From the NCBI RefSeq assembly GCF_018613155.1, contig NZ_JAGGQU010000021.1:62001-126000 (forward strand): a stretch of 64,000 bases of DNA, written 5' to 3'. The notes below the pieces were generated by a model that was given only the letters and a program-made list of their open reading frames with translations, did not search any database and was not told where the DNA came from. The translations under genes and the position numbers were made by a program. Of the stretch, positions 1 to 64,000 are shown piece after piece; the first letter of the stretch is position 1; each line of letters starts with the position of its first letter. Source of the stretch: Bacillus sp. ISL-55 (GTDB taxonomy: Bacteria > Bacillota > Bacilli > Bacillales > Cytobacillaceae).

Positions 1-677
1 AGGCTTCTGGCAATAATATCAGGCTCGTGACACTCGCTCCGGAAAAGGAAAATGGCTTTGAGCTTATTGCATACCTGGCTGAAAATGAGGTCATCGCTTC
101 GGTTGGCCATTCGGATGCCACTTACGGACAGATGGCTGAAGCCGTGAAGGCAGGAGCTACCCATGTGACCCATTTGTTCAATGGCATGCGCGGAATGCAT
201 CATCGAGATCCGGGTGTCGCTGGTGCCGCCCTGCTTTTTGATGAATTGAAAATAGAGATGATTGCAGACGGAATCCATGTCGTTCCCGAAATGCTGGATT
301 TATCGATTCGCGCCAAAGGAACTGATGGTGTTATTTTAATCACCGACTCGATGCGAGCCAAGTGTCTTAAAAATGGCAGCTATGATCTCGGCGGACAGGA
401 AGTTAGTGTTGCAGATGGAAAAGCACTTTTAGCTGATGGCACCCTTGCCGGCAGTATTTTAAAAATGAAAGATTCCTTAAAAAACATGATGGAATTCACA
501 GGCATCAGTCTTGAAGAAGCTGTGAAGCTAGCCAGTGAGAATCCCGCCAGGCAGCTGAAGATATTTAACAGGAAAGGGAGCATTGCTTCAGGAAAAGACG
601 CAGATCTTGTCGTACTCGACTCCAACCACGAAGTTTCCATGGCGTTTTGCCGGGGAGTTGCGAGTTATACCCGATAA
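1..677 (+). CDS. nagA: N-acetylglucosamine-6-phosphate deacetylase, C-terminal part (5' end outside window)
   Basis: Removes the acetyl group from GlcNAc-6-phosphate in the cytoplasm, giving glucosamine-6-phosphate for NagB. The reading frame is open from base 3 with no start, so the gene enters from the left; about 225 residues of a protein usually near 390 are present. Visible family motifs are GHSDA (metal-binding histidine), HLFNGM, and ITDSM, whose Asp is the expected catalytic residue, followed by the ENPAR and GKDADLVVLD C-terminal strands typical of amidohydrolases. nagB follows 26 bp after the stop and nagR after that, the same order as in other Bacilli, so it is the first visible gene of a GlcNAc-use operon. 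Confidence 0.95.
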   Translation, partial: ASGNNIRLVTLAPEKENGFELIAYLAENEVIASVGHSDATYGQMAEAVKAGATHVTHLFNGMRGMHHRDPGVAGAALLFDELKIEMIADGIHVVPEMLDLSIRAKGTDGVILITDSMRAKCLKNGSYDLGGQEVSVADGKALLADGTLAGSILKMKDSLKNMMEFTGISLEEAVKLASENPARQLKIFNRKGSIASGKDADLVVLDSNHEVSMAFCRGVASYTR

Positions 678-703
678 ATTCTGCTTTGAAAGAGGTGATG
701 ACG

Positions 704-1429
704 TTGAAACTGATTACAACTTCAAATTACGAGCAGCTTAGCCAACAAGCCGCAGAGGAAATAATCACGCGAATCAAGAGCAATCCAGCGCTAAATCTTG
801 GACTTGCTACCGGAAGCACACCAACAGGCCTTTATCAGGAGCTCATAAGGGACCATAAGCAGAACCAAACCTCCTACAAGAAAATCAACACGTTCAACCT
901 TGATGAATACATCGGCATCTCGAAAAAAGACCGGAATAGCTATCACTACTTTATGTGTGAACATTTATTCGAGCACATTGACATTCCGCTTGAACAGACG
1001 CATATACCAGATGGAACAGCCAAGGATTTTGATGAGGAATGCAGACGCTATGAACAGTTCATTCATGAGCATGGCGGCATCGACCTGCAAATTCTCGGAA
1101 TTGGACAGAACGGCCATATCGGCTTTAACGAACCAGGAACCCCCTTTGACAGCAGAACGCATATCATTGACCTGGCAGAAAGCACGCGCAAGGCGAACTC
1201 AAGATTTTTTGAATCACTGGAAGACGTTCCTAAGCAAGCAATTACCATGGGGATTGCCTCAATTATGGACAGCAAGGAAATCTTCCTGCTTATTTCCGGT
1301 GCTTCCAAGGCAAAGGCACTCGCTGCTTTAGTGAAAGGCGATGTGAGCGAAGATTTCCCTGCCTCGGCTCTCAAAAACCATGGAAATGTCACGATATTCG
1401 CTGATAAAGATGCGGCAGCATTACTTTAA
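704..1429 (+). CDS. nagB: glucosamine-6-phosphate deaminase
   Basis: Converts glucosamine-6-phosphate to fructose-6-phosphate plus ammonia, feeding amino sugars into glycolysis. The 241-residue product has the sugar-phosphate loop GLATGSTPTG, the LDEYIG motif, and GHIGFNEPG with the catalytic His and Glu. I chose the TTG at 704 because AAAGAGG at 689-695 sits about 8 nt upstream and the resulting N-terminus (MKLITTSNYEQ) matches the family start; GTG/ATG at 695/698 overlap the ribosome binding site, and the longer frame from 647 would overlap nagA. It lies between nagA and nagR in one operon. The fold and function are confident; the start is inferred. Confidence 0.96.
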   Translation: MKLITTSNYEQLSQQAAEEIITRIKSNPALNLGLATGSTPTGLYQELIRDHKQNQTSYKKINTFNLDEYIGISKKDRNSYHYFMCEHLFEHIDIPLEQTHIPDGTAKDFDEECRRYEQFIHEHGGIDLQILGIGQNGHIGFNEPGTPFDSRTHIIDLAESTRKANSRFFESLEDVPKQAITMGIASIMDSKEIFLLISGASKAKALAALVKGDVSEDFPASALKNHGNVTIFADKDAAALL

Positions 1430-1469
1430 GCATCTTCTGAAAAATTGTAAGCAGTCAGGAGAATGACCT

Positions 1470-2195
1470 ATGATTGATAAAAATTCACCAATACCTATTT
1501 ACCACCAGCTTGAGGAATACATAAAAGCCCAGATTGATAATGGTGACATCGAACCAGATGAAGCCATTCCCTCCGAACGCGTCTATGCCGATATGTTCCA
1601 GATCAGCAGGATGACGATCAGGCAGGCATTGACGATCCTTGTCAATGACGGATATTTGTACCGTCAAAAAGGCAAAGGCACATTCGTGAACAAAAAGAAG
1701 GTCGAACAGCGCTTGCACGGATTGACAAGTTTCACTGAAGATATGAAAGAACGCGGATTTACCCCTGGAAGCAGACTGGTTTCATTTGAAATCATCTCAT
1801 CAGGACGGGAAATAGCCGAACGTCTGAGACTCAGTGAAAATACTCCAGTATATGAAATCAAACGTGTCAGGCTTGCAGACAATGTTCCGATGGCCCTCGA
1901 GACCACTTATCTTCCGGCTAATCTAGTCAAGGGATTGACAGAGGAAATCATCAACCAGTCACTTTACCAGTATATTGAAGAAAAATTATCGCTTACGATC
2001 CACGAAGCCACCCAGCAAATCGAAGCGTCGATTGCTAAGGAACAGGAACTGCGCCTCCTCGAAATTGAAAAAGGCTCCCCTGTTTTGCTGATTCTCAGGA
2101 CTTCGCATTTAAAGGATGGCACGCCATTTGAATTCGTCAAATCAGCCTATCGCGCTGACCGATACAAATTCGTGCACACGATGCAGCGCAGCTAA
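1470..2195 (+). CDS. nagR: GntR-family (HutC type) transcriptional repressor of amino sugar use
   Basis: A 241-residue regulator with an N-terminal GntR winged helix (about residues 5-70, with PIYHQLEEYI and SERVYADMFQISRMTIRQAL) and a C-terminal UTRA effector domain (about 90-235). Members of this family in Bacilli (NagR/YvoA) bind glucosamine-6-phosphate or GlcNAc-6-phosphate and release operators of nagA-nagB and nagP. Position right after nagB, 40 bp downstream with its own GGAG-type ribosome binding site, supports the same role here. It is the last gene of the operon, followed by a terminator. No operator for it is visible in the window because the operon promoter lies to the left. Confidence 0.93.
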   Translation: MIDKNSPIPIYHQLEEYIKAQIDNGDIEPDEAIPSERVYADMFQISRMTIRQALTILVNDGYLYRQKGKGTFVNKKKVEQRLHGLTSFTEDMKERGFTPGSRLVSFEIISSGREIAERLRLSENTPVYEIKRVRLADNVPMALETTYLPANLVKGLTEEIINQSLYQYIEEKLSLTIHEATQQIEASIAKEQELRLLEIEKGSPVLLILRTSHLKDGTPFEFVKSAYRADRYKFVHTMQRS

Positions 2196-2204
2196 TTATC
2201 AGCA

Positions 2205-2232
2205 GAGATCCTATCCGGGTCTCTTTTTTTTT
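2205..2232 (+). terminator. intrinsic terminator after nagR
   Basis: A 7-bp stem GAGATCC/GGGTCTC (one G-T pair) with a 5-nt loop is followed by nine T residues. It closes the nagA-nagB-nagR operon. Confidence 0.9.
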
Positions 2233-2380
2233 GCAGATATTCCATTAATAGGTCCTCGCGAAATGTCGAAATAGAAAATAACATTCAGCTTATTTCCACG
2301 GAAATAATCGAACCCTCTTGTCGAATTATTTGTCTGATTAGCTTAAAATGAGGGTAATACATAGAGAAGGAGCAGATACT

Positions 2381-2608
2381 ATGCTAAAGAATTTCCAGGT
2401 TGATGATCATGTAAAGAACCAGATGACAGATGAGATAAAAAGGTATTTCCTTGAAGAACGCGGGGAAGAATTGGGAGACCTGGCTGCACTGCTGATTCTT
2501 GAATTTGTTGCTGACAAACTCGCTCCTCATTTTTATAACATTGGAATCCAGGATGCCCATGAGTTCCTGTCGCAGCGGGTGGAAGATATCTTTGAATTGA
2601 ATAAGTGA
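2381..2608 (+). CDS. DUF2164 family small protein
   Basis: A 75-residue protein of unknown function. The sequence KRYFLEERGEELGDLAALLILEFV followed in the middle by YNIGIQDAHEFL and a C-terminal VEDIFEL fits the DUF2164 family, whose members are about 75-90 residues and are often found as single genes in Bacilli. I chose the ATG at 2381 because AGAAGGAG (2365-2372) is 8 nt upstream; a longer frame from 2348 adds an unsupported N-terminus. No signal peptide or membrane segment is seen, so it is probably cytoplasmic. It stands alone between the nag operon terminator and the amidase gene. Function is not known to me. Confidence 0.85.
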   Translation: MLKNFQVDDHVKNQMTDEIKRYFLEERGEELGDLAALLILEFVADKLAPHFYNIGIQDAHEFLSQRVEDIFELNK

Positions 2609-2768
2609 TCATTTGCGTTTCGTGGGTGGATGGATACTCTGAAGCCAAACGGTTTATAGAATACTCAGTTTTAAAACCGCCTATATCTGATGTCACTATG
2701 TCCTTTTTCCGCCTTTGGTCATATATATATACTGATGAGGAAATCTTTTATCGGAAGGTGTGAAAATA

Positions 2769-3500
2769 GTGAAGATCATGCTAGATGCTGGGCATGGCTA
2801 CAACACCCCGGGTAAGCGAAGTCCTGATGGTATGAGAGAATATGAGTTTAACAGGGCTGTGGCGAATTATGCCAAACAGCTGCTGGCAGACTATAAGAAT
2901 GTGACAGTGTATTTTTCTCATTCCGATCAGCGAGATGTATCATTGAAGGCCAGGACAGATAAGGCAAACAGCCTGAATGTAGATATATTTGTTTCGATTC
3001 ATGCCAATGCTTTTGGCGGAGGCGGCTGGAGCAATGTCGGCGGTATTGAAACATTTGTCTATCCAACCAGACCGCCTGTGGCTTATCAGTTAGCCCAAAA
3101 GATTCAGCGCCATCTTGTCATCGCAACGGGTCTCGATAACCGCGGTGTAAAAACAGCCGATTTCCACGTCCTGAGGGAAACGAAAATGGATGCCGTGCTA
3201 GTGGAATGCGGATTCATGACTAACCGCAATGAAATTAAGCTGCTGCGTTCCGAAACATACCGCAAAACAATAGCAGAAGGCATTGTTAAAGCATTGGCAG
3301 AGCAATTCAAACTGCAGAGGAAGGCAAATGCTGCACCTGCACCTGCGCCCACTCCGCCACCGGCCAAATCTCCTTCGCCAGCCAAGAAGGACGGACTATA
3401 TAAGGTCCAGGCAGGAGCGTTCGATAATGAGGAAAACGCTAAAGAGCTTGCCGACCGTTTAAGGAAAGCCGGTTTTGATGTCTATATTGATAAAGAATAG
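2769..3500 (+). CDS. N-acetylmuramoyl-L-alanine amidase with C-terminal SPOR domain (CwlC-like)
   Basis: Cleaves the amide bond between muramic acid and the stem peptide of peptidoglycan. Residues 1-180 form an Amidase_3 domain with zinc ligands in DAGHG, REYEFN (Glu) and SIHANAFGGG, and the catalytic Glu in LVECGFMTN. A Pro/Ala/Lys-rich linker (about 187-205) leads to one SPOR domain beginning GLYKVQAGAF that binds denuded glycan. There is no signal peptide, as in CwlC of B. subtilis, which acts in mother-cell lysis; CwlC has two SPOR-like repeats, this protein one. GTG at 2769 is preferred over GTG at 2760 because GGAAGGTG lies 8 nt before it. The family is sure; a role in mother-cell lysis is inferred from resemblance. 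Confidence 0.88.
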   Translation: MKIMLDAGHGYNTPGKRSPDGMREYEFNRAVANYAKQLLADYKNVTVYFSHSDQRDVSLKARTDKANSLNVDIFVSIHANAFGGGGWSNVGGIETFVYPTRPPVAYQLAQKIQRHLVIATGLDNRGVKTADFHVLRETKMDAVLVECGFMTNRNEIKLLRSETYRKTIAEGIVKALAEQFKLQRKANAAPAPAPTPPPAKSPSPAKKDGLYKVQAGAFDNEENAKELADRLRKAGFDVYIDKE

Positions 3501-3535
3501 CTAAAGGCCGACACATATATGTGCCGGCCTTTAGC
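3500..3535. terminator. bidirectional hairpin between convergent genes
   Basis: Near-perfect inverted repeat with arms GCTAAAGGCCG (3500-3510) and CGGCCTTTAGC (3525-3535), and an inner CACATATATGTG stem separated by one A-C mismatch. It starts in the amidase stop codon and ends next to the yvlD stop codon. T-runs are weak, so it may act as a shared barrier rather than a classic terminator. Confidence 0.75.
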
Positions 3536-3892
3536 CTAGTCTTTTGATTCTCTTAAGAACGTGTTCTGGATGATCAAGTTTGCGGCTGACATAATGATCG
3601 CCGTAAGCAGCGCCATCCCAAAACTGGATATTTCAAATGAACTCCCCATCAAACTATCTGTCAGCATCAGTGTGATTGCATTGATGACAAACAAGAATAG
3701 TCCCAGGCTGAGCACCGTTACAGGCAGCGTCAGCAATATCAAGATCGGTTTAACGAGAACATTCAATATCGAGAGAATGAAACTGGCTCCTAAAGCGGCG
3801 CCAAAACCAGATAGATAAATTTCATTCTCGAAGTAACCAGCAAGCGCCATGAAGAGAACGGCGTTAATGACAATTCCTAACAACCATCTCAT
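3536..3892 (-). CDS. yvlD: phage holin family membrane protein, YvlD-like
   Basis: A 118-residue protein with four hydrophobic segments (about 3-25, 30-50, 55-80, 85-112), matching the four-helix phage holin IV/YvlD family of small membrane proteins. Despite the family name, members encoded outside prophages are not known to act as holins. It is the last gene of a four-gene minus-strand unit (yvlA-B-C-D order as in B. subtilis) with 2 bp between it and yvlC. The unit sits behind a sigma-W-like promoter, so a role in envelope stress is inferred. The exact function is unknown. Confidence 0.85.
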   Translation of the reverse strand: MRWLLGIVINAVLFMALAGYFENEIYLSGFGAALGASFILSILNVLVKPILILLTLPVTVLSLGLFLFVINAITLMLTDSLMGSSFEISSFGMALLTAIIMSAANLIIQNTFLRESKD

Positions 3893-3894
3893 TT

Positions 3895-4086
3895 TTAATA
3901 CCCTTCCCTGTTTGGCAGCACAAACACAAGCACAAGGTAGATCATAGCCATGGGAAAGAATGCCGTGCTGAACGTCAAGATTACAAACAATATGCGTAAC
4001 AGCGCAGGACTCATCCCGAAGGAATCAGCCATTCCTCCGAGCACCCCTGCCAGCATTCGATTTTTACGTGAGCGGGTTAATTTCAT
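3895..4086 (-). CDS. yvlC: PspC domain protein, YvlC-like
   Basis: A 63-residue protein consisting almost wholly of a PspC domain: basic start LTRSRKNRMLAGVLGGMADSF, then a helix DPxLLR-like segment and a hydrophobic membrane segment (about 28-57). PspC domains occur in envelope stress proteins of the Psp/Lia type and usually sit in the cytoplasmic membrane. It is placed between yvlB and yvlD with 2 bp and 29 bp gaps, consistent with co-transcription from the sigma-W-like promoter upstream of yvlA. Confidence 0.88.
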   Translation of the reverse strand: MKLTRSRKNRMLAGVLGGMADSFGMSPALLRILFVILTFSTAFFPMAMIYLVLVFVLPNREGY

Positions 4087-4115
4087 TTCATATCACCCTT
4101 CCTATTTCAACATTA

Positions 4116-5225
4116 CTAATGGATTATTTTTTTTACGGTGATTGAGCCGGTTTTGGTATCCGCATGCAGCCTGACAGCTTTTTGGCCTGAATCAGCCGGC
4201 TTGAAGCGAAGATTTTTTTGAACCATGTCGCTCTTCTCTTCAACAACCTGGATGCCGTCGAGTTCAATCGTAAAGCCGCCAAGGTTCGATTTCAACTCGC
4301 CACTCGCTGGCGTCTTCTCTGGCAGGAAGACTTCGATGCTTCCAGTGGTAGCCTTCACTTCCACACTTTCGCAATCATTGTTATTTACAGTGCAAGTCAC
4401 ATTTCCATTGAATGACTGAAGATCGACATGGTCAAAAGAGCCATCAGCCTTTATTGCTCCGTTGATTGTTTCAGCCTCAAGATCCTTGATTGCGCTTCTT
4501 GAGATATTGATTGTTCCATTCGCTGTTTCAGTTTCCAGCTTGCCGCACTCAAGATTTCCAAGCAAAACTTTCCCGTTTGCAGTCTTTGCCCGGCAATCCT
4601 TCACTGTTAAGTTTTCACCTTCAATGGATCCATTAAACAAACGGATTCGAACATTTTCATATTCTTCTTTCGGAATATGGATGACTGCATCAACCTTCAT
4701 CCACTTCTGTTGAACGGAAAACCGCAGCTTCTGATTTTCAATTGTGAAAATGGCGTCCTCTAAGAACTTCCTGCGCGCTTCATCCTGGTTTTCGACACGA
4801 TACACTTTCGCGCTGCACTCGATACGTACATCCTTTTGCTCCCATGGCACGACTTTTACCGAACCATTCGCCATATCAATATCGACCTGGTTCAAATAAG
4901 CATCTCCCTGCTGGAAAATGTGAGAGATATCCACGGACTGGCCGAAGTTAAGATCCAAATCGAAATCCTTTATTTTCTTGAATGCTGAATCGACAAAATC
5001 CAGCACTTTGTCTTTCATAGAGTTAAATTTGTAAGTATTAAAATCTTCCTTTTTGTACTCTTCTTTCTTCGCTTCTTCAAACTTTACATCCGTTGACAGA
5101 TACGTAGAGCTTTCCTGCTGAGGCGTTTTTCCCTGCTCCAGCTGCTCGATTAAAAATAAAGCTTCATCAACCGTCATTTTCCCTTCCTCAACTAGCTTGA
5201 GAATTCGCTTCCGTTCTTCCTTCAT
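4116..5225 (-). CDS. yvlB: DUF4097 family beta-strand protein with N-terminal SHOCT-like segment, YvlB-like
   Basis: A 369-residue protein. The N-terminal 35 residues (KEERKRILKLVEEGKMTVDEAL and on) form a short SHOCT-like helical motif, followed by a charged spacer and a long region of repeated beta-strand units with recurring NG-S/T-I/V patterns (TANGKV, TANGTINIS, TINGAIKADGS, SFNGNVT) typical of DUF4097 'adhesin' beta-helices. ATG at 5225 is chosen because AGGGGG lies just upstream; an in-frame ATG at 5243 overlaps the yvlA stop but has no ribosome binding site. No signal peptide is seen, so a cytoplasmic or membrane-associated location is likely. Function unknown; belongs to the yvl unit. 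Confidence 0.88.
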   Translation of the reverse strand: MKEERKRILKLVEEGKMTVDEALFLIEQLEQGKTPQQESSTYLSTDVKFEEAKKEEYKKEDFNTYKFNSMKDKVLDFVDSAFKKIKDFDLDLNFGQSVDISHIFQQGDAYLNQVDIDMANGSVKVVPWEQKDVRIECSAKVYRVENQDEARRKFLEDAIFTIENQKLRFSVQQKWMKVDAVIHIPKEEYENVRIRLFNGSIEGENLTVKDCRAKTANGKVLLGNLECGKLETETANGTINISRSAIKDLEAETINGAIKADGSFDHVDLQSFNGNVTCTVNNNDCESVEVKATTGSIEVFLPEKTPASGELKSNLGGFTIELDGIQVVEEKSDMVQKNLRFKPADSGQKAVRLHADTKTGSITVKKIIH

Positions 5226-5239
5226 AAGATTTATCCCCC

Positions 5240-5554
5240 TCATTTTATATTAAGTACTTTTATCCCTTTAACCAGGTTCCAAATCAATACAATGAAACTC
5301 AATATTACCATCAATATAGCACTGCTAAACATAAGCGCTGGGAAATCCCCCGTTCCTCCGCTCATATCGATGAATACATCAATAAGAATAAGCGGCAGCG
5401 GGATCAGCGGAATCAAATGCGACAGCAGCGCCTTCTTCGCATGAACCTTTACATCCTTATCCTCTGATACAAAATAAGCAACTAGGGGAAACAAAATCCC
5501 GGCAAACATAATACTAAAATAGCACAAAGCAGACAGAATCCTTTTCGTATCCAT
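5240..5554 (-). CDS. yvlA: DUF4870-like small membrane protein, first gene of the yvl unit
   Basis: A 104-residue protein with three hydrophobic segments (about 8-27, 43-63, 72-97) and a charged loop SEDKDVKVHAKKALLSH between the first two, the arrangement of DUF4870 proteins. The start at 5554 (MDTKRIL) has AAGGAG 9 nt upstream and lies 18-25 bp after a sigma-W-like promoter; the longer open frame to 5629 runs across that promoter and is rejected. Function unknown. The assignment to yvlA rests on the operon position and membrane topology rather than on clear sequence recognition. Confidence 0.72.
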   Translation of the reverse strand: MDTKRILSALCYFSIMFAGILFPLVAYFVSEDKDVKVHAKKALLSHLIPLIPLPLILIDVFIDMSGGTGDFPALMFSSAILMVILSFIVLIWNLVKGIKVLNIK

Positions 5555-5578
5555 CCTCTTCATCTCCTTAAAAATTAA

Positions 5579-5604
5579 TACGCTCGGGAACCTGAGAAGT
5601 TTCA
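5579..5604 (-). promoter_or_regulatory. sigma-W-type promoter of yvlABCD
   Basis: On the minus strand TGAAAC (5604-5599), then exactly 16 nt, then CGTA (5582-5579). This matches the sigma-W consensus TGAAAC-N16-CGTA in both boxes. It sits directly upstream of the ribosome binding site of the first yvl gene. The yvl genes of B. subtilis belong to the sigma-W regulon. Confidence 0.85.
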
Positions 5605-5727
5605 TTTCTTTATGAAAAGAGTTCGACAAAATGTGAAAGGAAACCTTGTCAAAGTCGTATTCCGGCTGGTGAAAGTTGTGTGAATGGGAGATATGGGGGA
5701 TTTCCTTGGGTATTAGATTCAGAGGGA

Positions 5728-6039
5728 ATTGTGGCTTGGCTTCTTTGGTGACCTATTTTCTCTTTTTCTCGCTTTTTTGGGCGCCAATGGGCTTCATTGG
5801 TGACCTCTTTTTCTATTTTCTCGTAATTTTTGGCGCCAATAGCCTTCATTGGTGACCTCTTTTCGTATTTTCTCGCAATTTTGGGCGCCAATGGGCTTCA
5901 TTGCTGACCTCTTTTTCTATTTTCTCGGAGTTTCGGGCGCCAATGGCCTTCATTGGTGACCTCTTTTTCCACTTTCTAATTATTTCGGGCGCCAATGAGC
6001 TTCATGAGTGACTATTTTCTCCTTAATTCGTTAACTGGA
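5728..6039. repeat. tandem array with exact 52-bp period, six units
   Basis: The motif GGCGCCAAT begins at 5780, 5832, 5884, 5936 and 5988, exactly 52 bp apart, and a degenerate unit precedes it at 5728 (GGTGACC at 5747 and 5799 are also 52 apart). Each unit reads GGCGCCAATGGGCTTCATTG, then GTGACCTCTTTTTCTATTTTC. CCAATG and CATTGG in each unit can pair as a small hairpin. Units 1-4 are very similar; unit 5 decays into the next repeat. 52 is not a multiple of 3, so this is not coding. It lies between the uvrA terminator and the yvl promoter. Apart from the two arrays I see no gene in 5605-6190. Confidence 0.9.
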
Positions 6040-6171
6040 AAAATTATTCTCTTACTCAACCTTATTAATTGCACCAATAATCATGATAATTGCACGAAGA
6101 TGGGTGTTAATTGCACGGATGTTAATCATAATTGCACCGATAGCCATAATAATTGCACCGTTTACCTAATT
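6033..6171 (+). repeat. iteron-like array: 28-bp leader block plus five AATTGCAC cores with exact 21-bp period
   Basis: AATTGCAC begins at 6067, 6088, 6109, 6130 and 6151, exactly 21 bp apart; the 12-13 bp between cores differ from unit to unit. Directly before it, 6033-6060 starts AACTGGAAAAATTATTCTCT and is repeated almost unchanged at 44247-44274 (opposite strand) next to a second array with the same core and period. In both places 6 nt separate the block from the first core. Confidence 0.9.
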
Positions 6172-6191
6172 TTGGAATCCAACATCGCTCC

Positions 6192-6223
6192 ACAAAAAGA
6201 AAAACCCTTCCTGATGGGAAGGG
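6192..6223 (-). terminator. intrinsic terminator after uvrA
   Basis: On the minus strand CCCTTCC, a 5-nt loop, GGAAGGG, then TTTTTCTTTTT. It directly abuts the uvrA stop codon and ends the uvrBA transcript. Confidence 0.92.
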
Positions 6224-9103
6224 CTATGCATTGCTTGTGCTTTTTTCTTTTTCCTCAATTTGTGCTTTCATTCGCAGCCTGTCTCGTTCCAGTACCGGTT
6301 TCAGGTACTTGCCTGTATAGGATTCCTCCACTTCGGCGATCTTTTCCGGTGTTCCGGTGGCGACGATTGTTCCGCCGCGGTCACCGCCTTCGGGTCCGAG
6401 GTCGACGATGTAGTCGGCAGCCTTGATGACATCGAGGTTATGCTCGATTACGAGCACCGTGTCGCCATTTTCGACGAGACGCTGAAGGACCGTCAGCAAG
6501 CGGGCAATGTCATCGACATGCAAACCAGTTGTTGGCTCGTCCAAAATATAAAGCGAACGGCCGGTCGAACGGCGGTGCAGCTCGGACGCCAGCTTGACAC
6601 GCTGCGCTTCCCCTCCGGAAAGGGTCGTCGCTGGCTGGCCAAGTGTGATATAACCGAGTCCGACATCGTATATCGTCTGCAGCTTGCGGGCGATTTTCGG
6701 GATGTTAGCGAAGAATTCAACCGCTGCCTCAACTGTCATATCAAGGATATCGGAAATGTTTTTGCCTTTGTACTTTACTTCCAAAGTCTCACGGTTGTAG
6801 CGTTTGCCGTGGCACACTTCACAAGGGACGTACACATCGGGCAGGAAGTGCATCTCGATTTTGATGATTCCATCACCGCGGCATGCTTCACAGCGCCCGC
6901 CTTTTACATTGAAGCTGAAGCGTCCCTTTTTATAGCCGCGGACCTTTGCTTCGTTGGTTGATGCGAACACGTCGCGAATATCATCAAACACGCCAGTATA
7001 GGTAGCAGGATTGGATCTTGGTGTACGGCCGATTGGCGACTGGTCGATATCGATGACCTTATCAAGGTGGTCGACACCTTTGATTTCCCTGAATTCCCCT
7101 GGCTTGCTTTTTGCTCGGTGAATCTTCATTGCGAGCGATTTGTGCAGGATTTCATTGATCAGTGTACTTTTACCGGAACCGGAAACACCCGTCACGGCCA
7201 TGAAGGTTCCAAGAGGGAACTTCACATTTACATTTTTAAGATTATTTTCCTTTGCGCCTTTGATTTCGATATAACGGCCATCCGGTTTTCTGCGCTCGAT
7301 CGGCAGCGGGATGAACTTTTTACCGGACAGGTACTGACCTGTCAGTGAGTTTGGATCATCCATTACCTCTGCTGGGGTTCCCTGGGAGATGATTTCACCA
7401 CCATGAACACCTGCTCCAGGACCGATATCAATCAAGTGGTCCGCTGCGAGCATCGTATCTTCGTCATGCTCAACGACAATCAGTGTATTGCCAATGTCCC
7501 GCATGTTTTTCAGCGTATCGATCAATCTGTCATTGTCGCGCTGATGAAGACCGATGGATGGCTCATCAAGGATATACAAGACACCCGTGAGGCGTGATCC
7601 TATCTGGGTTGCCAGCCTGATTCGCTGGGCCTCACCACCTGATAGTGTTCCAGCCGAGCGACTCATCGTCAGGTAATCCAACCCGACATTGATCAAGAAG
7701 CCGAGACGTTCCGTAATCTCACGGAAAATCATATTAGCAATCTTCATTTCTTTTTCCGAAAGCTCAAGACTCTCGAAAAATTGGTGTGCTTCCTCTACCG
7801 ACAATGCCGTCACTTCACCGATATGGCGGCCGTCAACAAGAACAGCCAGCGTTTCACGTTTAAGCCTGTATCCTTTACAAGTTGGGCAGGCATGCTCGCC
7901 CATATACTTCTCCATTTGCTCGCGGATATAATCAGAGCCTGTTTCCTTATAACGGCGCTCGATATTTTTCAAAACGCCCTCAAAAACAATATAGTTTTCA
8001 CGAACCTGTCCCCAGTCATTTTCATAGCGGAAATAAATCCGGTCCTTGTCTGAACCGTAAAGGATTTTATCCATTTCATGATCTTGGAGGTCTTTTACCG
8101 GTACGTCCATATCGATTCCATAATGATTGCAGATCGCCTCAAGAAGCTGCGGGTAATACTGTGAGCTCGTCGGTTCCCACGGAGCGATTGCATGCTGTTT
8201 TAATGAAAGCTCCTTGTTCGGGACGACTAAATCAACGTCGACCTCCAGCTTCGCACCAAGACCGTCACATTCAGGGCATGCGCCAAATGGGCTGTTGAAT
8301 GAGAACATCCGGGGCTCAAGCTCGCCGATCGAGAAGCCGCAAATCGGGCAGGCATGGTTTTCGCTGAACATCAATTCTTCTTCACCGATTACATCAATCA
8401 GCACATTGCCCTCACCTAATTTAAGCGCGGCTTCCATCGAGTCCGCCAGGCGGGCAGCAATCCCTTCCTTGACGACAATCCGGTCGATGACAACTTCAAT
8501 CGAATGCTTTTTGTTTTTCTCCAGCTCAATATCGTCTCCGAGGTCATGCATCTCTCTGTCAATACGGACTCGGACATAGCCTTGTTTTTTCACATCTTCA
8601 AGAACTTTGACGTGTGTCCCCTTCCTTCCGGAAACAAGCGGAGCAAGGATCTGCAGCTTTGTCCTTTCGGGATATTCGAGCACACGGTCGACCATCTGCT
8701 CGATTGTCTGCGATGAAATCTCTATATTATGCACCGGGCAGGTTGGACGTCCCACCCTGGCGAATAGCAAACGCAAATAATCATAAATCTCTGTCACCGT
8801 ACCAACTGTTGAACGGGGATTTCGGCTCGTCGTCTTCTGGTCGATCGATATCGCCGGGGACAATCCTTCAATTGAATCTACGTCCGGCTTGTCCATCTGG
8901 CCGAGGAACTGGCGCGCGTAGGCAGAAAGTGATTCTACATAACGGCGCTGTCCTTCAGCATAGATGGTGTCGAACGCCAGCGAGGACTTTCCTGAACCGG
9001 AAAGTCCTGTCAATACAACAAGCTTATCTCTCGGAATGGTGACATCTATATTTTTCAAGTTATGAGCTCTGGCGCCCTTAACTATCAGTTTATCCATAGC
9101 CAT
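6224..9103 (-). CDS. uvrA: excinuclease ABC subunit A
   Basis: Damage-recognition ATPase of nucleotide excision repair; dimerises and loads UvrB on damaged DNA. The 959-residue length is the family norm. Seen are the first Walker A ([13 protein letters not shown], about 31), a zinc module (CPICGF ... CPECDG, about 253-280), the ABC signature [10 protein letters not shown], the second Walker A ([11 protein letters not shown], about 640), the second zinc module (CEACRGDG ... CEVCHG, about 740) and a second signature [10 protein letters not shown] with [10 protein letters not shown]. It follows uvrB with 7 bp between them and shares its transcript. Confidence 0.98.
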
Positions 9104-9110
9104 GTTATCG

Positions 9111-11090
9111 TCATCCTTCCGCTTTTAACTCAAGAATAAGGTCGCGCAATTCAGCGGCCCGTTCGAAATTGAGGGCCTTTGCCGCATCCTTCATTTCTTT
9201 TTCCATGTTGAATATTACCTGCTCGCGCTCTTTCTTTGTGAGCTTCTTCATACCCTCTGACGGATTGTAGTCTTCTTGTTCCTCTGCAGCCATCGTTGCG
9301 CGGATCACATCGCGGATCTCCTTCTGGATGGTCTGTGGTGTGATGCCATGCTTTTCATTATATGCTTCCTGAATCGCACGGCGCCGTGTCGTTTCGCCGA
9401 TCGCAAGCTCCATCGAGTTCGTCATCTTGTCTGCATACATGATGACATGCCCGCGTTCATTTCTGGCTGCCCGGCCCATTGTCTGGATGAGTGATCTTTC
9501 AGAACGAAGGAAGCCTTCCTTATCGGCATCGAGAATGGCCACGAGTGAAACTTCAGGAATATCAAGTCCTTCTCTTAACAGATTGATTCCGATGAGAACA
9601 TCATATTTGCCAAGGCGGAGTTCGCGGATGATTTCAATCCGCTCGAGCGTCTTGACCTCTGAGTGCAGATATTGGACTTTGATGCCGATTTCCTTCAGGT
9701 AATCGGTCAAATCCTCAGACATTTTTTTCGTCAATGTCGTGACAAGCACACGCTCATTCCGCTTCGTCCGCTCATGGATTTCTCCGATCAAATCATCAAT
9801 CTGGCCTTCGATTGGCCTTACATCAATCGTCGGATCAAGCAATCCTGTCGGGCGGATGATCTGCTGTACCATTTCTGGAGTATGCTCCAGCTCATATGGA
9901 CCTGGAGTCGCCGATACGAAAACAGCCTGTTTGACATGGTTTTCGAATTCAGCAAATGTCAGCGGCCGGTTATCCATTGCTGACGGCAGGCGGAAACCAT
10001 GGTCAACCAGCACCTGTTTACGGGCCTGGTCACCATTAAACATTCCCCTTATTTGCGGCAATGTAACATGCGACTCATCGATCACAATCAAAAAGTCATC
10101 CGGGAAGTAATCAAGCAATGTATATGGAGTCGCACCAGCAGGTCTTAAGGTCAGATGGCGCGAATAGTTTTCGATGCCGGAGCAGAAGCCCATCTCACGC
10201 ATCATCTCAAGGTCATACCTTGTGCGCTGTTCGAGCCTTTGCGCCTCAAGAAGCTTTTCTTCGGCGCGCATTACTTCCAGTCGCTCCTCCAGCTCTTTTT
10301 CGATGTTCTCGATCGCAATCTTCATCTTTTCCTCGCGGGTTACGAAGTGGGATGCCGGGAAGATCGCGACATGGTCACGTTCGCCGATAATCTCACCAGT
10401 CAACGCATCAACCTCGCGGATCCGGTCAATCTCGTCGCCAAAAAATTCGATCCTCATGCAATGCTCGTCACGTGAGACCGGGAAAATCTCGACGACATCG
10501 CCGCGGACACGGAACGTCCCGCGTTTGAAGTCGATATCATTTCGTTCATACTGGACGTCAACCAGCTTGTGAAGAAGCTTATTGCGCTCAATTTCCATGC
10601 CAGTCCGGAGTGACACGACCATGTCGCGGTATTCATCCGGATTACCGAGACCGTAGATGCAGGAAACACTGGCAATGATGATGACATCCTTGCGCTCGAA
10701 TAGCGACGATGTAGCCGAGTGGCGCAGCTTGTCAATCTCATCATTGATGCTTGCGTCCTTTTCAATGAATGTATCCGTCTGCGGCACGTAAGCCTCTGGC
10801 TGATAATAATCATAATAGCTGACGAAATACTCAACCGCGTTGTTCGGGAAAAATTCCTTGAACTCGCTGTACAGCTGGCCGGCAAGGGTTTTATTATGGG
10901 CGATGACAAGCGTCGGCTTGTTCACTTCCTTGATCACATTGGAAATCGTGAACGTCTTTCCTGTTCCCGTTGCGCCAAGGAGCGTCTGATGCTTCTTATT
11001 ATCGCGGATTCCTTGTACCAGCTCTTTGATTGCTGCAGGCTGGTCTCCCTGCGGAGAATACTTCGAGACTAATTCAAATTGGTCCTTCAC
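9111..11090 (-). CDS. uvrB: excinuclease ABC subunit B
   Basis: Helicase-like DNA damage verification subunit that recruits UvrC. The 659-residue protein has Walker [11 protein letters not shown] near residue 40, the DNA-binding beta-hairpin region [20 protein letters not shown], helicase motifs [21 protein letters not shown] and QTMGRAARN, and the C-terminal UVR motif [13 protein letters not shown] that contacts UvrC. The start is GTG at 11090 with AGGAGG 7-8 nt upstream. An SOS-type box lies 170 bp upstream and a short repeat element sits inside the leader. It precedes uvrA in one operon. Confidence 0.98.
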
Positions 11091-11119
11091 AGAAAAGCCT
11101 CCTGTAATTTAAATTTCTA

Positions 11120-11176
11120 GGCTCTTTTCGTAAACTTAGTCGCATTCTTTGATTCAGAAACTTTTTCGAAAAGAAC
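11120..11176. repeat. short relative of the 181-bp palindromic element, in the uvrB leader
   Basis: GGCTCTTTTCGTAAACTTAG (11120-11139) to CGAAAAGAAC (11167-11176). The outer arms are inverted and the first 20 bases resemble the ends of the full copies at 11412-11592 and 18119-18299. It lies between the proposed uvrB promoter and its ribosome binding site. Confidence 0.6.
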
Positions 11177-11237
11177 TTTCCTATATATAAGCCTTACATA
11201 GTTGTCAAAAAGTCATATCCTCATTCTACCACAAAGA

Positions 11238-11274
11238 AGGGAAAACAAACCAACAAAAAGCGAACAAACATTCG
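11238..11274 (-). promoter_or_regulatory. LexA/DinR (SOS) box and putative promoter of uvrBA
   Basis: CGAACAAACATTCG at 11261-11274 is a palindromic match to the Bacillus SOS box CGAAC-N4-GTTCG with one change. Downstream on the minus strand, TAGAAT preceded by TGTGG is a likely -10. Position and the known SOS control of uvrBA in B. subtilis support the call; the -35 is not clear. Confidence 0.75.
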
Positions 11275-11324
11275 AATTTATATCTTTGTTTTAAAAGAGA
11301 ATGCTGTAGATTGTCGAATCCTCG

Positions 11325-11344
11325 TTAATCAAACGTTTGATTAA
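11325..11344. promoter_or_regulatory. perfect 20-bp palindrome, operator-like
   Basis: TTAATCAAACGTTTGATTAA reads the same on both strands. Its length and symmetry suit a dimeric (TetR-type) repressor site, but no regulator gene is adjacent and no promoter is evident over it. It lies about 50 bp upstream of the SOS box. Confidence 0.5.
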
Positions 11345-11368
11345 AGTGGAGCCATCCCTTTATTCATA

Positions 11369-11398
11369 AGAAAAACCCGCCGGACACAATCCGACAGG
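11369..11398 (-). terminator. intrinsic terminator downstream of csbA
   Basis: On the minus strand CCTGTCGGA, a 5-nt loop, TCCGGCGGG (two G-T wobbles), then TTTTTCTT. It separates csbA transcription from the uvrB promoter. Confidence 0.85.
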
Positions 11399-11411
11399 CT
11401 TACTTTTAGTA

Positions 11412-11592
11412 TGTTTTCGTAAAGGGTGTTGTTAAAATCCTCAAGCCGATTTTAACGTAATATATCCCATTTTGTAGGTCGGTAATAAGTTTGCATGCTC
11501 TTTTCTCATAAGAAGCGTCAACTTAACGATGGAATATAGGTAATTCAATCCAATTTTGTATTCAATAGCAACAAATAGTGAGAAAAGAGACC
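11412..11592 (-). repeat. 181-bp palindromic dispersed element, full copy B
   Basis: Runs from TGTTTTCGTAAAG to TGAGAAAAGAGACC. It holds a perfect 8-bp stem GTTAAAAT/ATTTTAAC (11431-11438, 11449-11456) and a second inverted pair, GCTCTTTTCTCATAA near 11497 with TGAGAAAAGAG at 11579. The copy at 18119-18299 (opposite orientation) aligns over its whole length, and both measure 181 bp by my counting. Non-coding. Confidence 0.8.
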
Positions 11593-11603
11593 TACTTTTT
11601 AAA

Positions 11604-11837
11604 TTATGACTGCTTCTTGTTGCGCTTCATCATCCGGTTCGCCAGATAGAAACCCACGGTCAATGAAAAGGCATCGACGACAATCAGCAGGAAGGAATCT
11701 GTGTAACCTTTATAAACAGAAGCCGCAATCAACGCGACCGTCAATACGAGCGCAAGGATGTGGTTATAGGCAACCCTGGTGAAAAACACAACCATTAAAC
11801 CAGGCAGTAACAGTGCGGACAAATATTTCAGCACCAA
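11604..11837 (-). CDS. csbA: CsbA family small membrane protein
   Basis: A 77-residue protein with about three hydrophobic segments, a basic tail RMMKRNKKQS, and the family landmarks PGLMVVFFTRV near residue 12-22 and KGYTDSF near the middle. It resembles CsbA of B. subtilis, a sigma-B-controlled membrane protein of unknown function located just before uvrBA, the same position as here. I chose TTG at 11837 because it gives the family N-terminus and has TGAGGTG upstream; the GTG at 11849 overlaps that ribosome binding site. I could not find a convincing sigma-B promoter in front of it. Confidence 0.85.
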   Translation of the reverse strand: MVLKYLSALLLPGLMVVFFTRVAYNHILALVLTVALIAASVYKGYTDSFLLIVVDAFSLTVGFYLANRMMKRNKKQS

Positions 11838-12240
11838 TTGATTAAACACCTCATTCAGAGAAATAACGAAAATTTAGAATCATCTTTTTAAAATATAACT
11901 TTTTTAGAGGCTGGTTACAAGAATCTCCTCTTAAAAGAAGTTTGTTTTCGCATTGGATGCATCCGCATGCTTTTTTTACTGTGGTAGTAAAAGCTATTAA
12001 GTCTAGGGGAATTACGAAAAAGGTGATGACCATAAACCTTATTACCAAGGATATATGAGTTTAGTATTGAAATGCCTAAAATCCAACCTGTTATGTCCTT
12101 TTAGACAAATGGAAGACCTCTTTTCCTGTCTGAAATGATGGAAAAATGAGTGATTTCAATTGTTTCTGACAAAAATTGGTTTGATACTTTATACCTATAT
12201 ATGATATTAATAAAGTACTTAAAATAAATACTCTTTATCT
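11838..12240. other. intergenic stretch without a supported gene
   Basis: About 400 bp between csbA and the riboswitch. It holds the leaders of two divergent units. TTGGTT (12176-12181) and TATGAT (12200-12205) with 18 bp spacing are a weak candidate promoter for the riboswitch transcript. The open frame at 11851-12048 on the minus strand has no ribosome binding site and no recognisable sequence. Confidence 0.5.
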
Positions 12241-12320
12241 TACCGATAAAGGCAAACCTGTTGAAAGGCAGGGACGCAAAGCCACGGGCCTAAAGCAATT
12301 GCTAGGGCAGCCGGGCCGCC
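12241..12320 (+). ncRNA. cyclic-di-GMP-I (GEMM) riboswitch aptamer
   Basis: The conserved core is plain to read: GATAAAGGCAAACCTG (12245-12260), a GAAA tetraloop (12263-12266), GGGACGCAAAGCC (12271-12283) and CGGGCCTAAAG followed by the second arm and its receptor-side GGGCAGCCGGG. These are the hallmark segments of class I c-di-GMP aptamers. It is followed at once by a terminator hairpin and then by the STAS/PP2C operon, so it should couple c-di-GMP level to expression of that operon. Whether ligand turns the operon on or off cannot be decided by eye. Confidence 0.93.
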
Positions 12321-12325
12321 GAAGA

Positions 12326-12354
12326 AGACGGAAATCTATCAATCCGCCTTTTTT
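12326..12354 (+). terminator. expression-platform terminator of the c-di-GMP riboswitch
   Basis: GACGGA and TCCGCC pair (one mismatch) around a loop of about 10 nt and are followed by TTTTTT. The 5' arm is only a few bases after the aptamer, the layout expected for transcription control. Confidence 0.75.
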
Positions 12355-12419
12355 CGAGGGGGATTTTTTTATACCCTTTATAGGTATTATTACCCGGAAC
12401 TCATGAAAGGTGATGAGAA

Positions 12420-12728
12420 ATGTCTTTTAAGATGACTGAAGAGAGTGTCAATGATCAGGTTAATGTCTTCCTTGAAGGAGAATTAGACATTTTCACAATC
12501 GAATCCGTTATCCAAAAGATCGATTCGATTTCAGCTCCTGAATGCAATGTGAATCTGAATGGAGTATCTTTTATTGATTCTTCTGGAATTGGTTTATTGA
12601 TCAGGAAAGTCATGGATTGGAAAGAGAATGGCCGCACTTTAACCATTTCCGATTTTCAGCCTGTTGTCCATGAGGTGATGGAAGAAATGGGAGCATTCAT
12701 AATACTAGAGGAAGTTTATAGCCAATGA
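12420..12728 (+). CDS. STAS domain protein, anti-anti-sigma factor type (SpoIIAA/RsbV-like)
   Basis: A 102-residue single STAS domain. The segment NLNGVSFIDSSGIGLLI carries the DSSG motif whose first Ser is the phosphorylation site in SpoIIAA and RsbV, so it should cycle between a phosphorylated form (made by an RsbW-like kinase) and a free form that binds the kinase. First gene after the c-di-GMP riboswitch; the start ATG has GAAAGGTGATGA upstream. Its stop overlaps the start of the PP2C phosphatase gene, a natural partner. The kinase could be the C-terminal domain of the HD-GYP protein at 14301 or the RsbW-like protein at 20456; this is inference. Confidence 0.92.
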   Translation: MSFKMTEESVNDQVNVFLEGELDIFTIESVIQKIDSISAPECNVNLNGVSFIDSSGIGLLIRKVMDWKENGRTLTISDFQPVVHEVMEEMGAFIILEEVYSQ

Positions 12729-13504
12729 TGATCCATTCCGAAGAAAAAAACACAAATAAATATATACAACAAAACAGACTAAGTGCTGATTTGAAGGAAG
12801 CAGCCAATGTCCAAAGTGTCCTGCTCCAGCACGAGCCCCCTGCTTGTGAATCTCTAGAATGCAAAGGTGTCTCTATTCCAGCCCATTATTTAGGGGGAGA
12901 TTATTATGGTTTTATCTATGAAGAGGAAAAACAGAGATATTGGGTGTTCACGGGTGATGTGATGGGAAAGGGAATTCCTGCTTTCGCTAAAATGGCGATG
13001 CTTAGAACCGCGATCCGGACGCTCGTTCCTCAAAGCTCGAGCCCCTCTGAATTATTGCAGAAAGTGAACATGATTTTATATGAAGATTTAAAACTGCTCA
13101 AGTCCTTCGCGACCTTATTTTGCGGAATGTATGATTTAGCTGAAAACACATTTACCTACGCATCCGCCGGGCATCCAAGTGCGATTCTGAAGAGGGAAAA
13201 ACATCCTAGCGAATTCCTGAAAGCAAATGGAATTGCGATCGGTTTCCTGCCTAACCGTAAATATACAGAAGAGAGAGTGATTCTTGGACCCAATGATTAT
13301 GTCTGTATATACACTGACGGTATCTTGGAGGCAATGGATGATCAGCGAAATCAGTTCGGAAAAGACAGAATAATCAAAATGATAAACCAGCACTCTGACT
13401 ACCCTTCATTAGTAAAAACCATTACTGAGCAAGTACTATCATTCTCGAATTTCGATCAGCGAGACGATGTAACGCTGGTGACGATCCGACGAATGGCACA
13501 TTAA
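12725..13504 (+). CDS. PP2C-like SpoIIE/RsbU-type serine phosphatase
   Basis: A 259-residue protein made of one SpoIIE-type PP2C domain after a short N-terminal helix (SADLKEAANVQSVLLQ). Metal-binding aspartates are visible in GGDYYGF (about 58), TGDVMGKG (about 78), YTDGILEA (about 198) and RDDVTLV (about 247), so the enzyme looks active. RsbU-type enzymes remove phosphate from STAS antagonists; the upstream overlapping STAS gene is the obvious substrate. There is no separate sensory domain, so control is probably through the riboswitch or partner proteins. Start ATG 12725 overlaps the STAS stop (ATGA). Confidence 0.92.
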   Translation: MMIHSEEKNTNKYIQQNRLSADLKEAANVQSVLLQHEPPACESLECKGVSIPAHYLGGDYYGFIYEEEKQRYWVFTGDVMGKGIPAFAKMAMLRTAIRTLVPQSSSPSELLQKVNMILYEDLKLLKSFATLFCGMYDLAENTFTYASAGHPSAILKREKHPSEFLKANGIAIGFLPNRKYTEERVILGPNDYVCIYTDGILEAMDDQRNQFGKDRIIKMINQHSDYPSLVKTITEQVLSFSNFDQRDDVTLVTIRRMAH

Positions 13505-13558
13505 TTTTGTTTCACTGGTTGATGATTGTCAATGAACCTTTGAAAGGAGGTGTTAATA

Positions 13559-13645
13559 ATGAAGGCAAAGGTAAAGTACACTCTTCAGATTGCTGCATTG
13601 ATCGCCCTGGCTCTAGGTCCGGTTGTTGGAAAGCCTTGGTGGTAA
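13559..13645 (+). CDS. 28-residue hydrophobic peptide ending Lys-Pro-Trp-Trp
   Basis: A very short gene not long enough for standard gene callers. ATG at 13559 has an almost ideal ribosome binding site AAAGGAGGTG (13542-13551) 7 nt upstream, which is why I believe it is translated. The peptide has a basic start (KAKVK), a hydrophobic core with ALIALALGPVVG, and the end GKPWW followed by TAA. It lies 54 bp after the PP2C gene and just before a strong terminator, so it is probably the last gene of the riboswitch operon. It looks like a signal-peptide-type pheromone precursor or a small membrane peptide (type I toxin-like); I cannot tell which. I do not recognise the family. Confidence 0.72.
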   Translation: MKAKVKYTLQIAALIALALGPVVGKPWW

Positions 13646-13652
13646 GATCCAG

Positions 13653-13712
13653 ATAAAGACTTGGTGATTTTCCTGACGGCCGGCATGATAATCATCCAAG
13701 TCTTTATTTTCT
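13653..13712 (+). terminator. long hairpin terminator after the peptide gene
   Basis: ATAAAGACTTGGTGATT (13653-13669) pairs with AATCATCCAAGTCTTTAT (13689-13706) with a single bulged base, followed by TTTTCT. It ends the riboswitch-STAS-PP2C-peptide unit or attenuates read-through to the next genes. Confidence 0.85.
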
Positions 13713-13713
13713 A

Positions 13714-13766
13714 GGCTCTTTTCTAAAACTTTGTTGCTATTGAGTACAAAAATGGATTTGAAATTC
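13714..13766 (+). repeat. half copy of the 181-bp palindromic element
   Basis: GGCTCTTTTCTAAAACTTTG, then TTGCTATTGAGTACAAAAATGG. It matches the right-hand 50 bp of the full copies (compare 18119-18170) but has no second arm. It lies immediately upstream of the DUF5317 gene ribosome binding site. Confidence 0.65.
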
Positions 13767-13783
13767 AAAGGAGGTCATTGAAA

Positions 13784-14293
13784 TTGAAATATTTTTTATT
13801 GCTGGCATTTGTCATCACATTTTCTCTTAAAAAAAACCCACTAACATTCTTTAAAAATGTTGAATTTCAATGGCCTCTTCTCATCATTGTCAGCTTTGGT
13901 GCACAAATTGCCCTGGCTTTTTTCACTATAAGGACAGCGGTAAAGCTGGAATTGGTGCTGATCGCTACTTTTTCAGGTATCATCCTGTGGCTATGGAAAA
14001 ATCGTCAAATCCCAGGACTTAAGTTCATACTGGCAGGCTCCACCTTGAATTTACTCGCTTTGCTGTTACATGGCGGCCTGATGCCTGTCTCCGAAAAAGC
14101 GATGACTCTGACAGGACAGGATGTATCCTCCCTCGGGAATGATTCTCGACACCAGCTGATGGACTCCACTTTTACCTGGATTCTCGGCGACTGGATACCC
14201 GTCTTGAAATATGTATTAAGTCCAGGGGATCTTTTAGTAGGCACAGGCATAATCACACTTGTTTATCTTAATTCCACTGTATGGGGGAAATAG
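13784..14293 (+). CDS. DUF5317 family membrane protein
   Basis: A 169-residue protein with five hydrophobic segments (about 2-14, 27-48, 52-68, 76-95, 135-165) and the loop GGLMPVSEKAM that I associate with DUF5317 proteins. Function unknown. TTG at 13784 is preferred because AAAGGAGG (13767-13774) is 9 nt upstream; TTG at 13778 is closer. The next gene, the HD-GYP protein, starts 7 bp after the stop, so the two are co-transcribed. Pairing of a DUF5317 protein with a membrane HD protein suggests a shared membrane complex; that is inference. Confidence 0.8.
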   Translation: MKYFLLLAFVITFSLKKNPLTFFKNVEFQWPLLIIVSFGAQIALAFFTIRTAVKLELVLIATFSGIILWLWKNRQIPGLKFILAGSTLNLLALLLHGGLMPVSEKAMTLTGQDVSSLGNDSRHQLMDSTFTWILGDWIPVLKYVLSPGDLLVGTGIITLVYLNSTVWGK

Positions 14294-14300
14294 GGAGCAT

Positions 14301-16379
14301 ATGAAACTCATCAATTGGTATACTATCAGTCTAGTCATATTAGCTTTTGCTGCCCTCATTTACTCCATATCGGAAATCCAGTGGGTAGATAACAATGTTT
14401 TCATAGTTGCTGTGATTATTGTCATCATCCTTGAAGTTCTTCCCCTTCGCCTTCCAAGTGGTGATCACTACTCAGCAGGAAGCATCGGCTTTTTATTTTT
14501 ATTGCTGTACAGCGGGTTTTCACATTCAATTTTAGCGATTTACCTTGCCGCTTTTGCTTATTATTTAAAAAACATAAGACGAGGGGCTCCCCATCCCATC
14601 CGCTTATTCGTCACCATTGGGATGTATTCCGGTTCTTTATTGATTGCCAGCAGTGCTATCCACTTTATTGAATGGCAACATAACTACATCGAAATAGCCT
14701 TTGCCGCCATCACTTTTGAATTCGCCAACTTTCTTTTCATCGAAGGCATCGAAGCTACTGTTTTTGGCAAAAGAATGTTTAGCCATTTCAAACAAAAATT
14801 TATCGAACTGATCATTCCAATCTTGATCAGTATCTTTGTCCTGACAATGTTCACTGCCCATTCAGGGGAAATCGAACTGATTCATTTAATGATCTACACT
14901 TTGTTCTTCCTGCTGATTGTCATCTTTTTTTCTCATGAGTATATTAAACAGCTTGAGCTGCGAAAGGCCACTTCCAACGCTTTTATACAGGTTATGGAGG
15001 GACGTATCAAATCCGATTTAACTGGTCACGGAAGCAGGGTTGCTGCGATATGCGAGGTCCTGCTTGACGATTTCGCTTATCCCAAACGCAAGCGCCATGA
15101 TCTTATCCAGGCAGCCATCATCCATGATATTGGAAAAGCCATTTTGCCTTCGCATATTTTCAGAAAAAAAGGCGCGCTCACCTTATCAGAAGAACGTGAA
15201 TATAAGAAACATCCCGAAAAGGCCATGGAAATTGTAAAAACGATGTTCCCAAAGGAGTCTTTTTCCAAATGGATCCTGCATCATCATGAACGCTGGGATG
15301 GAGATGGTTTTCCTTCGGGATTGGCAGGTGCAGACATCCCTCTGGGTGCGCGAATTCTAGCCACCGGCAATGAATTGGAACATCTCCTACAACGCCATCA
15401 GGACCCAGAAACCGTCTTGAATTTAATCAATGATAAAAGCGGAACAGTTCTGGACCCTAAGCTAGTGGAGAAAATCACCCTATCGCATATAGAGGAAATG
15501 CTTATAAGCCTGGAAAAGGAGTTAGTGCGCGAGGAATTGACTGAAGTTTCGGAAACATCCGAGGACATCTATCATGAAACAGATACATACACACAAATCG
15601 GGGAAACCTTCTACCTTCTTGTCAAAAATGGAGTCGTGTTCAATAAAAGGGGAAAACCGTCCCATGAATTTGTTCAGGAACTGGCTGAGACAGCTCTTAA
15701 AAGAAAAGGAGCCGTTCTTGAAACATGTGTCCATCATCAAGAACTCTATTATCTTCATGCACTCCCTGTTTCAAGTCAGGATGTCGTTGTGTTCGTCCAT
15801 AATATAACTCCGTATATGGAGTACAGGAAAACACTTGAGATGAGCGTTCTGGAGTCCTATGTTAACGTAATTAACGTCTTCTCTCAAGGAAAGATCAAAT
15901 TGCTTACCTCCATTGAAATTCTCCAAGGACAATTAGGAGATTTAGTTGGTGAGATGTGCATAAGAAGTGCGTCAGATGTTCCGAAAAGCCGCGCATTCAT
16001 GAAGGAAATACTCGAGCAATATCCGGTGACAATCTCGAATATGAAGGCATTAGTAGCTGTTTCAGAAGCAACATCAAATATCGTCAAGCATGCATCAGAT
16101 GGCCGGTTCGCTATTTACCATAGCTCAACGAAACTTCAGCTTCTTCTTTCCGATCGTGGGTCTGGCATCCCTCTGCATGAGATACCGACTGCTATCCTGA
16201 TTGCAGGTTACTCTAGTAAAAGGTCATTGGGACGAGGTTTCAACTTGATAGGAAATTACTCGGATGGAGTGCAAATTCACACAGCTTCAGAGGGGACATG
16301 CATGTTAATAGAGTTCCAACTCCAAAACGATTCAACCAAACAAAATGGCAAGTTGGTCATGGGGATCAAAAATCATTAA
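14301..16379 (+). CDS. membrane HD-GYP-type c-di-GMP phosphodiesterase fused to an RsbW-like HATPase domain
   Basis: A 692-residue protein with three parts. Residues 1-225 contain about seven membrane helices forming a sensor. Residues about 240-400 are an HD domain with HDIGK (H275, D276) and the HD-GYP signature HHERWDGDGFPSGLAGADIPLGARI from 328; the GYP triad reads GFP, so the motif is slightly altered. A linker follows, and residues about 570-690 are an RsbW/SpoIIAB-type ATPase with N-box SEATSNIVKHA (E589, N593) and DRGSGIP (D618), ending GRGFNLIGNYSD. The fusion would tie c-di-GMP breakdown to phosphorylation or sequestration of a STAS partner. ATG 14301 has GGGAG upstream. Followed by a terminator. 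Confidence 0.88.
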   Translation: MKLINWYTISLVILAFAALIYSISEIQWVDNNVFIVAVIIVIILEVLPLRLPSGDHYSAGSIGFLFLLLYSGFSHSILAIYLAAFAYYLKNIRRGAPHPIRLFVTIGMYSGSLLIASSAIHFIEWQHNYIEIAFAAITFEFANFLFIEGIEATVFGKRMFSHFKQKFIELIIPILISIFVLTMFTAHSGEIELIHLMIYTLFFLLIVIFFSHEYIKQLELRKATSNAFIQVMEGRIKSDLTGHGSRVAAICEVLLDDFAYPKRKRHDLIQAAIIHDIGKAILPSHIFRKKGALTLSEEREYKKHPEKAMEIVKTMFPKESFSKWILHHHERWDGDGFPSGLAGADIPLGARILATGNELEHLLQRHQDPETVLNLINDKSGTVLDPKLVEKITLSHIEEMLISLEKELVREELTEVSETSEDIYHETDTYTQIGETFYLLVKNGVVFNKRGKPSHEFVQELAETALKRKGAVLETCVHHQELYYLHALPVSSQDVVVFVHNITPYMEYRKTLEMSVLESYVNVINVFSQGKIKLLTSIEILQGQLGDLVGEMCIRSASDVPKSRAFMKEILEQYPVTISNMKALVAVSEATSNIVKHASDGRFAIYHSSTKLQLLLSDRGSGIPLHEIPTAILIAGYSSKRSLGRGFNLIGNYSDGVQIHTASEGTCMLIEFQLQNDSTKQNGKLVMGIKNH

Positions 16380-16412
16380 CAAAGACACTGCTTAGCGGCA
16401 GTGTCTTTGCTT
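16379..16412 (+). terminator. terminator after the HD-GYP gene
   Basis: AAAGACACTGC and GCAGTGTCTTT form a perfect 11-bp stem around TTAGCG, followed by a short TTTC run. Confidence 0.85.
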
Positions 16413-16568
16413 TCTGGTATTACATTGTAGCTTAAGTACGGCGTTGGAACAGCAAAACAAAACGCCATCAAAAACGCTGCTAGAGAAGCCTGTAAACTTA
16501 GCATTCACGAATAGTACCATTTGTTGGAATTTGCAGAATGAAGTGAGTTGTTCAATCAAATGAGGGAA

Positions 16569-16766
16569 TTACATGATGCTGGATAACACAGGAGCTTCAT
16601 CGATGAGTTTTTCTTTTATGTTGGTAAAAGTATAATCAGCATGTTGGTTGAATTCTTTTGCCACAACCCATTTAACGAACTGGATTTCTTCAATTGTCAA
16701 ATCGCGGTCTAGCATAGATTGATATTTATCAATCAATTCTATGTATCGATTAGCCATTTTCACCAT
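16569..16766 (-). CDS. small protein of unknown function
   Basis: A 65-residue charged protein (RYIELIDKYQSMLDRDLTIE, then EIQFVKWVVAKEFNQ) predicted to be mostly helical, with no membrane segment. GGGGG stands 4-13 nt before the candidate starts, which supports translation; ATG at 16766, GTG 16763 and ATG 16757 are all possible. It sits between the HD-GYP gene and the LytTR regulator gene, on the strand of the latter. I do not recognise a family. Amino acid composition is ordinary for a real protein, but I cannot exclude a chance frame. Confidence 0.55.
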   Translation of the reverse strand: MVKMANRYIELIDKYQSMLDRDLTIEEIQFVKWVVAKEFNQHADYTFTNIKEKLIDEAPVLSSIM

Positions 16767-16868
16767 TTATCCCCCGTTACCTAGTTAATTAAAATTTTCC
16801 CAATATTTCGCATAGAGATTATATTTCTACATGCAAGGCGAGTTTCCTTCTATAAAATTGATATTTTC

Positions 16869-17603
16869 TTATTTTTTCATCTCAATTTGTTCTTGGACCT
16901 CGTTAATTTTCAATTTGGATATGTATGCATTTTTTTTCGTGTTAGCGAAATAGGCTAAATAAGTCTCACCAGAAGGCTCAATGCGTGTAATCCTGGAGAG
17001 ATTAACTAAATAGGAGCGATGTGTCTTATAGAAATAGTCTGGCAGCAGCCTTTCGAGATCTGCTAACGATTCTGTCGTTTCATGGCGATCGTCTTTCGTA
17101 TGCAGAATCGTCTTCCTTCCCTCTTTCTCAATGTAAAGAATTTCATCAATATGTATATATAAAAAACTATTATTCGACTTAATCGACAGTTTATTATAAT
17201 GTTTTGATTTCTGGGAGAGTGTCCGTTCCAATTGGATCGCTTTCTTTGCTTTATCTAATGCGATGAACAGTCTAGTCCGATCAATCGGCTTCACTAAATA
17301 ATCAACTGCAGACATATTGAAAGCTTCAACAGCAAACTCCTCGTAACCAGTTGTAAAAATGACTTGAAGAGATGGCATGGTTTCTTTGCACAATTTCACA
17401 GCCTCAAGCCCTGTCAGGCCTGGCATGTTTATATCAACGAGTACCAAATCCGGTTTTAACTCTATTGCCTGCTGATGTAGTTCTTCTCCGTTAGTGGCTT
17501 CTCCGATGATCTCAAAATCTGAAAATACTTTAATCATATGCTCCAGTAACAATCTCGATGAGGAATCATCATCAGCAATGATCATTTTTATTTTTTCCAT
17601 CAT
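16869..17603 (-). CDS. LytTR-type response regulator
   Basis: A 244-residue regulator: receiver domain (about 5-120) with acidic pocket ADDDSSS, phosphoacceptor in LVDINMPG and the invariant Lys in VKPID; then a LytTR DNA-binding domain (about 140-240) with YIEKEGRK, KTHRSYLVNL and YISKLKIN. LytTR proteins bind direct repeats upstream of target promoters. No sensor kinase gene is adjacent. Two start codons (17603, 17600) follow AGAGGGATA. It lies downstream of a STAS gene, with a hairpin and a 9-bp direct repeat between them. The protein is a close relative of the one at 26244. Confidence 0.92.
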   Translation of the reverse strand: MMEKIKMIIADDDSSSRLLLEHMIKVFSDFEIIGEATNGEELHQQAIELKPDLVLVDINMPGLTGLEAVKLCKETMPSLQVIFTTGYEEFAVEAFNMSAVDYLVKPIDRTRLFIALDKAKKAIQLERTLSQKSKHYNKLSIKSNNSFLYIHIDEILYIEKEGRKTILHTKDDRHETTESLADLERLLPDYFYKTHRSYLVNLSRITRIEPSGETYLAYFANTKKNAYISKLKINEVQEQIEMKK

Positions 17604-17626
17604 TATCCCTCTTTCTCTCTATTACA

Positions 17627-17655
17627 AGAGCATTTGCTCATCAGGCAAATGCTCT
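17627..17655. promoter_or_regulatory. perfect 11-bp hairpin in the leader of the LytTR gene
   Basis: AGAGCATTTGC (17627-17637) and GCAAATGCTCT (17645-17655) pair around a 7-nt loop. There is no U-run on either strand, so it is more likely an RNA structure or protein site than a terminator. About 45 bp further upstream ACCAATAAT occurs twice in tandem (17698-17715). Confidence 0.6.
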
Positions 17656-17777
17656 CAAAAAGGTGTATGAGACAGATACTTATTGAATACGCTTTATACC
17701 AATAATACCAATAATATCAAAAATTTCGACAAAACGCGACCGCGGATAAGCTGCTGGAAATGTCATTTCCCAATAGG

Positions 17778-18095
17778 CTACACTAAAACCTCTTCGCCCA
17801 AAATCTCTTTCAATTGAATCATCTCGAAGACCTCTTGCACCAGTGGTTGTACTTCCTTGATAAAAATTTGTCGTTCCTCACCGCTGCTTCTCAAAGTTTC
17901 AACAAGATTGATCAAAACACCGATACCAGTCGAATCCACAAAGGGAACGGAACCTAAGTTCAGGGTAACAGTCTGATAAGGGATCAGTCGAGGCAGAATT
18001 TCCTGTTCTACCATCTCCGTAACATCTATATCCAAATCCCCGAACATCTTAACACTTACTTCATTTTCATTCGCTTCAATATTATATGAAAACAT
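17778..18095 (-). CDS. STAS domain anti-anti-sigma factor type protein
   Basis: A 105-residue single STAS domain with the phosphorylation motif in NLGSVPFVDSTGIGVLINL (DST instead of DSSG, still with an acceptor Ser). It is the second such protein in the region. ATG 18095 has AAGGGGAAC upstream. Upstream on the same strand are FapA, an RsbW-like kinase and an EAL protein, so the kinase at 20456 is its likely partner. A full copy of the 181-bp element fills the gap between this gene and fapA. Role inferred: switch protein that frees or blocks a partner of the kinase. Confidence 0.9.
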   Translation of the reverse strand: MFSYNIEANENEVSVKMFGDLDIDVTEMVEQEILPRLIPYQTVTLNLGSVPFVDSTGIGVLINLVETLRSSGEERQIFIKEVQPLVQEVFEMIQLKEILGEEVLV

Positions 18096-18118
18096 ATATG
18101 TTCCCCTTCTTTCTATTT

Positions 18119-18299
18119 GGCTCTTTTCTCAAACTTCGTTGCTATAAACTACAAAATAGGATTGGATGAACTATGTTTATTCATAAAATTAAAACTTATT
18201 ATGAGAAAAGAGCTTGCACACTCAATACCGAACAATAAAATGGCTTTTTATCACGTTAAAATCGGCTTTAGGATTTTAACTACAATCTTTACGAAAACA
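18119..18299 (+). repeat. 181-bp palindromic dispersed element, full copy D
   Basis: GGCTCTTTTCTCAAACTTCG at the left, TTATGAGAAAAGAGCTT internally (18199-18215), the stem GTTAAAATCGGC / ATTTTAAC and CTTTACGAAAACA at the right. It is the reverse complement counterpart of copy B over the whole 181 bp, and occupies nearly all of the gap between the STAS gene and the fapA stop. Confidence 0.8.
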
Positions 18300-18308
18300 A
18301 CCTTCTAT

Positions 18309-20414
18309 TTAGAAACACAATTTTCCTTTTTCATCTAAAAAGGCTGTTATGTTCTTCTGCAGTTCCTGGAAGGTGTATTTTACTTTTCCAATCTGAATGA
18401 CTGTACCTTCATTGGCTAGATCGATCAATATTTTCTTATTGGCCGGTACCATTATCTTCGTTACCGCTCCCCCATCCGAACCCGCTTCCTTTATGGAAAC
18501 TCCTTTGCGGGCATAGACCTCGCCACCGCGTAGAACCCCTGATACCACTAACATTCCACCTGCATGTATTTTTGAATTATAACACCCTTGCCCATGGATG
18601 GACACGTTCCCTCCTGAATAGATGGTACTGTTGATGGCATACATCATTGAAATCTGGCAATCATCATCATTTAGATTTTTATGCTTTTCAATCAGCAGTT
18701 CCATCCGCTCTGCCAGCTCCTCCAGCCGGTGCATCGAGTGGTACTCATTCGTAATGCTCGATAAAAGGCTAAGTTTAAGCTGTTCAGCAATCGTCATCCA
18801 TTCTAGTCCAAGGACATGGCTGCCTTGCGTGCAGACTTCAATTAATTGCTTTGTGGGCGGAATGATTGTTTTGAATTTTTGCTCCAACAAAAGCTTGATG
18901 ACTGGATATAGCCCTTTTTTCTGAAAATCAGTCATTTTGAAAGCCGGCAAAAGCAGCAGGTGATGAATAGAATTCAGCAGTTTCTTGAATTCTTCAAGAA
19001 TGATAGCCAGCAGATTGATCATTTCAGATTCAAAAATATTGTGTTTACCGGCAGACAGTGTGCTGCCAATCGAATTCTTCTGGAGAATAATGGAGTTTTT
19101 CGAAGAAACAATAGCCTTATTTGCATTGTGTAGGATATTGATATGGCCATCAGCTTCGACGACCATTCCCTCTTCGATGTTTCCCAGTATGTCAACGTCT
19201 CCTTTGAAACGAATATTGCCCGAGGTAATATCCACATCAGAGTAGTGCACAAGTTTTGGAATGATTGAGAACTTTGCCAGTAGCCCCCGTTGCTCTACCA
19301 TAGGCCTCCCTGTTTCGGTAGCCACAACCTTATTTCCTTCCTCGATCAGGGCCGTTCCTTTACCAGCCTGGACAATCAATGGATAAGTAGGTTCTGGGGG
19401 AATGGGTGTATTGGATACACTTACTCCAGGGATTCCAGGAATCGGGGGATGGATGACAGCGATCACTTGTCCTTTGTTGACTGTTGGAATGATCTGTACC
19501 TCCCTGAAATCCATGGTCCCGTCCGAACGTTGCTGCGGACCTTTCATCCGGCTTGTATTCACCAAAAGCTCATACACCCCATGTTTTCCCTCTTTGGGTT
19601 TAGTGCCAGAGGCAATAATGAAGTCCCCCTGTTCTTCCGCATGGATCGCCTTCATGATTTCAGCATGGTTGAAACCATGTACGACTTTTAATCTCTCAAG
19701 CTCGCCTAAAATGACCTTATATTCCAACTCATTCTGTATATCAATGATTTCCTCCGACTCAATGACGAGATGAGTGTCAGGGTCTTGATCCACAACTTTG
19801 TAATACTTTTTCATCCCCGGCTCAACATGCAAGGTGACATTGAGATAGTGCGAATCACAAGTAATATGCCATTTTGTTTCCTTTGTTTCTTCTTCTGTTT
19901 TTATCTCAAACCTGTCAGAGCCCGTCACAAGGGTCGTTTCCGTGACAGGCTCCTGATTTTTATAAATTTTCACATGCTTCCCCGGTGTAATCGTCGGATA
20001 CTGGAAAGCCGAGGGTTTTCCATAGAGAATGCCGTCCCTGACCCACACCTTGCCTGCTGTTTGTTCCTCTTCGGTTTTATCTAAATCATCATCATCCCTG
20101 TTTTTCCGTTCATTCATTTCGATTTCTTCAACATGCAGTTCGTTTATTGCCTTTTCCATTTCATGAATGAGGGATAGCTTCCGGCCCGTCTGATTTTCAT
20201 CGGGGGCAGCATCTTTCTGATTCTGGAGGGGCTCGTTACTTTCTATCTTTGTGATCTTAACAATGGCTGGCTGAGTGCCGAGCTTAAGGAATCCTTTTTT
20301 TTCATGCTGAACGATTTCTATAGATACTTGATTTCGGTCTGTCTTTAGAATCTCTAATCCAATATCAACCGCTTCAATGACATCTTTACCTCTAGAAAGA
20401 ATGGATTGATTCAT
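18309..20414 (-). CDS. FapA family protein (DUF342) with N-terminal Jag-like domain
   Basis: A 701-residue protein. Residues 1-55 (ILSRGKDVIEAVDIGLEILK ... KGFLKLGTQPAIVKI) resemble the Jag_N domain; after an acidic linker the FapA/DUF342 beta-helix region extends from about 115 to 690, with repeated DGxINI/GNVSIHGQG-type turns (GDVDILGNIEEG, GGNVSIHGQG, GGEVYARKGV). FapA proteins are cytoplasmic and linked to polar organisation of flagella or pili in other bacteria; in Bacilli the role is unknown. AGAGGG precedes the ATG. It lies between the RsbW-like kinase gene (41 bp upstream) and the STAS gene, apparently co-transcribed. Confidence 0.85.
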   Translation of the reverse strand: MNQSILSRGKDVIEAVDIGLEILKTDRNQVSIEIVQHEKKGFLKLGTQPAIVKITKIESNEPLQNQKDAAPDENQTGRKLSLIHEMEKAINELHVEEIEMNERKNRDDDDLDKTEEEQTAGKVWVRDGILYGKPSAFQYPTITPGKHVKIYKNQEPVTETTLVTGSDRFEIKTEEETKETKWHITCDSHYLNVTLHVEPGMKKYYKVVDQDPDTHLVIESEEIIDIQNELEYKVILGELERLKVVHGFNHAEIMKAIHAEEQGDFIIASGTKPKEGKHGVYELLVNTSRMKGPQQRSDGTMDFREVQIIPTVNKGQVIAVIHPPIPGIPGVSVSNTPIPPEPTYPLIVQAGKGTALIEEGNKVVATETGRPMVEQRGLLAKFSIIPKLVHYSDVDITSGNIRFKGDVDILGNIEEGMVVEADGHINILHNANKAIVSSKNSIILQKNSIGSTLSAGKHNIFESEMINLLAIILEEFKKLLNSIHHLLLLPAFKMTDFQKKGLYPVIKLLLEQKFKTIIPPTKQLIEVCTQGSHVLGLEWMTIAEQLKLSLLSSITNEYHSMHRLEELAERMELLIEKHKNLNDDDCQISMMYAINSTIYSGGNVSIHGQGCYNSKIHAGGMLVVSGVLRGGEVYARKGVSIKEAGSDGGAVTKIMVPANKKILIDLANEGTVIQIGKVKYTFQELQKNITAFLDEKGKLCF

Positions 20415-20455
20415 TTTCCCTCTGCCCTTCTATAAAAGTCCCAAATCCGCTGCTT

Positions 20456-21097
20456 TTATTTTGCCAATGGGAACGGGTCACCATAAAAAATTCTGTCACT
20501 TGCATCCTTCCGGAACTTGGCTGCGATGATCGAACCATGGTCTGTATTAGCTAATAAAAGCTGATCCGTCAGTTTTAGGAGGATGCTAAACCCGAACCCA
20601 AGAGAATCTTTTGTCGAGTAACCAGCAGCCAGTGTTTTATCCTTCAAATCTCTCAGCTCGAAGCCTGGTCCTTTGTCCTGAATCAAGCAAATATATTCTT
20701 CGTCTGTTTCAATGACCATGATACTGCCTCGCTCAGCATGCTTAATGACATTCGTGGTCAGTTCTGAAACAGCAAGCAGCATGTTCATGTAACAGCCATC
20801 TTCTACATTTTTCGTCTCTAAAACCTTACTCAGCATTTCTCGCGTCTTGGGAATATCTTTTGTCGTTCTCAATTTTTTAAAGAAGAGAAGCCTTCCCACA
20901 CTATGCTCTTTGATTTCCTGTTCTGTTACAAGGAGCATCTTCTTTTCAGTTGCCGCATATATTTCCTCACGAAAATAACGAAATTCTGCCAGGTGGCTAA
21001 TTTTAATATTTTGTTCCTTTTTACCAATAGTCAGTTTAGATTCACTGAATGTCGCTTCCTTTATGTTCGTTTTAGGTATTGTATATTTTCCGGTCAT
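20456..21097 (-). CDS. RsbW/SpoIIAB-like ATP-binding protein (anti-sigma-type kinase)
   Basis: A 213-residue protein. An N-terminal region of about 85 residues has no recognised domain; the C-terminal HATPase_c_2 domain shows N-box AVSELTTNVIKHAERG, G1 box QDKGPGFE and GYSTKDSLGFGFSILLKL. Close matches to the last domain of the HD-GYP protein (SEATSNIVKHA, DRGSGIP, GYSSKRSLGRGFNLIG) suggest common origin. Such kinases phosphorylate STAS proteins on Ser and bind sigma factors or other partners. No sigma factor gene is seen nearby. AGGTGAAAG lies before the ATG. It follows the EAL gene by 87 bp. Confidence 0.87.
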   Translation of the reverse strand: MTGKYTIPKTNIKEATFSESKLTIGKKEQNIKISHLAEFRYFREEIYAATEKKMLLVTEQEIKEHSVGRLLFFKKLRTTKDIPKTREMLSKVLETKNVEDGCYMNMLLAVSELTTNVIKHAERGSIMVIETDEEYICLIQDKGPGFELRDLKDKTLAAGYSTKDSLGFGFSILLKLTDQLLLANTDHGSIIAAKFRKDASDRIFYGDPFPLAK

Positions 21098-21184
21098 TTT
21101 CTTTCACCTACTTTCATGATTGTTTCTATTTCCACTTTAAAAAAAGTGGCTGTTCTGCTGCCGTTTATCTTGTTCTGTCATCTA

Positions 21185-21925
21185 TTAAAAATTCAATGCT
21201 TTCATGGACAAACCGGATGGCTCATCCATCCGTTGTGGCCTGCCAAGCAGATAGCCCTGTACGACAGGAACACGAATCATCTTGGCATACGCCAAATCAA
21301 CATCAGTTTCAATGCCTTCTAAAATCAGGCCCATTTTCTGCTTGGCATATTCAATAAGTAATGTGATCATTTCTTGTTTTTCTTTGGAAGTCGATAGGTT
21401 TTCTGAGAAGTAACGATCAAGTTTGATATAATCTGGAGAAAATTCAACTATTTTCTGTATTGTAGCCGCACCTTTGCCTATATCATCAAGTGCGACTTTA
21501 AATCCCATGTCCCTTAAAGTGGCCATTCTTTCTTTAAATTCGGGCAAATTCCATATATGCTCTTCTTCTATCGTCTCATTCAATTCAAAAACGATATTTT
21601 CTGGCCGAATTGAGTATTGATCTATCAAATTCATAACAAAAGTTAAAAACCGTTCATCCATCAAAGTAGAGGGGAAAAAATTAATAAATAGGAGTCCTTC
21701 TTCAAGTATATGCAGCGGGAAATGTCTGATGGCACTCTCGATTGCGATTGTATCCAGTTCAAATAATCGGCCTTTCATTCTTGCTTCAATAAAAACATTT
21801 TCTATTTCCACATTTGCGCGATTTGAGATTCTCATCAAGGCTTCGTATCCAAATACTTTCCATCCATCCAGATTCCACATTGGCTGATAGATATGCCTAA
21901 TGTCCGCTTTATTTAACATCCTCAT
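21185..21925 (-). CDS. EAL domain protein, probable c-di-GMP phosphodiesterase
   Basis: A 246-residue stand-alone EAL domain. Key motifs are present: YEALMR, INFFPST (Asn metal ligand), FELNE, LDDIGKG (paired Asp), KLDR (Lys) and LEGIET (Glu). The DDFG loop reads DDIG, but all expected catalytic residues remain, so hydrolysis of c-di-GMP to pGpG is plausible. It heads a minus-strand unit: EAL, RsbW-like kinase, FapA, STAS and perhaps the LytTR gene. AAGGAGGGG precedes the ATG at 21925; a second ATG lies at 21919. GACATATCAGG, shared with the promoter region of the MHYT kinase gene, lies about 94 bp upstream. Confidence 0.9.
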   Translation of the reverse strand: MRMLNKADIRHIYQPMWNLDGWKVFGYEALMRISNRANVEIENVFIEARMKGRLFELDTIAIESAIRHFPLHILEEGLLFINFFPSTLMDERFLTFVMNLIDQYSIRPENIVFELNETIEEEHIWNLPEFKERMATLRDMGFKVALDDIGKGAATIQKIVEFSPDYIKLDRYFSENLSTSKEKQEMITLLIEYAKQKMGLILEGIETDVDLAYAKMIRVPVVQGYLLGRPQRMDEPSGLSMKALNF

Positions 21926-22355
21926 GATTTCCCCTCCTTCAATTCGAATATATTAATAGTGATAATCAGGTATACAATAAATGTAACTTTAGTCCTATAT
22001 ATTGTCTAATCACCAAAGGACATATCAGGTGTATATCAAGACATCTCACCCTGATAAACTGACAGAATAAGACACAAATGGTACATTTAACGACATTTTT
22101 CTGAATAGCGGGCCTTTTGGTGAGCGTCATTTTTTTTAGTATTGGTGCCCTTCTATACTTCTGTATCATCCATCAGCTACACCTGCAGCAATACGTACAT
22201 TTTAATTGGAGAAATAAAAAACCGCTGTACTGCCAATTTGCAGTACAGCGGTTTTTAAAGAATAGTTTGAACAGAGATTCATATATAAAGTTTTAGAATC
22301 CACATTTAATATTCTGAATCTAAGTCACGTAGGTCCTGTTTTTTCAGTCAGCCAT
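21926..22355. other. intergenic region with a strong two-way terminator
   Basis: 430 bp between the EAL gene and the MHYT kinase gene, both minus strand. It holds the upstream region of the EAL gene (including GACATATCAGG, 22019-22029) and the terminator at 22216-22256. The open frame at 21966-22169 has no family likeness. Confidence 0.6.
22216..22256. terminator. symmetrical terminator after the MHYT hybrid kinase gene
   Basis: AAAAACCGCTGTACTGC and GCAGTACAGCGGTTTTT pair perfectly over 17 bp around a 7-nt loop. U-runs on both strands make it bidirectional. Confidence 0.93.
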
Positions 22356-25300
22356 TCACAGATAGTCAGAAAGGCATTTTAATAGGCTGGAGATATTGAT
22401 TGGTTTCGTAATATATTCATTGAAACCTGCCTTTAAAGCAGCATCCACATCTGCGGGCATTGCATTCGCACTGATTGCGATGACCGGCAGTTCTTTTACA
22501 AGTCCTTTCGATTGCAGCTGCTCCAGGACTTCAAAACCGTTTAGATCCGGAAGCTGTATATCCAACAAGATGACATCTGGTTTGTCCTCTTCCAAAAGCT
22601 GGATCCCTTCCCTCCCACTCCGTGCTGTACTGAGCTTAATGTTAGGTATTTGCTTCATGACATGTTCCATCAATTCAATATTGGATGGATTATCTTCAAT
22701 ATACACGATCTTCTTCTTGTCTCCATTTTGTATTAGAAGTGGGGGCTCTTCAACAATTCTCCCCTGTTTGAAAGCAGATTGGCGGACAACCGGCAGACTG
22801 ATCCAAAAATCACTGCCCTTCCCAACTTCACTGACGACACCGACATTGCCCCCCATCAGCATCGTCAGTTTCTTTACAAGTGATAAACCTATCCCAGCTC
22901 CCTCGGCAGTCGTGTTGCCTACTCTGAAAAATGGTTCAAAAATATCAAATAGATGATCTTCAGCGATCCCAATCCCCGTGTCCAACACATGGATTTCAAG
23001 GAATCCATCTTTGTTAAGGCACTTTATCGTGATGGTCCCCGCTTCACGGTTATACTTCAACGCGTTATCCAATAGGTTCAGTATGATCTGCCTAAAACGG
23101 ATTTCATCAATTTTGACATAAGCATCCTGGCAGCCAGATAAATGAGTTTCAATTGAAATCCTCCTTTTTTGCGCTGCTGGGCTGACAAGACTTATGCACT
23201 CCTCAATCAAAGAATTGACATTGATTAATTTAAACGCCACTTTCAATTTGCCGGTCTCAATTCTGGAAAGATCAAGAATTTCATTAATTAAATCTAGAAG
23301 ATGCCTGCCGCCCTTAAGGATTTCATCGACATATAGACTTTGCTGTCCATTAAGCTTTTCATCAATTTCCAGCAGCTGTGAAAAACCAAGGATCCCATTC
23401 AGCGGGGTACGCAATTCATGGCTCATATTGGACAGGAACGTCGACTTGGCATCATTGGCCTTGATCGCTTCTTCCTTCGCAAAAATAGATTCCTGGACAA
23501 TTTGCTTTCGTTCGGTATAATCTTCAAACGTCCAGAGATGCCCCCTCAATTCATTATCCATATAAAATGGTACATACTTTCGCCTTAGTGTCCGGCCATC
23601 AGCAGTGGCGATCTCCTCTTCATGCGGACGCTGATTCTGTATGATATCAGTAATATCTTGCTGATTGCGTTCAGGATCAGACAACAAAGATAAGTGGAAT
23701 GGAGTCGAAGCCTCCCCTGCTATTTCACTTAGAGTTTTCTCAATTTTAAACAGTTTCCTGAAGAAATCATTCGCCAGGACGATATTCCGGTCAATATTCT
23801 CGACCAAGACCCCGACCGGAAGACTATTCAGAATCGTTTTCCTCAGCGCATCAGATTCAGTGAGCTTCATTTCTTGTTCTTTTTGCAGTGTGATATCCGA
23901 AAAAGTAAGCAAAACTTTAGCCAAGTCCCCTGGCTCAAATGGTTCAAGCAATTTGGTGGAAGTGTTAATCCAGGTAACCCTTCCATCTTTCTTTTTGATT
24001 CCAAGTGTCTTTTGCTTAAAAGACTTACCAGTCCTGAATGTTTGGACAATAGGATATTGTTCCATTGTAAGAATCTCCCCTGCTTCATCGATAAACACAA
24101 TTTCGTTATCGGCCAAAGACTGGGCATGGAACGTTTCTTTATCCATTTCAAAAATGTCATACACATTATCGTTTAACACTGTCATCTGGTCATTTTCATC
24201 ATATAACAGAATTCCTTCAGTCATTACTCCTAGCAGATTCCTATACCATTGTTCATTTCGCTTCTGGCTGGCTTCAATTCGCTTCCGCTCGGTGATGTCG
24301 GCAGCAGATCCAATGACCTCAATTACTTGTCCATTTTTAAAAACAGGAGTTAAACTTGCAAAGTAGTCGACCCCATTGATATTACCTTCATAATGAGCGA
24401 CTTTGCCCTCCCAAGCTTCCTGGTAGATTTTCGATTTCCTTGCGGCCATTTCATAGGGGAACAAATCATATAATGATTTGCCTATCAACATCCCTGGTTC
24501 AACCCCCAGCCTTCTCAACAACTCCCCATCACCTAATGTATGGATAAAATGGCCGTTATAATTGATGTACTTGAAGATCATCCCCTGCTGCAATCGGACC
24601 GTATCGAGCAATTCCTTCTGTACCTTCTTAATCCGCTCTCTATATTGAATCAATTCAGATATATCTTTACCAGCGGCAAAAAAACCCTCGATTTTCTGGT
24701 CAATAATGACGGGCACAAAAGTGATCGCCATCGGGAGTTGTCTACCATCCATGGTTTTTATCTTAAGTGCATGCTCTAGCGGACCTTCTGTAGTCAAGTT
24801 TTCGATAATATTCCGTAGTTTCTCCTGCTCTACAAACAAATCATAAAGGGACATGCCGACTATTTCATTGCTCTCAACCCTCAATTCTTCTTTCCCCTTA
24901 GGATTCACACTGGTGATTTTAAGTCCAATATCAAAAGCAATGACCGTATAAGGACTGTTTTCTATCAAGGATCTGTACTGCAACTCAGAATATCTCAGCT
25001 TCTTCTCAAAGTTGTTTTTAGCCTTAATGGCAATGGCTAATATGACAATGAAGAAAAACAGTGTAAACAAGCCAAGCCATAATGCGAGTGTATCAGCCGT
25101 AATCGTGAAAGCGTCATTTGGAATATAAATCTCATTCGGTTTCAGACTGCTCGATTCTTGATGGATTTCCATGGCATACATGCCGGTATAATGCATTCCG
25201 GAAATAGCGATAGCGAGGAGAAGAGTCCCGAGAATGAGCGATTGCTTGGATTGTAATTTTTTTATAGAATTTGCAAACGTGAAGATGAATGCTCCATAGG

Positions 25301-25760
25301 AAAAAATAATCGCAATCAGAATGGATGCCAGTACATACTCCAACTGATAGTCGACATCATGGCCCATTCTCATCGCTCCCATGGCAGCGTAATGGGTGAT
25401 CGCAACCCCTAATGCCAGACTGGTTGAGCTATGAAAAAGAAGCCATTTTTCCCCTTCAGAGCGAAGGACAAGGGCAAAGGACAAGAGACTCATGAAAATA
25501 GCAATCAATAAAGACAACATAATAATCCATATGTTGTAGCTAACAGGGGTGTATGGGTAGAAACTGAGCATTGCGATAAAATGCATGGTCCATATACCTG
25601 CACCTGATATGATTGCTCCTTTTACTAGTGTAGAAGAGCCATAATCACTTTTATTACGGTAGGTTTTATTAAGCTGGGTCAATCCAAAGTAAGAGGATAT
25701 CACTGAAACAATGATCGAGAGCACGACGATTTCTGGCAGATAGGATGGGGTTACCGTCAT
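22356..25760 (-). CDS. hybrid histidine kinase with N-terminal MHYT sensor, several PAS domains and C-terminal receiver
   Basis: About 1134 residues. The first 210 form a seven-helix MHYT domain with MHF, THYAAM and MHYTGM motifs proposed to bind metal and sense gas or redox state. Four PAS-type repeats follow (about 255-750; for example ENSPYTVIAFD, GDGELLRRLGV, LLYDENDQ, NSLPVGVLVEN). HisKA has SHELRTPLNGILGFSQL with phospho-acceptor H781; HATPase shows NLLDNALKYN and DTGIGI; the terminal receiver has D1067 in LLDIQLPD. Start ATG at 25760 follows TTAGGAGAAC; the frame to 25778 is less likely. A Spo0E-like gene lies on the opposite strand just upstream, so input to sporulation is possible. 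Confidence 0.92.
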   Translation of the reverse strand: MTVTPSYLPEIVVLSIIVSVISSYFGLTQLNKTYRNKSDYGSSTLVKGAIISGAGIWTMHFIAMLSFYPYTPVSYNIWIIMLSLLIAIFMSLLSFALVLRSEGEKWLLFHSSTSLALGVAITHYAAMGAMRMGHDVDYQLEYVLASILIAIIFSYGAFIFTFANSIKKLQSKQSLILGTLLLAIAISGMHYTGMYAMEIHQESSSLKPNEIYIPNDAFTITADTLALWLGLFTLFFFIVILAIAIKAKNNFEKKLRYSELQYRSLIENSPYTVIAFDIGLKITSVNPKGKEELRVESNEIVGMSLYDLFVEQEKLRNIIENLTTEGPLEHALKIKTMDGRQLPMAITFVPVIIDQKIEGFFAAGKDISELIQYRERIKKVQKELLDTVRLQQGMIFKYINYNGHFIHTLGDGELLRRLGVEPGMLIGKSLYDLFPYEMAARKSKIYQEAWEGKVAHYEGNINGVDYFASLTPVFKNGQVIEVIGSAADITERKRIEASQKRNEQWYRNLLGVMTEGILLYDENDQMTVLNDNVYDIFEMDKETFHAQSLADNEIVFIDEAGEILTMEQYPIVQTFRTGKSFKQKTLGIKKKDGRVTWINTSTKLLEPFEPGDLAKVLLTFSDITLQKEQEMKLTESDALRKTILNSLPVGVLVENIDRNIVLANDFFRKLFKIEKTLSEIAGEASTPFHLSLLSDPERNQQDITDIIQNQRPHEEEIATADGRTLRRKYVPFYMDNELRGHLWTFEDYTERKQIVQESIFAKEEAIKANDAKSTFLSNMSHELRTPLNGILGFSQLLEIDEKLNGQQSLYVDEILKGGRHLLDLINEILDLSRIETGKLKVAFKLINVNSLIEECISLVSPAAQKRRISIETHLSGCQDAYVKIDEIRFRQIILNLLDNALKYNREAGTITIKCLNKDGFLEIHVLDTGIGIAEDHLFDIFEPFFRVGNTTAEGAGIGLSLVKKLTMLMGGNVGVVSEVGKGSDFWISLPVVRQSAFKQGRIVEEPPLLIQNGDKKKIVYIEDNPSNIELMEHVMKQIPNIKLSTARSGREGIQLLEEDKPDVILLDIQLPDLNGFEVLEQLQSKGLVKELPVIAISANAMPADVDAALKAGFNEYITKPINISSLLKCLSDYL

Positions 25761-25964
25761 AAAAAGTTCTCCTAACACAGTCTTTCGATATTGGCACTTT
25801 TGACAGCATCATTTACGCATGTGACACCGATATTATGACATATCAGGCAATGAATCCGTCATTTGAATGCTAGCGGCTTAACGAAAGGAATATTTTTGAT
25901 ATTATGTAACTTAATAGATAGACCCTGGGGCATACCACTTACAACTAAAAGGAGTGACTTAGCT

Positions 25965-26144
25965 ATGAGCCATTTGACGACGCTGATTGAATTGAATCGC
26001 AAAAAGATGATAGAGCTTTCTAAGCTGCATGGGATGAGTTCCAGTGAAGTAATAAAATGCAGCCAGGAGCTGGATGTTCTGATCCATGTGATGATGGATG
26101 AAAAGCATTCAGCTGTTGAGTGTACTGACATACAAAAACGATGA
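25965..26144 (+). CDS. Spo0E-like aspartyl-phosphate phosphatase
   Basis: A 59-residue protein with the Spo0E signature SQELDVLI after two helices (LIELNRKKMIELSKLHGMSS). Members are 50-90 residues, cytoplasmic, and dephosphorylate Spo0A-P or related response regulators. The ATG at 25965 has AAAAGGAGTG 7-8 nt upstream; the longer frame from 25863 is not supported. It is monocistronic with a terminator after it and stands between two kinase-linked transcription units. Whether its target is Spo0A, the Spo0A-like protein at 33658 (which cannot be phosphorylated at the usual place) or another regulator is open. Confidence 0.9.
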   Translation: MSHLTTLIELNRKKMIELSKLHGMSSSEVIKCSQELDVLIHVMMDEKHSAVECTDIQKR

Positions 26145-26156
26145 ATGTAAAACGAT

Positions 26157-26209
26157 GCTCTCCTTAGGGCATCTGGTTCTTCCAGTTACCCGTTAGGAGA
26201 GCCTCTTTT
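26157..26209 (+). terminator. terminator after the Spo0E-like gene
   Basis: GCTCTCCT (26157-26164) pairs with AGGAGAGC (26195-26202), with an inner CTGG/CCAG hairpin, followed by CTCTTTT. Confidence 0.8.
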
Positions 26210-26243
26210 AACTCTTTTAAGTGTGATTCTTAAACGAACCCTG

Positions 26244-26984
26244 CTAAAGTGAAGCGATTTTTTCTCTCACATCATTAATTTTCAATTTTGAAATGCTGGC
26301 TTGCTGATCATATTGTTGAAAATAAGCGATATACGTTTCATGGTGCGGTGTGATATGTGTAACTTTTTTCAAGTTAATGATAAAAGAGCGATGTGCAGAA
26401 TAAAAGATATCATCCGTCAACTTTTCATATAGTTTGCCAATATTTTCATAGGTTTCATATATTTCATCCGCTGTATGGATAAAACACTTCTTTCCTGATT
26501 TCTCAATGAAATATATATCCTCTAACGGGATGTATCTTGTGCATTGAGGATCTTTTATTACAAGATTCTTGATTGACCTTTCCTTAACAACGTTTTCGAT
26601 GCTCCCTTGTTCATAACGAATCACATTCTCTGCTTTTTCCAGCGCTTTGAGGAGCCGGTCCTTTTCAATTGGCTTGACAATATAATCAATGGCTGCCATC
26701 TGGAAGGCGGTAATCGCATGATTATCATATCCAGTGATAAAGATGAATTTCAGGTTAGGCTGGAAAGATAAGCAGTCCTTTACGGCATGAATCCCGTCCT
26801 TTTTCGGCATATTGATATCTGACAGTACAAGATCGGGTTTTTGAAGCATCACGGCTTCAATCAGTTCTTCCCCATTCGAACATTCTCCAACAATTTCAAA
26901 AGAACTCATTCCACTGATAAAAAAACGCAATATTTCAATGGAGTCTTCATGATCATCTACCAACACGACACGGATGGGCTCCAT
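26244..26984 (-). CDS. LytTR-type response regulator paired with a hybrid kinase
   Basis: A 246-residue regulator with receiver domain (VDDHED acidic pocket, LSDINMP phosphoacceptor, VKPIEK) and LytTR output domain (FIEKSGKKC, SAHRSFIINLKKV, SISKLKIND). It lies 14 bp downstream of the PAS-GAF hybrid kinase gene in the same direction, so the two form a two-component unit, probably with phosphotransfer through the kinase's own receiver. Strong similarity to the regulator at 16869 (ending YISKLKINEVQEQI versus SISKLKINDVREKI) indicates a duplication and possibly shared target sites. Confidence 0.93.
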   Translation of the reverse strand: MEPIRVVLVDDHEDSIEILRFFISGMSSFEIVGECSNGEELIEAVMLQKPDLVLSDINMPKKDGIHAVKDCLSFQPNLKFIFITGYDNHAITAFQMAAIDYIVKPIEKDRLLKALEKAENVIRYEQGSIENVVKERSIKNLVIKDPQCTRYIPLEDIYFIEKSGKKCFIHTADEIYETYENIGKLYEKLTDDIFYSAHRSFIINLKKVTHITPHHETYIAYFQQYDQQASISKLKINDVREKIASL

Positions 26985-26998
26985 TCTTTACCTTCTTT

Positions 26999-29005
26999 CT
27001 ATAGATACTTTCTGATCGTCATCAACAATTCCGTAAGATCCAGTGGCTTTATTAAAAATTCACAGACTCCCAATTCTATTGCTCGGGATTTTGTCTCCTT
27101 GCTTGTATCCGCACTGATAGCGATAATTGGGATGTCACGAGTTTCAGGATCGCTTTTCAGCTTTTTAAGCACTTCAAACCCATGAATATCAGCAAGATGG
27201 ATATCCAGTAAAATAAGATTGGGAGGAACAGTTTCAGTTACTAGACTCATTCCTTCCTTTCCTGTCAGGACAGAGATGAATTGCACGCGAGAATGGTTTT
27301 CAAAAATGGTCTCAAGCAATGAAAGATCGTTATAATTGTCATCAATATATAAAATCTTCCCGTCCAGCCCATCCAGAACCAATTCTTTGTTACCCTTGGT
27401 TTCATACGTATGATCATATGAAACTTTTTCACCGTCAATTGGAAGAGTGAACCAGAAGCTGCTTCCAAAACCAATAGCACTTTTAACGCCAACACTTCCA
27501 CCCATCTGCTCGACAAGCTGCTTAACAAGTGTCAGGCCAATCCCAGTTCCTTCAATATTATTCTCAAGATGGAAAATTCGATAAAAGGATTCAAAAATCT
27601 TGTCCTGCTCTTTTTTCGGGATACCCACACCATTGTCAGTGACTGAGAACTTCAACTTTTGTCCTTCAACCTGACAGGCAATTAGAACCTGCCCACCTGC
27701 AGGTGTATATTTAAATGCATTTTCCAGCAGGTTTAATAGGATCTGATTTACTTTGGTCCGATTCGCAAGTACATGGATATGCGAGCAGGAATGCGTCCTG
27801 TCATAAATCCGGATATCCTTTTCCTTTCCTTGCGGCTGGAGGATTTTCAATGCATCATTTACAATGCTTTCCACTGATATAGATTCTTTTTTTACTTCCG
27901 GATCGTGCACACCCGACTTGACCAATTCGAGCAGATCATTGATCAGGTTAAGAAGATGGCGGCTGGATTTCATAATTTTGGACAATTTTTGGTTTTGCCT
28001 GATAGTCGGAGGCTCGCTTGGATCATCCTGAAGGATTTGAGCAAAGCCCAAAATGGAATTCAACGGTGTCCTTAACTCATGACTCATCATCGAAAGGAAA
28101 TTGCTCTTTACCGCATTTGCAGCTTCTGCTTCTTCTTTTTTCTTCGTTAATTCCATGATAAGGAGTGTGTGTTCGAACATGATAGCTAACTGGCTGCATA
28201 TCGTGTCCAATAGCTCTAGTTCTTCTTCTCTAAAGCTTGTTCGATTCCGGGATCCAAATGAAAGAGTTCCAAGAAGCTTCCCGCCTGAGAGAAGCGGATA
28301 ACTCGCATAAGTCTTTATCCCAAGCTCTTTCACGATTGTTACTCTTGGATCAGTGGATTGTTCGATATTTTCTACAACAATTCTTATTTGATCGCGCGCT
28401 ACAGTACCGCAGACAGCCATGCCTAAATCCAGATAGCGGATATCCTCTGCATCATGTTCATCAATTCCATGAAAGTACATTAAATCCAATCGCTTCGTCG
28501 TTTCATTAAACATATAGTTGATATACACATCGAGATCCAAATAACTGTTAAGCTCTTTGAACAAGGATTCCAACAGCTCTCCCGGCTCCTGTTTGACCAG
28601 GATGTGATTGGCCGCCTCACTTAAAATCCGCAGTTTATTATTTTGTTGCTCAATCGTTTCCTCAACCTGTTTCTTGGCCGTGATATCTCTGAGAAGGATT
28701 GTTGCGCCTTTGTCAGATGGATACAAATGCACATCAAACCAAAGCCGCTCTTTTCGATCCAAATAAAGATCAAAATAAACCGCTTCGTTCTGTTGCTTCG
28801 CCTTCAAAAGCTTCTCCCCAATAATCTGCGCGGGACCTTTATCAAGCAACATTAAAAAATGATTTCCATAACTGTTCAATGAGAACAGCTCTTTTGCTTC
28901 CTCATTGGCATAAACTAAGTTCAATTCTCGATCGACCACAATCAAACTATCGGATATACATTCTATTAAAAAAGATTCAATTTGAGTCACATCTAATGAA
29001 TTCAT
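26999..29005 (-). CDS. hybrid histidine kinase (PAS-GAF-HisKA-HATPase-receiver)
   Basis: A 668-residue soluble sensor. Residues 1-115 are a PAS domain (ISDSLIVVDRELNLVYANEEA); about 135-290 a GAF-like domain; HisKA contains SMMSHELRTPLNSILGFAQIL with H309; HATPase shows LLENAFKYTPAGGQ and DNGVGIPKKEQ; the receiver has D601 in LLDIHLAD. No membrane segment is seen. ATG at 29005 has AAAGGTG upstream; the open frame to 29038 lacks a ribosome binding site. It is the first gene of a two-gene unit with the LytTR regulator. Confidence 0.92.
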   Translation of the reverse strand: MNSLDVTQIESFLIECISDSLIVVDRELNLVYANEEAKELFSLNSYGNHFLMLLDKGPAQIIGEKLLKAKQQNEAVYFDLYLDRKERLWFDVHLYPSDKGATILLRDITAKKQVEETIEQQNNKLRILSEAANHILVKQEPGELLESLFKELNSYLDLDVYINYMFNETTKRLDLMYFHGIDEHDAEDIRYLDLGMAVCGTVARDQIRIVVENIEQSTDPRVTIVKELGIKTYASYPLLSGGKLLGTLSFGSRNRTSFREEELELLDTICSQLAIMFEHTLLIMELTKKKEEAEAANAVKSNFLSMMSHELRTPLNSILGFAQILQDDPSEPPTIRQNQKLSKIMKSSRHLLNLINDLLELVKSGVHDPEVKKESISVESIVNDALKILQPQGKEKDIRIYDRTHSCSHIHVLANRTKVNQILLNLLENAFKYTPAGGQVLIACQVEGQKLKFSVTDNGVGIPKKEQDKIFESFYRIFHLENNIEGTGIGLTLVKQLVEQMGGSVGVKSAIGFGSSFWFTLPIDGEKVSYDHTYETKGNKELVLDGLDGKILYIDDNYNDLSLLETIFENHSRVQFISVLTGKEGMSLVTETVPPNLILLDIHLADIHGFEVLKKLKSDPETRDIPIIAISADTSKETKSRAIELGVCEFLIKPLDLTELLMTIRKYL

Positions 29006-29493
29006 TTCTATCACCTTTATCAAGAGGATTAACAACAAGCTAATAGTGAAAACTATTCACCTTTATTATCCTACAATAAATCCACCTTTTTTTTAACCCT
29101 TCGCGCATGTAAGTTAATGGTAATTTATGACCTTTTCACTACATCCAAAGTGCATTAATATGTATAAAAACATTACAATATTTAACTGGCAGATGACACA
29201 TACATATCCCGAAATGTCATTTTGATCACCTAAAATGTCGTAAAGCTATTCCGAAATGGACGTTTTACTTCTCCTCGTAGTTTCTTTAACCAAACTCTGC
29301 CACAAATCCCATCTTCTTTCTGCTTCAAGTCAATTCAGGAAGGAAGACCTACTTGGAATTCTTTCAAAAGACACATTCACTTTAGCGATTAGGACACTTC
29401 ATCCCTTTATAAGGACATTTTAAGATAGACTCATTGTCGGATCACCAAAAGAGAATTAAGATAGATTTACCACAACATTAGGAGGGATGGACA
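29006..29493. other. divergent intergenic region between kinase and GGDEF-EAL genes
   Basis: About 490 bp, AT-rich, no gene seen. It holds the promoters of two divergent signalling units. ATGTC/GACAT-type words recur (29215, 29237, 29421), but no clear consensus promoter or operator could be set. Confidence 0.5.
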
Positions 29494-32058
29494 ATGGCTA
29501 TGCCAGTAAGTGAATATGTTTTAGCCGCATTTTCCATTTTCATTACCATCATCGCGGTCCTTCCATTTTTGTTTTACTTATATAGGGAGAAACAGTTTGG
29601 ATACGTCAAGCTGAAAGGCCAGAAATATAAATCTTTATTCAAAAACCACCCGGATGGCATCTTCATCCTCAATGATAAGAGACAGATTATCAATTTGAAT
29701 CCTGCTGCCACTGAATTGACAGGCTATGAAAAAAAAGAAATCAAAGGCAGACCCTTTTCATCTCTAGTGAGACATGATGGAAATTCATTTTCTTTTCAGA
29801 CGAACCTTCCGCAACGAGAGTCAACAGGAGCCATCTGGTGCAGTACGAAGAATGGCGGGAATATCTTTGTCAGCATTAAATCTGTACCCCTCATCCTGGA
29901 TTCCAAAACGATTGGCGAATATCTGATTGTCCATGACCTGACAAAAGAGAAATGGACAGAGGATTCACTAACAGAGACAAACGGGCGATTGGAATCCTTT
30001 CTTGCAAACACAAAGGATGCTGTTAACATCACAGATTTAAACGGAAATGTCCTATATATGAATGCATCATTTGAAAAGATGTATGGCTGGAAGGCCGAAG
30101 AGCTGTTGGGAAAACCACTCCCAATCATCCCTGACGAATTGAAAAAGGAAGAAGATCGGCAGCGGCAGGAATTAATTAAGGGAAAAAGTATCAATATCAT
30201 TGAAACTCAATTTATCCGCAAAGACGGTGCATTTCTTGATGTCAGTGTCACTTTGACTCCTTTGCGCGATGCAAACCAAAAGGTAACAGCGTTTACCGCA
30301 ATCACAAGGGATGAGACATTGAGGAAGAAAGCCGAAATAGAGGTAAGAGAACAAGAGGCCAAGTACAGGCTGATTGCCGAGAATTCCGACGACCTGATTA
30401 GGATGATAGACGCTGAAGGAATTGTAAAATATGCTTCACCTTCACATGAAGTCCTGCTCGGATATAAACCAGAGGAGCTGGAGGGAAGTCGTTTCGACCT
30501 CTATATCCACCCTGAAGACCAGGAGAAAATCAGAGAACACTTTTTCAGGAATAATGATGACCCCCAACCAGTGGTAATGGAATACAGGAAAAGGAACAAA
30601 AAAGGGGAGTATATCTGGGTCGAGGCGAATACCGCACCCGTATTGGACGATGCGGGGAAATTAAGCCATTATATCGTTGTATCGCGGGATGTCTCCGAGA
30701 AAAAAGAACATAAGGAAAAGCTTGAGTTCTACGCCTATTATGATTCGTTGACAGGCGTGCCGAATCGAAGGTATTTTCAGCAGCTACTTGAAGAAACGCT
30801 GCGAGATGCTGGCAGAACAGATTCGCAAGTGGCCCTTCTCTTTTTGGATTTTGACCGGTTCAAATGGGTCAACGATACAATGGGACACGATATCGGAGAT
30901 GAACTGCTGAAGCTATTCGTACAGCGAATCCAGGCAGTGATTCGTCCTTCTGATGTGATCGGCAGACTTGGCGGCGATGAATTCATGGTCGTGTTGCCCC
31001 AAATTTCCTCAAGAGAAGACATTACCATGGCTGCCGAAAGGCTGATAAACGCTCTTCAGGAACCGTGGAAAATACAGGATCATGAATTTGTAACGACCTC
31101 TTCCATTGGCATTAGTGTTTATCCATTAATGGCGGATCGATGCGAAAAGCTGATTTCCCAGGCTGACCAAGCATTATATAAGGCAAAGGAATCCGGCCGC
31201 AATATGTATCAATTTTTCACGGCAGATATCGAGGAGAATTATCTTCGGATGATGAGACTTGAGGAAGGGTTGAAATCAGCGGTTATTAACAAAGAATTTC
31301 AAATCGTCTACCAGCCCCAAGTCAACGTATTTACTGGTGAAACTCATTGCCTCGAGGTCTTATTGCGCTATCACCACACTCATCTGGGATTGATTTCTCC
31401 AGCAGAGTTCATTCCGATTGCCGAGCGTTTAGGCATCATCGATGAAATAACGACGTGGATTATTGCAGAAGCAGGAAAACAATTTTATCAGTGGATGATT
31501 GAAGGATACCATCCAGTTAAATTTTCTATCAATCTCTCTCCCGTTTCCATTAAAAGCAAGGATTTCACTACTCTGTACAGCAAGGCAATAAAAGAAGCAG
31601 GAATCTCTCCTGAGTATTTAGAACTCGAAATTACTGAACAGGCCTTTTTAAATGATTTGGATCAAGTCGCAATCAAACTGCAAGAATTGAAAAAAACAGG
31701 AGTTTCCATTGCCCTGGATGATTTCGGTTCTGGGTATTCATCATTAAGCTACTTCAGGCAGTTGCCGATTGATAAAATAAAGATTGACCGTGTTTTCATT
31801 CACGATATCAACGGTACTAATGGGAGGAAAGACAAGGCCATCATTCAATCCATTATGGCGCTGGTGGAGGAAATCGGCATGGAATGTGTTTGTGAAGGAG
31901 TCGAAAGAGCAGATCAGGTGATGTTCCTTAAACAGAACCGCTGCCAGCTGGCACAGGGTTACTATTACTATAAACCGATGACGGCAAACAAAATAAAGAA
32001 AAGCGGCTGTATTAGCAGCTTCTCTCCCTATGCTTATGATTTGATAGAAAACAGATGA
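29494..32058 (+). CDS. PAS-containing GGDEF-EAL protein (c-di-GMP synthesis and/or breakdown)
   Basis: An 854-residue protein: one N-terminal membrane helix (about 8-30), three PAS domains (about 45-150, 165-285, 290-405), a GGDEF domain with an intact active site GGDEF at 493-497, and an EAL domain from about 600. The EAL triad reads EVL (E621-V622-L623) in LEVLLRY, while ELEITEQ, LDDFGSGYSS, KIDRVF and CEGVE are normal. Diguanylate cyclase activity is therefore likely; phosphodiesterase activity is possible because the Glu is kept. No I-site RxxD is evident just before GGDEF. AGGAGGG (29480-29486) precedes the ATG. Single-gene unit ended by a terminator. Confidence 0.93.
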   Translation: MAMPVSEYVLAAFSIFITIIAVLPFLFYLYREKQFGYVKLKGQKYKSLFKNHPDGIFILNDKRQIINLNPAATELTGYEKKEIKGRPFSSLVRHDGNSFSFQTNLPQRESTGAIWCSTKNGGNIFVSIKSVPLILDSKTIGEYLIVHDLTKEKWTEDSLTETNGRLESFLANTKDAVNITDLNGNVLYMNASFEKMYGWKAEELLGKPLPIIPDELKKEEDRQRQELIKGKSINIIETQFIRKDGAFLDVSVTLTPLRDANQKVTAFTAITRDETLRKKAEIEVREQEAKYRLIAENSDDLIRMIDAEGIVKYASPSHEVLLGYKPEELEGSRFDLYIHPEDQEKIREHFFRNNDDPQPVVMEYRKRNKKGEYIWVEANTAPVLDDAGKLSHYIVVSRDVSEKKEHKEKLEFYAYYDSLTGVPNRRYFQQLLEETLRDAGRTDSQVALLFLDFDRFKWVNDTMGHDIGDELLKLFVQRIQAVIRPSDVIGRLGGDEFMVVLPQISSREDITMAAERLINALQEPWKIQDHEFVTTSSIGISVYPLMADRCEKLISQADQALYKAKESGRNMYQFFTADIEENYLRMMRLEEGLKSAVINKEFQIVYQPQVNVFTGETHCLEVLLRYHHTHLGLISPAEFIPIAERLGIIDEITTWIIAEAGKQFYQWMIEGYHPVKFSINLSPVSIKSKDFTTLYSKAIKEAGISPEYLELEITEQAFLNDLDQVAIKLQELKKTGVSIALDDFGSGYSSLSYFRQLPIDKIKIDRVFIHDINGTNGRKDKAIIQSIMALVEEIGMECVCEGVERADQVMFLKQNRCQLAQGYYYYKPMTANKIKKSGCISSFSPYAYDLIENR

Positions 32059-32159
32059 AACAGCGAGCGAAAATATCCATAAAAGCGTTAAGTGAATGCT
32101 ACTAAGATCAAAAAAGCCCTTAAAGATATGGATTATGATTTGCAATACCGGAAGCCAAG

Positions 32160-32192
32160 AAGGATGGGAGCCTTGAACTCCCATCCTTTTCT
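32160..32192 (+). terminator. terminator between GGDEF-EAL and PP2C genes
   Basis: AAGGATGGGAG and CTCCCATCCTT pair perfectly over 11 bp around a 7-nt loop, followed by TTCTT. Lies between convergent genes and may serve both. Confidence 0.85.
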
Positions 32193-32207
32193 TATGATGT
32201 ATCGACA

Positions 32208-33320
32208 TTATAGCCGCACAGACACCACTGTAACATCATCTGCCTGCTCAGCACCCGCGAGAATGCCCTTGACAAAATGTTCAAGACGCATACGATGAAG
32301 ACTAAACAGTCCTTCTCTTTTTAGCAGATCCTCACATTCTGAGGGTCTCACTTTCAGGGTATCTGCAATACCATCAGTAAATAGAAAGATCATGTCTCCG
32401 TACGTGTAGTTGATTGAACCAACCTTGATGTTCGGATGTGCTGCCAGACCGATTGGCACAGTTTTAACATTCAACTCCACCGCTTCGCCATTCCTGCCAA
32501 ATACTAATCCATTCGGACTTCCTGCATTGAAATAGTGAACTGACTTTTTATTTGTATCGACCAGCAAGTAGATACCAGTACAATATTTCACCTTCGAATG
32601 GAATAATTGATTGAAGTGCTTGTTCAGTTCTAAATAGACATCAATCGGGTTACTCGCTCTTTTTATGATGCCTTCCAACAATGACCTGACTGACATGCTG
32701 ATCAAGCTGGAAGTGATTCCATGACCGACGATATCGAGCAAAATGATTCCATACTGGTGATCATTGATTTGATACCAGGCATACATGTCTCCCGATAGCT
32801 GATGAGAAGGTAGATACACTCCCTCAACCTCAATATCAATACTCTTCATTGGAGGTACCAGGACGCTTTTTTGCAGCTGCCTGGCAAGTTCCATTTCCTT
32901 TTCATGTGCAAGGGCAAGAAGCTTCCGATCGGTGTTATTCAAATGAATGATAACGGCGCCATCGATCTGGTCAGATTCTTGTTTCTTCTTGTATGGTGTA
33001 ACGGTCATGATGAACCACCGCATCTCATTTGGAGAATGACAAGGATATTCTTCCCGGTACTTATCTATTTTACCTGAGAGCACTTCAACAATCCCCTGCA
33101 CGGTTCCCTGATTGGCTGCCTGGAAATAATTCACGCCTCGACCACAGTGCTGAAGAGTCCCGCCATTCTCAAGGCAAAATTCATTCCAAGCCCTGTTTGT
33201 TGCGATGATCGTCCCCTGCAAGTCAATAACCGCTACCTGATAGATAAGCGAATCGAGAACAGCCAGGTCAAACTCTCCTGTATTCACGTGCCCCAAACCT
33301 GTCTCAACCAATGTCCTCAT
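32208..33320 (-). CDS. PAS-linked PP2C (SpoIIE/RsbU-type) serine phosphatase
   Basis: A 370-residue protein with an N-terminal PAS domain (about 20-125; DSLIYQVAVIDLQGTI, NRAWNEFCLENGG, a pattern also found in flavin or haem-type PAS domains) and a C-terminal SpoIIE-type PP2C domain (about 145-368). Metal-binding residues are seen in LSGDMYAW, LLDIVGHG, FTDGIADT and ADDVTVVSV. It should dephosphorylate a STAS protein in response to a signal bound by PAS; the STAS proteins at 12420 and 17778 are candidate substrates. ATG 33320 is preceded by GGGGTGAAAT. Single-gene unit. Confidence 0.92.
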   Translation of the reverse strand: MRTLVETGLGHVNTGEFDLAVLDSLIYQVAVIDLQGTIIATNRAWNEFCLENGGTLQHCGRGVNYFQAANQGTVQGIVEVLSGKIDKYREEYPCHSPNEMRWFIMTVTPYKKKQESDQIDGAVIIHLNNTDRKLLALAHEKEMELARQLQKSVLVPPMKSIDIEVEGVYLPSHQLSGDMYAWYQINDHQYGIILLDIVGHGITSSLISMSVRSLLEGIIKRASNPIDVYLELNKHFNQLFHSKVKYCTGIYLLVDTNKKSVHYFNAGSPNGLVFGRNGEAVELNVKTVPIGLAAHPNIKVGSINYTYGDMIFLFTDGIADTLKVRPSECEDLLKREGLFSLHRMRLEHFVKGILAGAEQADDVTVVSVRL

Positions 33321-33657
33321 AGTTCATTTCACCCCGACCTATTCAACGATATAAAGCGCTGAAGGGCCGACACACAGCGCTTTATTTCGACATATGATTA
33401 TATAGGAATATCTTATCATTCCTGACAAGAGAATGGAATATGTGAACTAAGGGGATATATGCTTTTGTAACTTGAAAACCTTCCTATTGCAAAATGGGGA
33501 AGATACTTTCAACCATACCGAACCGAAGAACCCTCCCCATCTTCTGTAATACATACATATCAGTAGGAAAATAGGACATTTCGCGCAGGTTTATTGAATC
33601 AGAGGACAATCCTTTCTACTATTTAAGTAAGTCCATCAGAAGGGAGATGTCTTATAG
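33321..33657. other. divergent intergenic region with an 8-bp hairpin
   Basis: Holds the upstream regions of the PP2C gene and the Spo0A-like gene. AAAGCGCT (33353-33360) and AGCGCTTT (33375-33382) form a hairpin 33 bp before the PP2C start, and TTCGACA (33386-33392), a Spo0A-box-like heptamer, follows directly. No gene seen. Confidence 0.55.
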
Positions 33658-34413
33658 TTGGGTAAATTAAAAGTTTTTATCGCTGAACATGATCCGCTCC
33701 TATCTAGTGAATTATCTAGCGTGATCGGTTCCGAACCAGATATGGAAGTTGCCGGAGTAGCGAATGATGGGATGAGCTGCCTCACATCGGAAAAATTGCC
33801 TTCAGCTGATGTATTGGTTCTTAATGATATCCTGAGCCATATAGATGGTTTCTCTTTATTGCAAAAGATGCACGAACATGGTATTACTCCATCCATCGTG
33901 GTTCTTATCACAACATTTATTAATGATTATGTCCAAAAACTGGCTGCAGAACAGCAGGTCGATTTCATTCTCCCAAAGCCTGTCAAGCCTGAGGAATTAC
34001 TGGCTGTTATCAGGAAATCCAAGCGACAACAGCCTGTCTCCTCCGATTCCTTAAGGGACTTAAACTCAAAGATAAAAGATACTCTCGAAGCAATCGGAAT
34101 CCCAAACCATTTAATAGGGTTTCATTACATTCAGGAAGCCATAGTCTTAAATCATGACAACATATCAATTCATGACTCTTTTACTAATAAACTCTTTCCA
34201 CTCATCGCTGAAAAAAACAGAACATCCACGCTGAATGTCATGCGCCGGATGGAATACGCGATTGAAGCTGCATGGGATCAAAGATACAAGAACACCAATC
34301 CCATTAAGCAAAGATTTCAAACTTTGAGTCCCGATGAATCCTCTCCATCATTAAAAAAATTCATCCGGTTTGTCGTCAATGCTATGATTCTCTATCCTCA
34401 GGAAAAAAACTAG
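33658..34413 (+). CDS. Spo0A-like transcription factor with a degenerate receiver
   Basis: A 251-residue protein aligning with Spo0A from end to end. The N-terminal receiver begins KLKVFIAEHDPLL, and the position of Asp56 of B. subtilis Spo0A is Asn56 here (VLVLND against VLVLDI); Asp10/Asp11 of the acidic pocket read Glu/His. The Lys of the active site (PKPVKPEE) remains. After a linker, the C-terminal Spo0A effector domain is clear (KDTLEAIGIPNHLIGFHYIQ, TNKLFPLIAEK, YAIEAAW). The recognition helix differs: the part equivalent to ASRVER reads TLNVMR. So this is a paralogue with no normal phosphorylation site and altered DNA contacts. TTG start at 33658 with GGGAG upstream. Confidence 0.88.
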   Translation: MGKLKVFIAEHDPLLSSELSSVIGSEPDMEVAGVANDGMSCLTSEKLPSADVLVLNDILSHIDGFSLLQKMHEHGITPSIVVLITTFINDYVQKLAAEQQVDFILPKPVKPEELLAVIRKSKRQQPVSSDSLRDLNSKIKDTLEAIGIPNHLIGFHYIQEAIVLNHDNISIHDSFTNKLFPLIAEKNRTSTLNVMRRMEYAIEAAWDQRYKNTNPIKQRFQTLSPDESSPSLKKFIRFVVNAMILYPQEKN

Positions 34414-34581
34414 TGTGTCGGCTGTCTGATCTAAATTGGCAGCAAGCTAAAAAACACAGTAACATTCTAAGTCTTCAGCAAAAAGAAAACTTATTAGATG
34501 GTACGGTTTTTCCTTGTTTAATAGAAGAGCCATCATCACATAGGCATGAGCCATTAAAATAACTTTTTCGAGGTGGTATAA

Positions 34582-34944
34582 ATGAGATATAAAAGAGGTG
34601 AAAGCTTTCGGTTTGCATTCGGCAGCCCACTTCCCGCCTATTTTTCCATCGTTAAAATCGACCAGGAGCTGATGGACACTTCGGAGGGTTCTGCCTTCTT
34701 GGTTGATATTAGTCCGAATGGAATGAAGCTATCTACTTCACTGGATGTACCCATAACCGATAAAACCGTCTTCCTGGGCATCCGCTTTACCTTGAATGAT
34801 ACTCACTTTGTCACGCAAGGCGAAATCCTTTGGAAAAAACAGCAGTACAAAGACTTCCATTATGGTATTCAGGCCCATTTTGAAGAAGGTCAGCAAGAGA
34901 AACTGATTGAAGAACTCAAAATCTTTGCCAAGAAAAGAACATAG
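34582..34944 (+). CDS. PilZ domain c-di-GMP receptor
   Basis: A 120-residue single PilZ domain. The c-di-GMP-binding residues are visible in the N-terminal basic RYKRGESFRF (RxxxR-type) and in DISPNGMKL (D-x-S-x-x-G). Small PilZ proteins act as cytoplasmic adaptors that change partner activity on binding c-di-GMP. ATG at 34582 has GAGGTGG upstream. It lies 168 bp after the Spo0A-like gene on the same strand; that gap contains no hairpin, so co-transcription is possible. A terminator follows. Confidence 0.92.
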   Translation: MRYKRGESFRFAFGSPLPAYFSIVKIDQELMDTSEGSAFLVDISPNGMKLSTSLDVPITDKTVFLGIRFTLNDTHFVTQGEILWKKQQYKDFHYGIQAHFEEGQQEKLIEELKIFAKKRT

Positions 34945-34950
34945 AAGCAA

Positions 34951-34996
34951 AGGGAGGGCACCCAGTTTGCAACTTGCAATCCAGGTTACCCTCCCT
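34951..34996. terminator. hairpin between convergent PilZ and hybrid kinase genes
   Basis: AGGGAGGG (34951-34958) and CCCTCCCT (34989-34996) pair, with further inner pairing around TTGCAA repeats. Followed on the plus strand by CTGTTATTT. Confidence 0.7.
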
Positions 34997-34999
34997 CTG

Positions 35000-37630
35000 T
35001 TATTTGAATTGGTTTACAACTTCTCTAATCTTTGCTAATTCAATCGGCTTTGTGATGTAGTCGGATGCTCCTGATCGCATGGCCTCTTCTTTGATTTCCT
35101 CCAGTGAGTTGGCGGTGACAATAATGATAGGAATGTCCTTTGTTTGTGGCTTACCCTTCAGCTCCCGGAGAACTTCCATGCCGTCTATATCAGGAAGGCC
35201 CAAATCGAGCAGGATGAAATTGACTTGTGTTTCTTCAGCCAGCTTAAGCCCATGCTTCCCTTCTTTTGCTGTCAACAACTGAACATTCGTAATGGATTCC
35301 AGCATTCCCCTCATCACTTCGATATTCATCTGCGTATCTTCAATATACAAAACTTTTAAAGAACTTTCTTCCTGATTCAGGCTGAATGGCCGGTTATCAC
35401 ACTGACCATCGCATTCTTTGACAGGAAACCGTACCCAAACCGTGGTTCCTTTTCCCAATTTGCTTTCGATTCCGAACGAACCATTCATATTCCTGGTCAG
35501 CTTTTCCACTATAGCCAGTCCAAGACCCGATCCATCCTCTGTTGATTGGCCTTTCACCCGGTAAAATGGCTGCTTTATATATTCCAAGTGCTCTTGCTCT
35601 ATGCCAATTCCATCGTCAATGATTGTATAGGTAATAGTGTCATTCTCTTTTGTCACTTTCAATATGACGCTTCCACCGGGGGAATTGTATTTGATGGCAT
35701 TTGAAATCAGATTGAGCAGGATTTGGGTCAGCCGGATTGGGTCGGCTTCAACGAATCCATCCAGATTTAGTTTTTCCACTTTAAAATTAATCTTTTTACT
35801 TGCAGCCAGTCCCTGCGCTATATGGGTCACATCATTAATCGACTTTCCGACAGACAAAGATTGCAGCTCGGTTTTCACATGGCCTGTCTCCAGCATCGTA
35901 AAGTCCAGGATATCCTGGATCAATCCATTTAATAATTGGGCAGAATAATGAATTCTTTCCAATTGAAGCCTGACATTTTCATTTATCGACTGATCCAATG
36001 TCAGCAGCTGCGAATAACCAAGAATACTATTCAAAGGTGTTCTTAAGTCATGGCTAATTTGTGATAGAAGCAGATTTTTCGACTGATTGGCTTTTTCCGC
36101 GCTGCGTGTAGCTTCTTCGAGCGATTCCATCGTCTTTTTCGACTTTGTGATATCGCGGAATACCCATAGCCTCGCCTGTGTTTCATCTTGCAGTACGAAT
36201 GGAATAAAATCGTATTCTATAAATGCACCATTGACCAGTTCCAGTTCCTGTCCTGTCACCAATTCATTCTGCTGGACAATCGTTTGAATTTTTTTCATTT
36301 CAGAATGAGGATATTTAACAATCTGCAGCAGATGTTTATAAAATTCCTTAATATGTCGTTGCTTGAAAGAGATTTCTTTTTCGAAAGGATAATACGCGGA
36401 TAAACTTTCAGAAACCAGTTCTATAGTGTCATTTTTAATAAGCAAAATCCCTTCCTGCAGGGAGTTAATCAGCTTGGTTTCGATATGATGGGCATCCCGA
36501 AGTTTTTGTTCATCCCTTTTCCTCTCGGTAATATCCGTTCCTACCCATATATGGATTCGTTTGCTGCTATTCAAATGTAAGGGGATATAATCGACACTCA
36601 GATACTTGTTATTAAAGAGTTCAATCTCCCAGTCTTTGACGAGCTCATGCCCTTCCATAATTGATACCGCTTGTCTTATTGCTCCTTCACCATCGACCAT
36701 TCTTCTGCTAATCCTTTCTAGCCATACTAGGGATGATTGGCCAATAAATGAATTCTCCTGTCTGCTCACCTCAAATAATTCATAGCTCTTTTGATTCGAC
36801 AGTTTAACATAATCATCTTCTATGACCGTCATGCACATCTGCAAGGAATCGAGCAGTGTTTCATCAAAAGTCAACGCTTCCTTGAGCCCTGTATGGATCG
36901 CTTGCTGCAGCGAAATATCGCGCACAATAACCAACAGACGAATTTCATCTGTCATATACTTCGTGAAGGTCACATGGACATGCACAGCTGACTTCTCCTT
37001 CGTCAAATACTGGCATTGGATCGTCGCCGTCCCCTTCTCCTTTAATGAGTGATATACCTCTATCGTTATGTCGTAAGAATCCGGATGCAATAAATCAAAA
37101 ACATTCAGGGCAAGAAATTCATCCCTTGAATAACCTAGCACTTCTAGCATCTTTTGGTTCACTTCAATGAACTTCGGCATTGATTTATCAAAGTCAACTA
37201 AAAACATCGCATCACCTGCATGATGCAGGATGGTTTCAAAATGCATCTTCCAGCTGTCAGTTTTCTTTTGGTGCTCCTGGGCTAACTCTACCTGCAGAGT
37301 CTTGTCTGTAAAGATGGCCATAACTCCCTGGAACTCACCTTGGTTTTCCAATAATTTAGTTTCTACACTGACATGGATATTCAAATCCCTGAGCAAAATG
37401 GGATGAAAATGTAGCGAATGCTCTTTTTTTAACACTAAGGACCTTGTGATGATACGGATATCTTCGGGAGCCTTCGGAAAAGCCTCCAACATAGTCTTCC
37501 CTATCACATCTTCACGGTTTGTTTTCAACAGCCGCTCGAAGGCTTGGTTTATGTATTGAATGGAATGATCCTTCGAAATGATGATAATCCCTTGTTCAAG
37601 CCCTTCCAGTCCCATTTGCAAAAAATTCAT
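35000..37630 (-). CDS. hybrid histidine kinase with multiple PAS domains and C-terminal receiver
   Basis: An 876-residue soluble hybrid kinase. PAS-type domains occupy about 5-115, 130-250, 260-370 and 385-495 (FLQMGLEGLEQGIIIISKD, FETILHHAGDAMFLVD, DSLQMCMTVIEDD, NSLQEGILLIKND). HisKA contains SQISHDLRTPLNSILGYSQLL with H527; HATPase has NLISNAIKYN and DDGIGIEQE; the receiver has D809 in LLDLGLPDIDG. No membrane helix. It ends close to the PilZ gene in convergent direction and stands alone. The third large hybrid kinase in 15 kb, all with the same HisKA-HATPase-receiver order. Confidence 0.92.
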   Translation of the reverse strand: MNFLQMGLEGLEQGIIIISKDHSIQYINQAFERLLKTNREDVIGKTMLEAFPKAPEDIRIITRSLVLKKEHSLHFHPILLRDLNIHVSVETKLLENQGEFQGVMAIFTDKTLQVELAQEHQKKTDSWKMHFETILHHAGDAMFLVDFDKSMPKFIEVNQKMLEVLGYSRDEFLALNVFDLLHPDSYDITIEVYHSLKEKGTATIQCQYLTKEKSAVHVHVTFTKYMTDEIRLLVIVRDISLQQAIHTGLKEALTFDETLLDSLQMCMTVIEDDYVKLSNQKSYELFEVSRQENSFIGQSSLVWLERISRRMVDGEGAIRQAVSIMEGHELVKDWEIELFNNKYLSVDYIPLHLNSSKRIHIWVGTDITERKRDEQKLRDAHHIETKLINSLQEGILLIKNDTIELVSESLSAYYPFEKEISFKQRHIKEFYKHLLQIVKYPHSEMKKIQTIVQQNELVTGQELELVNGAFIEYDFIPFVLQDETQARLWVFRDITKSKKTMESLEEATRSAEKANQSKNLLLSQISHDLRTPLNSILGYSQLLTLDQSINENVRLQLERIHYSAQLLNGLIQDILDFTMLETGHVKTELQSLSVGKSINDVTHIAQGLAASKKINFKVEKLNLDGFVEADPIRLTQILLNLISNAIKYNSPGGSVILKVTKENDTITYTIIDDGIGIEQEHLEYIKQPFYRVKGQSTEDGSGLGLAIVEKLTRNMNGSFGIESKLGKGTTVWVRFPVKECDGQCDNRPFSLNQEESSLKVLYIEDTQMNIEVMRGMLESITNVQLLTAKEGKHGLKLAEETQVNFILLDLGLPDIDGMEVLRELKGKPQTKDIPIIIVTANSLEEIKEEAMRSGASDYITKPIELAKIREVVNQFK

Positions 37631-38110
37631 GTTCCTTCTCTCCCCCTGCAGCAGTTTATTAGGGATCCGTTATTTTCTTCGTTTCCACGGAATCTATATT
37701 AGTTCTATTTTACTATAATTTCAGAGTTCCTACGATTACAATTGAACAACTTAAGATTTATTTCAATATCCTCCAGAGAGAAATGCGGCTCAGCGCCAGC
37801 GCCGCGGAAAGCGAAGCGCCTGGAACGGAAATCAACCGCCCCATTTCCCTTCCAACGAACAAAAAGCGCAAGCGCCTCGTTCAGCCCCGACAAGCGCTGG
37901 AGGGCCGACCAGTGAAGTCGTTCTTTAACTTCATGGGGCGGACCGAAGCGACTCGAGGGGCTAGGCGCTGGAGCTGGATTAAGAAGCCTACACGTAGTTA
38001 TCCACAAATAGAAATTTTTATAATTTATTTAACAACAAAAAAACTGTAAACAAAAATGATTTTCATCGAGTTTGTCTACAGTCTGAAGCATGCGGATGCA
38101 TGCTTATTAT
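37631..38110. other. intergenic region dominated by a GC-rich dispersed-type repeat
   Basis: 480 bp between two minus-strand genes. The left 140 bp are AT-rich kinase-gene upstream sequence; the centre is the repeat at 37770-37990; the right end carries an AAGCATGC/GCATGCTT hairpin (38088-38105) that may end the EAL-HDOD transcript. The open frame at 37783-38049 lies inside the repeat and is not a gene. Confidence 0.7.
37770..37990. repeat. GC-rich, structured repeat element
   Basis: Base composition jumps well above its surroundings, with many GCGC words (CAGCGCCAGCGCC, AAGCGCAAGCGCCTC, AAGCGCTGGAGG, GGCGCTGGAGCTGG). Inner hairpins include GAAGTCGTTCTTTAACTTC. I recall closely similar intergenic stretches (GACTCGAGGGGCTAGGCGCT) from several Bacillaceae genomes, but could not check this. 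No second copy occurs in the window. Confidence 0.7.
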
Positions 38111-39352
38111 TTATATATTCACTTCACTTAAAACCTTGGTCGCCCAGTCACTCGCCTCGCCATAGAGCCTGAATAGCTCTTCCACCGGCATAGGGGTTGG
38201 ATTGAAGGTCAGCTCCACATCTTCGTGAAAGGCGTGTTCGATGTCTTTTAAAAATTGGAGCATGACATATTCGTCGTTCTTCTCACCGGATAAGGCATCT
38301 TTCAGCTCATTGCTTAACGGCAGGTCTTCAAGCAGCTCCTCCATCGGATGGTGCAGTAAGGAATCCATCAAGGAGAACATTCCGAGCAGGAAGTATTTTG
38401 ACGCCAGCACTTCTCTGCCTACTTTCCTGCCGATCAGTTCGCCTAGTTTCCCGCGCTTTAGCGACAACTCGATGATTTCCCGTTCCTTGGTATCGCCCGA
38501 ACCTTTGTCGGCTCCCCTGATCGCTAATACATAAATCCACTTTTTGATTTCATTGAGACCTAATAGAATGATGGCTTGCTTTATCGAGGAAACCTCATTC
38601 CTTGGCCTGAAAACCGGGTTATTGATCAGCCTCAGAAGCTTATAGGAAAGGGATATATCCTTTTCGATAACATCCTTTATCCTTTCAAGATCAGGCTCCG
38701 GACTCTCTATTTCTTTTAAGATTTGAAAATACGAATGATAGTAAGATGGGATATCATAGCTGTTCAGAATGACTGGTTTGCTGAAATAAAAACCCTGGAA
38801 ATAGACAAATCCGTCTTCTTTTGCCTCTATGTACTCTTCAATCGTTTCGACTTTTTCAGCAAGAAACTGAATGTTACGCTCCTTAATAAAACGGATCATT
38901 TCCTGCCTGTCACTTCGGCTCGTCGTCCGGAAATCAATCTTGATAATATCTACATAATCTAAAATTCGAACAGTCAATTCGTTCCACTGAGAAACAAAGA
39001 AATCGTCAAGCGCAATCGTGTATCCATGCTTCTTCAGCTCTTTGCAAATCCCCAGAATGTCTTCATTCAGCTCCACTGTTTCCAGGATCTCGACAACGAT
39101 GGATAATGGATTGAAATAGGAAGGTACACCGAGTTTTAATAGTTTATCAGTAAAATTAATAAAACAAGGCTTGCCATTCGATAATTCTTTAATTCCAATA
39201 TTCAAGAAACTATTTACGATTACATCTGTTGTAGCCTGGTCCCCATCAGTGTGCTGATAATTATTGACCGAGCTGTTCCTGTATAGCAATTCATAAGCAA
39301 CTGTCTTTTCATTTATATCAAATATAGGCTGCCTGGCAACATAAATATCCAT
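38111..39352 (-). CDS. EAL-HDOD domain protein (YuxH-like)
   Basis: A 413-residue protein: EAL-like domain (about 1-200) and HDOD domain (about 205-400, with SLSYKLLRLINNP and IKQAIILLGLNEIKKWI). The EAL domain is degenerate: ELL in place of EAL, EKVE in place of EGVE, DDFF in place of DDFG, so it is more likely a c-di-GMP sensor or protein-binding module than an enzyme. The arrangement matches YuxH of B. subtilis and CdgJ-type proteins. GGGAGGAG precedes the ATG. It ends the c-di-GMP-rich stretch. Confidence 0.9.
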   Translation of the reverse strand: MDIYVARQPIFDINEKTVAYELLYRNSSVNNYQHTDGDQATTDVIVNSFLNIGIKELSNGKPCFINFTDKLLKLGVPSYFNPLSIVVEILETVELNEDILGICKELKKHGYTIALDDFFVSQWNELTVRILDYVDIIKIDFRTTSRSDRQEMIRFIKERNIQFLAEKVETIEEYIEAKEDGFVYFQGFYFSKPVILNSYDIPSYYHSYFQILKEIESPEPDLERIKDVIEKDISLSYKLLRLINNPVFRPRNEVSSIKQAIILLGLNEIKKWIYVLAIRGADKGSGDTKEREIIELSLKRGKLGELIGRKVGREVLASKYFLLGMFSLMDSLLHHPMEELLEDLPLSNELKDALSGEKNDEYVMLQFLKDIEHAFHEDVELTFNPTPMPVEELFRLYGEASDWATKVLSEVNI

Positions 39353-39493
39353 AAAGACTCCTCCCGAGGACGTGAGACGACATTTCTGTAAATATAAAAC
39401 AATACTTTTGTAGGAAAAATATACTATTATTTTACAAGTATTACAAGAGTCTAAAAATATTTACCATATATTGCAGGCTTTTTCATAATGAAT

Positions 39494-40060
39494 TCATTCA
39501 GTGAGGCGTTTGATTTTTTTGCGGATGGACTCTCTTGTCCGCCCGAGCATATCAGAAATCTCTGCCAGCGTTTTTCCGCAGCAATGCCATTCAAGGACGA
39601 GATTTTCTTCGTGCTTGGTCCATGCTTTGTAATTCGTGACTTGCCGTGGAATTTTACGTTCTTCTGCCACCCAATAGGGTTCAGGCGGAAGTGCGTCCGG
39701 TTCGAGCTTGGAGAAATCAATTTTATGACGGTTTTTCTCTGCCCACGCCCAAAAATCATCGGTATTGATAAATGTGAATTTCTTCTTACTTCGGGTAATT
39801 CGCAGATGGGAATCAAGGTCATGATTGAGGATCCATTGCATGACGGTATTTCGGTCAACCTTGAGGATTTTAGCAAGTTCTCCTGCTGTAAGCATACCTG
39901 TGTAGGATTTTGTGTGGGAAAGACCCATTCTAGTGATTTTTACTTCAAGGGCTACGATACTGCGATTCAGCCTTCTGGCAATAATAGATAACGATTGGCT
40001 GCCAAGCTGGTCTTTGATCATCTGTATATCTTCAGGTGCATATTTCATCTTAGATTTCAT
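39494..40060 (-). CDS. putative DNA-binding protein with two HTH-type segments
   Basis: A 188-residue protein. Residues about 5-45 (YAPEDIQMIKDQLGSQSLSI, then ARRLNRSIVALEVKITRMGL) and 140-185 (AWTKHEENLVLEW ... TLAEISDMLGRTRESIRKKI) look like two SANT/HTH-type modules, and the middle (about 55-105, MLTAGELAKILKVDRNTVMQWI) resembles a MerR/excisionase-type HTH. The three parts suggest a DNA-binding protein without an enzyme domain. AAAGG lies before ATG 40060. Partner genes are not evident. I do not know its target or name. Confidence 0.7.
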   Translation of the reverse strand: MKSKMKYAPEDIQMIKDQLGSQSLSIIARRLNRSIVALEVKITRMGLSHTKSYTGMLTAGELAKILKVDRNTVMQWILNHDLDSHLRITRSKKKFTFINTDDFWAWAEKNRHKIDFSKLEPDALPPEPYWVAEERKIPRQVTNYKAWTKHEENLVLEWHCCGKTLAEISDMLGRTRESIRKKIKRLTE

Positions 40061-40207
40061 CCATCCTTTAATCTAAAATTACCAGTTATTGAGTTTCACT
40101 TGGCTTATTAAAACACATTTAAAGGTCAAGAAGAATACCTCGCCCAGTATAAATACACCCTTTCCTACCATTTAATAACCGAGGGATTTTTTTCCATATG
40201 AAAATGG

Positions 40208-40615
40208 TTAGTACTTTCGATACATCCCATATGAATTAGGGTATGTATAGTCAAAACCAAATTGTTCATACAGCTTGTCTGCCGGGGCATCCGCAATTAG
40301 ACTGACGTATGAACCCTCATAGGTGTGTTTATCAAGGTATTTCACGAGCTCCCCCACCACCAGTTTCCCAAGTCCCTTCCCCTGAAAGGCAGGCTTGACG
40401 GCGATATCGACTACTTGAAAAAATGAGCCACCATCACCAATAATCCGGCCCATCGCCACCAACGTCGACTCATCATAAACTGTGACAGCAAACAATGAAT
40501 TCTTCAGTCCGATTCGCGCCGCCTCCTGTGATTTCCCGCTCATCCCCGCTTCAAGACGAAGATTGATGTAGGCTGAGGGGCTCGGGGCATCATATGAAAC
40601 ATTAAAATCGGTCAT
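40208..40615 (-). CDS. GNAT family N-acetyltransferase
   Basis: A 135-residue single GNAT domain with the acetyl-CoA loop VKPAFQGKGLGKLVVGELV, preceded by the beta-strand VTVYDESTLVAMGRIIGDGG and ending with FGFDYTYPNSYGMYRKY. Substrate unknown. The start ATG at 40615 overlaps the end of the HAD gene by 14 bp, so the two are translated from one transcript. Confidence 0.9.
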   Translation of the reverse strand: MTDFNVSYDAPSPSAYINLRLEAGMSGKSQEAARIGLKNSLFAVTVYDESTLVAMGRIIGDGGSFFQVVDIAVKPAFQGKGLGKLVVGELVKYLDKHTYEGSYVSLIADAPADKLYEQFGFDYTYPNSYGMYRKY

Positions 40616-41288
40616 TCAGTTCAACTCCCTTTTGTATAATACCTAATAATTCTTCCAGCTCCTCGATGGTAAAATCCGCTTCCGAACTGTGCCAATAGTC
40701 ATCTCGCTTCCAAATCCCTATCATTCCGGCCCTTTTGGACGCTGCCACATCATTTTCAGGATGGTCACCTACAAATATACTGCCAGCTGCTGATACTGAA
40801 AGAGCCTCCATCCCCTTCTGGAAGATCCGGGAATCCGGCTTCCTCAACTCCACTGCTTCCGAGATTAGAATGGAATCAAAGTAACCCTCGATCCCCAAAG
40901 CTTTTATATTGGCCATCTGGAAGTGGGTTTTTCCATTCGAAATGATGCCCAGCTTCATACCCATTTGCTTTAGTTGCCCAAGAACTTCATGCAGGTTTTG
41001 GAATCCTGCACATGAATGCTTGAAATTCATTATGTAATCTTCCAGCAGTTGTTCCAATGTCAGGTCCAATACGTTAAACTCCTGTAAAAGCTCACTGTAA
41101 ACTTTGTCCTTCCACACGTATCCGCGGGCATCCAATTCAATGAATCTATTTTTATAAAGCTGCTCATCTATCCCAATCAATTCAGGCTTAAAGCGTTCAT
41201 ATTGTTCATCAATAAATTTCACAAGAGATGTCTCGCGGTCAAGCAAGGTTCCGTCAAAATCAAAAAAGAATGCTTCTATATGTCTCAA
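40602..41288 (-). CDS. HAD-superfamily hydrolase
   Basis: A 228-residue phosphatase-like protein with HAD motif I DFDGTLLDRE, motif II ISNGKT, motif III Lys in ELRKPDS and motif IV GDHPENDV. The helical cap between motif I and II is of the C1 type. Likely a sugar- or nucleotide-phosphate phosphatase; the substrate cannot be told from sequence. First gene of a two-gene unit with the GNAT acetyltransferase. Confidence 0.9.
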   Translation of the reverse strand: MRHIEAFFFDFDGTLLDRETSLVKFIDEQYERFKPELIGIDEQLYKNRFIELDARGYVWKDKVYSELLQEFNVLDLTLEQLLEDYIMNFKHSCAGFQNLHEVLGQLKQMGMKLGIISNGKTHFQMANIKALGIEGYFDSILISEAVELRKPDSRIFQKGMEALSVSAAGSIFVGDHPENDVAASKRAGMIGIWKRDDYWHSSEADFTIEELEELLGIIQKGVELNDRF

Positions 41289-41380
41289 CCAAGTTCCCCC
41301 TCTTTAACAAGAATGGATCTTTACGAATAATAGTCGATTTCTGCACGATATATGGTATTGATTTGAGCCTATTTATTAGG

Positions 41381-41482
41381 TTACTGTTTTTTGACTTCTT
41401 GAGCGAAGTTCGGCCAAAGCAGAGCTCCTACTTTTACCGTTTTTCTCTTACAGGACGATTTTCGGGTAATGCAGGGCTCCTG
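41381..41482. repeat. degenerate two-unit repeat with about 52-bp period
   Basis: GCAGAGCTCCT at 41419 and GCAGGGCTCCT at 41471 are exactly 52 bp apart; TTACTGTTTTT (41381) and TTACCGTTTTT (41434) are 53 apart, as are the following GA..TTCGG segments within one base. The sequence differs from the 52-bp array at 5728 but the period is the same. Confidence 0.55.
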
Positions 41483-41483
41483 T

Positions 41484-41517
41484 GTAAAAAAGAACAGACC
41501 ATTTCGGCCTGTTCTCA
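41484..41517 (-). terminator. terminator after the SLH subtilase gene
   Basis: On the minus strand GAACAGGCC, loop GAAAT, GGTCTGTTC, then TTTTTT. Confidence 0.9.
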
Positions 41518-41524
41518 TTTTACC

Positions 41525-43981
41525 TTATTTCAGGAAAGCGTTATAGTAGCGTGTCATTGCAACCGCAAAGTCACCGCGTGTATTTTTTACAGAAGGGTTG
41601 AAGCTTGCTGTTACCTTAGGTTTAAGATCATAAGGCCCCTGTGTGACAGCGAATTTTGCATTAAGGATATTCAGGTCGAGAGCCACCTGGACATAGCCTT
41701 TCAAATGGTCAGGAACTTCTGTTGCGTCCGAGATTGCAATTCTTTCGTCATTATACAGGACTGTCAGCTGTCCATCGAATTCCTCTGCCTCTTTTTGCAG
41801 ACCTAATGATTGAACCAGTGAATATGCCAGCTCAGCTCGGGTTACGCCTTCCTTTGGTGCGAATTTGCCGTTTGCTCTCGGCAAGATGACACCCTTCTGG
41901 ATGTGTTGCTGGTCACGGAAGGAAGCTCCTTTTGCTGTGGCTGCTTCTACGAATGGAAGGTCTGTACTGGAGACATCAGAGAAACTCGGTGTTGTTGGCA
42001 ATGACTGCTTAATTTCAGCTCCCATCACCAGGTATTTAGCCAGCTCTGCTCTTGTTAAAAGCGCATCAGGTTTGAAGGCTCCATTCGAAAAGCCGTCGAA
42101 TAATCGTTCACTTACGCCCATTTTAATCGCATCGGCTGCCGGGTGTCCGGCAATATCGCTCAATCCGGAGAAACCGCTGACCTTTGTGAAGGCCATTTCT
42201 CCTTTTACCGTTTCAGGCAATGCCAGGCCAAGTGGATTCGAATCAGCGCCGCGTAGTCCGCGGATTTCAGCCTTCCATGCTCCTGGTGCAGGAGAAGTCA
42301 CCGATACTGTGCGATCATAGTAGAGCGGGAACAGCAGGCTGACACCCGAGCTGTATTCTGTGCCATCCGGAGCGTTCAGCACAAGGTTGATCGGATTGCC
42401 CGTTTGTTCCATGAGACCAGCTCCGTCTACTTTTGCCACAAGGCTGGACATTCCTTCTTCGACTGTAAATTCATATTGATTGTCAGAAATAAATGTCAGC
42501 GGGTTGTAGTCAACCGAAAATTCCTTGCGTTCCGTTGAAGATTCAACAGTGCTATAAAAGGTCTGGTTTGAATTCAACGTCGAACCATAATCCATGTCAT
42601 TGAATGCCTGATCAATTGCAGCATAAGCATTCACATAGCCTGCGCCGACTTCCCATGTTTCATAGCCTGGCATATTGGTAGCTGTCTGCTCAAGGATTTG
42701 CTTGATTTCAGCAGGAGATAATAATGGATTTGCCTCGAGCATTAATGCAACAATACCCGCAACATGCGGAGTCGCCATCGATGTACCGCTCATTGTAGTA
42801 TAGTAAGGCAGGTACGCCGTTTCGATTGTTTGGGCATCCTGATCGATCGCCAGGCTTGCGACTGGACTAATGACACGAGTTGAAACGATATCCACACCAG
42901 GTGCCGTTACGGTCGGTTCGTCCTTCCACGTCCATTCCTTTCCATCCATTGTAAAAGTTCCGCCGACTCCTTTCGTTCCTCGTGAGGAGAAATCAGCCAG
43001 TTTGCCGTCCTTCACTCCGGCTGCCACGGAGATGACCCAAGGTGCTTTTGCATAAGGATTGTGCGTATTTTCTCCAGGACCTTCATTCCCTGCTGCAAAA
43101 AGAACCGTAATTCCGCGGTCATGCGCTTTTTTGCTGGCAATATTGATCGGGTCGTTGGAATCGAAGTCTCCTGATGAACCCCATGAATTCGTGATGACGC
43201 GGATATTGTACTGTGACTGATGTGTGATCGCGTAGTCGAAACCGCCGATGCCATCAAGCACGAACAACGCTGCTCCTGAACCGTAACCGATCAAGTCCGC
43301 ACCTGGTGCAGCACCTTCATATTTTCCGCCAGACATTGCGCCAGTTCCACCGACCGTGCCAGCAACGTGTGTACCATGTCCAGAGTTAGTATCTGTGTTC
43401 GGTACGTTTTCCTGATAAGTTACTGGCAGCAAGCCTGGTGCAAGTGCATTCAAGTTTGTGGAGCCCATTACATTCTGGACAAGGTTTTTGCCAAGTTCAT
43501 GGTCTTTATGTGTTCCGTCAACTCCACTGTCGTTCACGACAACACCGATTCCTTTTCCGGAAACAGGCAGGCCGCCGTTCGCTTTGCGGAAGCTGTCGTC
43601 CGTCCTCGCTTTATCGACGCCAGTGATTGCAGTGGCATCCGCATTGAAGTAAGTAAGTTTTCTGTTCATGTAAATCGATTGTACTTCCGGATTTGCCGCA
43701 AGCTTTTCGATTTGCGTTTTTGTAGCGATGACTCCGGAAATCGGCAATGATTTCATACTAATCCCCGTTTCAATGCCGAGCGTTTTTAACAGCGACAGCT
43801 GGGTGTTCGTAGGTGCACCATCGCCTTTAAAAGTAACAATAACCTCGAGTGAGCTAGCAGTGTCGAGTGCCTTGCTGACCAGCGGATCAATAACCGCCAG
43901 GCTGCTCGCCTTCCCCTGGGGTGCAGCAAATACCGGGAAAATGAGCAACAAGGCTAACAGCAGATACATAAAACGTTTCAT
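41525..43981 (-). CDS. secreted S8 (subtilisin-like) protease with C-terminal SLH domains
   Basis: An 818-residue exported protease. A Sec signal peptide (KRFMYLLLALLLIFPVFAAP) is followed by an inhibitor I9-like propeptide (about 30-110) and the peptidase domain (about 125-470) with catalytic Asp in VVNDSGVDGTHKD, His in NSGHGTHVAGTVG and Ser in SGTSMATPHVAG. After a beta-rich middle region, two to three S-layer homology segments (FSGLSDIAGHPAADAIKMGV, FKPDALLTRAELAKYLV, FAPKEGVTRAELAYSLV) should anchor it to the wall polymer. GAGGAG precedes the ATG. The catalytic part is very similar to the protein at 44432, a tandem duplicate without SLH domains. Confidence 0.93.
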   Translation of the reverse strand: MKRFMYLLLALLLIFPVFAAPQGKASSLAVIDPLVSKALDTASSLEVIVTFKGDGAPTNTQLSLLKTLGIETGISMKSLPISGVIATKTQIEKLAANPEVQSIYMNRKLTYFNADATAITGVDKARTDDSFRKANGGLPVSGKGIGVVVNDSGVDGTHKDHELGKNLVQNVMGSTNLNALAPGLLPVTYQENVPNTDTNSGHGTHVAGTVGGTGAMSGGKYEGAAPGADLIGYGSGAALFVLDGIGGFDYAITHQSQYNIRVITNSWGSSGDFDSNDPINIASKKAHDRGITVLFAAGNEGPGENTHNPYAKAPWVISVAAGVKDGKLADFSSRGTKGVGGTFTMDGKEWTWKDEPTVTAPGVDIVSTRVISPVASLAIDQDAQTIETAYLPYYTTMSGTSMATPHVAGIVALMLEANPLLSPAEIKQILEQTATNMPGYETWEVGAGYVNAYAAIDQAFNDMDYGSTLNSNQTFYSTVESSTERKEFSVDYNPLTFISDNQYEFTVEEGMSSLVAKVDGAGLMEQTGNPINLVLNAPDGTEYSSGVSLLFPLYYDRTVSVTSPAPGAWKAEIRGLRGADSNPLGLALPETVKGEMAFTKVSGFSGLSDIAGHPAADAIKMGVSERLFDGFSNGAFKPDALLTRAELAKYLVMGAEIKQSLPTTPSFSDVSSTDLPFVEAATAKGASFRDQQHIQKGVILPRANGKFAPKEGVTRAELAYSLVQSLGLQKEAEEFDGQLTVLYNDERIAISDATEVPDHLKGYVQVALDLNILNAKFAVTQGPYDLKPKVTASFNPSVKNTRGDFAVAMTRYYNAFLK

Positions 43982-44169
43982 GATATTCTCCTCTCATTCT
44001 ATAAAATTTCGAATATTCCTAACTTAATTATCATGAAATCCCAGCAATAAAACTATTCTTCAAAGGTTATAAAATCAAATTCCGGAATGTCTATTCTGGC
44101 ATCGTACAAAAGTTATAGATGGGTAGTGCTGATGTTTTTTGGTTAAGATTTTCCAAAATTAGGATGACG

Positions 44170-44274
44170 GTGCAATTTTCGGCAAGGTTGGTGCAATTAC
44201 TGTCTTGGAACGTGCAATTCCGATGGAGTTCCGCGCAATTAGCTCCGCTGAGCAAGAGAATAATTTTTCCAGTT
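44170..44274 (-). repeat. second iteron-like array: 28-bp leader block plus four AATTGCRC cores with exact 21-bp period
   Basis: On the plus strand GTGCAATT starts at 44170, 44191 and 44212 and GCGCAATT at 44233, all 21 bp apart with unrelated sequence between. The block 44247-44274 (minus strand AACTGGAAAAATTATTCTCT and 8 more bases) equals 6033-6060 with two changes, and is separated from the first core by 6 nt exactly as at 6 kb. Confidence 0.9.
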
Positions 44275-44392
44275 TGAAAATTTTCTAGATTTAGAGTCCC
44301 TATTCCAGTAATAAAAATATTTTCTGGCCGATTTCTCGCTTAATTCGTGAGTTTTCTCCTCAGCACTGCAAAAAAACCTACGCGGCGGAGTA

Positions 44393-44421
44393 AAAATCTC
44401 CCTTGCACAAGCAAGGGAGAT
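44393..44421 (-). terminator. terminator after the shorter subtilase gene
   Basis: On the minus strand ATCTCCCTTGC, loop TTGT, GCAAGGGAGAT, then TTTTTA; a perfect 11-bp stem. Confidence 0.92.
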
Positions 44422-44431
44422 CAACTAATCG

Positions 44432-45862
44432 TCATTTTTTCTTTTTAAAAGCAGCATCGACCGCATTATAAGCATTCACATAGCCTGCGCCGACTTCCCA
44501 TACAGCGTAATTTGGCATTGATGTTGCTGTTTTTTCGAGGATGGATTTTACCTCGGCAGGCGACAGCAACGGATTAGCTTCGAGCATCAAGGCGATGATG
44601 CCGGCGACATGCGGAGCTGCCATCGATGTTCCGCTCATCGTCGTGTAATACGGCAGATGTGCCGGTTCAATATACTCAGCATCGGCAGTAGCACCCAGCG
44701 CTACGAGCGGGCTGATGACTCTCGTCGAAATGATGTCGACTCCAGGTGAGGTCACTGTCGGCTGGTCAACCCAATTCCATGTCTCTCCATCGACAGTTAC
44801 GGTTCCTCCCCGTCCCTCTTCGCCGCGTGAAGAGAAATCTGCCAGCTTTCCGGACTTATCTCCAGCTGCTACAGTAACGACCCATGGAGCTTTTTTATAG
44901 TTTCCGGAAATGGTTTTAGCGTCCGGACCTGAATTCCCTGCGGAGAAAACCGTTACGATTCCGCGGTCATACAGTTTTTTTGTTGCGATATTAATAGGGT
45001 TATATGGATCAAAGTCCGTTCCAGCGTCGCCTGTGTCTCCCCAGGAATTCGTGATCACGCGGATGTTATATTCTTGCTGATGGGTCAGTGCATAATCAAA
45101 ACCGCCTATAGTATCAAGCATCGCGACCGCCGCGCCTGATCCATAGCCAATCAGGTTCGCGCCAGGAGCAACTCCTTCATATTTCCCGCCTGACATTTCG
45201 CCAGTTCCGCCAACAATGCCAGCTACATGTGTACCATGTCCGGAGCTTGAATCGGTGTTCGGTACATTTTCAACATAAGTTACTGGCAGCAAGGTAGCAT
45301 CAATAGCATTCAAGTTTGTCGAGCCCAATACGTTTTGGACAAGATGGCTGCCAAACTCCAGGTCACGATGCGTCCCGTCAACTCCACTGTCATTGATGAC
45401 GACGCCAATTCCCTTACCTGTCACCGGCAAGCCGCCATTCAGCTTTCTCATCGTGTCATCTGTACGAACCTGGTCAACTCCGGTGATATCTGTCGCTTCA
45501 CCATTTTCATATTTCAGCTTTTTATTAAGATAAATAGATACGACCTGATCACTTTGAGCAAGCTTATCAATCTGTGATTTAGTTGCGAGAATTCCAGCGA
45601 TCGGCAGGCTGTTCAGCGTCAAACCTTTCGTGATTCCAAGCGTCTTCAGAAGATTTACCTGCTCAGGCAGAACAGCCTCATCACTTTTAAAAGTAACGAT
45701 TGCTTCAACGGGGGAGATGGCTGTCAAAAGCGTTTTCGTCAGTTCAGAGTCAACCACAGCTTTGACAGGCTCAACTGCCTTTGTCGTTGTTCCAGGAATA
45801 ATCGAGGCAAAGACCGTCGCAGCCATAAGAATAAATGATAAAAATGCAGCTTTAAACTTCAT
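44432..45862 (-). CDS. secreted S8 (subtilisin-like) protease without wall anchor
   Basis: A 476-residue exported protease: signal peptide (KFKAAFLSFILMAATVFASI), I9-like propeptide (about 35-115), and peptidase domain with Asp in VINDSGVDGTHRD, His in SSGHGTHVAGIVG and Ser in SGTSMAAPHVAG, ending shortly after the family's last helix (AVDAAFKKKK). It lacks the SLH and beta-rich regions of its neighbour, so it should be released to the medium. AAGGAG precedes the ATG. Tandem duplication with later loss or gain of the SLH part is the simplest history. Confidence 0.93.
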   Translation of the reverse strand: MKFKAAFLSFILMAATVFASIIPGTTTKAVEPVKAVVDSELTKTLLTAISPVEAIVTFKSDEAVLPEQVNLLKTLGITKGLTLNSLPIAGILATKSQIDKLAQSDQVVSIYLNKKLKYENGEATDITGVDQVRTDDTMRKLNGGLPVTGKGIGVVINDSGVDGTHRDLEFGSHLVQNVLGSTNLNAIDATLLPVTYVENVPNTDSSSGHGTHVAGIVGGTGEMSGGKYEGVAPGANLIGYGSGAAVAMLDTIGGFDYALTHQQEYNIRVITNSWGDTGDAGTDFDPYNPINIATKKLYDRGIVTVFSAGNSGPDAKTISGNYKKAPWVVTVAAGDKSGKLADFSSRGEEGRGGTVTVDGETWNWVDQPTVTSPGVDIISTRVISPLVALGATADAEYIEPAHLPYYTTMSGTSMAAPHVAGIIALMLEANPLLSPAEVKSILEKTATSMPNYAVWEVGAGYVNAYNAVDAAFKKKK

Positions 45863-45962
45863 TCAATTTTTCAGCTCCTTAGCTATTTTTCTTAATATTC
45901 CCACAATATTCACATGAAAACCATTCTGCATTGTATTTAAAAAATAATATCCTCTGTACTAA

Positions 45963-45992
45963 TCTTGGATACTACTAAAGTAGTATCCAAGA
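45963..45992. promoter_or_regulatory. perfect 13-bp hairpin upstream of the subtilase gene
   Basis: TCTTGGATACTAC and GTAGTATCCAAGA flank the tetraloop TAAA. It is about 100 bp upstream of the subtilase start and has no U-run, so a protein site or leader structure is more likely than a terminator. Confidence 0.6.
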
Positions 45993-46107
45993 ATAGCCTG
46001 ATAATGAATGTTATGATTTTCCTCTTAGCATTCTATTTTGATTGCAATTAATTGGAGTGGCTTTTCCAATAAATACACCTCATGTATTTTACAAAAAAAT
46101 GTAAAAA

Positions 46108-46221
46108 GTAGTGATTATGGTTGTTTTCGTAGTGATTATGGGAAATTTCGTAGTGATTATCTTGTTTTTTGGGGTGATTATCGCGATTTTCGTAGTGATT
46201 CTGATCATTTTCGTAGTGATT
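46108..46221 (+). repeat. third 21-bp-period array, core GTAGTGATTAT, six units
   Basis: GTAGTGATT begins at 46108, 46129, 46150, (GGGGTGATT) 46171, 46192 and 46213, exactly 21 bp apart. Each unit is GTAGTGATTAT, 5-6 variable bases, then TTTC or TTTTC. The core is unrelated to AATTGCAC of the other two arrays, but the period is the same. Confidence 0.9.
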
Positions 46222-46472
46222 AATCTACCAGATTGATTCCTGATCAGACACGTCGGCTCTCGAACAGTTTTTTCTCCTCAAATCTGCTAGTAGATTGTCA
46301 AAAAATGCGGAATTCATCTCAAAGTACAAATAATGAACCATTTTTGCATAGACTGACACAGATCATCGCAAAATTCGGGAGTGATACAATAGGACGCGAG
46401 ATCCTGTCAATAATCCCTGCTTCCTACATAACATAAAAGAGCCCCTTTCTCAGGGACTCTCAAAAAATCAAT

Positions 46473-47129
46473 CTATGCCCCGCTTGATGTCGGCGGGATT
46501 GGTACTAGCTGGTGCTGGACGGCATGGATGACGACCTGGGAGCGGCTTTTGACGTTCAGTTTTTTGAAGATTTTGCTGACATGGATTTTGACGGTTTTGT
46601 CGCTGATGAACAGGCGGTCGGCGATTTCTTTGTTGCTGAGCCCTTCAACCAGGCAGAGCAGCACTTCCTTTTCACGCTCGGTCAGGGTTGTGTCCTCCTG
46701 CTGTGTTTCTTTTTGCTGATGGAAGGCGAGCAATTTCCTCGTCATCGAAGGATGGATGACCGATTCTCCACGGGCTACGGTCCGGATTGCCTCGACGACC
46801 TGGTCGGAAGGCGCGTCCTTCAATAAGTAGCCGTCCGCTCCTTCGCGGATCGCCGACATGAAGTATTCCTCATGGCTGTGCATCGTCAGCACAAGGATTT
46901 TAATGTGCGGGTATTTCTTCTTCAAAATCCCTGTGACTTCAACGCCATTTTTCATCGGCATGTTGATATCCATCAAGATCATGTCCGGATTGCAATTTTC
47001 CACCTTTAATAGTGCGTCGTCGCCTGATACGGCCTCGCCGACGACTTCGATATCTTCTTCAACAGATATAATATTCCGCAGTCCATCGCGGAGCACGGCA
47101 TGGTCATCCACTAGCATGAGCCTGATCAT
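46473..47129 (-). CDS. NarL/LuxR-type response regulator
   Basis: A 218-residue regulator with receiver domain ([10 protein letters not shown] pocket, MILMDINMP phosphoacceptor, LLKDAPSD) and C-terminal LuxR HTH ([20 protein letters not shown], then [20 protein letters not shown]). ATG at 47129 overlaps the end of the kinase gene by 26 bp and is preceded by GGGGG; the longer frame to 47237 lies fully within the kinase gene. It forms a two-component pair with the sensor at 47104. The target could be the permease genes upstream, but this is only positional. Confidence 0.93.
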
Positions 47130-48963
47130 TCGTGGTTTCCCCCTCGATTCCCATTCTAGGAACGGTGATGCTGACTTCCGTTCCTGAACCTTCCTTGCTG
47201 TCGATCTGCAGGGAGGCGTTGATTTTTTCAGCAGCATCGTTCATTTGCAAAATGCCGAAATGCGGCTGGTTCCTCGCCTTCAGCATCGCCTGGAACAGCG
47301 AGAACCCTTTTCCTTCGTCCTTGATTTTCAACAGTATATGCTCCGTTTGATAGCTTAAGAGAACTTCTACCTTCGTAGCCTGTGAATGCTTGATGGCGTT
47401 GTGAAGGCTTTCCTGGAATGTGTCGAACAGCACTTTTTCGACCATCGGGCTAAGCTCCTGCTCCTGGCCCCTGATCTCGAATTCGATGTCCTGCCGGTAT
47501 TCCTTCTGAACCGCTTCGATTTTTCTTAAAATCGCTTCAGCCAGTGTCGCTTTTTGAGTCGGATACGGGCGCAATGCATAGATGGATTCACGCACTTCCT
47601 TCAGGCTCTCTCTCAGGCCAATGACACTCTCGTCCACAAGCTTCCTTGTTTCTTCAGGATTTTTTGTGAACTTCTTTCCCGCCGTTTCCAGCTTCATGAC
47701 TGCCCCGGCAAGCGTCTGAGCCACCCCATCATGGATGTCACGGGCAATCCGGTTCCGCTCTTCAAGGACAATCACCTTTTCTTTTTCGGTAAAAAGCATC
47801 CGCGTCTTGATGATGACGGCCAGCTGGTTGGCAAGCGTTGCAATCGACTGGACATCGTGGTCCTCGAAGCTTTTCGTCCTGCTCCTGGCGATGATGAACA
47901 TCCCGATTGTTTCGTTCTCAATGACAAGGGGCGAATAGACGAAAGCCTTAACGTCTTCTTCAAAACAGGCAGCCGCAACTCCGCCATCCTTTTTGCGATC
48001 ATTAAAAACCACTGGGCTGCGCATTCTATCAAATTCAGCTAACGCCTCTGGCGGCATCTCACAATTTGATGCCGTCCTGCCATCTTTAAAGCTAAGCTCC
48101 CATTCGCCATCTTTTTTGATCCATAATAAACTGGCCTCTGCACCAATCAATTCATTGAAGCTCCCTCGTAAAGCCGAAAGCCAGCCCTGTGAAGGAAGCA
48201 TCTGATTCAACTCGGAAGTGATCGAAAAAAGAAGCTTCAAGCGGTTCTTCTCTCTTTTCAGCCTGGCAATCGTCGCACTCAAGAGGGAGATGCCGACTAG
48301 CGGCGAGAAAAAGAAGAAGTATGCAAAGACATCGATTTCGCCGCGATTTTGGCTGCCAACGACATAAAGGGTAATTCCGTAAATCAACGAAATACCGGCA
48401 CTATTCAGTTCCGTAAGACTCTTTTGCTTCCACATTTTAAAAGAATAATGCTGCGGCCTGATTACGAGCACAAGGTCGACAATCACGTTGTTGACCAGAA
48501 CATAGACAGCCAGCAGGAAAATGTAACCTAACATCCCCTCAATAATCGGAGTAAGTGCCAGCTTTTCCAAGAGAGGTTCCATTAGAGGAAGTGCCGTTGC
48601 GGCAGCATAAAAACTGATCACGAGCTGGGCGGGGTTGAACAATACTGTCCTGAGCGGCCTCCTATGGACGAGATTCACGATCAGGACCGCGCTAGCATAA
48701 GCGATTGCAGTGTACGGAAATCCATACAGCAAAAATAAAACGTAGACCACCGGGAATGTGATCGCTGTATGCCCTCTCCAAACCGGCATCGGATAGTACT
48801 CGCTAATAAGCAGGAATAAAAATAACAATGCTAAAACAACCGGTTCGCCTGGCGGTTCCAATTTTACAAGAGAGAGAAGGATGAGCAGCCAGCCAATCAA
48901 TGATACCGAGTTCATGAACAACTTTGCGGTCTTTTCCCTTCTTTGTGAAAGGGCCTTTTCCAA
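47104..48963 (-). CDS. NarL-type sensor histidine kinase with multi-helix membrane domain and GAF
   Basis: A 619-residue kinase. About 7-8 membrane helices (about 20-235) are followed by a GAF-like domain (about 250-400), a HisKA_3 dimerisation domain with phospho-acceptor His in [12 protein letters not shown], and a HATPase with [10 protein letters not shown] and [11 protein letters not shown] at 48963 is preferred: AAGGAGGTG lies 7-8 nt before it, while the GTG at 48972 overlaps that ribosome binding site. The membrane part suggests sensing in or across the membrane. Operon with the response regulator. Confidence 0.9.
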
Positions 48964-49176
48964 ACAGCGCACCTCCTTTAAGTTTAGAATTTTCAGTTAA
49001 TTAATTTTATCGCGGGAGTGCCCAAAACACAAATAAAACCCACTCACTGGCCGAATGGGGATACCACTAGCCAATGAATGGGCCAAACTCCCGAAGAGTT
49101 TTGTTGAACACTATTATGGCAAAATTTTTGCCTGCAGACTATTCATCAAACGGGGTATTTTTATAGTACGAAAGTG

Positions 49177-50109
49177 TTATACCCCTCTGTTCTTCCTCAC
49201 CATATCCTTATAGTTGAAAAAGTCGCTCAAAGCCTTATTGATCATCGCTACGCTCAATGCGGTCAATGTGAAGAACAGGATCGGCACATAGACGATCCAT
49301 TCATATGCGAGCATGAAACGCTTGTTCAATCCGATTAAGCCAGACCATTCATGGGTCACAGAAGTTGGCGGGTCGCCGTCCCCGATGATGGTTCCGCCAA
49401 ATAGGATAATCATGACGCCAAGATGGACAAGAAGTGTCAGCACTTGCAGAAACTGCTGGCCGAACATCAATATCCATTCCTCGTACAGCTGCGGCAGGAC
49501 ATGTTTGAAGTATATATGCCGTTTGCTTCCGCCCAGCGTGATTGCCGATTCAATGAACTCTTCCCTCCACACCCTTCGTTTCTGCTCAATTAACTGGACA
49601 GTCAGAGCCGGCAGCGCAATCAAAATCAAGATGATGAATTCATACAGCGCTCTGACCCAAAAAGGATGATGGAAGCCTTCGATTGTATAAATGACCACTG
49701 TGCTTAAAAGGAAGTAAGAAATCAGCGTTTGCGGAAAAAAAGACAATGGCTCAGAGATTGCTTTTATCAGATTGAAAGTTCTTTCTGGAACACGAAATAA
49801 AAAGTAACTGAGCAGAATGGAAAGCGCCATCCTGAAAAAAGCGACGATCAGGACGATGCCAATTGAATATTTTGCTCCTTCAATCACGGTGTGGAGCATA
49901 TCATAGCCATACATATCCGAGCCAAACAGAAAAACATCAAACGGCGGATATGGCGGCGCTTTTTCGAGGGTTCCATCTTCATTGTAAATGAACTGGACCT
50001 GCCTGATTTTCCCGTCATTCACAACGGTGTTCAAAATGCTTAGTGTCAGCAGGACCATCAGAAATGATATCCCAAATATGAATTTTTTCGTTTTCAGCAA
50101 TCTGATCAT
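49177..50109 (-). CDS. peptide-type ABC transporter permease (DppC/OppC-like)
   Basis: A 310-residue membrane protein with about six helices and an EAA-type loop FIESAITLGGSKRHIYFKHVLPQL that contacts an ATPase. The extracytoplasmic loop after the first helix holds KAPPYPPFDVFLFGSDMYGYD, as in OppC proteins (LGTDxxGRD). It overlaps the second permease gene by 4 bp (ATGA). Neither ATP-binding subunits nor a binding protein are found nearby, so the pair must use subunits encoded elsewhere or the locus is incomplete. Confidence 0.85.
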   Translation of the reverse strand: MIRLLKTKKFIFGISFLMVLLTLSILNTVVNDGKIRQVQFIYNEDGTLEKAPPYPPFDVFLFGSDMYGYDMLHTVIEGAKYSIGIVLIVAFFRMALSILLSYFLFRVPERTFNLIKAISEPLSFFPQTLISYFLLSTVVIYTIEGFHHPFWVRALYEFIILILIALPALTVQLIEQKRRVWREEFIESAITLGGSKRHIYFKHVLPQLYEEWILMFGQQFLQVLTLLVHLGVMIILFGGTIIGDGDPPTSVTHEWSGLIGLNKRFMLAYEWIVYVPILFFTLTALSVAMINKALSDFFNYKDMVRKNRGV

Positions 50110-50954
50110 ATCGATAACCTTCTAAAATCTATTAGTCTATAAATCAGGAAAAATGGCGTAAAGAACAGAATGCAGCTGAACACGAAAAGCTCGACGGAAA
50201 CATACCTGATATTGAACAGCATCAAACCATTCAGATTAAATATGTATTCGACCATGACCAGCGTCGAGAGCATCATCCACACAATCGTCTTGAAGTGCCC
50301 TTTCAAATCCTGACTGATATTGCGGACCACGTGGATATTCAACATGTAAAAATAGGACAGTCCTTTTGCTTTCGCCAATAATATGTACTGCTTATCCAGT
50401 TCTTCAAAGATTTTAAGGACGACAATCTGCGTCAAAAAAAGCGAAATTGGCAGGCTCAAACTGATGAGTGGAAGCAGGACTGCCTGGTTATCGCTGCCGA
50501 GCGAGGTCGTCTGGACGAATTTCACCCCGAAGGTTTTAAATACCCAAATCACAGCCGCCTGCAGCAGGAACATCCACAAAACATCAGGGACTGAGCGAAT
50601 GATCTCTATAAAACTCAGAATATAGTCTTTTTTCTTTTCAAAAAAGAGGACGATCAAATAAGAAAGCAGGAATGCAAGGGCCAACGCCGTCAAAAAGGCA
50701 ATCCCCAATGTCTTCATCGAGTAGAAAAAGCGGTCCATCACCGCCGGCAGCATCTCGTGCTTTCCATCGTAAGTTAGATTACTCAAGGTGAAGATTTTCA
50801 AAAACAAATCCTTTATGTTGTAAAAATACCCCTCTGTATCAAACGTCAAATCCCTCAAAAGGACTGGCAGGCTCCCGATGGCTATAAACAGGAGCACACC
50901 TGCTATGTACTGCAAAATAATAGTTATGAATCTTATTGCACTTTTTACCACCAT
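50106..50954 (-). CDS. peptide-type ABC transporter permease (DppB/OppB-like)
   Basis: A 282-residue membrane protein with about six helices and the EAA loop YILLAKAKGLSYFYMLNIHV typical of OppB-type permeases. The family is usually 300-330 residues; the N-terminus here is somewhat short. First gene of the pair with the OppC-like permease. GGGGATT lies before ATG 50954. Substrate unknown. Confidence 0.83.
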   Translation of the reverse strand: MVVKSAIRFITIILQYIAGVLLFIAIGSLPVLLRDLTFDTEGYFYNIKDLFLKIFTLSNLTYDGKHEMLPAVMDRFFYSMKTLGIAFLTALALAFLLSYLIVLFFEKKKDYILSFIEIIRSVPDVLWMFLLQAAVIWVFKTFGVKFVQTTSLGSDNQAVLLPLISLSLPISLFLTQIVVLKIFEELDKQYILLAKAKGLSYFYMLNIHVVRNISQDLKGHFKTIVWMMLSTLVMVEYIFNLNGLMLFNIRYVSVELFVFSCILFFTPFFLIYRLIDFRRLSI

Positions 50955-50991
50955 AACGAATCCCCACAGCCTCTGCTCTTAGTCCTTAAAA

Positions 50992-51204
50992 TTATAATTG
51001 AGTTTTTTGATTGTTTCCAGTTTTTTCATGACTGGTACTTAAGTAATAGAAGACAATAATCATCGTCTGAGAAAGCAGGTAGATTGGGAACGACCAATAC
51101 ATCTTATAGCCTTTGTCAAAATGGAACAGGCCGACCTTGAGCCCAATATACTCCAGCAGCATCGAGAGGGCCGACCATAATAGGATATAAGGAATGATTT
51201 TGAG
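50992..51204 (-). pseudogene. remnant of a CBO0543-like membrane protein
   Basis: An open frame of 70 codons without a start, bounded upstream by an in-frame TAG (51205-51207). It reads as the C-terminal half of a membrane protein: PYILLWSALSMLLEYIGLKV, GLFHFDKGYKMYWSFPIYLL, then SQTMIIVFYYL and a polar tail. I associate the order 'GLF-x-F-x-K-G-x-K-x-x-W-S-F-P-I-Y' with the CBO0543 family of 4-5-helix proteins. The N-terminal half is absent, so this is a truncated gene. Confidence 0.7.
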
Positions 51205-51302
51205 CTAATCGTTATGTGAATTGAAAGAGCCATAAAAACATCCTTAAATAAAAGTTTTACACTCTTTACTGTCCATCTCCAGGCATCCTACACATCTGAA
51301 AT

Positions 51303-51337
51303 TAAAAATAAGCATACAGCTTCGAAGCTGTATGCTT
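51303..51337 (-). terminator. terminator after the b561-like membrane protein gene
   Basis: AAGCATACAGCTTCGAAGCTGTATGCTT is a perfect inverted repeat (arms of 11 bp around TTCGAA), followed on the minus strand by ATTTTTAA. Confidence 0.88.
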
Positions 51338-51353
51338 GGGTCAAGATCGAGCT

Positions 51354-51875
51354 TTAACCAAATAAAAGATGAATGCCTAATGCAACTCCAAATACAATGG
51401 AGATTGCCTGGTGAATCTTTTTATATGCAAGATACTTCTTCCCTCTCGCCCGCTTATCCAAAAACAAACCAAAGGATGCAAGTACGCCAAATCCGATCAA
51501 AGTGGCTAATCCGCTATAGATACTTTCCCATTCCTCATTTGTCTGCAGGAAAAAATAAGATCCATGTGCCAGCGCCGCAGAAAAAGCTGCCCAGCCAATC
51601 AGTGTATGATGCTCCCTTAATAGTTTGAAAGCCAGTTGGATCCATTTCAGCAAAACAAAATCCCGTTTTTTCAGCTGCAGGAACAGCAGTCTGATGATCC
51701 ACAATGAAAAGGCTGTGATTGCCCCTATTTCCGCTATAGTTCCAATTTTCTCGTAAAACTCGCTCATCAAATCTGTCTCACCTATGACTAAGCCGAGGAA
51801 CAATAGTGCGGCACAAACCGCCAAAACGCTGTAGCCACCAAACCTGATCCATTTTGAAATAACAACCGGGGACAT
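51354..51875 (-). CDS. membrane protein with b561/ferric reductase-like helices
   Basis: A 173-residue protein with five hydrophobic segments (about 10-30, 45-65, 85-105, 117-135, 150-172). Histidines sit in helices in the manner of haem-binding membrane proteins (REHHTLIGWAAF, ALAHGSYFF, KIHQAISIVFGVALGIHLLF), so a b-type haem protein is possible; this is inference. ATG at 51875 follows AAGGAGTG; GTG at 51884 overlaps it. Single gene with a strong terminator. Upstream, GGTCTTTTTTGTGAACTTCG (51976-51995) may be a decayed piece of the 181-bp element family. Confidence 0.7.
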   Translation of the reverse strand: MSPVVISKWIRFGGYSVLAVCAALLFLGLVIGETDLMSEFYEKIGTIAEIGAITAFSLWIIRLLFLQLKKRDFVLLKWIQLAFKLLREHHTLIGWAAFSAALAHGSYFFLQTNEEWESIYSGLATLIGFGVLASFGLFLDKRARGKKYLAYKKIHQAISIVFGVALGIHLLFG

Positions 51876-52183
51876 CAGTTCCACTCCTTGTATTAAGAGA
51901 ATGACAGAAGAAAATTGCCTTTATGCTCATTTTTACACCCATGGCAAAATATATGCCAATTCTATTAATTAGCTGAGGTCTTTTTTGTGAACTTCGCTGC
52001 TTCCTTATCCATTACCTTTATAATAGCCCCACGCGATTACTTAAACAACATGTACGAAAAGCCAGGACCAATTCCAAAACTGCATTTACAAAATGTATTT
52101 ACTTGGATGTATGTTTTGATTGAGGTAGAATAATATCGTAATTCGTTATTGGATTCCTATATCAACGAAAGAAGGAATTTTTT

Positions 52184-52492
52184 ATGGAGGAAAGAGTTCT
52201 CAGAAAGCTATTTCTTGGCTTCATCCAGATTCATATTTTACATCATGCGAAGGAACAGCCGATTTTTGGGTTGTGGATGCTGGAGGAGCTTAAGGAGCAT
52301 GGTTACAGTTTGAGCGCTGGCACCCTATATCCGATATTGCACAGTATGGAATCTGACGGATTGCTTGTAAAAGAAGAGAGAAATGTCGAGGGCAAAATTC
52401 GCAAATACTATCGGACAACCGAAAAAGGGAACAGCGTGCTAGTAGAAGCCCAACAGAAGGCTTATGAATTGTTCAGGGAAATCAAGGATTGA
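52184..52492 (+). CDS. PadR family transcriptional regulator
   Basis: A 102-residue PadR winged-helix protein: helix FGLWMLEELKEHGYSLSAGT followed by LYPILHSMESDGLLVKEER and the wing RKYYRTTEKGNSVL. Such short PadR proteins bind as dimers upstream of neighbouring transporter genes. GAAGGAA precedes the ATG. chrA starts 49 bp downstream on the same strand, so this is most likely its local regulator, possibly responsive to chromate or oxidative stress. Confidence 0.92.
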   Translation: MEERVLRKLFLGFIQIHILHHAKEQPIFGLWMLEELKEHGYSLSAGTLYPILHSMESDGLLVKEERNVEGKIRKYYRTTEKGNSVLVEAQQKAYELFREIKD

Positions 52493-52541
52493 AATTATAA
52501 ATCTTTAACCGTTTTCAATTAGTTATGAAGGAGTTAAAAAA

Positions 52542-53735
52542 ATGACAGAGAAAAAAAGTGTTACATTCAAGTCGTTGCTTGAGATATTAATGGTTTCGAC
52601 AAGGCTTGGCCTGACATCATTCGGAGGGCCTGTTGCCCACCTTGGCTATTTCCATGAGGAATATGTCCGCCGCAGAAAGTGGATGGATGAAAAAACTTAT
52701 GCAGATTTGGTGGCATTATGCCAGTTCCTGCCCGGACCCGCAAGCAGCCAGGTCGGCATCGGAGTAGGGTTGATGCGCGGAGGATTGCTCGGGGGATTGT
52801 TCGCCTTTCTTGGCTTTACGCTGCCCTCTGTTTTGGCACTTATCATTTTCGCAATCATCTTACAGGGTTTTGATATTGGGGACGCTGGCTGGATTCATGG
52901 CCTGAAAATCGTCGCTGTCGCTGTCGTTGCACACGCTATTCTAGGAATGGCTCAGAAGCTGACTCCTGATTTACCGCGGAAGACGATTGCTTTATTCGCG
53001 CTGGCAGTCACTTTGCTGTGGCAGACTGCATTCACACAAATCGGCGTCATTATTATCGCTGGAATATTAGGATACGTTTTATTCAAGTCCCACACTGCCG
53101 TCGCTGATAATAGGATGACTTTCCCGATTTCAAAAGGCGTTGGATATATCAGCCTGGCATTATTTTTCGGATTGCTCATCCTGCTGCCTATTTTACGAGA
53201 AGCGACTTCATTGAACTGGGTCGCGATGTTCGACAGTTTTTACCGATCAGGCTCACTCGTTTTCGGCGGCGGCCATGTTGTCCTACCGTTGCTTGAGCGC
53301 GAATTCGTGCCAACAGGCTGGCTTAGTGAAGAAGCGTTCCTTGCAGGCTATGGCGCTGCCCAGGCAGTTCCAGGTCCATTGTTCACGTTCGCCGCTTATA
53401 TCGGAGCAATCATCAACGGCTGGCAAGGCGGCCTGCTCGCGACTGTCGCAATCTTCCTGCCGGCATTCCTGCTGATCCTCGGGACGCTGCCGTTCTGGGA
53501 CGCATTAAGACGAAACAGCAATATCAGCCGCGCCTTGATGGGCGTTAACGCAGCGGTCGTTGGAATCCTGATTGCTGCCTTCTACCACCCAATCTGGACG
53601 AGTTCGATTCTCGAGCCGATTGATTTCGTGTTTGCCGCTGTGCTGTTCAGCATGCTTGTGTATTGGAAGCTTGCGCCGTGGATTGTCGTAGTTACTGGAG
53701 CTGTTGGCGGAATGGTTTTGTATATGATTTTTTAA
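52542..53735 (+). CDS. chrA: chromate transporter, two-domain (long-chain) CHR family
   Basis: A 397-residue membrane protein of two homologous CHR halves (about 12-185 and 205-395), each opening with the family motif: TRLGLTSFGGPVAHLGYFHE in the first and YRSGSLVFGGGHVVLPLLER in the second, plus PGPASSQVGIGVG and AVPGPLFTFAAYIG. ChrA exports chromate with proton exchange. AAGGAG lies before the ATG. In one unit with the PadR regulator. GC content is a little higher than in the neighbours. Confidence 0.94.
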   Translation: MTEKKSVTFKSLLEILMVSTRLGLTSFGGPVAHLGYFHEEYVRRRKWMDEKTYADLVALCQFLPGPASSQVGIGVGLMRGGLLGGLFAFLGFTLPSVLALIIFAIILQGFDIGDAGWIHGLKIVAVAVVAHAILGMAQKLTPDLPRKTIALFALAVTLLWQTAFTQIGVIIIAGILGYVLFKSHTAVADNRMTFPISKGVGYISLALFFGLLILLPILREATSLNWVAMFDSFYRSGSLVFGGGHVVLPLLEREFVPTGWLSEEAFLAGYGAAQAVPGPLFTFAAYIGAIINGWQGGLLATVAIFLPAFLLILGTLPFWDALRRNSNISRALMGVNAAVVGILIAAFYHPIWTSSILEPIDFVFAAVLFSMLVYWKLAPWIVVVTGAVGGMVLYMIF

Positions 53736-53832
53736 AATAAATCGGGCGTCTGTCCGGTTTTTCGCCGTTTACCAGCAATACTTTGATTAATCACTGGTAA
53801 TCTCATTTCAGATTTCAGGAAAAGTAGATTTT

Positions 53833-53960
53833 ATTGGCGAAAATATGATTTTTTCAACCACATTTTTGAATATATTGGCGGATTTTTAATTATATCGACC
53901 ACATTTTCGAATATATCGACCACTTTTCCAGATATATCGACCAAGTCGGTCATAGATACG
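53833..53960 (+). repeat. fourth array, about 21-bp period, mixed cores
   Basis: Cores start at 53833 (ATTGGCG), 53854 (TCAACCA), 53874 (ATTGGCG), 53895, 53916 and 53937 (TCGACCA): spacings 21, 20, 21, 21, 21. Later units read TATATCGACCACATTTTCGA and vary after the core. It lies between chrA and the iadA terminator. Confidence 0.75.
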
Positions 53961-53970
53961 TGCATAGAGT

Positions 53971-54006
53971 AAAAAAGAACCTTGCCCACTCACGGACAAG
54001 GTTCTT
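53971..54006 (-). terminator. terminator after iadA
   Basis: On the minus strand AAGAACCTTG, a 12-nt loop, CAAGGTTCTT, then TTTTTT. Confidence 0.92.
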
Positions 54007-54010
54007 CAAA

Positions 54011-55180
54011 TCATTCAAACGTCCCTTTTACTAAGGCAACCCCTTTTTCTACCACAACTTTCCCCATTGCGACGACCGTATCAATCTCGAGATTGTCATC
54101 GAGCAGCACAAGATCGGCATCCCGTCCTGCTTCAATCCGCCCTTTTTGTGATAGCTTCAATACCGTCGCCGGGTTTGCGGTAATCACACGGATGGCCGTT
54201 TCAAGCGGAACTCCCTCCGTTAAAACAGCTTCCTGTACCGCCTCGTACAAAGAGGAAACCTGGCCAATCTGCAGGCCGATCAACTCTCCATTTTTATCAA
54301 AATCAGGCAAGCTGGCCTGTCCGTCGGAGGTGAAGGTGATCTGGCTGATGTCGACACCTGCTTCGAGCATTCGCTTCAAGCCTACACTGCACTTAACTTC
54401 GCCTTCCTCCAGGAATTTAGGAATAGAACTGGTTGTGAAATCAATCCAGCCTCCCTTTTTCGCATATTCAATCCCGGCTTCGAACAGATGCGGATTGCGG
54501 TTCATATGCGTCGGATAAAACTGCCTGATTGGGATATCCGTATGCTCTACAACTTCCTCAATCAGCTTCAAATGGTCAAAACTGTCGCCAACATGGACAT
54601 TGACGATGCCGCTTTTGCCTGAAAGCATACCGCCAATCCTTGCTGCTGAAGCAATCTTGGCCATTTCTTCAGCAGTTGGCTGTGATGAGCGATGGTCGGC
54701 AATCGCGATTTCCCCTGCACCGATGATTTTATCGATTAAAATGATATCGTCCTCAATTTTCCCGGTCAGCGTTTTGACCGGGACCTGGTAGGAGCCTGTC
54801 TGGACATAGGTGGTGATCCCTTCTTCTTCAAGAGCGCGGGCTTTGGCAATCAGGTCTGGCATCGTCCGCGTCGTCCCATCTGTGCCAAGCACACCGACAA
54901 GCGTCGTAATCCCCGCAGTCGTTGCCTGTGTCAGCTGGATTTCCGGTGTGCGCGTCCGGAACCCGCCTTCCCCGCCTCCGCCAATCAAGTGGACATGGGA
55001 ATCAATGAATCCGGGTACGACCTTCTTCCCTTTTGCATTAATGACCTTTATTTCTACGAATTTTTCAGGTAGCTCGATTTCATCCTGGATAAATCCAATT
55101 TTACGATCAACAAGCAATATATCTTTTTTACCAAGGTAATCTGGTGCGTAAATGTCTCCATTCTTTATTAACGTCAGCAC
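54011..55180 (-). CDS. iadA: isoaspartyl dipeptidase (beta-aspartyl-peptidase)
   Basis: A 389-residue amidohydrolase that cleaves isoaspartyl dipeptides formed by damage to or turnover of Asn/Asp in proteins. Metal ligands appear in DSHVHLIGGGGEGGF, VNVHVGDS and PTHMNRN, and the catalytic Asp in TFTSDGQAS; the C-terminus shows the usual GRIEAGRDADLVLLDD. Length equals the E. coli enzyme. GTG at 55180 follows AGGAGGGG and replaces the longer frame to 55198. It is downstream of a YfcC-type carrier (30 bp gap) and both lie behind a sigma-54 promoter. Confidence 0.94.
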   Translation of the reverse strand: MLTLIKNGDIYAPDYLGKKDILLVDRKIGFIQDEIELPEKFVEIKVINAKGKKVVPGFIDSHVHLIGGGGEGGFRTRTPEIQLTQATTAGITTLVGVLGTDGTTRTMPDLIAKARALEEEGITTYVQTGSYQVPVKTLTGKIEDDIILIDKIIGAGEIAIADHRSSQPTAEEMAKIASAARIGGMLSGKSGIVNVHVGDSFDHLKLIEEVVEHTDIPIRQFYPTHMNRNPHLFEAGIEYAKKGGWIDFTTSSIPKFLEEGEVKCSVGLKRMLEAGVDISQITFTSDGQASLPDFDKNGELIGLQIGQVSSLYEAVQEAVLTEGVPLETAIRVITANPATVLKLSQKGRIEAGRDADLVLLDDNLEIDTVVAMGKVVVEKGVALVKGTFE

Positions 55181-55210
55181 TAGGGTCCCCTCCTGCAATC
55201 TTTTTGCCCA

Positions 55211-56707
55211 TTATAAACCAATGGATACAGCAATAATAATAAATATGATTGATACTGCTACTAACAAAAGCATGAATTTGCCAATGAACTTTGCCCATAC
55301 TCCCCAGTCAATCCGAGCTGCTCCCAGCGTGCCAATCAATGCAGCTGAAGTCGGTACGATGATGTTTGTCAAGCCATCCCCCAACTGGAAAGCAAGGACT
55401 GCAACCTGACGGGAAACTCCGGCGATATCCGCAAGCGGCGCCATTAATGGCATCGTCAACGCTGCCTGCCCTGACCCAGATACAACGAAGAAATTGAAAA
55501 CGGATTGGAACAAATACATGAACACCGCCGAAACCGATGCCGGCAGATCACCGATCGCCTGACCTGCTCCAAAAAGCATCGTGTTTAGCACGGATGGTGC
55601 ATCCGGACTGTCGCCGCCAAGGATGATGACGATTCCTTTGGCCATTCCGACAACGAGGGCGGCTGGCAATAAGTCCTTCGAGCCGTCAATGAATCCATCT
55701 GCAATATCATTGACCTTCATATTATTCAATTTAAAAATGACGCCAATGATTCCAGCCACAAGTCCGATGGTGAAAAACTGTGAAGCAATTTCCGGAATAT
55801 AGTATGCATGCTCAATAACCCCCCAGACAATCCAGGCGATTCCGGCCAAAATCGTTAAAATCACAAGGCTGTGCCCCAAGGTGAATTTCACGTTTAAATC
55901 ATGGCTTTTCATATCCTTGCGGAAATAATCATCACTGTTATAGGATAGCGACCTTACCGGATCCTTTTTGATGCTTGCCGCATAGCGCCATGTGTAGATA
56001 ATTCCGAGCAGAGTGAATACGGCCCACATTGCCATGCGGAACGGAGACTCGGACAAAACTGGAACACCAGAAATTCCCTGTGCAATCGCGACACCGAAAG
56101 GATTCATCCATGATGTTGCGAATCCTATCTGTGTGGCCACGTAAGTGATCATTACGCCTGTAATAGCGTCATATCCAAGCGCAACCATCAATGGTACGAG
56201 AATCATTGCAAATGCGATCGCCTCTTCCCCCATCCCAAAAACAGCACCGCCAAGCGAGAATAAGAAGAACATGATCGGGATGATAAGGATTTCCCTACCC
56301 TTTGTCTTGTCGATGACATTCAGGATGCCTTCCTCGATTGCCCTCGTTCTCATGATGATGCCAAAAGCTCCGCCAATGATCAGGATAAATGCAACAACTC
56401 CGACAGCAGAGCCCCATTTATCACCAGAAACCAGCCCTTCAAAGACAAAGTTCAGGAAGCCTGCTTCTCCGCCTGCTTCGAACAAATCTGTTCCTTTATG
56501 GACAGGATTCCCCTGTTCATCTTTTACAATCTGAAAACTCTCAGGATCCAACACCGTCTTCGTTTTTTCCTCTCCATTGTCGCTATAGGTGATTTCCTTC
56601 GTTTCGAACTGGCCCACCGGCACGAAGTACGTCACGATTGCCGCAAGCATGACAACGAAAAACACAATGACAAATGTGTGCGGAACCTTCCAAACTTTAT
56701 TTTCCAT
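55211..56707 (-). CDS. YfcC family (C4-dicarboxylate carrier-like) membrane transporter
   Basis: A 498-residue membrane protein with about 12 helices, starting KVWKVPHTFVIVFFVVML and carrying an extracellular loop rich in Glu/Lys (about 38-75), then GSAVGVVAFILIIGGAFGII, GMGEEAIAFAMILVPL and the second-half repeat SGSGQAALTMPLMAPLADI, as in the YfcC family. Related proteins carry dicarboxylates or amino acids; pairing with iadA suggests uptake of isoaspartyl dipeptides or aspartate-like compounds. ATG 56707 follows GGGGG. Controlled by the sigma-54 promoter 50 bp upstream. Confidence 0.9.
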   Translation of the reverse strand: MENKVWKVPHTFVIVFFVVMLAAIVTYFVPVGQFETKEITYSDNGEEKTKTVLDPESFQIVKDEQGNPVHKGTDLFEAGGEAGFLNFVFEGLVSGDKWGSAVGVVAFILIIGGAFGIIMRTRAIEEGILNVIDKTKGREILIIPIMFFLFSLGGAVFGMGEEAIAFAMILVPLMVALGYDAITGVMITYVATQIGFATSWMNPFGVAIAQGISGVPVLSESPFRMAMWAVFTLLGIIYTWRYAASIKKDPVRSLSYNSDDYFRKDMKSHDLNVKFTLGHSLVILTILAGIAWIVWGVIEHAYYIPEIASQFFTIGLVAGIIGVIFKLNNMKVNDIADGFIDGSKDLLPAALVVGMAKGIVIILGGDSPDAPSVLNTMLFGAGQAIGDLPASVSAVFMYLFQSVFNFFVVSGSGQAALTMPLMAPLADIAGVSRQVAVLAFQLGDGLTNIIVPTSAALIGTLGAARIDWGVWAKFIGKFMLLLVAVSIIFIIIAVSIGL

Positions 56708-56755
56708 CACTTAAACCCCCTTGATTTTATAAAATAATTCCTCACTTAAGTTTTT

Positions 56756-56772
56756 GCAATTTTCGTGCCAAT
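56756..56772 (-). promoter_or_regulatory. sigma-54 (SigL) promoter of the yfcC-iadA unit
   Basis: On the minus strand TTGGCAC (56772-56766), 5 nt, TTGCA (56760-56756). This matches the -24/-12 consensus TGGCAC-N5-TTGCA fully. A sigma-54 activator gene lies divergently next to it. Confidence 0.93.
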
Positions 56773-56830
56773 ATTTACGAATCCGTTAAGTCTTTGAAAA
56801 TACTAGTTTCCTTGCTGAAATTCTAAATTT

Positions 56831-56896
56831 AATTGGTTCTTTATGGTTCTTTCAAATGATATAATAAACACAAATTAAAACCATAAAGGACCAATT
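56831..56896. promoter_or_regulatory. 18-bp inverted repeat, probable activator binding site
   Basis: AATTGGTTCTTTATGGTT (56831-56848) and AACCATAAAGGACCAATT (56879-56896) are inverted copies, 17 of 18 matching, 30 bp apart. The left arm is 60-75 bp upstream of the sigma-54 promoter, where activators bind; the right arm reaches the start region of the activator gene, suggesting autoregulation. A TATAAT (56860-56865) lies between the arms. Confidence 0.85.
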
Positions 56897-56899
56897 AAA

Positions 56900-58936
56900 A
56901 TGAAAAAACAAATCACTCTTTTAGCTGGAACAAAGGAAACAAGATTAGCACTCCAAGACCAACTGGAAAGCATCCTGGGGAATTATGTGTCAATCGTTAG
57001 CTATTCGTCCGAGGAAACCTTGCCGGAAAGGATTTTTGATACGATTGTTATCTACTCATCCTACCTGATTGAGGAAGAAGTGGAACATGTCATTGGCGAA
57101 AACTGCGAGGTCATTATTGCGAACAGGACCATCAACCACCAATATATCGACAGGCTGTTCAGCCTCCCGACGGGCACCAGTGTCCTTTATGTTAATGACT
57201 TTCCTGAGAGTGTTAATGACTCCATCCACACCTTAAAAGCACTTGGAATTGATCACTTACAATACCATCCCTACTTTCCCGGCACAAAATACCCCCAGGC
57301 AATTAATATTGCCGTTACCCCCGGGGAAATGAAGCTGATTCCGGATTCAATCACAACAAAAATCAATCTCGGCGTCAGGCTGATTGATATTCACACGATA
57401 ATGAAAATCGTTGACCGGCTTGGCCTGCCTGAGGCGCTCGGGATTCAGGTCGCTGACAGGTATACGAGAAGGATCATTGAATTAAGCCAGAAACTAGCTT
57501 TTCTGAAAGAGGAAGAAGCCAAGTTAAACCAGTATCTGAAACATGTAGTCGATGGCGTGAATGACGGTATCATGGCATTTGATTCCAGAGGCTGCATCAC
57601 GGTTTTTAATGATGTTCTGGAAAAAATCACGGGCATACCGAAAGAAAGGGCCCTGAACAGGAAGGTAAATGACATTTTCCAAAATCCCGATCTTTTACAT
57701 TTTTTATTGAAAGAGATTGATACTGAAGAACCTTATCCGTTTCTGGTAAGGCAAACGAATGTCATGGTCCACCGGATGCCGATTACACAGGAAGAAACGG
57801 TTGTTGTCACATTCAAAAACATGGATGAAACGATTGAAATGGAGAAAGCAGTCAGGCTCGAGCTCCAGAAGAAAGGCTATGTTGCAAAACATACTTTCGA
57901 AAACATCCTCGGCAAAAGCAAAGCAATCAAAGAGACGAAGAAAATTGCTCGCAAGCTGGCAAGGACCCACCTGCAAATCTTGATCCAGGGGGAAAGCGGA
58001 ACAGGAAAAGAGCTTTTCGCCAGTGCCATACATATGGTATCTAGCCGGAAGGACGCTCCATACCTGGCGATAAACTGCAATGCACTGCCAGAAGATCTGC
58101 TGGAGAGTGAATTGTTCGGTTACGAAGAAGGCTCTTTTACAGGTGCAAGAAAAGGGGGCAAAAAAGGAGTATTCGAACAGGCAGACGGCGGCACACTGTT
58201 CCTCGACGAAATCGGTGACATCAGCATGAAGCTGCAGGCAAGGCTGTTGCGTGTGTTACAAGAACAGGAGATTCGCCGGATTGGCGGAACCAGGAATATA
58301 CCCGTTGATGTCCGGATCATCGCAGCCACAAACAAGAATCTTAAGGAAATGATTGAGAAAGGTGAATTTCGAGAGGATCTATATCACCGCTTGAAGGTTC
58401 TTTCCCTGAGTTTGCCCCCACTAAGGGAGCGTACGGAAGATATCCCTCTCTTGGTTCAGCATTTTATCCATGAAAGCCATAAACCAAAGGCAAAAATCGA
58501 CCATGAGACCATAACTAGATTAACAGAGATGCCTTGGAAGGGAAATATCCGCGAGCTAAAAAACACTTTGCTGTACATGCTCGCTGTTTCGGAAGGAGAA
58601 CTCATTGGCACTGAAGATCTCCCTGTTGACCAGCAGGAAAAAAGGCTTCTTCCTGAAACAGACCTGACTGCTTATAAAAAGGCTGAAGAGTACAGAACCC
58701 TTCTTCAATTCATCAAACAATTGAACTTGGCAGGAAAAAGCTCCGGCAGGCCACAGCTTAGTCTCATGATGTCTAATACGAGCAACCCACTTAGCGAACA
58801 GCAAATACGCCTGCGCTTAAAAGAACTCGAACACCAGGGCTTTGTTGTCGTTCGCCGGGGCAGAAGCGGAACAATGATCACCCAGAAAGGATTGGAGGCA
58901 TTGGAACATCAGCAACCGATCACTTTTAGCATATAA
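56900..58936 (+). CDS. sigma-54-dependent transcriptional activator (PrpR/PAS-AAA+ type)
   Basis: A 678-residue regulator. An N-terminal sensor region (about 1-195) resembles PrpR_N/ligand-binding modules; a PAS domain follows (about 210-310, DGVNDGIMAFDSRGCITVFN). The AAA+ domain (about 335-565) has Walker A GESGTGKE, the sigma-54 contact loop GSFTGA, Walker B GGTLFLDEIGD and the arginine-finger region. The C-terminus is a winged-helix-like segment (EQQIRLRLKELEHQGFVVVR) instead of the usual Fis HTH, which is less common. It is divergent from the yfcC-iadA unit and should activate it on sensing the substrate. Confidence 0.93.
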   Translation: MKKQITLLAGTKETRLALQDQLESILGNYVSIVSYSSEETLPERIFDTIVIYSSYLIEEEVEHVIGENCEVIIANRTINHQYIDRLFSLPTGTSVLYVNDFPESVNDSIHTLKALGIDHLQYHPYFPGTKYPQAINIAVTPGEMKLIPDSITTKINLGVRLIDIHTIMKIVDRLGLPEALGIQVADRYTRRIIELSQKLAFLKEEEAKLNQYLKHVVDGVNDGIMAFDSRGCITVFNDVLEKITGIPKERALNRKVNDIFQNPDLLHFLLKEIDTEEPYPFLVRQTNVMVHRMPITQEETVVVTFKNMDETIEMEKAVRLELQKKGYVAKHTFENILGKSKAIKETKKIARKLARTHLQILIQGESGTGKELFASAIHMVSSRKDAPYLAINCNALPEDLLESELFGYEEGSFTGARKGGKKGVFEQADGGTLFLDEIGDISMKLQARLLRVLQEQEIRRIGGTRNIPVDVRIIAATNKNLKEMIEKGEFREDLYHRLKVLSLSLPPLRERTEDIPLLVQHFIHESHKPKAKIDHETITRLTEMPWKGNIRELKNTLLYMLAVSEGELIGTEDLPVDQQEKRLLPETDLTAYKKAEEYRTLLQFIKQLNLAGKSSGRPQLSLMMSNTSNPLSEQQIRLRLKELEHQGFVVVRRGRSGTMITQKGLEALEHQQPITFSI

Positions 58937-58969
58937 TGAACAGCAAAGTGAGCGCGAGGTGGAGAATAT

Positions 58970-59353
58970 ATGTGCGTATCAAATAATGCAATCGAGCTCC
59001 AAGCATACCATTTTTCCGAAAAGATTCAGGAAAGCTCATTATACAACATTGTACGTGTTGATTTTATCGGAGGTACTTTTCTTGAATGTGAGCAGGAGAC
59101 ATCTTTAAGAGCCGAATTTCAAGGTATCGATAACCTACCATTGATTAAGAATCTCATTTTACAAACAAAAACTGGAAAGCAGTTTATTGTGGAGCCGGAT
59201 GAATTGGGGCTGCGATTTGCTAAGGGGGAGCTTAGCTATAGGCAATACCTTTTAGCTAAAAAACAGAAGGCCAGAAAGATGATTTGTTACACTTTCGGAT
59301 TCACTGGTTTATTCATAGCTGCGGCCTGGGCTTTTGTCAGTTATTTTTTATAA
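58970..59353 (+). CDS. small membrane-anchored protein of unknown function
   Basis: A 127-residue protein with a soluble N-terminal region of about 100 residues and a C-terminal membrane helix (MICYTFGFTGLFIAAAWAFV). GAGGTGGAG lies before ATG 58970. It starts 33 bp after the sigma-54 activator gene on the same strand, so may share its transcript. I do not recognise a domain; the pattern (soluble head, tail anchor) could place it on the cytoplasmic face of the membrane. Confidence 0.7.
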   Translation: MCVSNNAIELQAYHFSEKIQESSLYNIVRVDFIGGTFLECEQETSLRAEFQGIDNLPLIKNLILQTKTGKQFIVEPDELGLRFAKGELSYRQYLLAKKQKARKMICYTFGFTGLFIAAAWAFVSYFL

Positions 59354-59425
59354 GGCATTTCCATTTCGAGACAAGGCTTTTGGATAGCCTGAAATTAATA
59401 AAAGGTTAAGCTATATTATCAATCC

Positions 59426-59454
59426 TTGACACCCTTTCATTATCACACTATAAT
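59426..59454 (+). promoter_or_regulatory. sigma-A promoter of the T-box transporter gene
   Basis: TTGACA (59426-59431), 17 bp, TATAAT (59449-59454): both boxes match consensus. Transcription should start near 59461, just before the T-box leader. Confidence 0.92.
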
Positions 59455-59477
59455 TTCAAGTAATATATTTTAATAAG

Positions 59478-59755
59478 TTGAAGCGTTGAAGAGAGTCTAT
59501 TAAGCCGGTCTCCCTGTTGATAGAGAATCAGTGGTTGGTGGAAACTGATACAAAGGCCAGGTGAATTTCGTTCTTGGAGCTTTTCCTTTTAAAAATTGCA
59601 GTTTTCGCATTGAGGAAACAGCAACAAAAAGGAACGGGTTTGGCCGTTATCCAGTAACTTGAGCGGGAAGCAGCATGCTTCCAATTAGGGTGGTACCGCG
59701 TGTTCAGCCACGTCCCTATCCAGATTGATGGATAGAGGCGTGGCTTTTTATTTTG
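59478..59755 (+). ncRNA. T-box riboswitch leader, probable Phe specifier
   Basis: The T-box sequence AGGGTGGTACCGCG at 59687-59700 is diagnostic. It is followed by a terminator: CCACG...CTATCC pairs with GGATAG...CGTGG and ends in CTTTTTATTTT (59707-59755). Stem I spans about 59490-59590. In the specifier loop GTGAATTTCG (59561-59570) the codon read after GTGAA is UUU (or UUC one base on); both are Phe. Uncharged tRNA-Phe would thus switch on the transporter gene 50 bp downstream. The specifier is inferred from position only. Confidence 0.92.
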
Positions 59756-59806
59756 CCCGACATCAATCAATTCAGCTGAAATAGAGAGAAAAAGGGAGCA
59801 ATCAAC

Positions 59807-61147
59807 ATGGAGAAAGAACAATGGTCATCAAAAATTGGATTCATACTGGCCGCAGCTGGTTCGGCAATCGGGATCGGGGCAATCTGGAAGCTTCCATATG
59901 TAACGGGAGTGAGCGGCGGCGGGGCATTTTTCCTGATGTTCATCTTATTCTCGTTATTCATCGGGCTGCCACTATTGCTGGCAGAGTTTGTCATCGGCCG
60001 CAGCACCGGCAAGGAGGCCATCCGTGCCTATTTGGAAATTGCGCCAAAAAGCAAATGGTATTTGATTGGCATACTCGGGGTTGTCACAAGCTTTGTGCTG
60101 CTCAGCTTTTACAGTGTTGTCGGCGGGTGGATCAGCCTTTATTTTGTAAAAGGGCTGGCTGGCGGAGTGATTGAAAAAGGAGCTGATTATGGAGGCTTGT
60201 TCGGACAGACGATTAGCAGTGCATGGAGCGTGCTCGCTGCTCAGGCTGCCTTCTTATTAGTTACGATTGTTGTCGTCGCAAAGGGCGTTCAATCCGGGAT
60301 TGAAAAAGCGAGCAAGATTCTGATGCCGGCTTTGTTTCTGCTTTTCATCATCTTGATCATCCGCTCCTTAACGCTTGACCATGCACTTGATGGCGTGAAG
60401 TTTTTCCTGGCGCCTGATTTTTCAAGCATCACCTCGGAAAGTATACTCTTTGCGATGGGACAATCCTTCTTCTCCCTGAGCGTCGGTGTATCAGTTATGG
60501 TGACATACAGCTCATACCTTCCGAAAAAAGGCAGCATCGTCCAGCCTGCGCTGTCGGTTGTAGGGATGAATCTTTTTATCGCATTGCTTGCTGGTCTGGC
60601 GATCTTCCCAGCTGTTTTCTCGCTCGGATTTGAACCGGCAGAAGGACCGGGGCTGCTATTCGTCGTCCTTCCAGCAGTCTTTGAAAAAATGGTATTCGGC
60701 GAACTGTTCCTGCTCCTATTTCTTGCCTTGTTCCTGTTCGCGACACTGACTTCGGCGTTCTCGATGCTTGAAATCGTCGTTGCCACCCTTGCAAAAGACA
60801 ATCAGAAAAAGCGGGCAAAATTTGCATGGATAGCCGGCGGATTGATTTTCCTGCTTGGCATCCCTTCTGCCCTGTCATTCGGAACGATGTCGGATGCAAC
60901 GATTTTCGAAAAAAACATCTTTGACACAGCTGATTTCCTTGTAAGCAACATCCTGATGCCGCTTGGAGTATTGCTGATTTCGATATTCGTCCCACTTAAA
61001 ATCAAAAAGGAAGTATTGCGCCAGGAGCTGCTAACGGATTCAAAAGGTGGAAGCCTGCTCTTCAATCTCTGGTACAATGTGATGAGGTTTGTCGTGCCAG
61101 TAGTTATCATCATTGTATTCCTTGATTCACTTGGAGTTTTATCCTAG
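59807..61147 (+). CDS. NSS (SNF) family sodium-dependent amino acid transporter
   Basis: A 446-residue membrane protein with about 11 helices of the LeuT fold. The first helix holds the sodium-site motif [20 protein letters not shown], and later [20 protein letters not shown] matches the helix that completes the Na site. Bacterial members with 11 helices transport Tyr, Trp or other neutral amino acids. Control by a T-box with an apparent Phe codon argues that phenylalanine (or a related aromatic amino acid) is the substrate. GGGAG precedes the ATG. Single gene ended by a terminator. Confidence 0.93.
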
Positions 61148-61177
61148 GAAGCTGACAAAACGTCAGCTTCTTTTTTC
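61148..61177 (+). terminator. terminator after the NSS transporter gene
   Basis: GAAGCTGAC and GTCAGCTTC pair around AAAAC and are followed by TTTTTT. Confidence 0.92.
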
Positions 61178-61264
61178 ATGCATTCCTAAAAAACTATCAG
61201 CAGTATAATTTTTCCCATTAAAGCAAAACCTGTTGAGTAGATGACTGCAGCGGAGGGATTTTTG

Positions 61265-62770
61265 ATGTTCTTCAAGAAAAAGAAAGGCGAAGCCGACAAC
61301 AACATGAATCAAAAAAACCTCGACGACAAGGAATTAATACCTGTAGATAAGGCCGATTTCATCCAGAAAATGAAGGAGCAACTTCATGATAGTGCGGACT
61401 TAAATATCAAGGAACTCACGAATGGGTTTACACTAATCTTCTTTGATACTTTGACAGATAAGAAGATGCTAAATGGAGATGTTCTCGCTCGTCTCGAAGA
61501 TGCGCAAGCCACCCCTAACGAAGCGCTTAAACATATTACCGTTTCCAGTACTTCTAAATATAAATATGTCGATGACGTGGTTAATTCCCTATTAAAAGGA
61601 GCAGTCGCGGTCCATTCAGCAGGCCACCCTGTGATAATCAGTGCAATGGTCGGCACCCAGGAAAACCGGTCATTGACCCGACCGGAAAATGAGTCACAGG
61701 TTTTGGGGCCCCAAATCGCCTTTAATGAGAGTCTTGCGACCAATATATCCCTGATCCGAAGATTTCTCACCAACCCCAATCTATGCAATGAAAGCTACTC
61801 TGTAGGTAAACAAACGAATTCAGCAATTTCGCTTCTCTATTTGAAGGGAATTGCTGACGATGATATGATCGACCGGATGCGCGAGCGGATCAAATCAATC
61901 GACATTGATGGTGTGCTAGATAGCTCAAACCTGGTACAGCTCATTGAAGACAATTCATTTGCCATTTTTCCTCAGATGCTGCTGACAGAAAGACCGGACC
62001 GTGCCTGTGCCTGGCTGTTGAATGGCAAAATGTTGGTCCTGGTGGATGGCAGTGTCCAGGTAATCGGTGCGCCGCAAACCTTCATTGAATTTTTTCAAAG
62101 TATGGAGGATGAAAGTGTCAGGTGGCAAATCGCGACGTTTATCAGGGCTTTGAGGGTATTTTCGATGATCGTGTCGATTTTTTTCACGGCGATCTATGTG
62201 GCAGCTCTGACTTTCCATTATGAAATCATCCCTCAAACACTGCTGATCCCGCTTGGTGAGTCAAGGTCACGTGTACCCTTCCCGCCTATAATTGAGGCTT
62301 TATTGCTAGAAGTAATGATTGAGCTCCTGCGGGAAGCCGGAGCCCGGCTGCCAACAAAGGTCGGCCAGACGATGGGTATCGTTGGCGGTATCGTCGTCGG
62401 AACTGCTGCTGTAGACGCGGGATTCACAAGCAACATCCTAATCATCATCATCGCCGTTAGCGCACTCGCTTCATTTACAACGCCAAACTATATGATGGGC
62501 AATGTCATCAGAATTCTCCGTTTCCCATTAATCATTTTCGCAGGAATGTGGGGGTTTTATGGCCTGATGTTCGGATTTTGCTTCCTGCTGATCCATCTGC
62601 TTCGTCAATCCAGTCTTGGGACGCCGTTTTTGGCTCCCTTTTACCCGCCGAGGTTTGAAGATTGGCGCGACAGCATCATTCGTCTTCCGATCGGCTGGAC
62701 CAACAGCCGCCCGGTACAGACAAGGCCATTGGATAGATTGAAATACAGATATCGAAAAAACAAAAACTAA
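61265..62770 (+). CDS. spore germinant receptor subunit A (GerA family)
   Basis: A 501-residue protein. The N-terminal soluble part (about 1-260) contains a charged start FFKKKKGEADNN and the GerA-type beta/alpha domain (GAVAVHSAGHPVIISAMVGTQE and on); about 5 membrane helices follow (about 300-460, with PPIIEALLLEVMIELLREAG, the family signature for the PPxxE loop, and GIVGGIVVGTAAVDAGF). It sits in the inner spore membrane as part of a nutrient receptor. ATG 61265 has GGAGGG upstream. First gene of the operon A-B-C; the next starts 15 bp after its stop. Confidence 0.95.
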   Translation: MFFKKKKGEADNNMNQKNLDDKELIPVDKADFIQKMKEQLHDSADLNIKELTNGFTLIFFDTLTDKKMLNGDVLARLEDAQATPNEALKHITVSSTSKYKYVDDVVNSLLKGAVAVHSAGHPVIISAMVGTQENRSLTRPENESQVLGPQIAFNESLATNISLIRRFLTNPNLCNESYSVGKQTNSAISLLYLKGIADDDMIDRMRERIKSIDIDGVLDSSNLVQLIEDNSFAIFPQMLLTERPDRACAWLLNGKMLVLVDGSVQVIGAPQTFIEFFQSMEDESVRWQIATFIRALRVFSMIVSIFFTAIYVAALTFHYEIIPQTLLIPLGESRSRVPFPPIIEALLLEVMIELLREAGARLPTKVGQTMGIVGGIVVGTAAVDAGFTSNILIIIIAVSALASFTTPNYMMGNVIRILRFPLIIFAGMWGFYGLMFGFCFLLIHLLRQSSLGTPFLAPFYPPRFEDWRDSIIRLPIGWTNSRPVQTRPLDRLKYRYRKNKN

Positions 62771-62785
62771 GTTGTGGTGTTATGA

Positions 62786-63913
62786 ATGAAAGTTCACATC
62801 GAGCCTAAGTCCCAAAATATGGTCAATACTTTCCTGCTCATCTTTGTGATCCATTCTATGCAGCTGGGTGTTGGCATCCAGGGCTTCCAGCGAATCATCT
62901 ACATGGAAGCTAGGCATGACGCCTGGATTTCTGTGATTCTCAGCGGGGTTGCCACTGCAATCGTTGGTTTCATAATGGTGAAAACATTAAGTGTGTATGA
63001 GAATTCGGATTTATATGGAATCCAATATGACGTGCTAGGAAAGTGGCTCGGAAACCTGATTAATATCCTATTTGTTCTCTATTTTCTTGGCAGCTTTCAC
63101 ATCATCGTCCGGAATTATATCGAGGTCCTGCAGGCGTGGGTTTTCCCTGAAATCCCCAACTGGCTGCTTGCTCTGACCCTCGTTTACCTTGTTTACTACG
63201 GTTTGAATGGCGGGCTGCGAACAGTTGTCGGTGTCAGCTTCTTCAGTGTGATCTTATCCCTGTGGCTGATCCTGCTGCTCGCCTATCCCTTTCAGTTTGC
63301 TAAATGGGATTACTTATTCCCGATGTTCGAAGCGCGTATAACTGAAATACTAAGAGGAGCAAAGCAAATGACCTTCACTGTCATCGGCTTTGAAATCATT
63401 TATGTCATCTATCCCTTTTTAAAAGAGAAAGACAAGGTCCATAAACATATGCAATATGGTCTTGGTTTCACGACCATGCTGTATCTTGCGCTCATGGTTA
63501 TCTCCCTGGCTTATTTCAGCGGCGGCCAGCTTGAACGGACGATTTGGGGTACGCTATCCCTTTTTAAAATCGTTCGCTTCCCCTTCATTGAAAGATTTGA
63601 GTACGTCGCTATCACTTTTTGGGTCCTGCTGATCCTGCCAAACCTGATGCTCTATATGTGGTCAGCCACGCGGGGAATTTCAAGGATTTTTAATATAAAA
63701 GAACAGAAGGTCAGCTGGATTCTTATTTCATTTATTTTCCTGACCCTGCTTTATCCGCTCACCAGAGTCCAAACCAATATGTTCAACGACTATTTCGCAA
63801 GGGGCGCTTTCTATATTGTTTTTGTCTATCCATTCCTTCTATTCGGTGCTGTTATGATCAAGAAGAAATTTTTCCGTAAAAAGGATGAGGCCAATGCGCA
63901 AAAAAGTGAATAA
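62786..63913 (+). CDS. spore germinant receptor subunit B (GerB family permease-like)
   Basis: A 375-residue membrane protein with about 10 helices of the endospore germination permease family (APC fold), starting with a polar segment and FLLIFVIHSMQLGVGIQGFQ, then GLRTVVGVSFFSVILSLWLI and the C-terminal KKKFFRKKDEANAQKSE tail. In GerAB-type proteins this subunit binds the germinant. Second gene of the receptor operon; its end overlaps the start of the C gene. Confidence 0.94.
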   Translation: MKVHIEPKSQNMVNTFLLIFVIHSMQLGVGIQGFQRIIYMEARHDAWISVILSGVATAIVGFIMVKTLSVYENSDLYGIQYDVLGKWLGNLINILFVLYFLGSFHIIVRNYIEVLQAWVFPEIPNWLLALTLVYLVYYGLNGGLRTVVGVSFFSVILSLWLILLLAYPFQFAKWDYLFPMFEARITEILRGAKQMTFTVIGFEIIYVIYPFLKEKDKVHKHMQYGLGFTTMLYLALMVISLAYFSGGQLERTIWGTLSLFKIVRFPFIERFEYVAITFWVLLILPNLMLYMWSATRGISRIFNIKEQKVSWILISFIFLTLLYPLTRVQTNMFNDYFARGAFYIVFVYPFLLFGAVMIKKKFFRKKDEANAQKSE

Positions 63914-64000
63914 GCTCTTGATTGCCTTGGTTGTGCTTTTCCTTTCTGGATGCGCAGAACAGAAAACACTCGAGAAGATGGGTCTGGTGACAACGGTGGG
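63894..64000 (+). CDS. spore germinant receptor subunit C (GerC lipoprotein), 5' part
   Basis: Only the first 35 codons lie in the window. ATG 63894 is preceded by GATGAGG and overlaps the B gene by 20 bp. The product starts with a lipoprotein signal, basic RKKVNK, hydrophobic LLIALVVLFL and lipobox LSGC, after which AEQKTLEKMGLVTTVG matches the usual 'LEKLGLVTxxG' start of GerC proteins. It is the third part of the receptor and is cut by the window edge. Confidence 0.93.
   Translation, partial: MRKKVNKLLIALVVLFLSGCAEQKTLEKMGLVTTV

Follow-up and report, generated by a model that had tools for sequence, protein, structure and literature searches.

The question raised by this locus is why an RNA sensor of c-di-GMP stands ahead of partner-switch genes, a tiny peptide and a membrane enzyme of a c-di-GMP-degrading type, and whether these parts work as one circuit. 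The locus lies in a 64,000-nucleotide stretch of a Bacillus sp. ISL-55 contig (NZ_JAGGQU010000021.1), which is referred to as the window. The parts listed by the first-pass annotation, namely an aptamer with its terminator, STAS and PP2C genes, a 28-aa peptide, a second terminator, DUF5317 and an HD-GYP–ATPase gene, were all recovered by Rfam, Pfam and open reading frame (ORF) analyses. The recurrence of this gene set suggests a little-known signalling circuit.

The riboswitch, the partner-switch genes and their conservation

The leader contained a class I c-di-GMP riboswitch aptamer at 12242..12324 (+). The covariance-model match was to c-di-GMP-I-GGC (RF03167), a member of the c-di-GMP-I clan in Rfam, and its score of 74.5 bits (E 8.4e-16) passed the curated threshold (gathering score 59). 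The score was 95.6 bits with model R1, which was built from 11 sequences including that of the window. An intrinsic terminator, composed of a hairpin and T7, followed at 12341..12370 (+). The 5' arm of this terminator could pair instead with the 3' strand of P1, which would give a possible antiterminator. A terminator candidate was found in 18 leaders. The antiterminator pair count was better than in shuffles in none of 17 leaders (L061 excluded), and pair counting was dropped as proof of an antiterminator owing to this negative control. The duplex energy gave p<0.05 in 6 of 16 leaders (L061 and the near-copy L069 excluded). The predicted sign, in which the riboswitch would be OFF at high c-di-GMP, has moderate support, and the feedback loop would consequently be positive. 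The C. difficile class I riboswitches share the aptamer class with the window leader, and control by c-di-GMP was negative in all but one of 12 according to the excerpt of PMC3649979. Unlike the examples in that excerpt, the window riboswitch heads a partner-switch/HD-GYP operon.

The ORF of a 102-aa STAS anti-anti-sigma-like protein (12420..12728, +) overlapped by 4 bp with that of a 259-aa SpoIIE/RsbU-type PP2C phosphatase (12725..13504, +). The STAS protein carried DSSGIG, which conforms to the D-S-[ST]-G phospho-acceptor pattern of the RsbUVW type; 30 of the 33 STAS ORFs from 18 loci had the strict pattern and 3 had a looser one. The window PP2C had each of the four metal-motif patterns searched for in RsbUVW-type PP2C proteins, as did 17 of the 19 PP2C ORFs overall; three of the four were missing from the L171 and L175 ORFs (response-regulator/SpoIIE proteins).

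Conservation outside close strains, on which the first-pass annotation had staked its proposal beforehand, was observed. The fused HD-GYP clade, and the cluster with it, recurred in Bacillaceae, Paenibacillaceae and Clostridia, and the same gene set appeared in distant taxa with a different gene order. The anticipated co-occurrence also held: STAS and PP2C were both within the fetched stretch at 18/18 fused loci with DUF5317, whereas neither was present at any of the 60 DUF5317 loci that have no fusion, and the riboswitch was upstream at 17 of the 18. These 18 loci were hand-picked. Excluded from them were L172 (fused gene broken, DUF5317 and peptide not found), L176/L177 and L193 (fused gene truncated where the contig ends), L190-L192 (without DUF5317) and L178 and L179 (short matches). 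Among these, L172 retained the riboswitch, STAS, PP2C and FapA, and L176 and L193 had DUF5317 and a Pro-Trp peptide; L190 was without the riboswitch, and L191 was without the riboswitch and without PP2C within 17 kb. From these comparisons, the riboswitch, STAS, PP2C, peptide, DUF5317 and HD-GYP–ATPase fusion are a conserved gene set. Moreover, the partner-switch reading of the cluster is supported because STAS and PP2C co-occur with the fusion.

The HD-GYP–ATPase fusion and the genes beyond it

The fusion (14301..16379, +; start ATG 14301; 692 aa) was matched by HD_5 (E 7.8e-30) and HATPase_c_2 (E 6.9e-9). It comprised a MASE9-like membrane domain (residues ~1-236), an HD-GYP domain (~237-400) and a SpoIIAB/RsbW-like ATPase (546-677), and the predicted secondary structure of residues ~425-502 was read by us as an alpha/beta PAS-like region. 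The N-terminus had no direct Pfam match to MASE9 (PF20972) at E<=10. The non-fused relatives L086 and L124 matched MASE9, and the profile comparison tied the fused to the non-fused N-terminal group (probability 96.9, E 1.6e-10). The tree of HD-GYP proteins was based on the HD domain; the first 440 residues miss this domain in larger proteins. The ATPase had the N and G boxes of a GHKL kinase of the SpoIIAB/RsbW type, and its fold was closer to SpoIIAB/RsbW than to histidine kinases, which bears out the earlier description of an RsbW-like C-terminus.

The HD and HHExxDGxGYPxxxxxxxI motifs of the enzyme were present as HDIGK and HHERWDGDGFPSGLAGADI, with GFP replacing GYP as in 15 of 17 fused proteins. 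The equivalents of H189, H221, D222, H250, H276 and H277 in PmGH were all retained. The PmGH-type metal ligand set was incomplete in that the D305-equivalent was Asn 357; 12 of the 17 fused proteins, the window protein among them, had Asn at this position, and 52/52 non-fused proteins had Asp. By our reading of the offset from H189, the E185-equivalent was Asp 239. The phosphodiesterase activity of the fusion may be weak because the D305-equivalent was Asn in most fused proteins. In the excerpt of PMC4159591, the D305A change in PmGH lowered hydrolysis and did not abolish it, E185A retained some activity, and changes to the GYP motif had a mild effect.

The functional neighbourhood continued past 16379, with minus-strand genes up to 21925. 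These genes encoded a LytTR response regulator (16869..17603), a second STAS protein with a DSTGIG motif (17778..18095), a FapA/DUF342 protein with a Jag_N domain (18309..20414), a second HATPase_c_2 protein of 213 aa (20456..21097) and a stand-alone EAL-domain protein (21185..21925). LytTR genes were present at several related loci, and FapA was found at 14 of the 18 fused loci versus 0/60 DUF5317 loci without the fusion. A GGDEF-EAL protein was more distant (29494-32058), and GGDEF was found in none of the ten items scanned between 11.6 and 21.1 kb. No sigma factor was found among 17 Pfam-scanned proteins, a subset of the ORFs between 11.6 and 37.6 kb. Signalling genes were abundant in the window up to 37.6 kb.

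The peptide and DUF5317

The ORF at 13559..13645 (+) encoded the 28-aa peptide MKAKVKYTLQIAALIALALGPVVGKPWW and was preceded by AAAGGAGGTG, with the RBS at 13543-13552. DUF5317 (PF17248, E 4.6e-28), a membrane protein of 169 aa, was located at 13784..14293 (+), and its start is most likely TTG 13784 rather than 13778 because of the spacing to the RBS as we read it. The protein was predicted to be helical, with conserved residues surrounding the loop ahead of the last helix, and a fold search gave nothing above noise and no recognisable fold relative. Among 14 control genomes, PF17248 matches occurred in Thermotoga maritima and Thermus composti. T. maritima has a density-dependent peptide, to which the present module might conceivably be linked.

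A peptide homologue adjoined DUF5317 at every homologous fused locus with DUF5317, and the peptide frame was under purifying selection (pS 0.76, pN 0.20; window vs L066). The peptide is thus very likely translated. All 18 fused loci with DUF5317 encoded a tiny peptide that carries Pro-Trp close to its end. Furthermore, a peptide accompanied 63 of the 63 adjacent DUF5317/HD-GYP pairs examined: 47 in a strict controlled scan with a chance expectation of 0.016 per locus, and 16 in a relaxed search without a matched control, whose peptides were chosen by eye from lists. The strict scan found no peptide at 8 DUF5317 loci without an adjacent HD-GYP partner. The peptide had been presented as one part of the operon among others. 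It was present as described, and it consistently accompanies DUF5317/HD-GYP pairs as part of a wider module.

The peptide had ~16-22 uncharged residues and a basic N-end, a shape that fits one helix by our reading. Its ending varied with the receptor class, and three copies stood in tandem at L076. No Pfam or NCBIfam family was found above the cut-off for 11 peptides (that of the window and ten others); the lowest E-value, 0.0016, was for the transporter EntS (17.5 bits vs a cut-off of 324), and MgtU gave a weak sub-cut-off match for 2/10 peptides (E 0.027). MgtU and KdpF are single-helix subunits. A terminator-like hairpin lay between the peptide gene and DUF5317 (13655..13711, +; dG -19.6, without a shuffle control). 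A terminator of dG -12 or lower was found 3' of the peptide gene at 10 of 14 Bacilli fused loci, and at none of the 4 clostridial fused and 12 non-fused loci examined. Hence, the peptide is probably made in excess at the window locus, where a terminator follows its gene, but this excess is not general because the clostridial fused and examined non-fused loci do not have the terminator.

The proposed circuit, its alternatives and known systems

On these sequence data, we consider it reasonably probable that the parts together make up a partner-switch operon responsive to c-di-GMP, with a peptide-linked membrane HD-GYP receptor at its base, an OFF riboswitch and a low-c-di-GMP lock. The peptide would insert into or cross the membrane and, together with DUF5317, would act on the membrane domain of the fusion, which is MASE9-like and S-component-like and would govern the states of both the HD-GYP enzyme and the RsbW-like kinase attached to it. 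This kinase would phosphorylate STAS on the Ser of DSSGIG, and PP2C would take the phosphate off. STAS would then either relay the state of the receptor to some partner downstream or act back on the fused enzyme. At high c-di-GMP, transcription would stop at the riboswitch; at low c-di-GMP, the operon with its own c-di-GMP-degrading-type enzyme would be expressed, so that cells would lock into the low c-di-GMP state. More tentatively, a dedicated peptide of 24-36 aa, handled by DUF5317 and sensed by the S-component-like membrane domain, could constitute a new kind of cell-cell or self-sensing signalling with direct control of c-di-GMP turnover enzymes across Firmicutes; in one ancient branch, under the c-di-GMP riboswitch, that receptor would also drive a partner-switch kinase.

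The peptide could instead be a constant single-helix subunit that stabilises the DUF5317/HD-GYP membrane complex and carries no signal, which is conceivable but rather doubtful. Its uncharged stretch, basic N-end and one-helix fit, the invariable position of its gene beside two membrane-protein genes and the weak MgtU match agree with a subunit, whereas the excess suggested by the terminators at Bacilli fused loci, the tandem copies at L076 and the receptor-dependent ending do not. In the enzyme, the Asn at the D305-equivalent (none of 52 non-fused proteins) and the GFP motif would suit a domain that mainly senses c-di-GMP with little hydrolysis and controls the fused kinase by binding, with STAS, PP2C and FapA as the output arm. 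Such a role appears unlikely, as the equivalents of H189, H221, D222, H250, H276 and H277 are kept and the effects of the corresponding PmGH changes were partial or mild in the excerpt of PMC4159591.

An ordinary anti-sigma partner switch of the RsbUVW kind, in which the ATPase would hold a sigma factor and the HD-GYP domain would be a sensory input only, would accord with the ATPase fold and the intact STAS and PP2C motifs; it is improbable, and the absence of a sigma factor from the 17 window proteins scanned argues against it. A chance run of genes in a signalling-rich island is the least credible reading, with a very small probability. The richness of the window and the commonness of c-di-GMP-I-class riboswitches in the family (188/193 genomes) would favour chance, but the same set stands in altered order in distant taxa, and the STAS and PP2C genes accompany the fusion and are absent from the 60 other DUF5317 loci.

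The operon brings together three layers of control that are mostly examined in isolation: sensing of c-di-GMP by RNA, partner switching between proteins, and an enzyme of a type that acts in c-di-GMP turnover. DUF5317, a family without an assigned function, and tiny peptides outside the curated families gain a testable role beside c-di-GMP enzymes in many Firmicutes, and a signalling role of the peptide, if real, would amount to a direct peptide-to-c-di-GMP route in Gram-positive bacteria. In the open-licence part of the PMC literature, where absence is weak evidence, no mention was found of DUF5317, of TM0504 or of HD-GYP, STAS, PP2C, riboswitch and c-di-GMP together, and MASE9 gave only an unrelated match; c-di-GMP-I-GGC was mentioned in three papers. 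In the matched excerpts of the same literature, HD-GYP with small-peptide quorum sensing or a peptide pheromone, and Thermotoga peptide quorum sensing with exopolysaccharide and c-di-GMP, gave only unrelated-looking matches, and partner switching with c-di-GMP, STAS, cyclase and RsbW gave only a Mycobacterium match. SiaC/SiaD partner switching with c-di-GMP was not found there either, although that system is known.

The cluster resembles RsbUVW and SpoIIAA-AB-E in its phospho-Ser-motif STAS protein, PP2C phosphatase and GHKL kinase of the same fold; unlike in those systems, the window kinase forms the C-terminal part of an HD-GYP membrane protein, and 0/17 window proteins scanned was a sigma factor. 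The peptide recalls SHP and ComS, pheromones of Firmicutes, as a tiny signal-peptide-like ORF with aromatics near its end beside a presumed partner, but its partners are a MASE9-like HD-GYP protein and DUF5317, and no Rgg/RRNPP regulator was adjacent to it in the window. In SiaABCD, a PP2C, an RsbW-like kinase and a STAS-like protein act on a separate diguanylate cyclase. The window likewise ties these three to a c-di-GMP enzyme, but its kinase is fused to that enzyme, which is an HD-GYP protein rather than a cyclase targeted by STAS, and a riboswitch, DUF5317 and a peptide are added. For HptB/HsbA-HsbD of P. aeruginosa, the abstract of PMC5085249, which mentions no fusion, riboswitch or peptide, describes an anti-anti-sigma factor that interacts with a c-di-GMP enzyme, steering motility and biofilm; that enzyme is a cyclase, whereas the window enzyme is of the HD-GYP type.

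Operon architecture and sampled loci

All operon parts named in the first-pass annotation were located in the window, on the forward strand. A class I c-di-GMP aptamer (12242–12324, covariance-model match) was followed by the riboswitch terminator (12341–12370), the STAS gene (12420–12728) and the PP2C gene (12725–13504). A 28-aa peptide gene preceded by a strong Shine-Dalgarno sequence (13559–13645), a terminator-like hairpin (13655–13711), the gene for the DUF5317 membrane protein (13784–14293) and that for the fused protein, a membrane HD-GYP protein of 692 aa that ends in an RsbW-like ATPase (14301–16379), completed the order. A dispersed repeat occurred twice in the window (13714–13740 and 18119–18145), one copy lying between the peptide terminator and DUF5317. 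Across the 4.5 Mb host draft genome it had 57 matches with up to two mismatches (reversed-pattern control, 0), and on visual inspection it resembles one terminus of a small inverted-repeat element. The window also contained a dense signalling island at 21185–37630 (EAL, MHYT-PAS-kinase, LytTR, GAF-kinase, PAS-GGDEF-EAL, SpoIIE-type phosphatase, a response regulator with a Spo0A_C domain and a further hybrid kinase) and a T-box leader at 59477–59720 (117.9 bits).

DUF5317 (PF17248) was matched in 52 of 193 genomes at the family level and in 118 of 398 at the phylum level, 115 of them above the cut-off. The comparison set of 73 loci (the window, 12 window-like loci and 60 others; 9–14 kb each) was hand-chosen and non-random. 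The fused protein was uncommon, its profile matching 10 of the 398 phylum genomes at E ≤ 1e-60. A named-genome scan for it returned 17 loci, of which seven were from genomes already sampled and five (L172, L176, L177, L178 and L179) were excluded from the counts. The five complete loci added were from Filobacillus milosensis (L168; Bacillaceae), Anoxybacillus calidus (L170), Saccharibacillus deserti (L171; Paenibacillaceae), Desulfallas sp. (L173; Clostridia) and a Paenibacillus MAG (L175), and with 13 of the 73 gave 18 fused loci, one of which (L067) had a frameshift in its fused gene and was used as it stood. Bacillus sp. ISL-37 was the nearest named relative found (fused proteins 96% identical).

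The peptide module with DUF5317 and HD-GYP

DUF5317 lay within 1.5 kb of a same-strand HD-GYP protein with a shared N-terminal membrane domain in 63 of the 73 loci; of two further loci, L076 had the partner in split form and L124 had it joined to DUF5317 in one protein. For 47 of the 63 paired loci, and for L076 and L124, a strict scan (22–37 aa, a hydrophobic core and an RBS matching at ≥ 5 bases) detected a tiny ORF within the module. The remainder of the same loci gave 34 matches in 1.54 million strand-bases, and at this control rate 0.016 tiny ORFs per locus were expected in the module, against 0.685 observed. A relaxed search added 14 loci with peptides picked by eye (three had a listed non-ATG start with an in-frame ATG just downstream), and in the last two paired loci the peptide gene preceded a tandem HD-GYP pair. 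Hence, 63 of 63 pairs carried the peptide, only 47 of them backed by the controlled scan. Where DUF5317 lacked such a partner (eight loci), no peptide was returned by the strict scan and nothing in the relaxed lists was judged to be this peptide; two of them (L131, L132) had an HD-GYP protein of a different kind within about 2 kb.

The peptide frame was under purifying selection (pooled pN/pS 0.43, 11 Bacilli peptides). Its ending was AGGA-N-F-K-L-like in most non-Bacilli and ALTSG-F-[KR]-L-like in most non-fused Bacilli, and a Pro-Trp ending occurred in 18 of 18 fused loci versus 0 of 52 non-fused ones. L076 carried three tandem, slightly differing peptide gene copies 3' of DUF5317, with its HD-GYP protein split between two frames. 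In many non-fused Bacilli the DUF5317 partner was a larger protein (L073 and, by protein length, L065, L074, L075 and L077–L085), which in L073 contained GGDEF and HD-GYP together.

The DUF5317 structure model was confident (pLDDT 87.5), and no solved relative stood out in the fold search. The residues conserved across all 13 rows, including N89, G98, M100–V102, H123, D136, P139, S146 and D149, clustered around the segment linking the final two membrane helices. Lysines and arginines were mostly in the other loops and, by the positive-inside rule, this segment would face outside. A peptide-signalling reading of the module is the bold case.

Riboswitch position and predicted sign

With a model trained on 11 of these aptamers, an upstream same-strand aptamer was found in 17 of 18 fused loci versus 3 of 52 non-fused pairs (L061, L062 and L079; Fisher 2.5e-12), the training set being itself among these matches (nine fused loci, L061 and L062). 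When the Rfam model was applied to the window and to 12 other fused loci, all except L067 exceeded its own cut-off. The aptamer class was common in the family: 188 of 193 genomes matched at E ≤ 0.001, and 179 were above the cut-off; hence, its position is what is special.

A terminator candidate was present in 18 of 21 leaders examined. The terminator 5' arm has a possible alternative partner in the 3' strand of the aptamer stem P1, and this pairing predicts that transcription ends at high c-di-GMP. In none of 17 leaders did the antiterminator pair count outperform shuffled sequences. The duplex energy of the window leader was matched by 3% of shuffles, and 6 of 16 leaders fell below p = 0.05 (mean z −1.4). 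In C. difficile, 11 of the 12 class I riboswitches are controlled negatively by c-di-GMP (PMC3649979). An off state at high c-di-GMP is rather likely.

The fused branch and its proposed partner switch

STAS and PP2C were both within the fetched stretch in 18 of 18 fused loci versus 0 of 60 non-fused DUF5317 loci (Fisher 4.7e-18, a guide only because related sequences are not independent), and FapA in 14 of 18 versus 0 of 60. The PP2C of L171 and L175 was a response-regulator/SpoIIE protein without three of the four motif patterns. In the HD-domain tree, all fused proteins grouped together with support 0.998, making up 18 of the 70 tips, from which the fusion looks ancient and of single origin. 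In the clostridial fused locus L092, an HD-GYP protein whose C-terminal domain is Spo0E-like (4313–5077 of that locus) was immediately 3' of the riboswitch.

Three fused loci without DUF5317 (L190–L192) had no peptide passing our filter and retained STAS (3/3), FapA (3/3), PP2C (2/3) and the riboswitch (1/3). The broken fused gene of L172 was accompanied by the riboswitch, STAS, PP2C and FapA, and neither DUF5317 nor the peptide was in the available stretch. Judging from this gene content, the peptide–DUF5317 half is separable from the kinase–STAS half.

The proposal that a c-di-GMP-controlled partner switch would be joined to HD-GYP is well supported by genome co-occurrence. The peptide module is the more novel part of the finding, compared with the partner switch. 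The operon is filed as a putative, apparently new form of partner-switch control of c-di-GMP.
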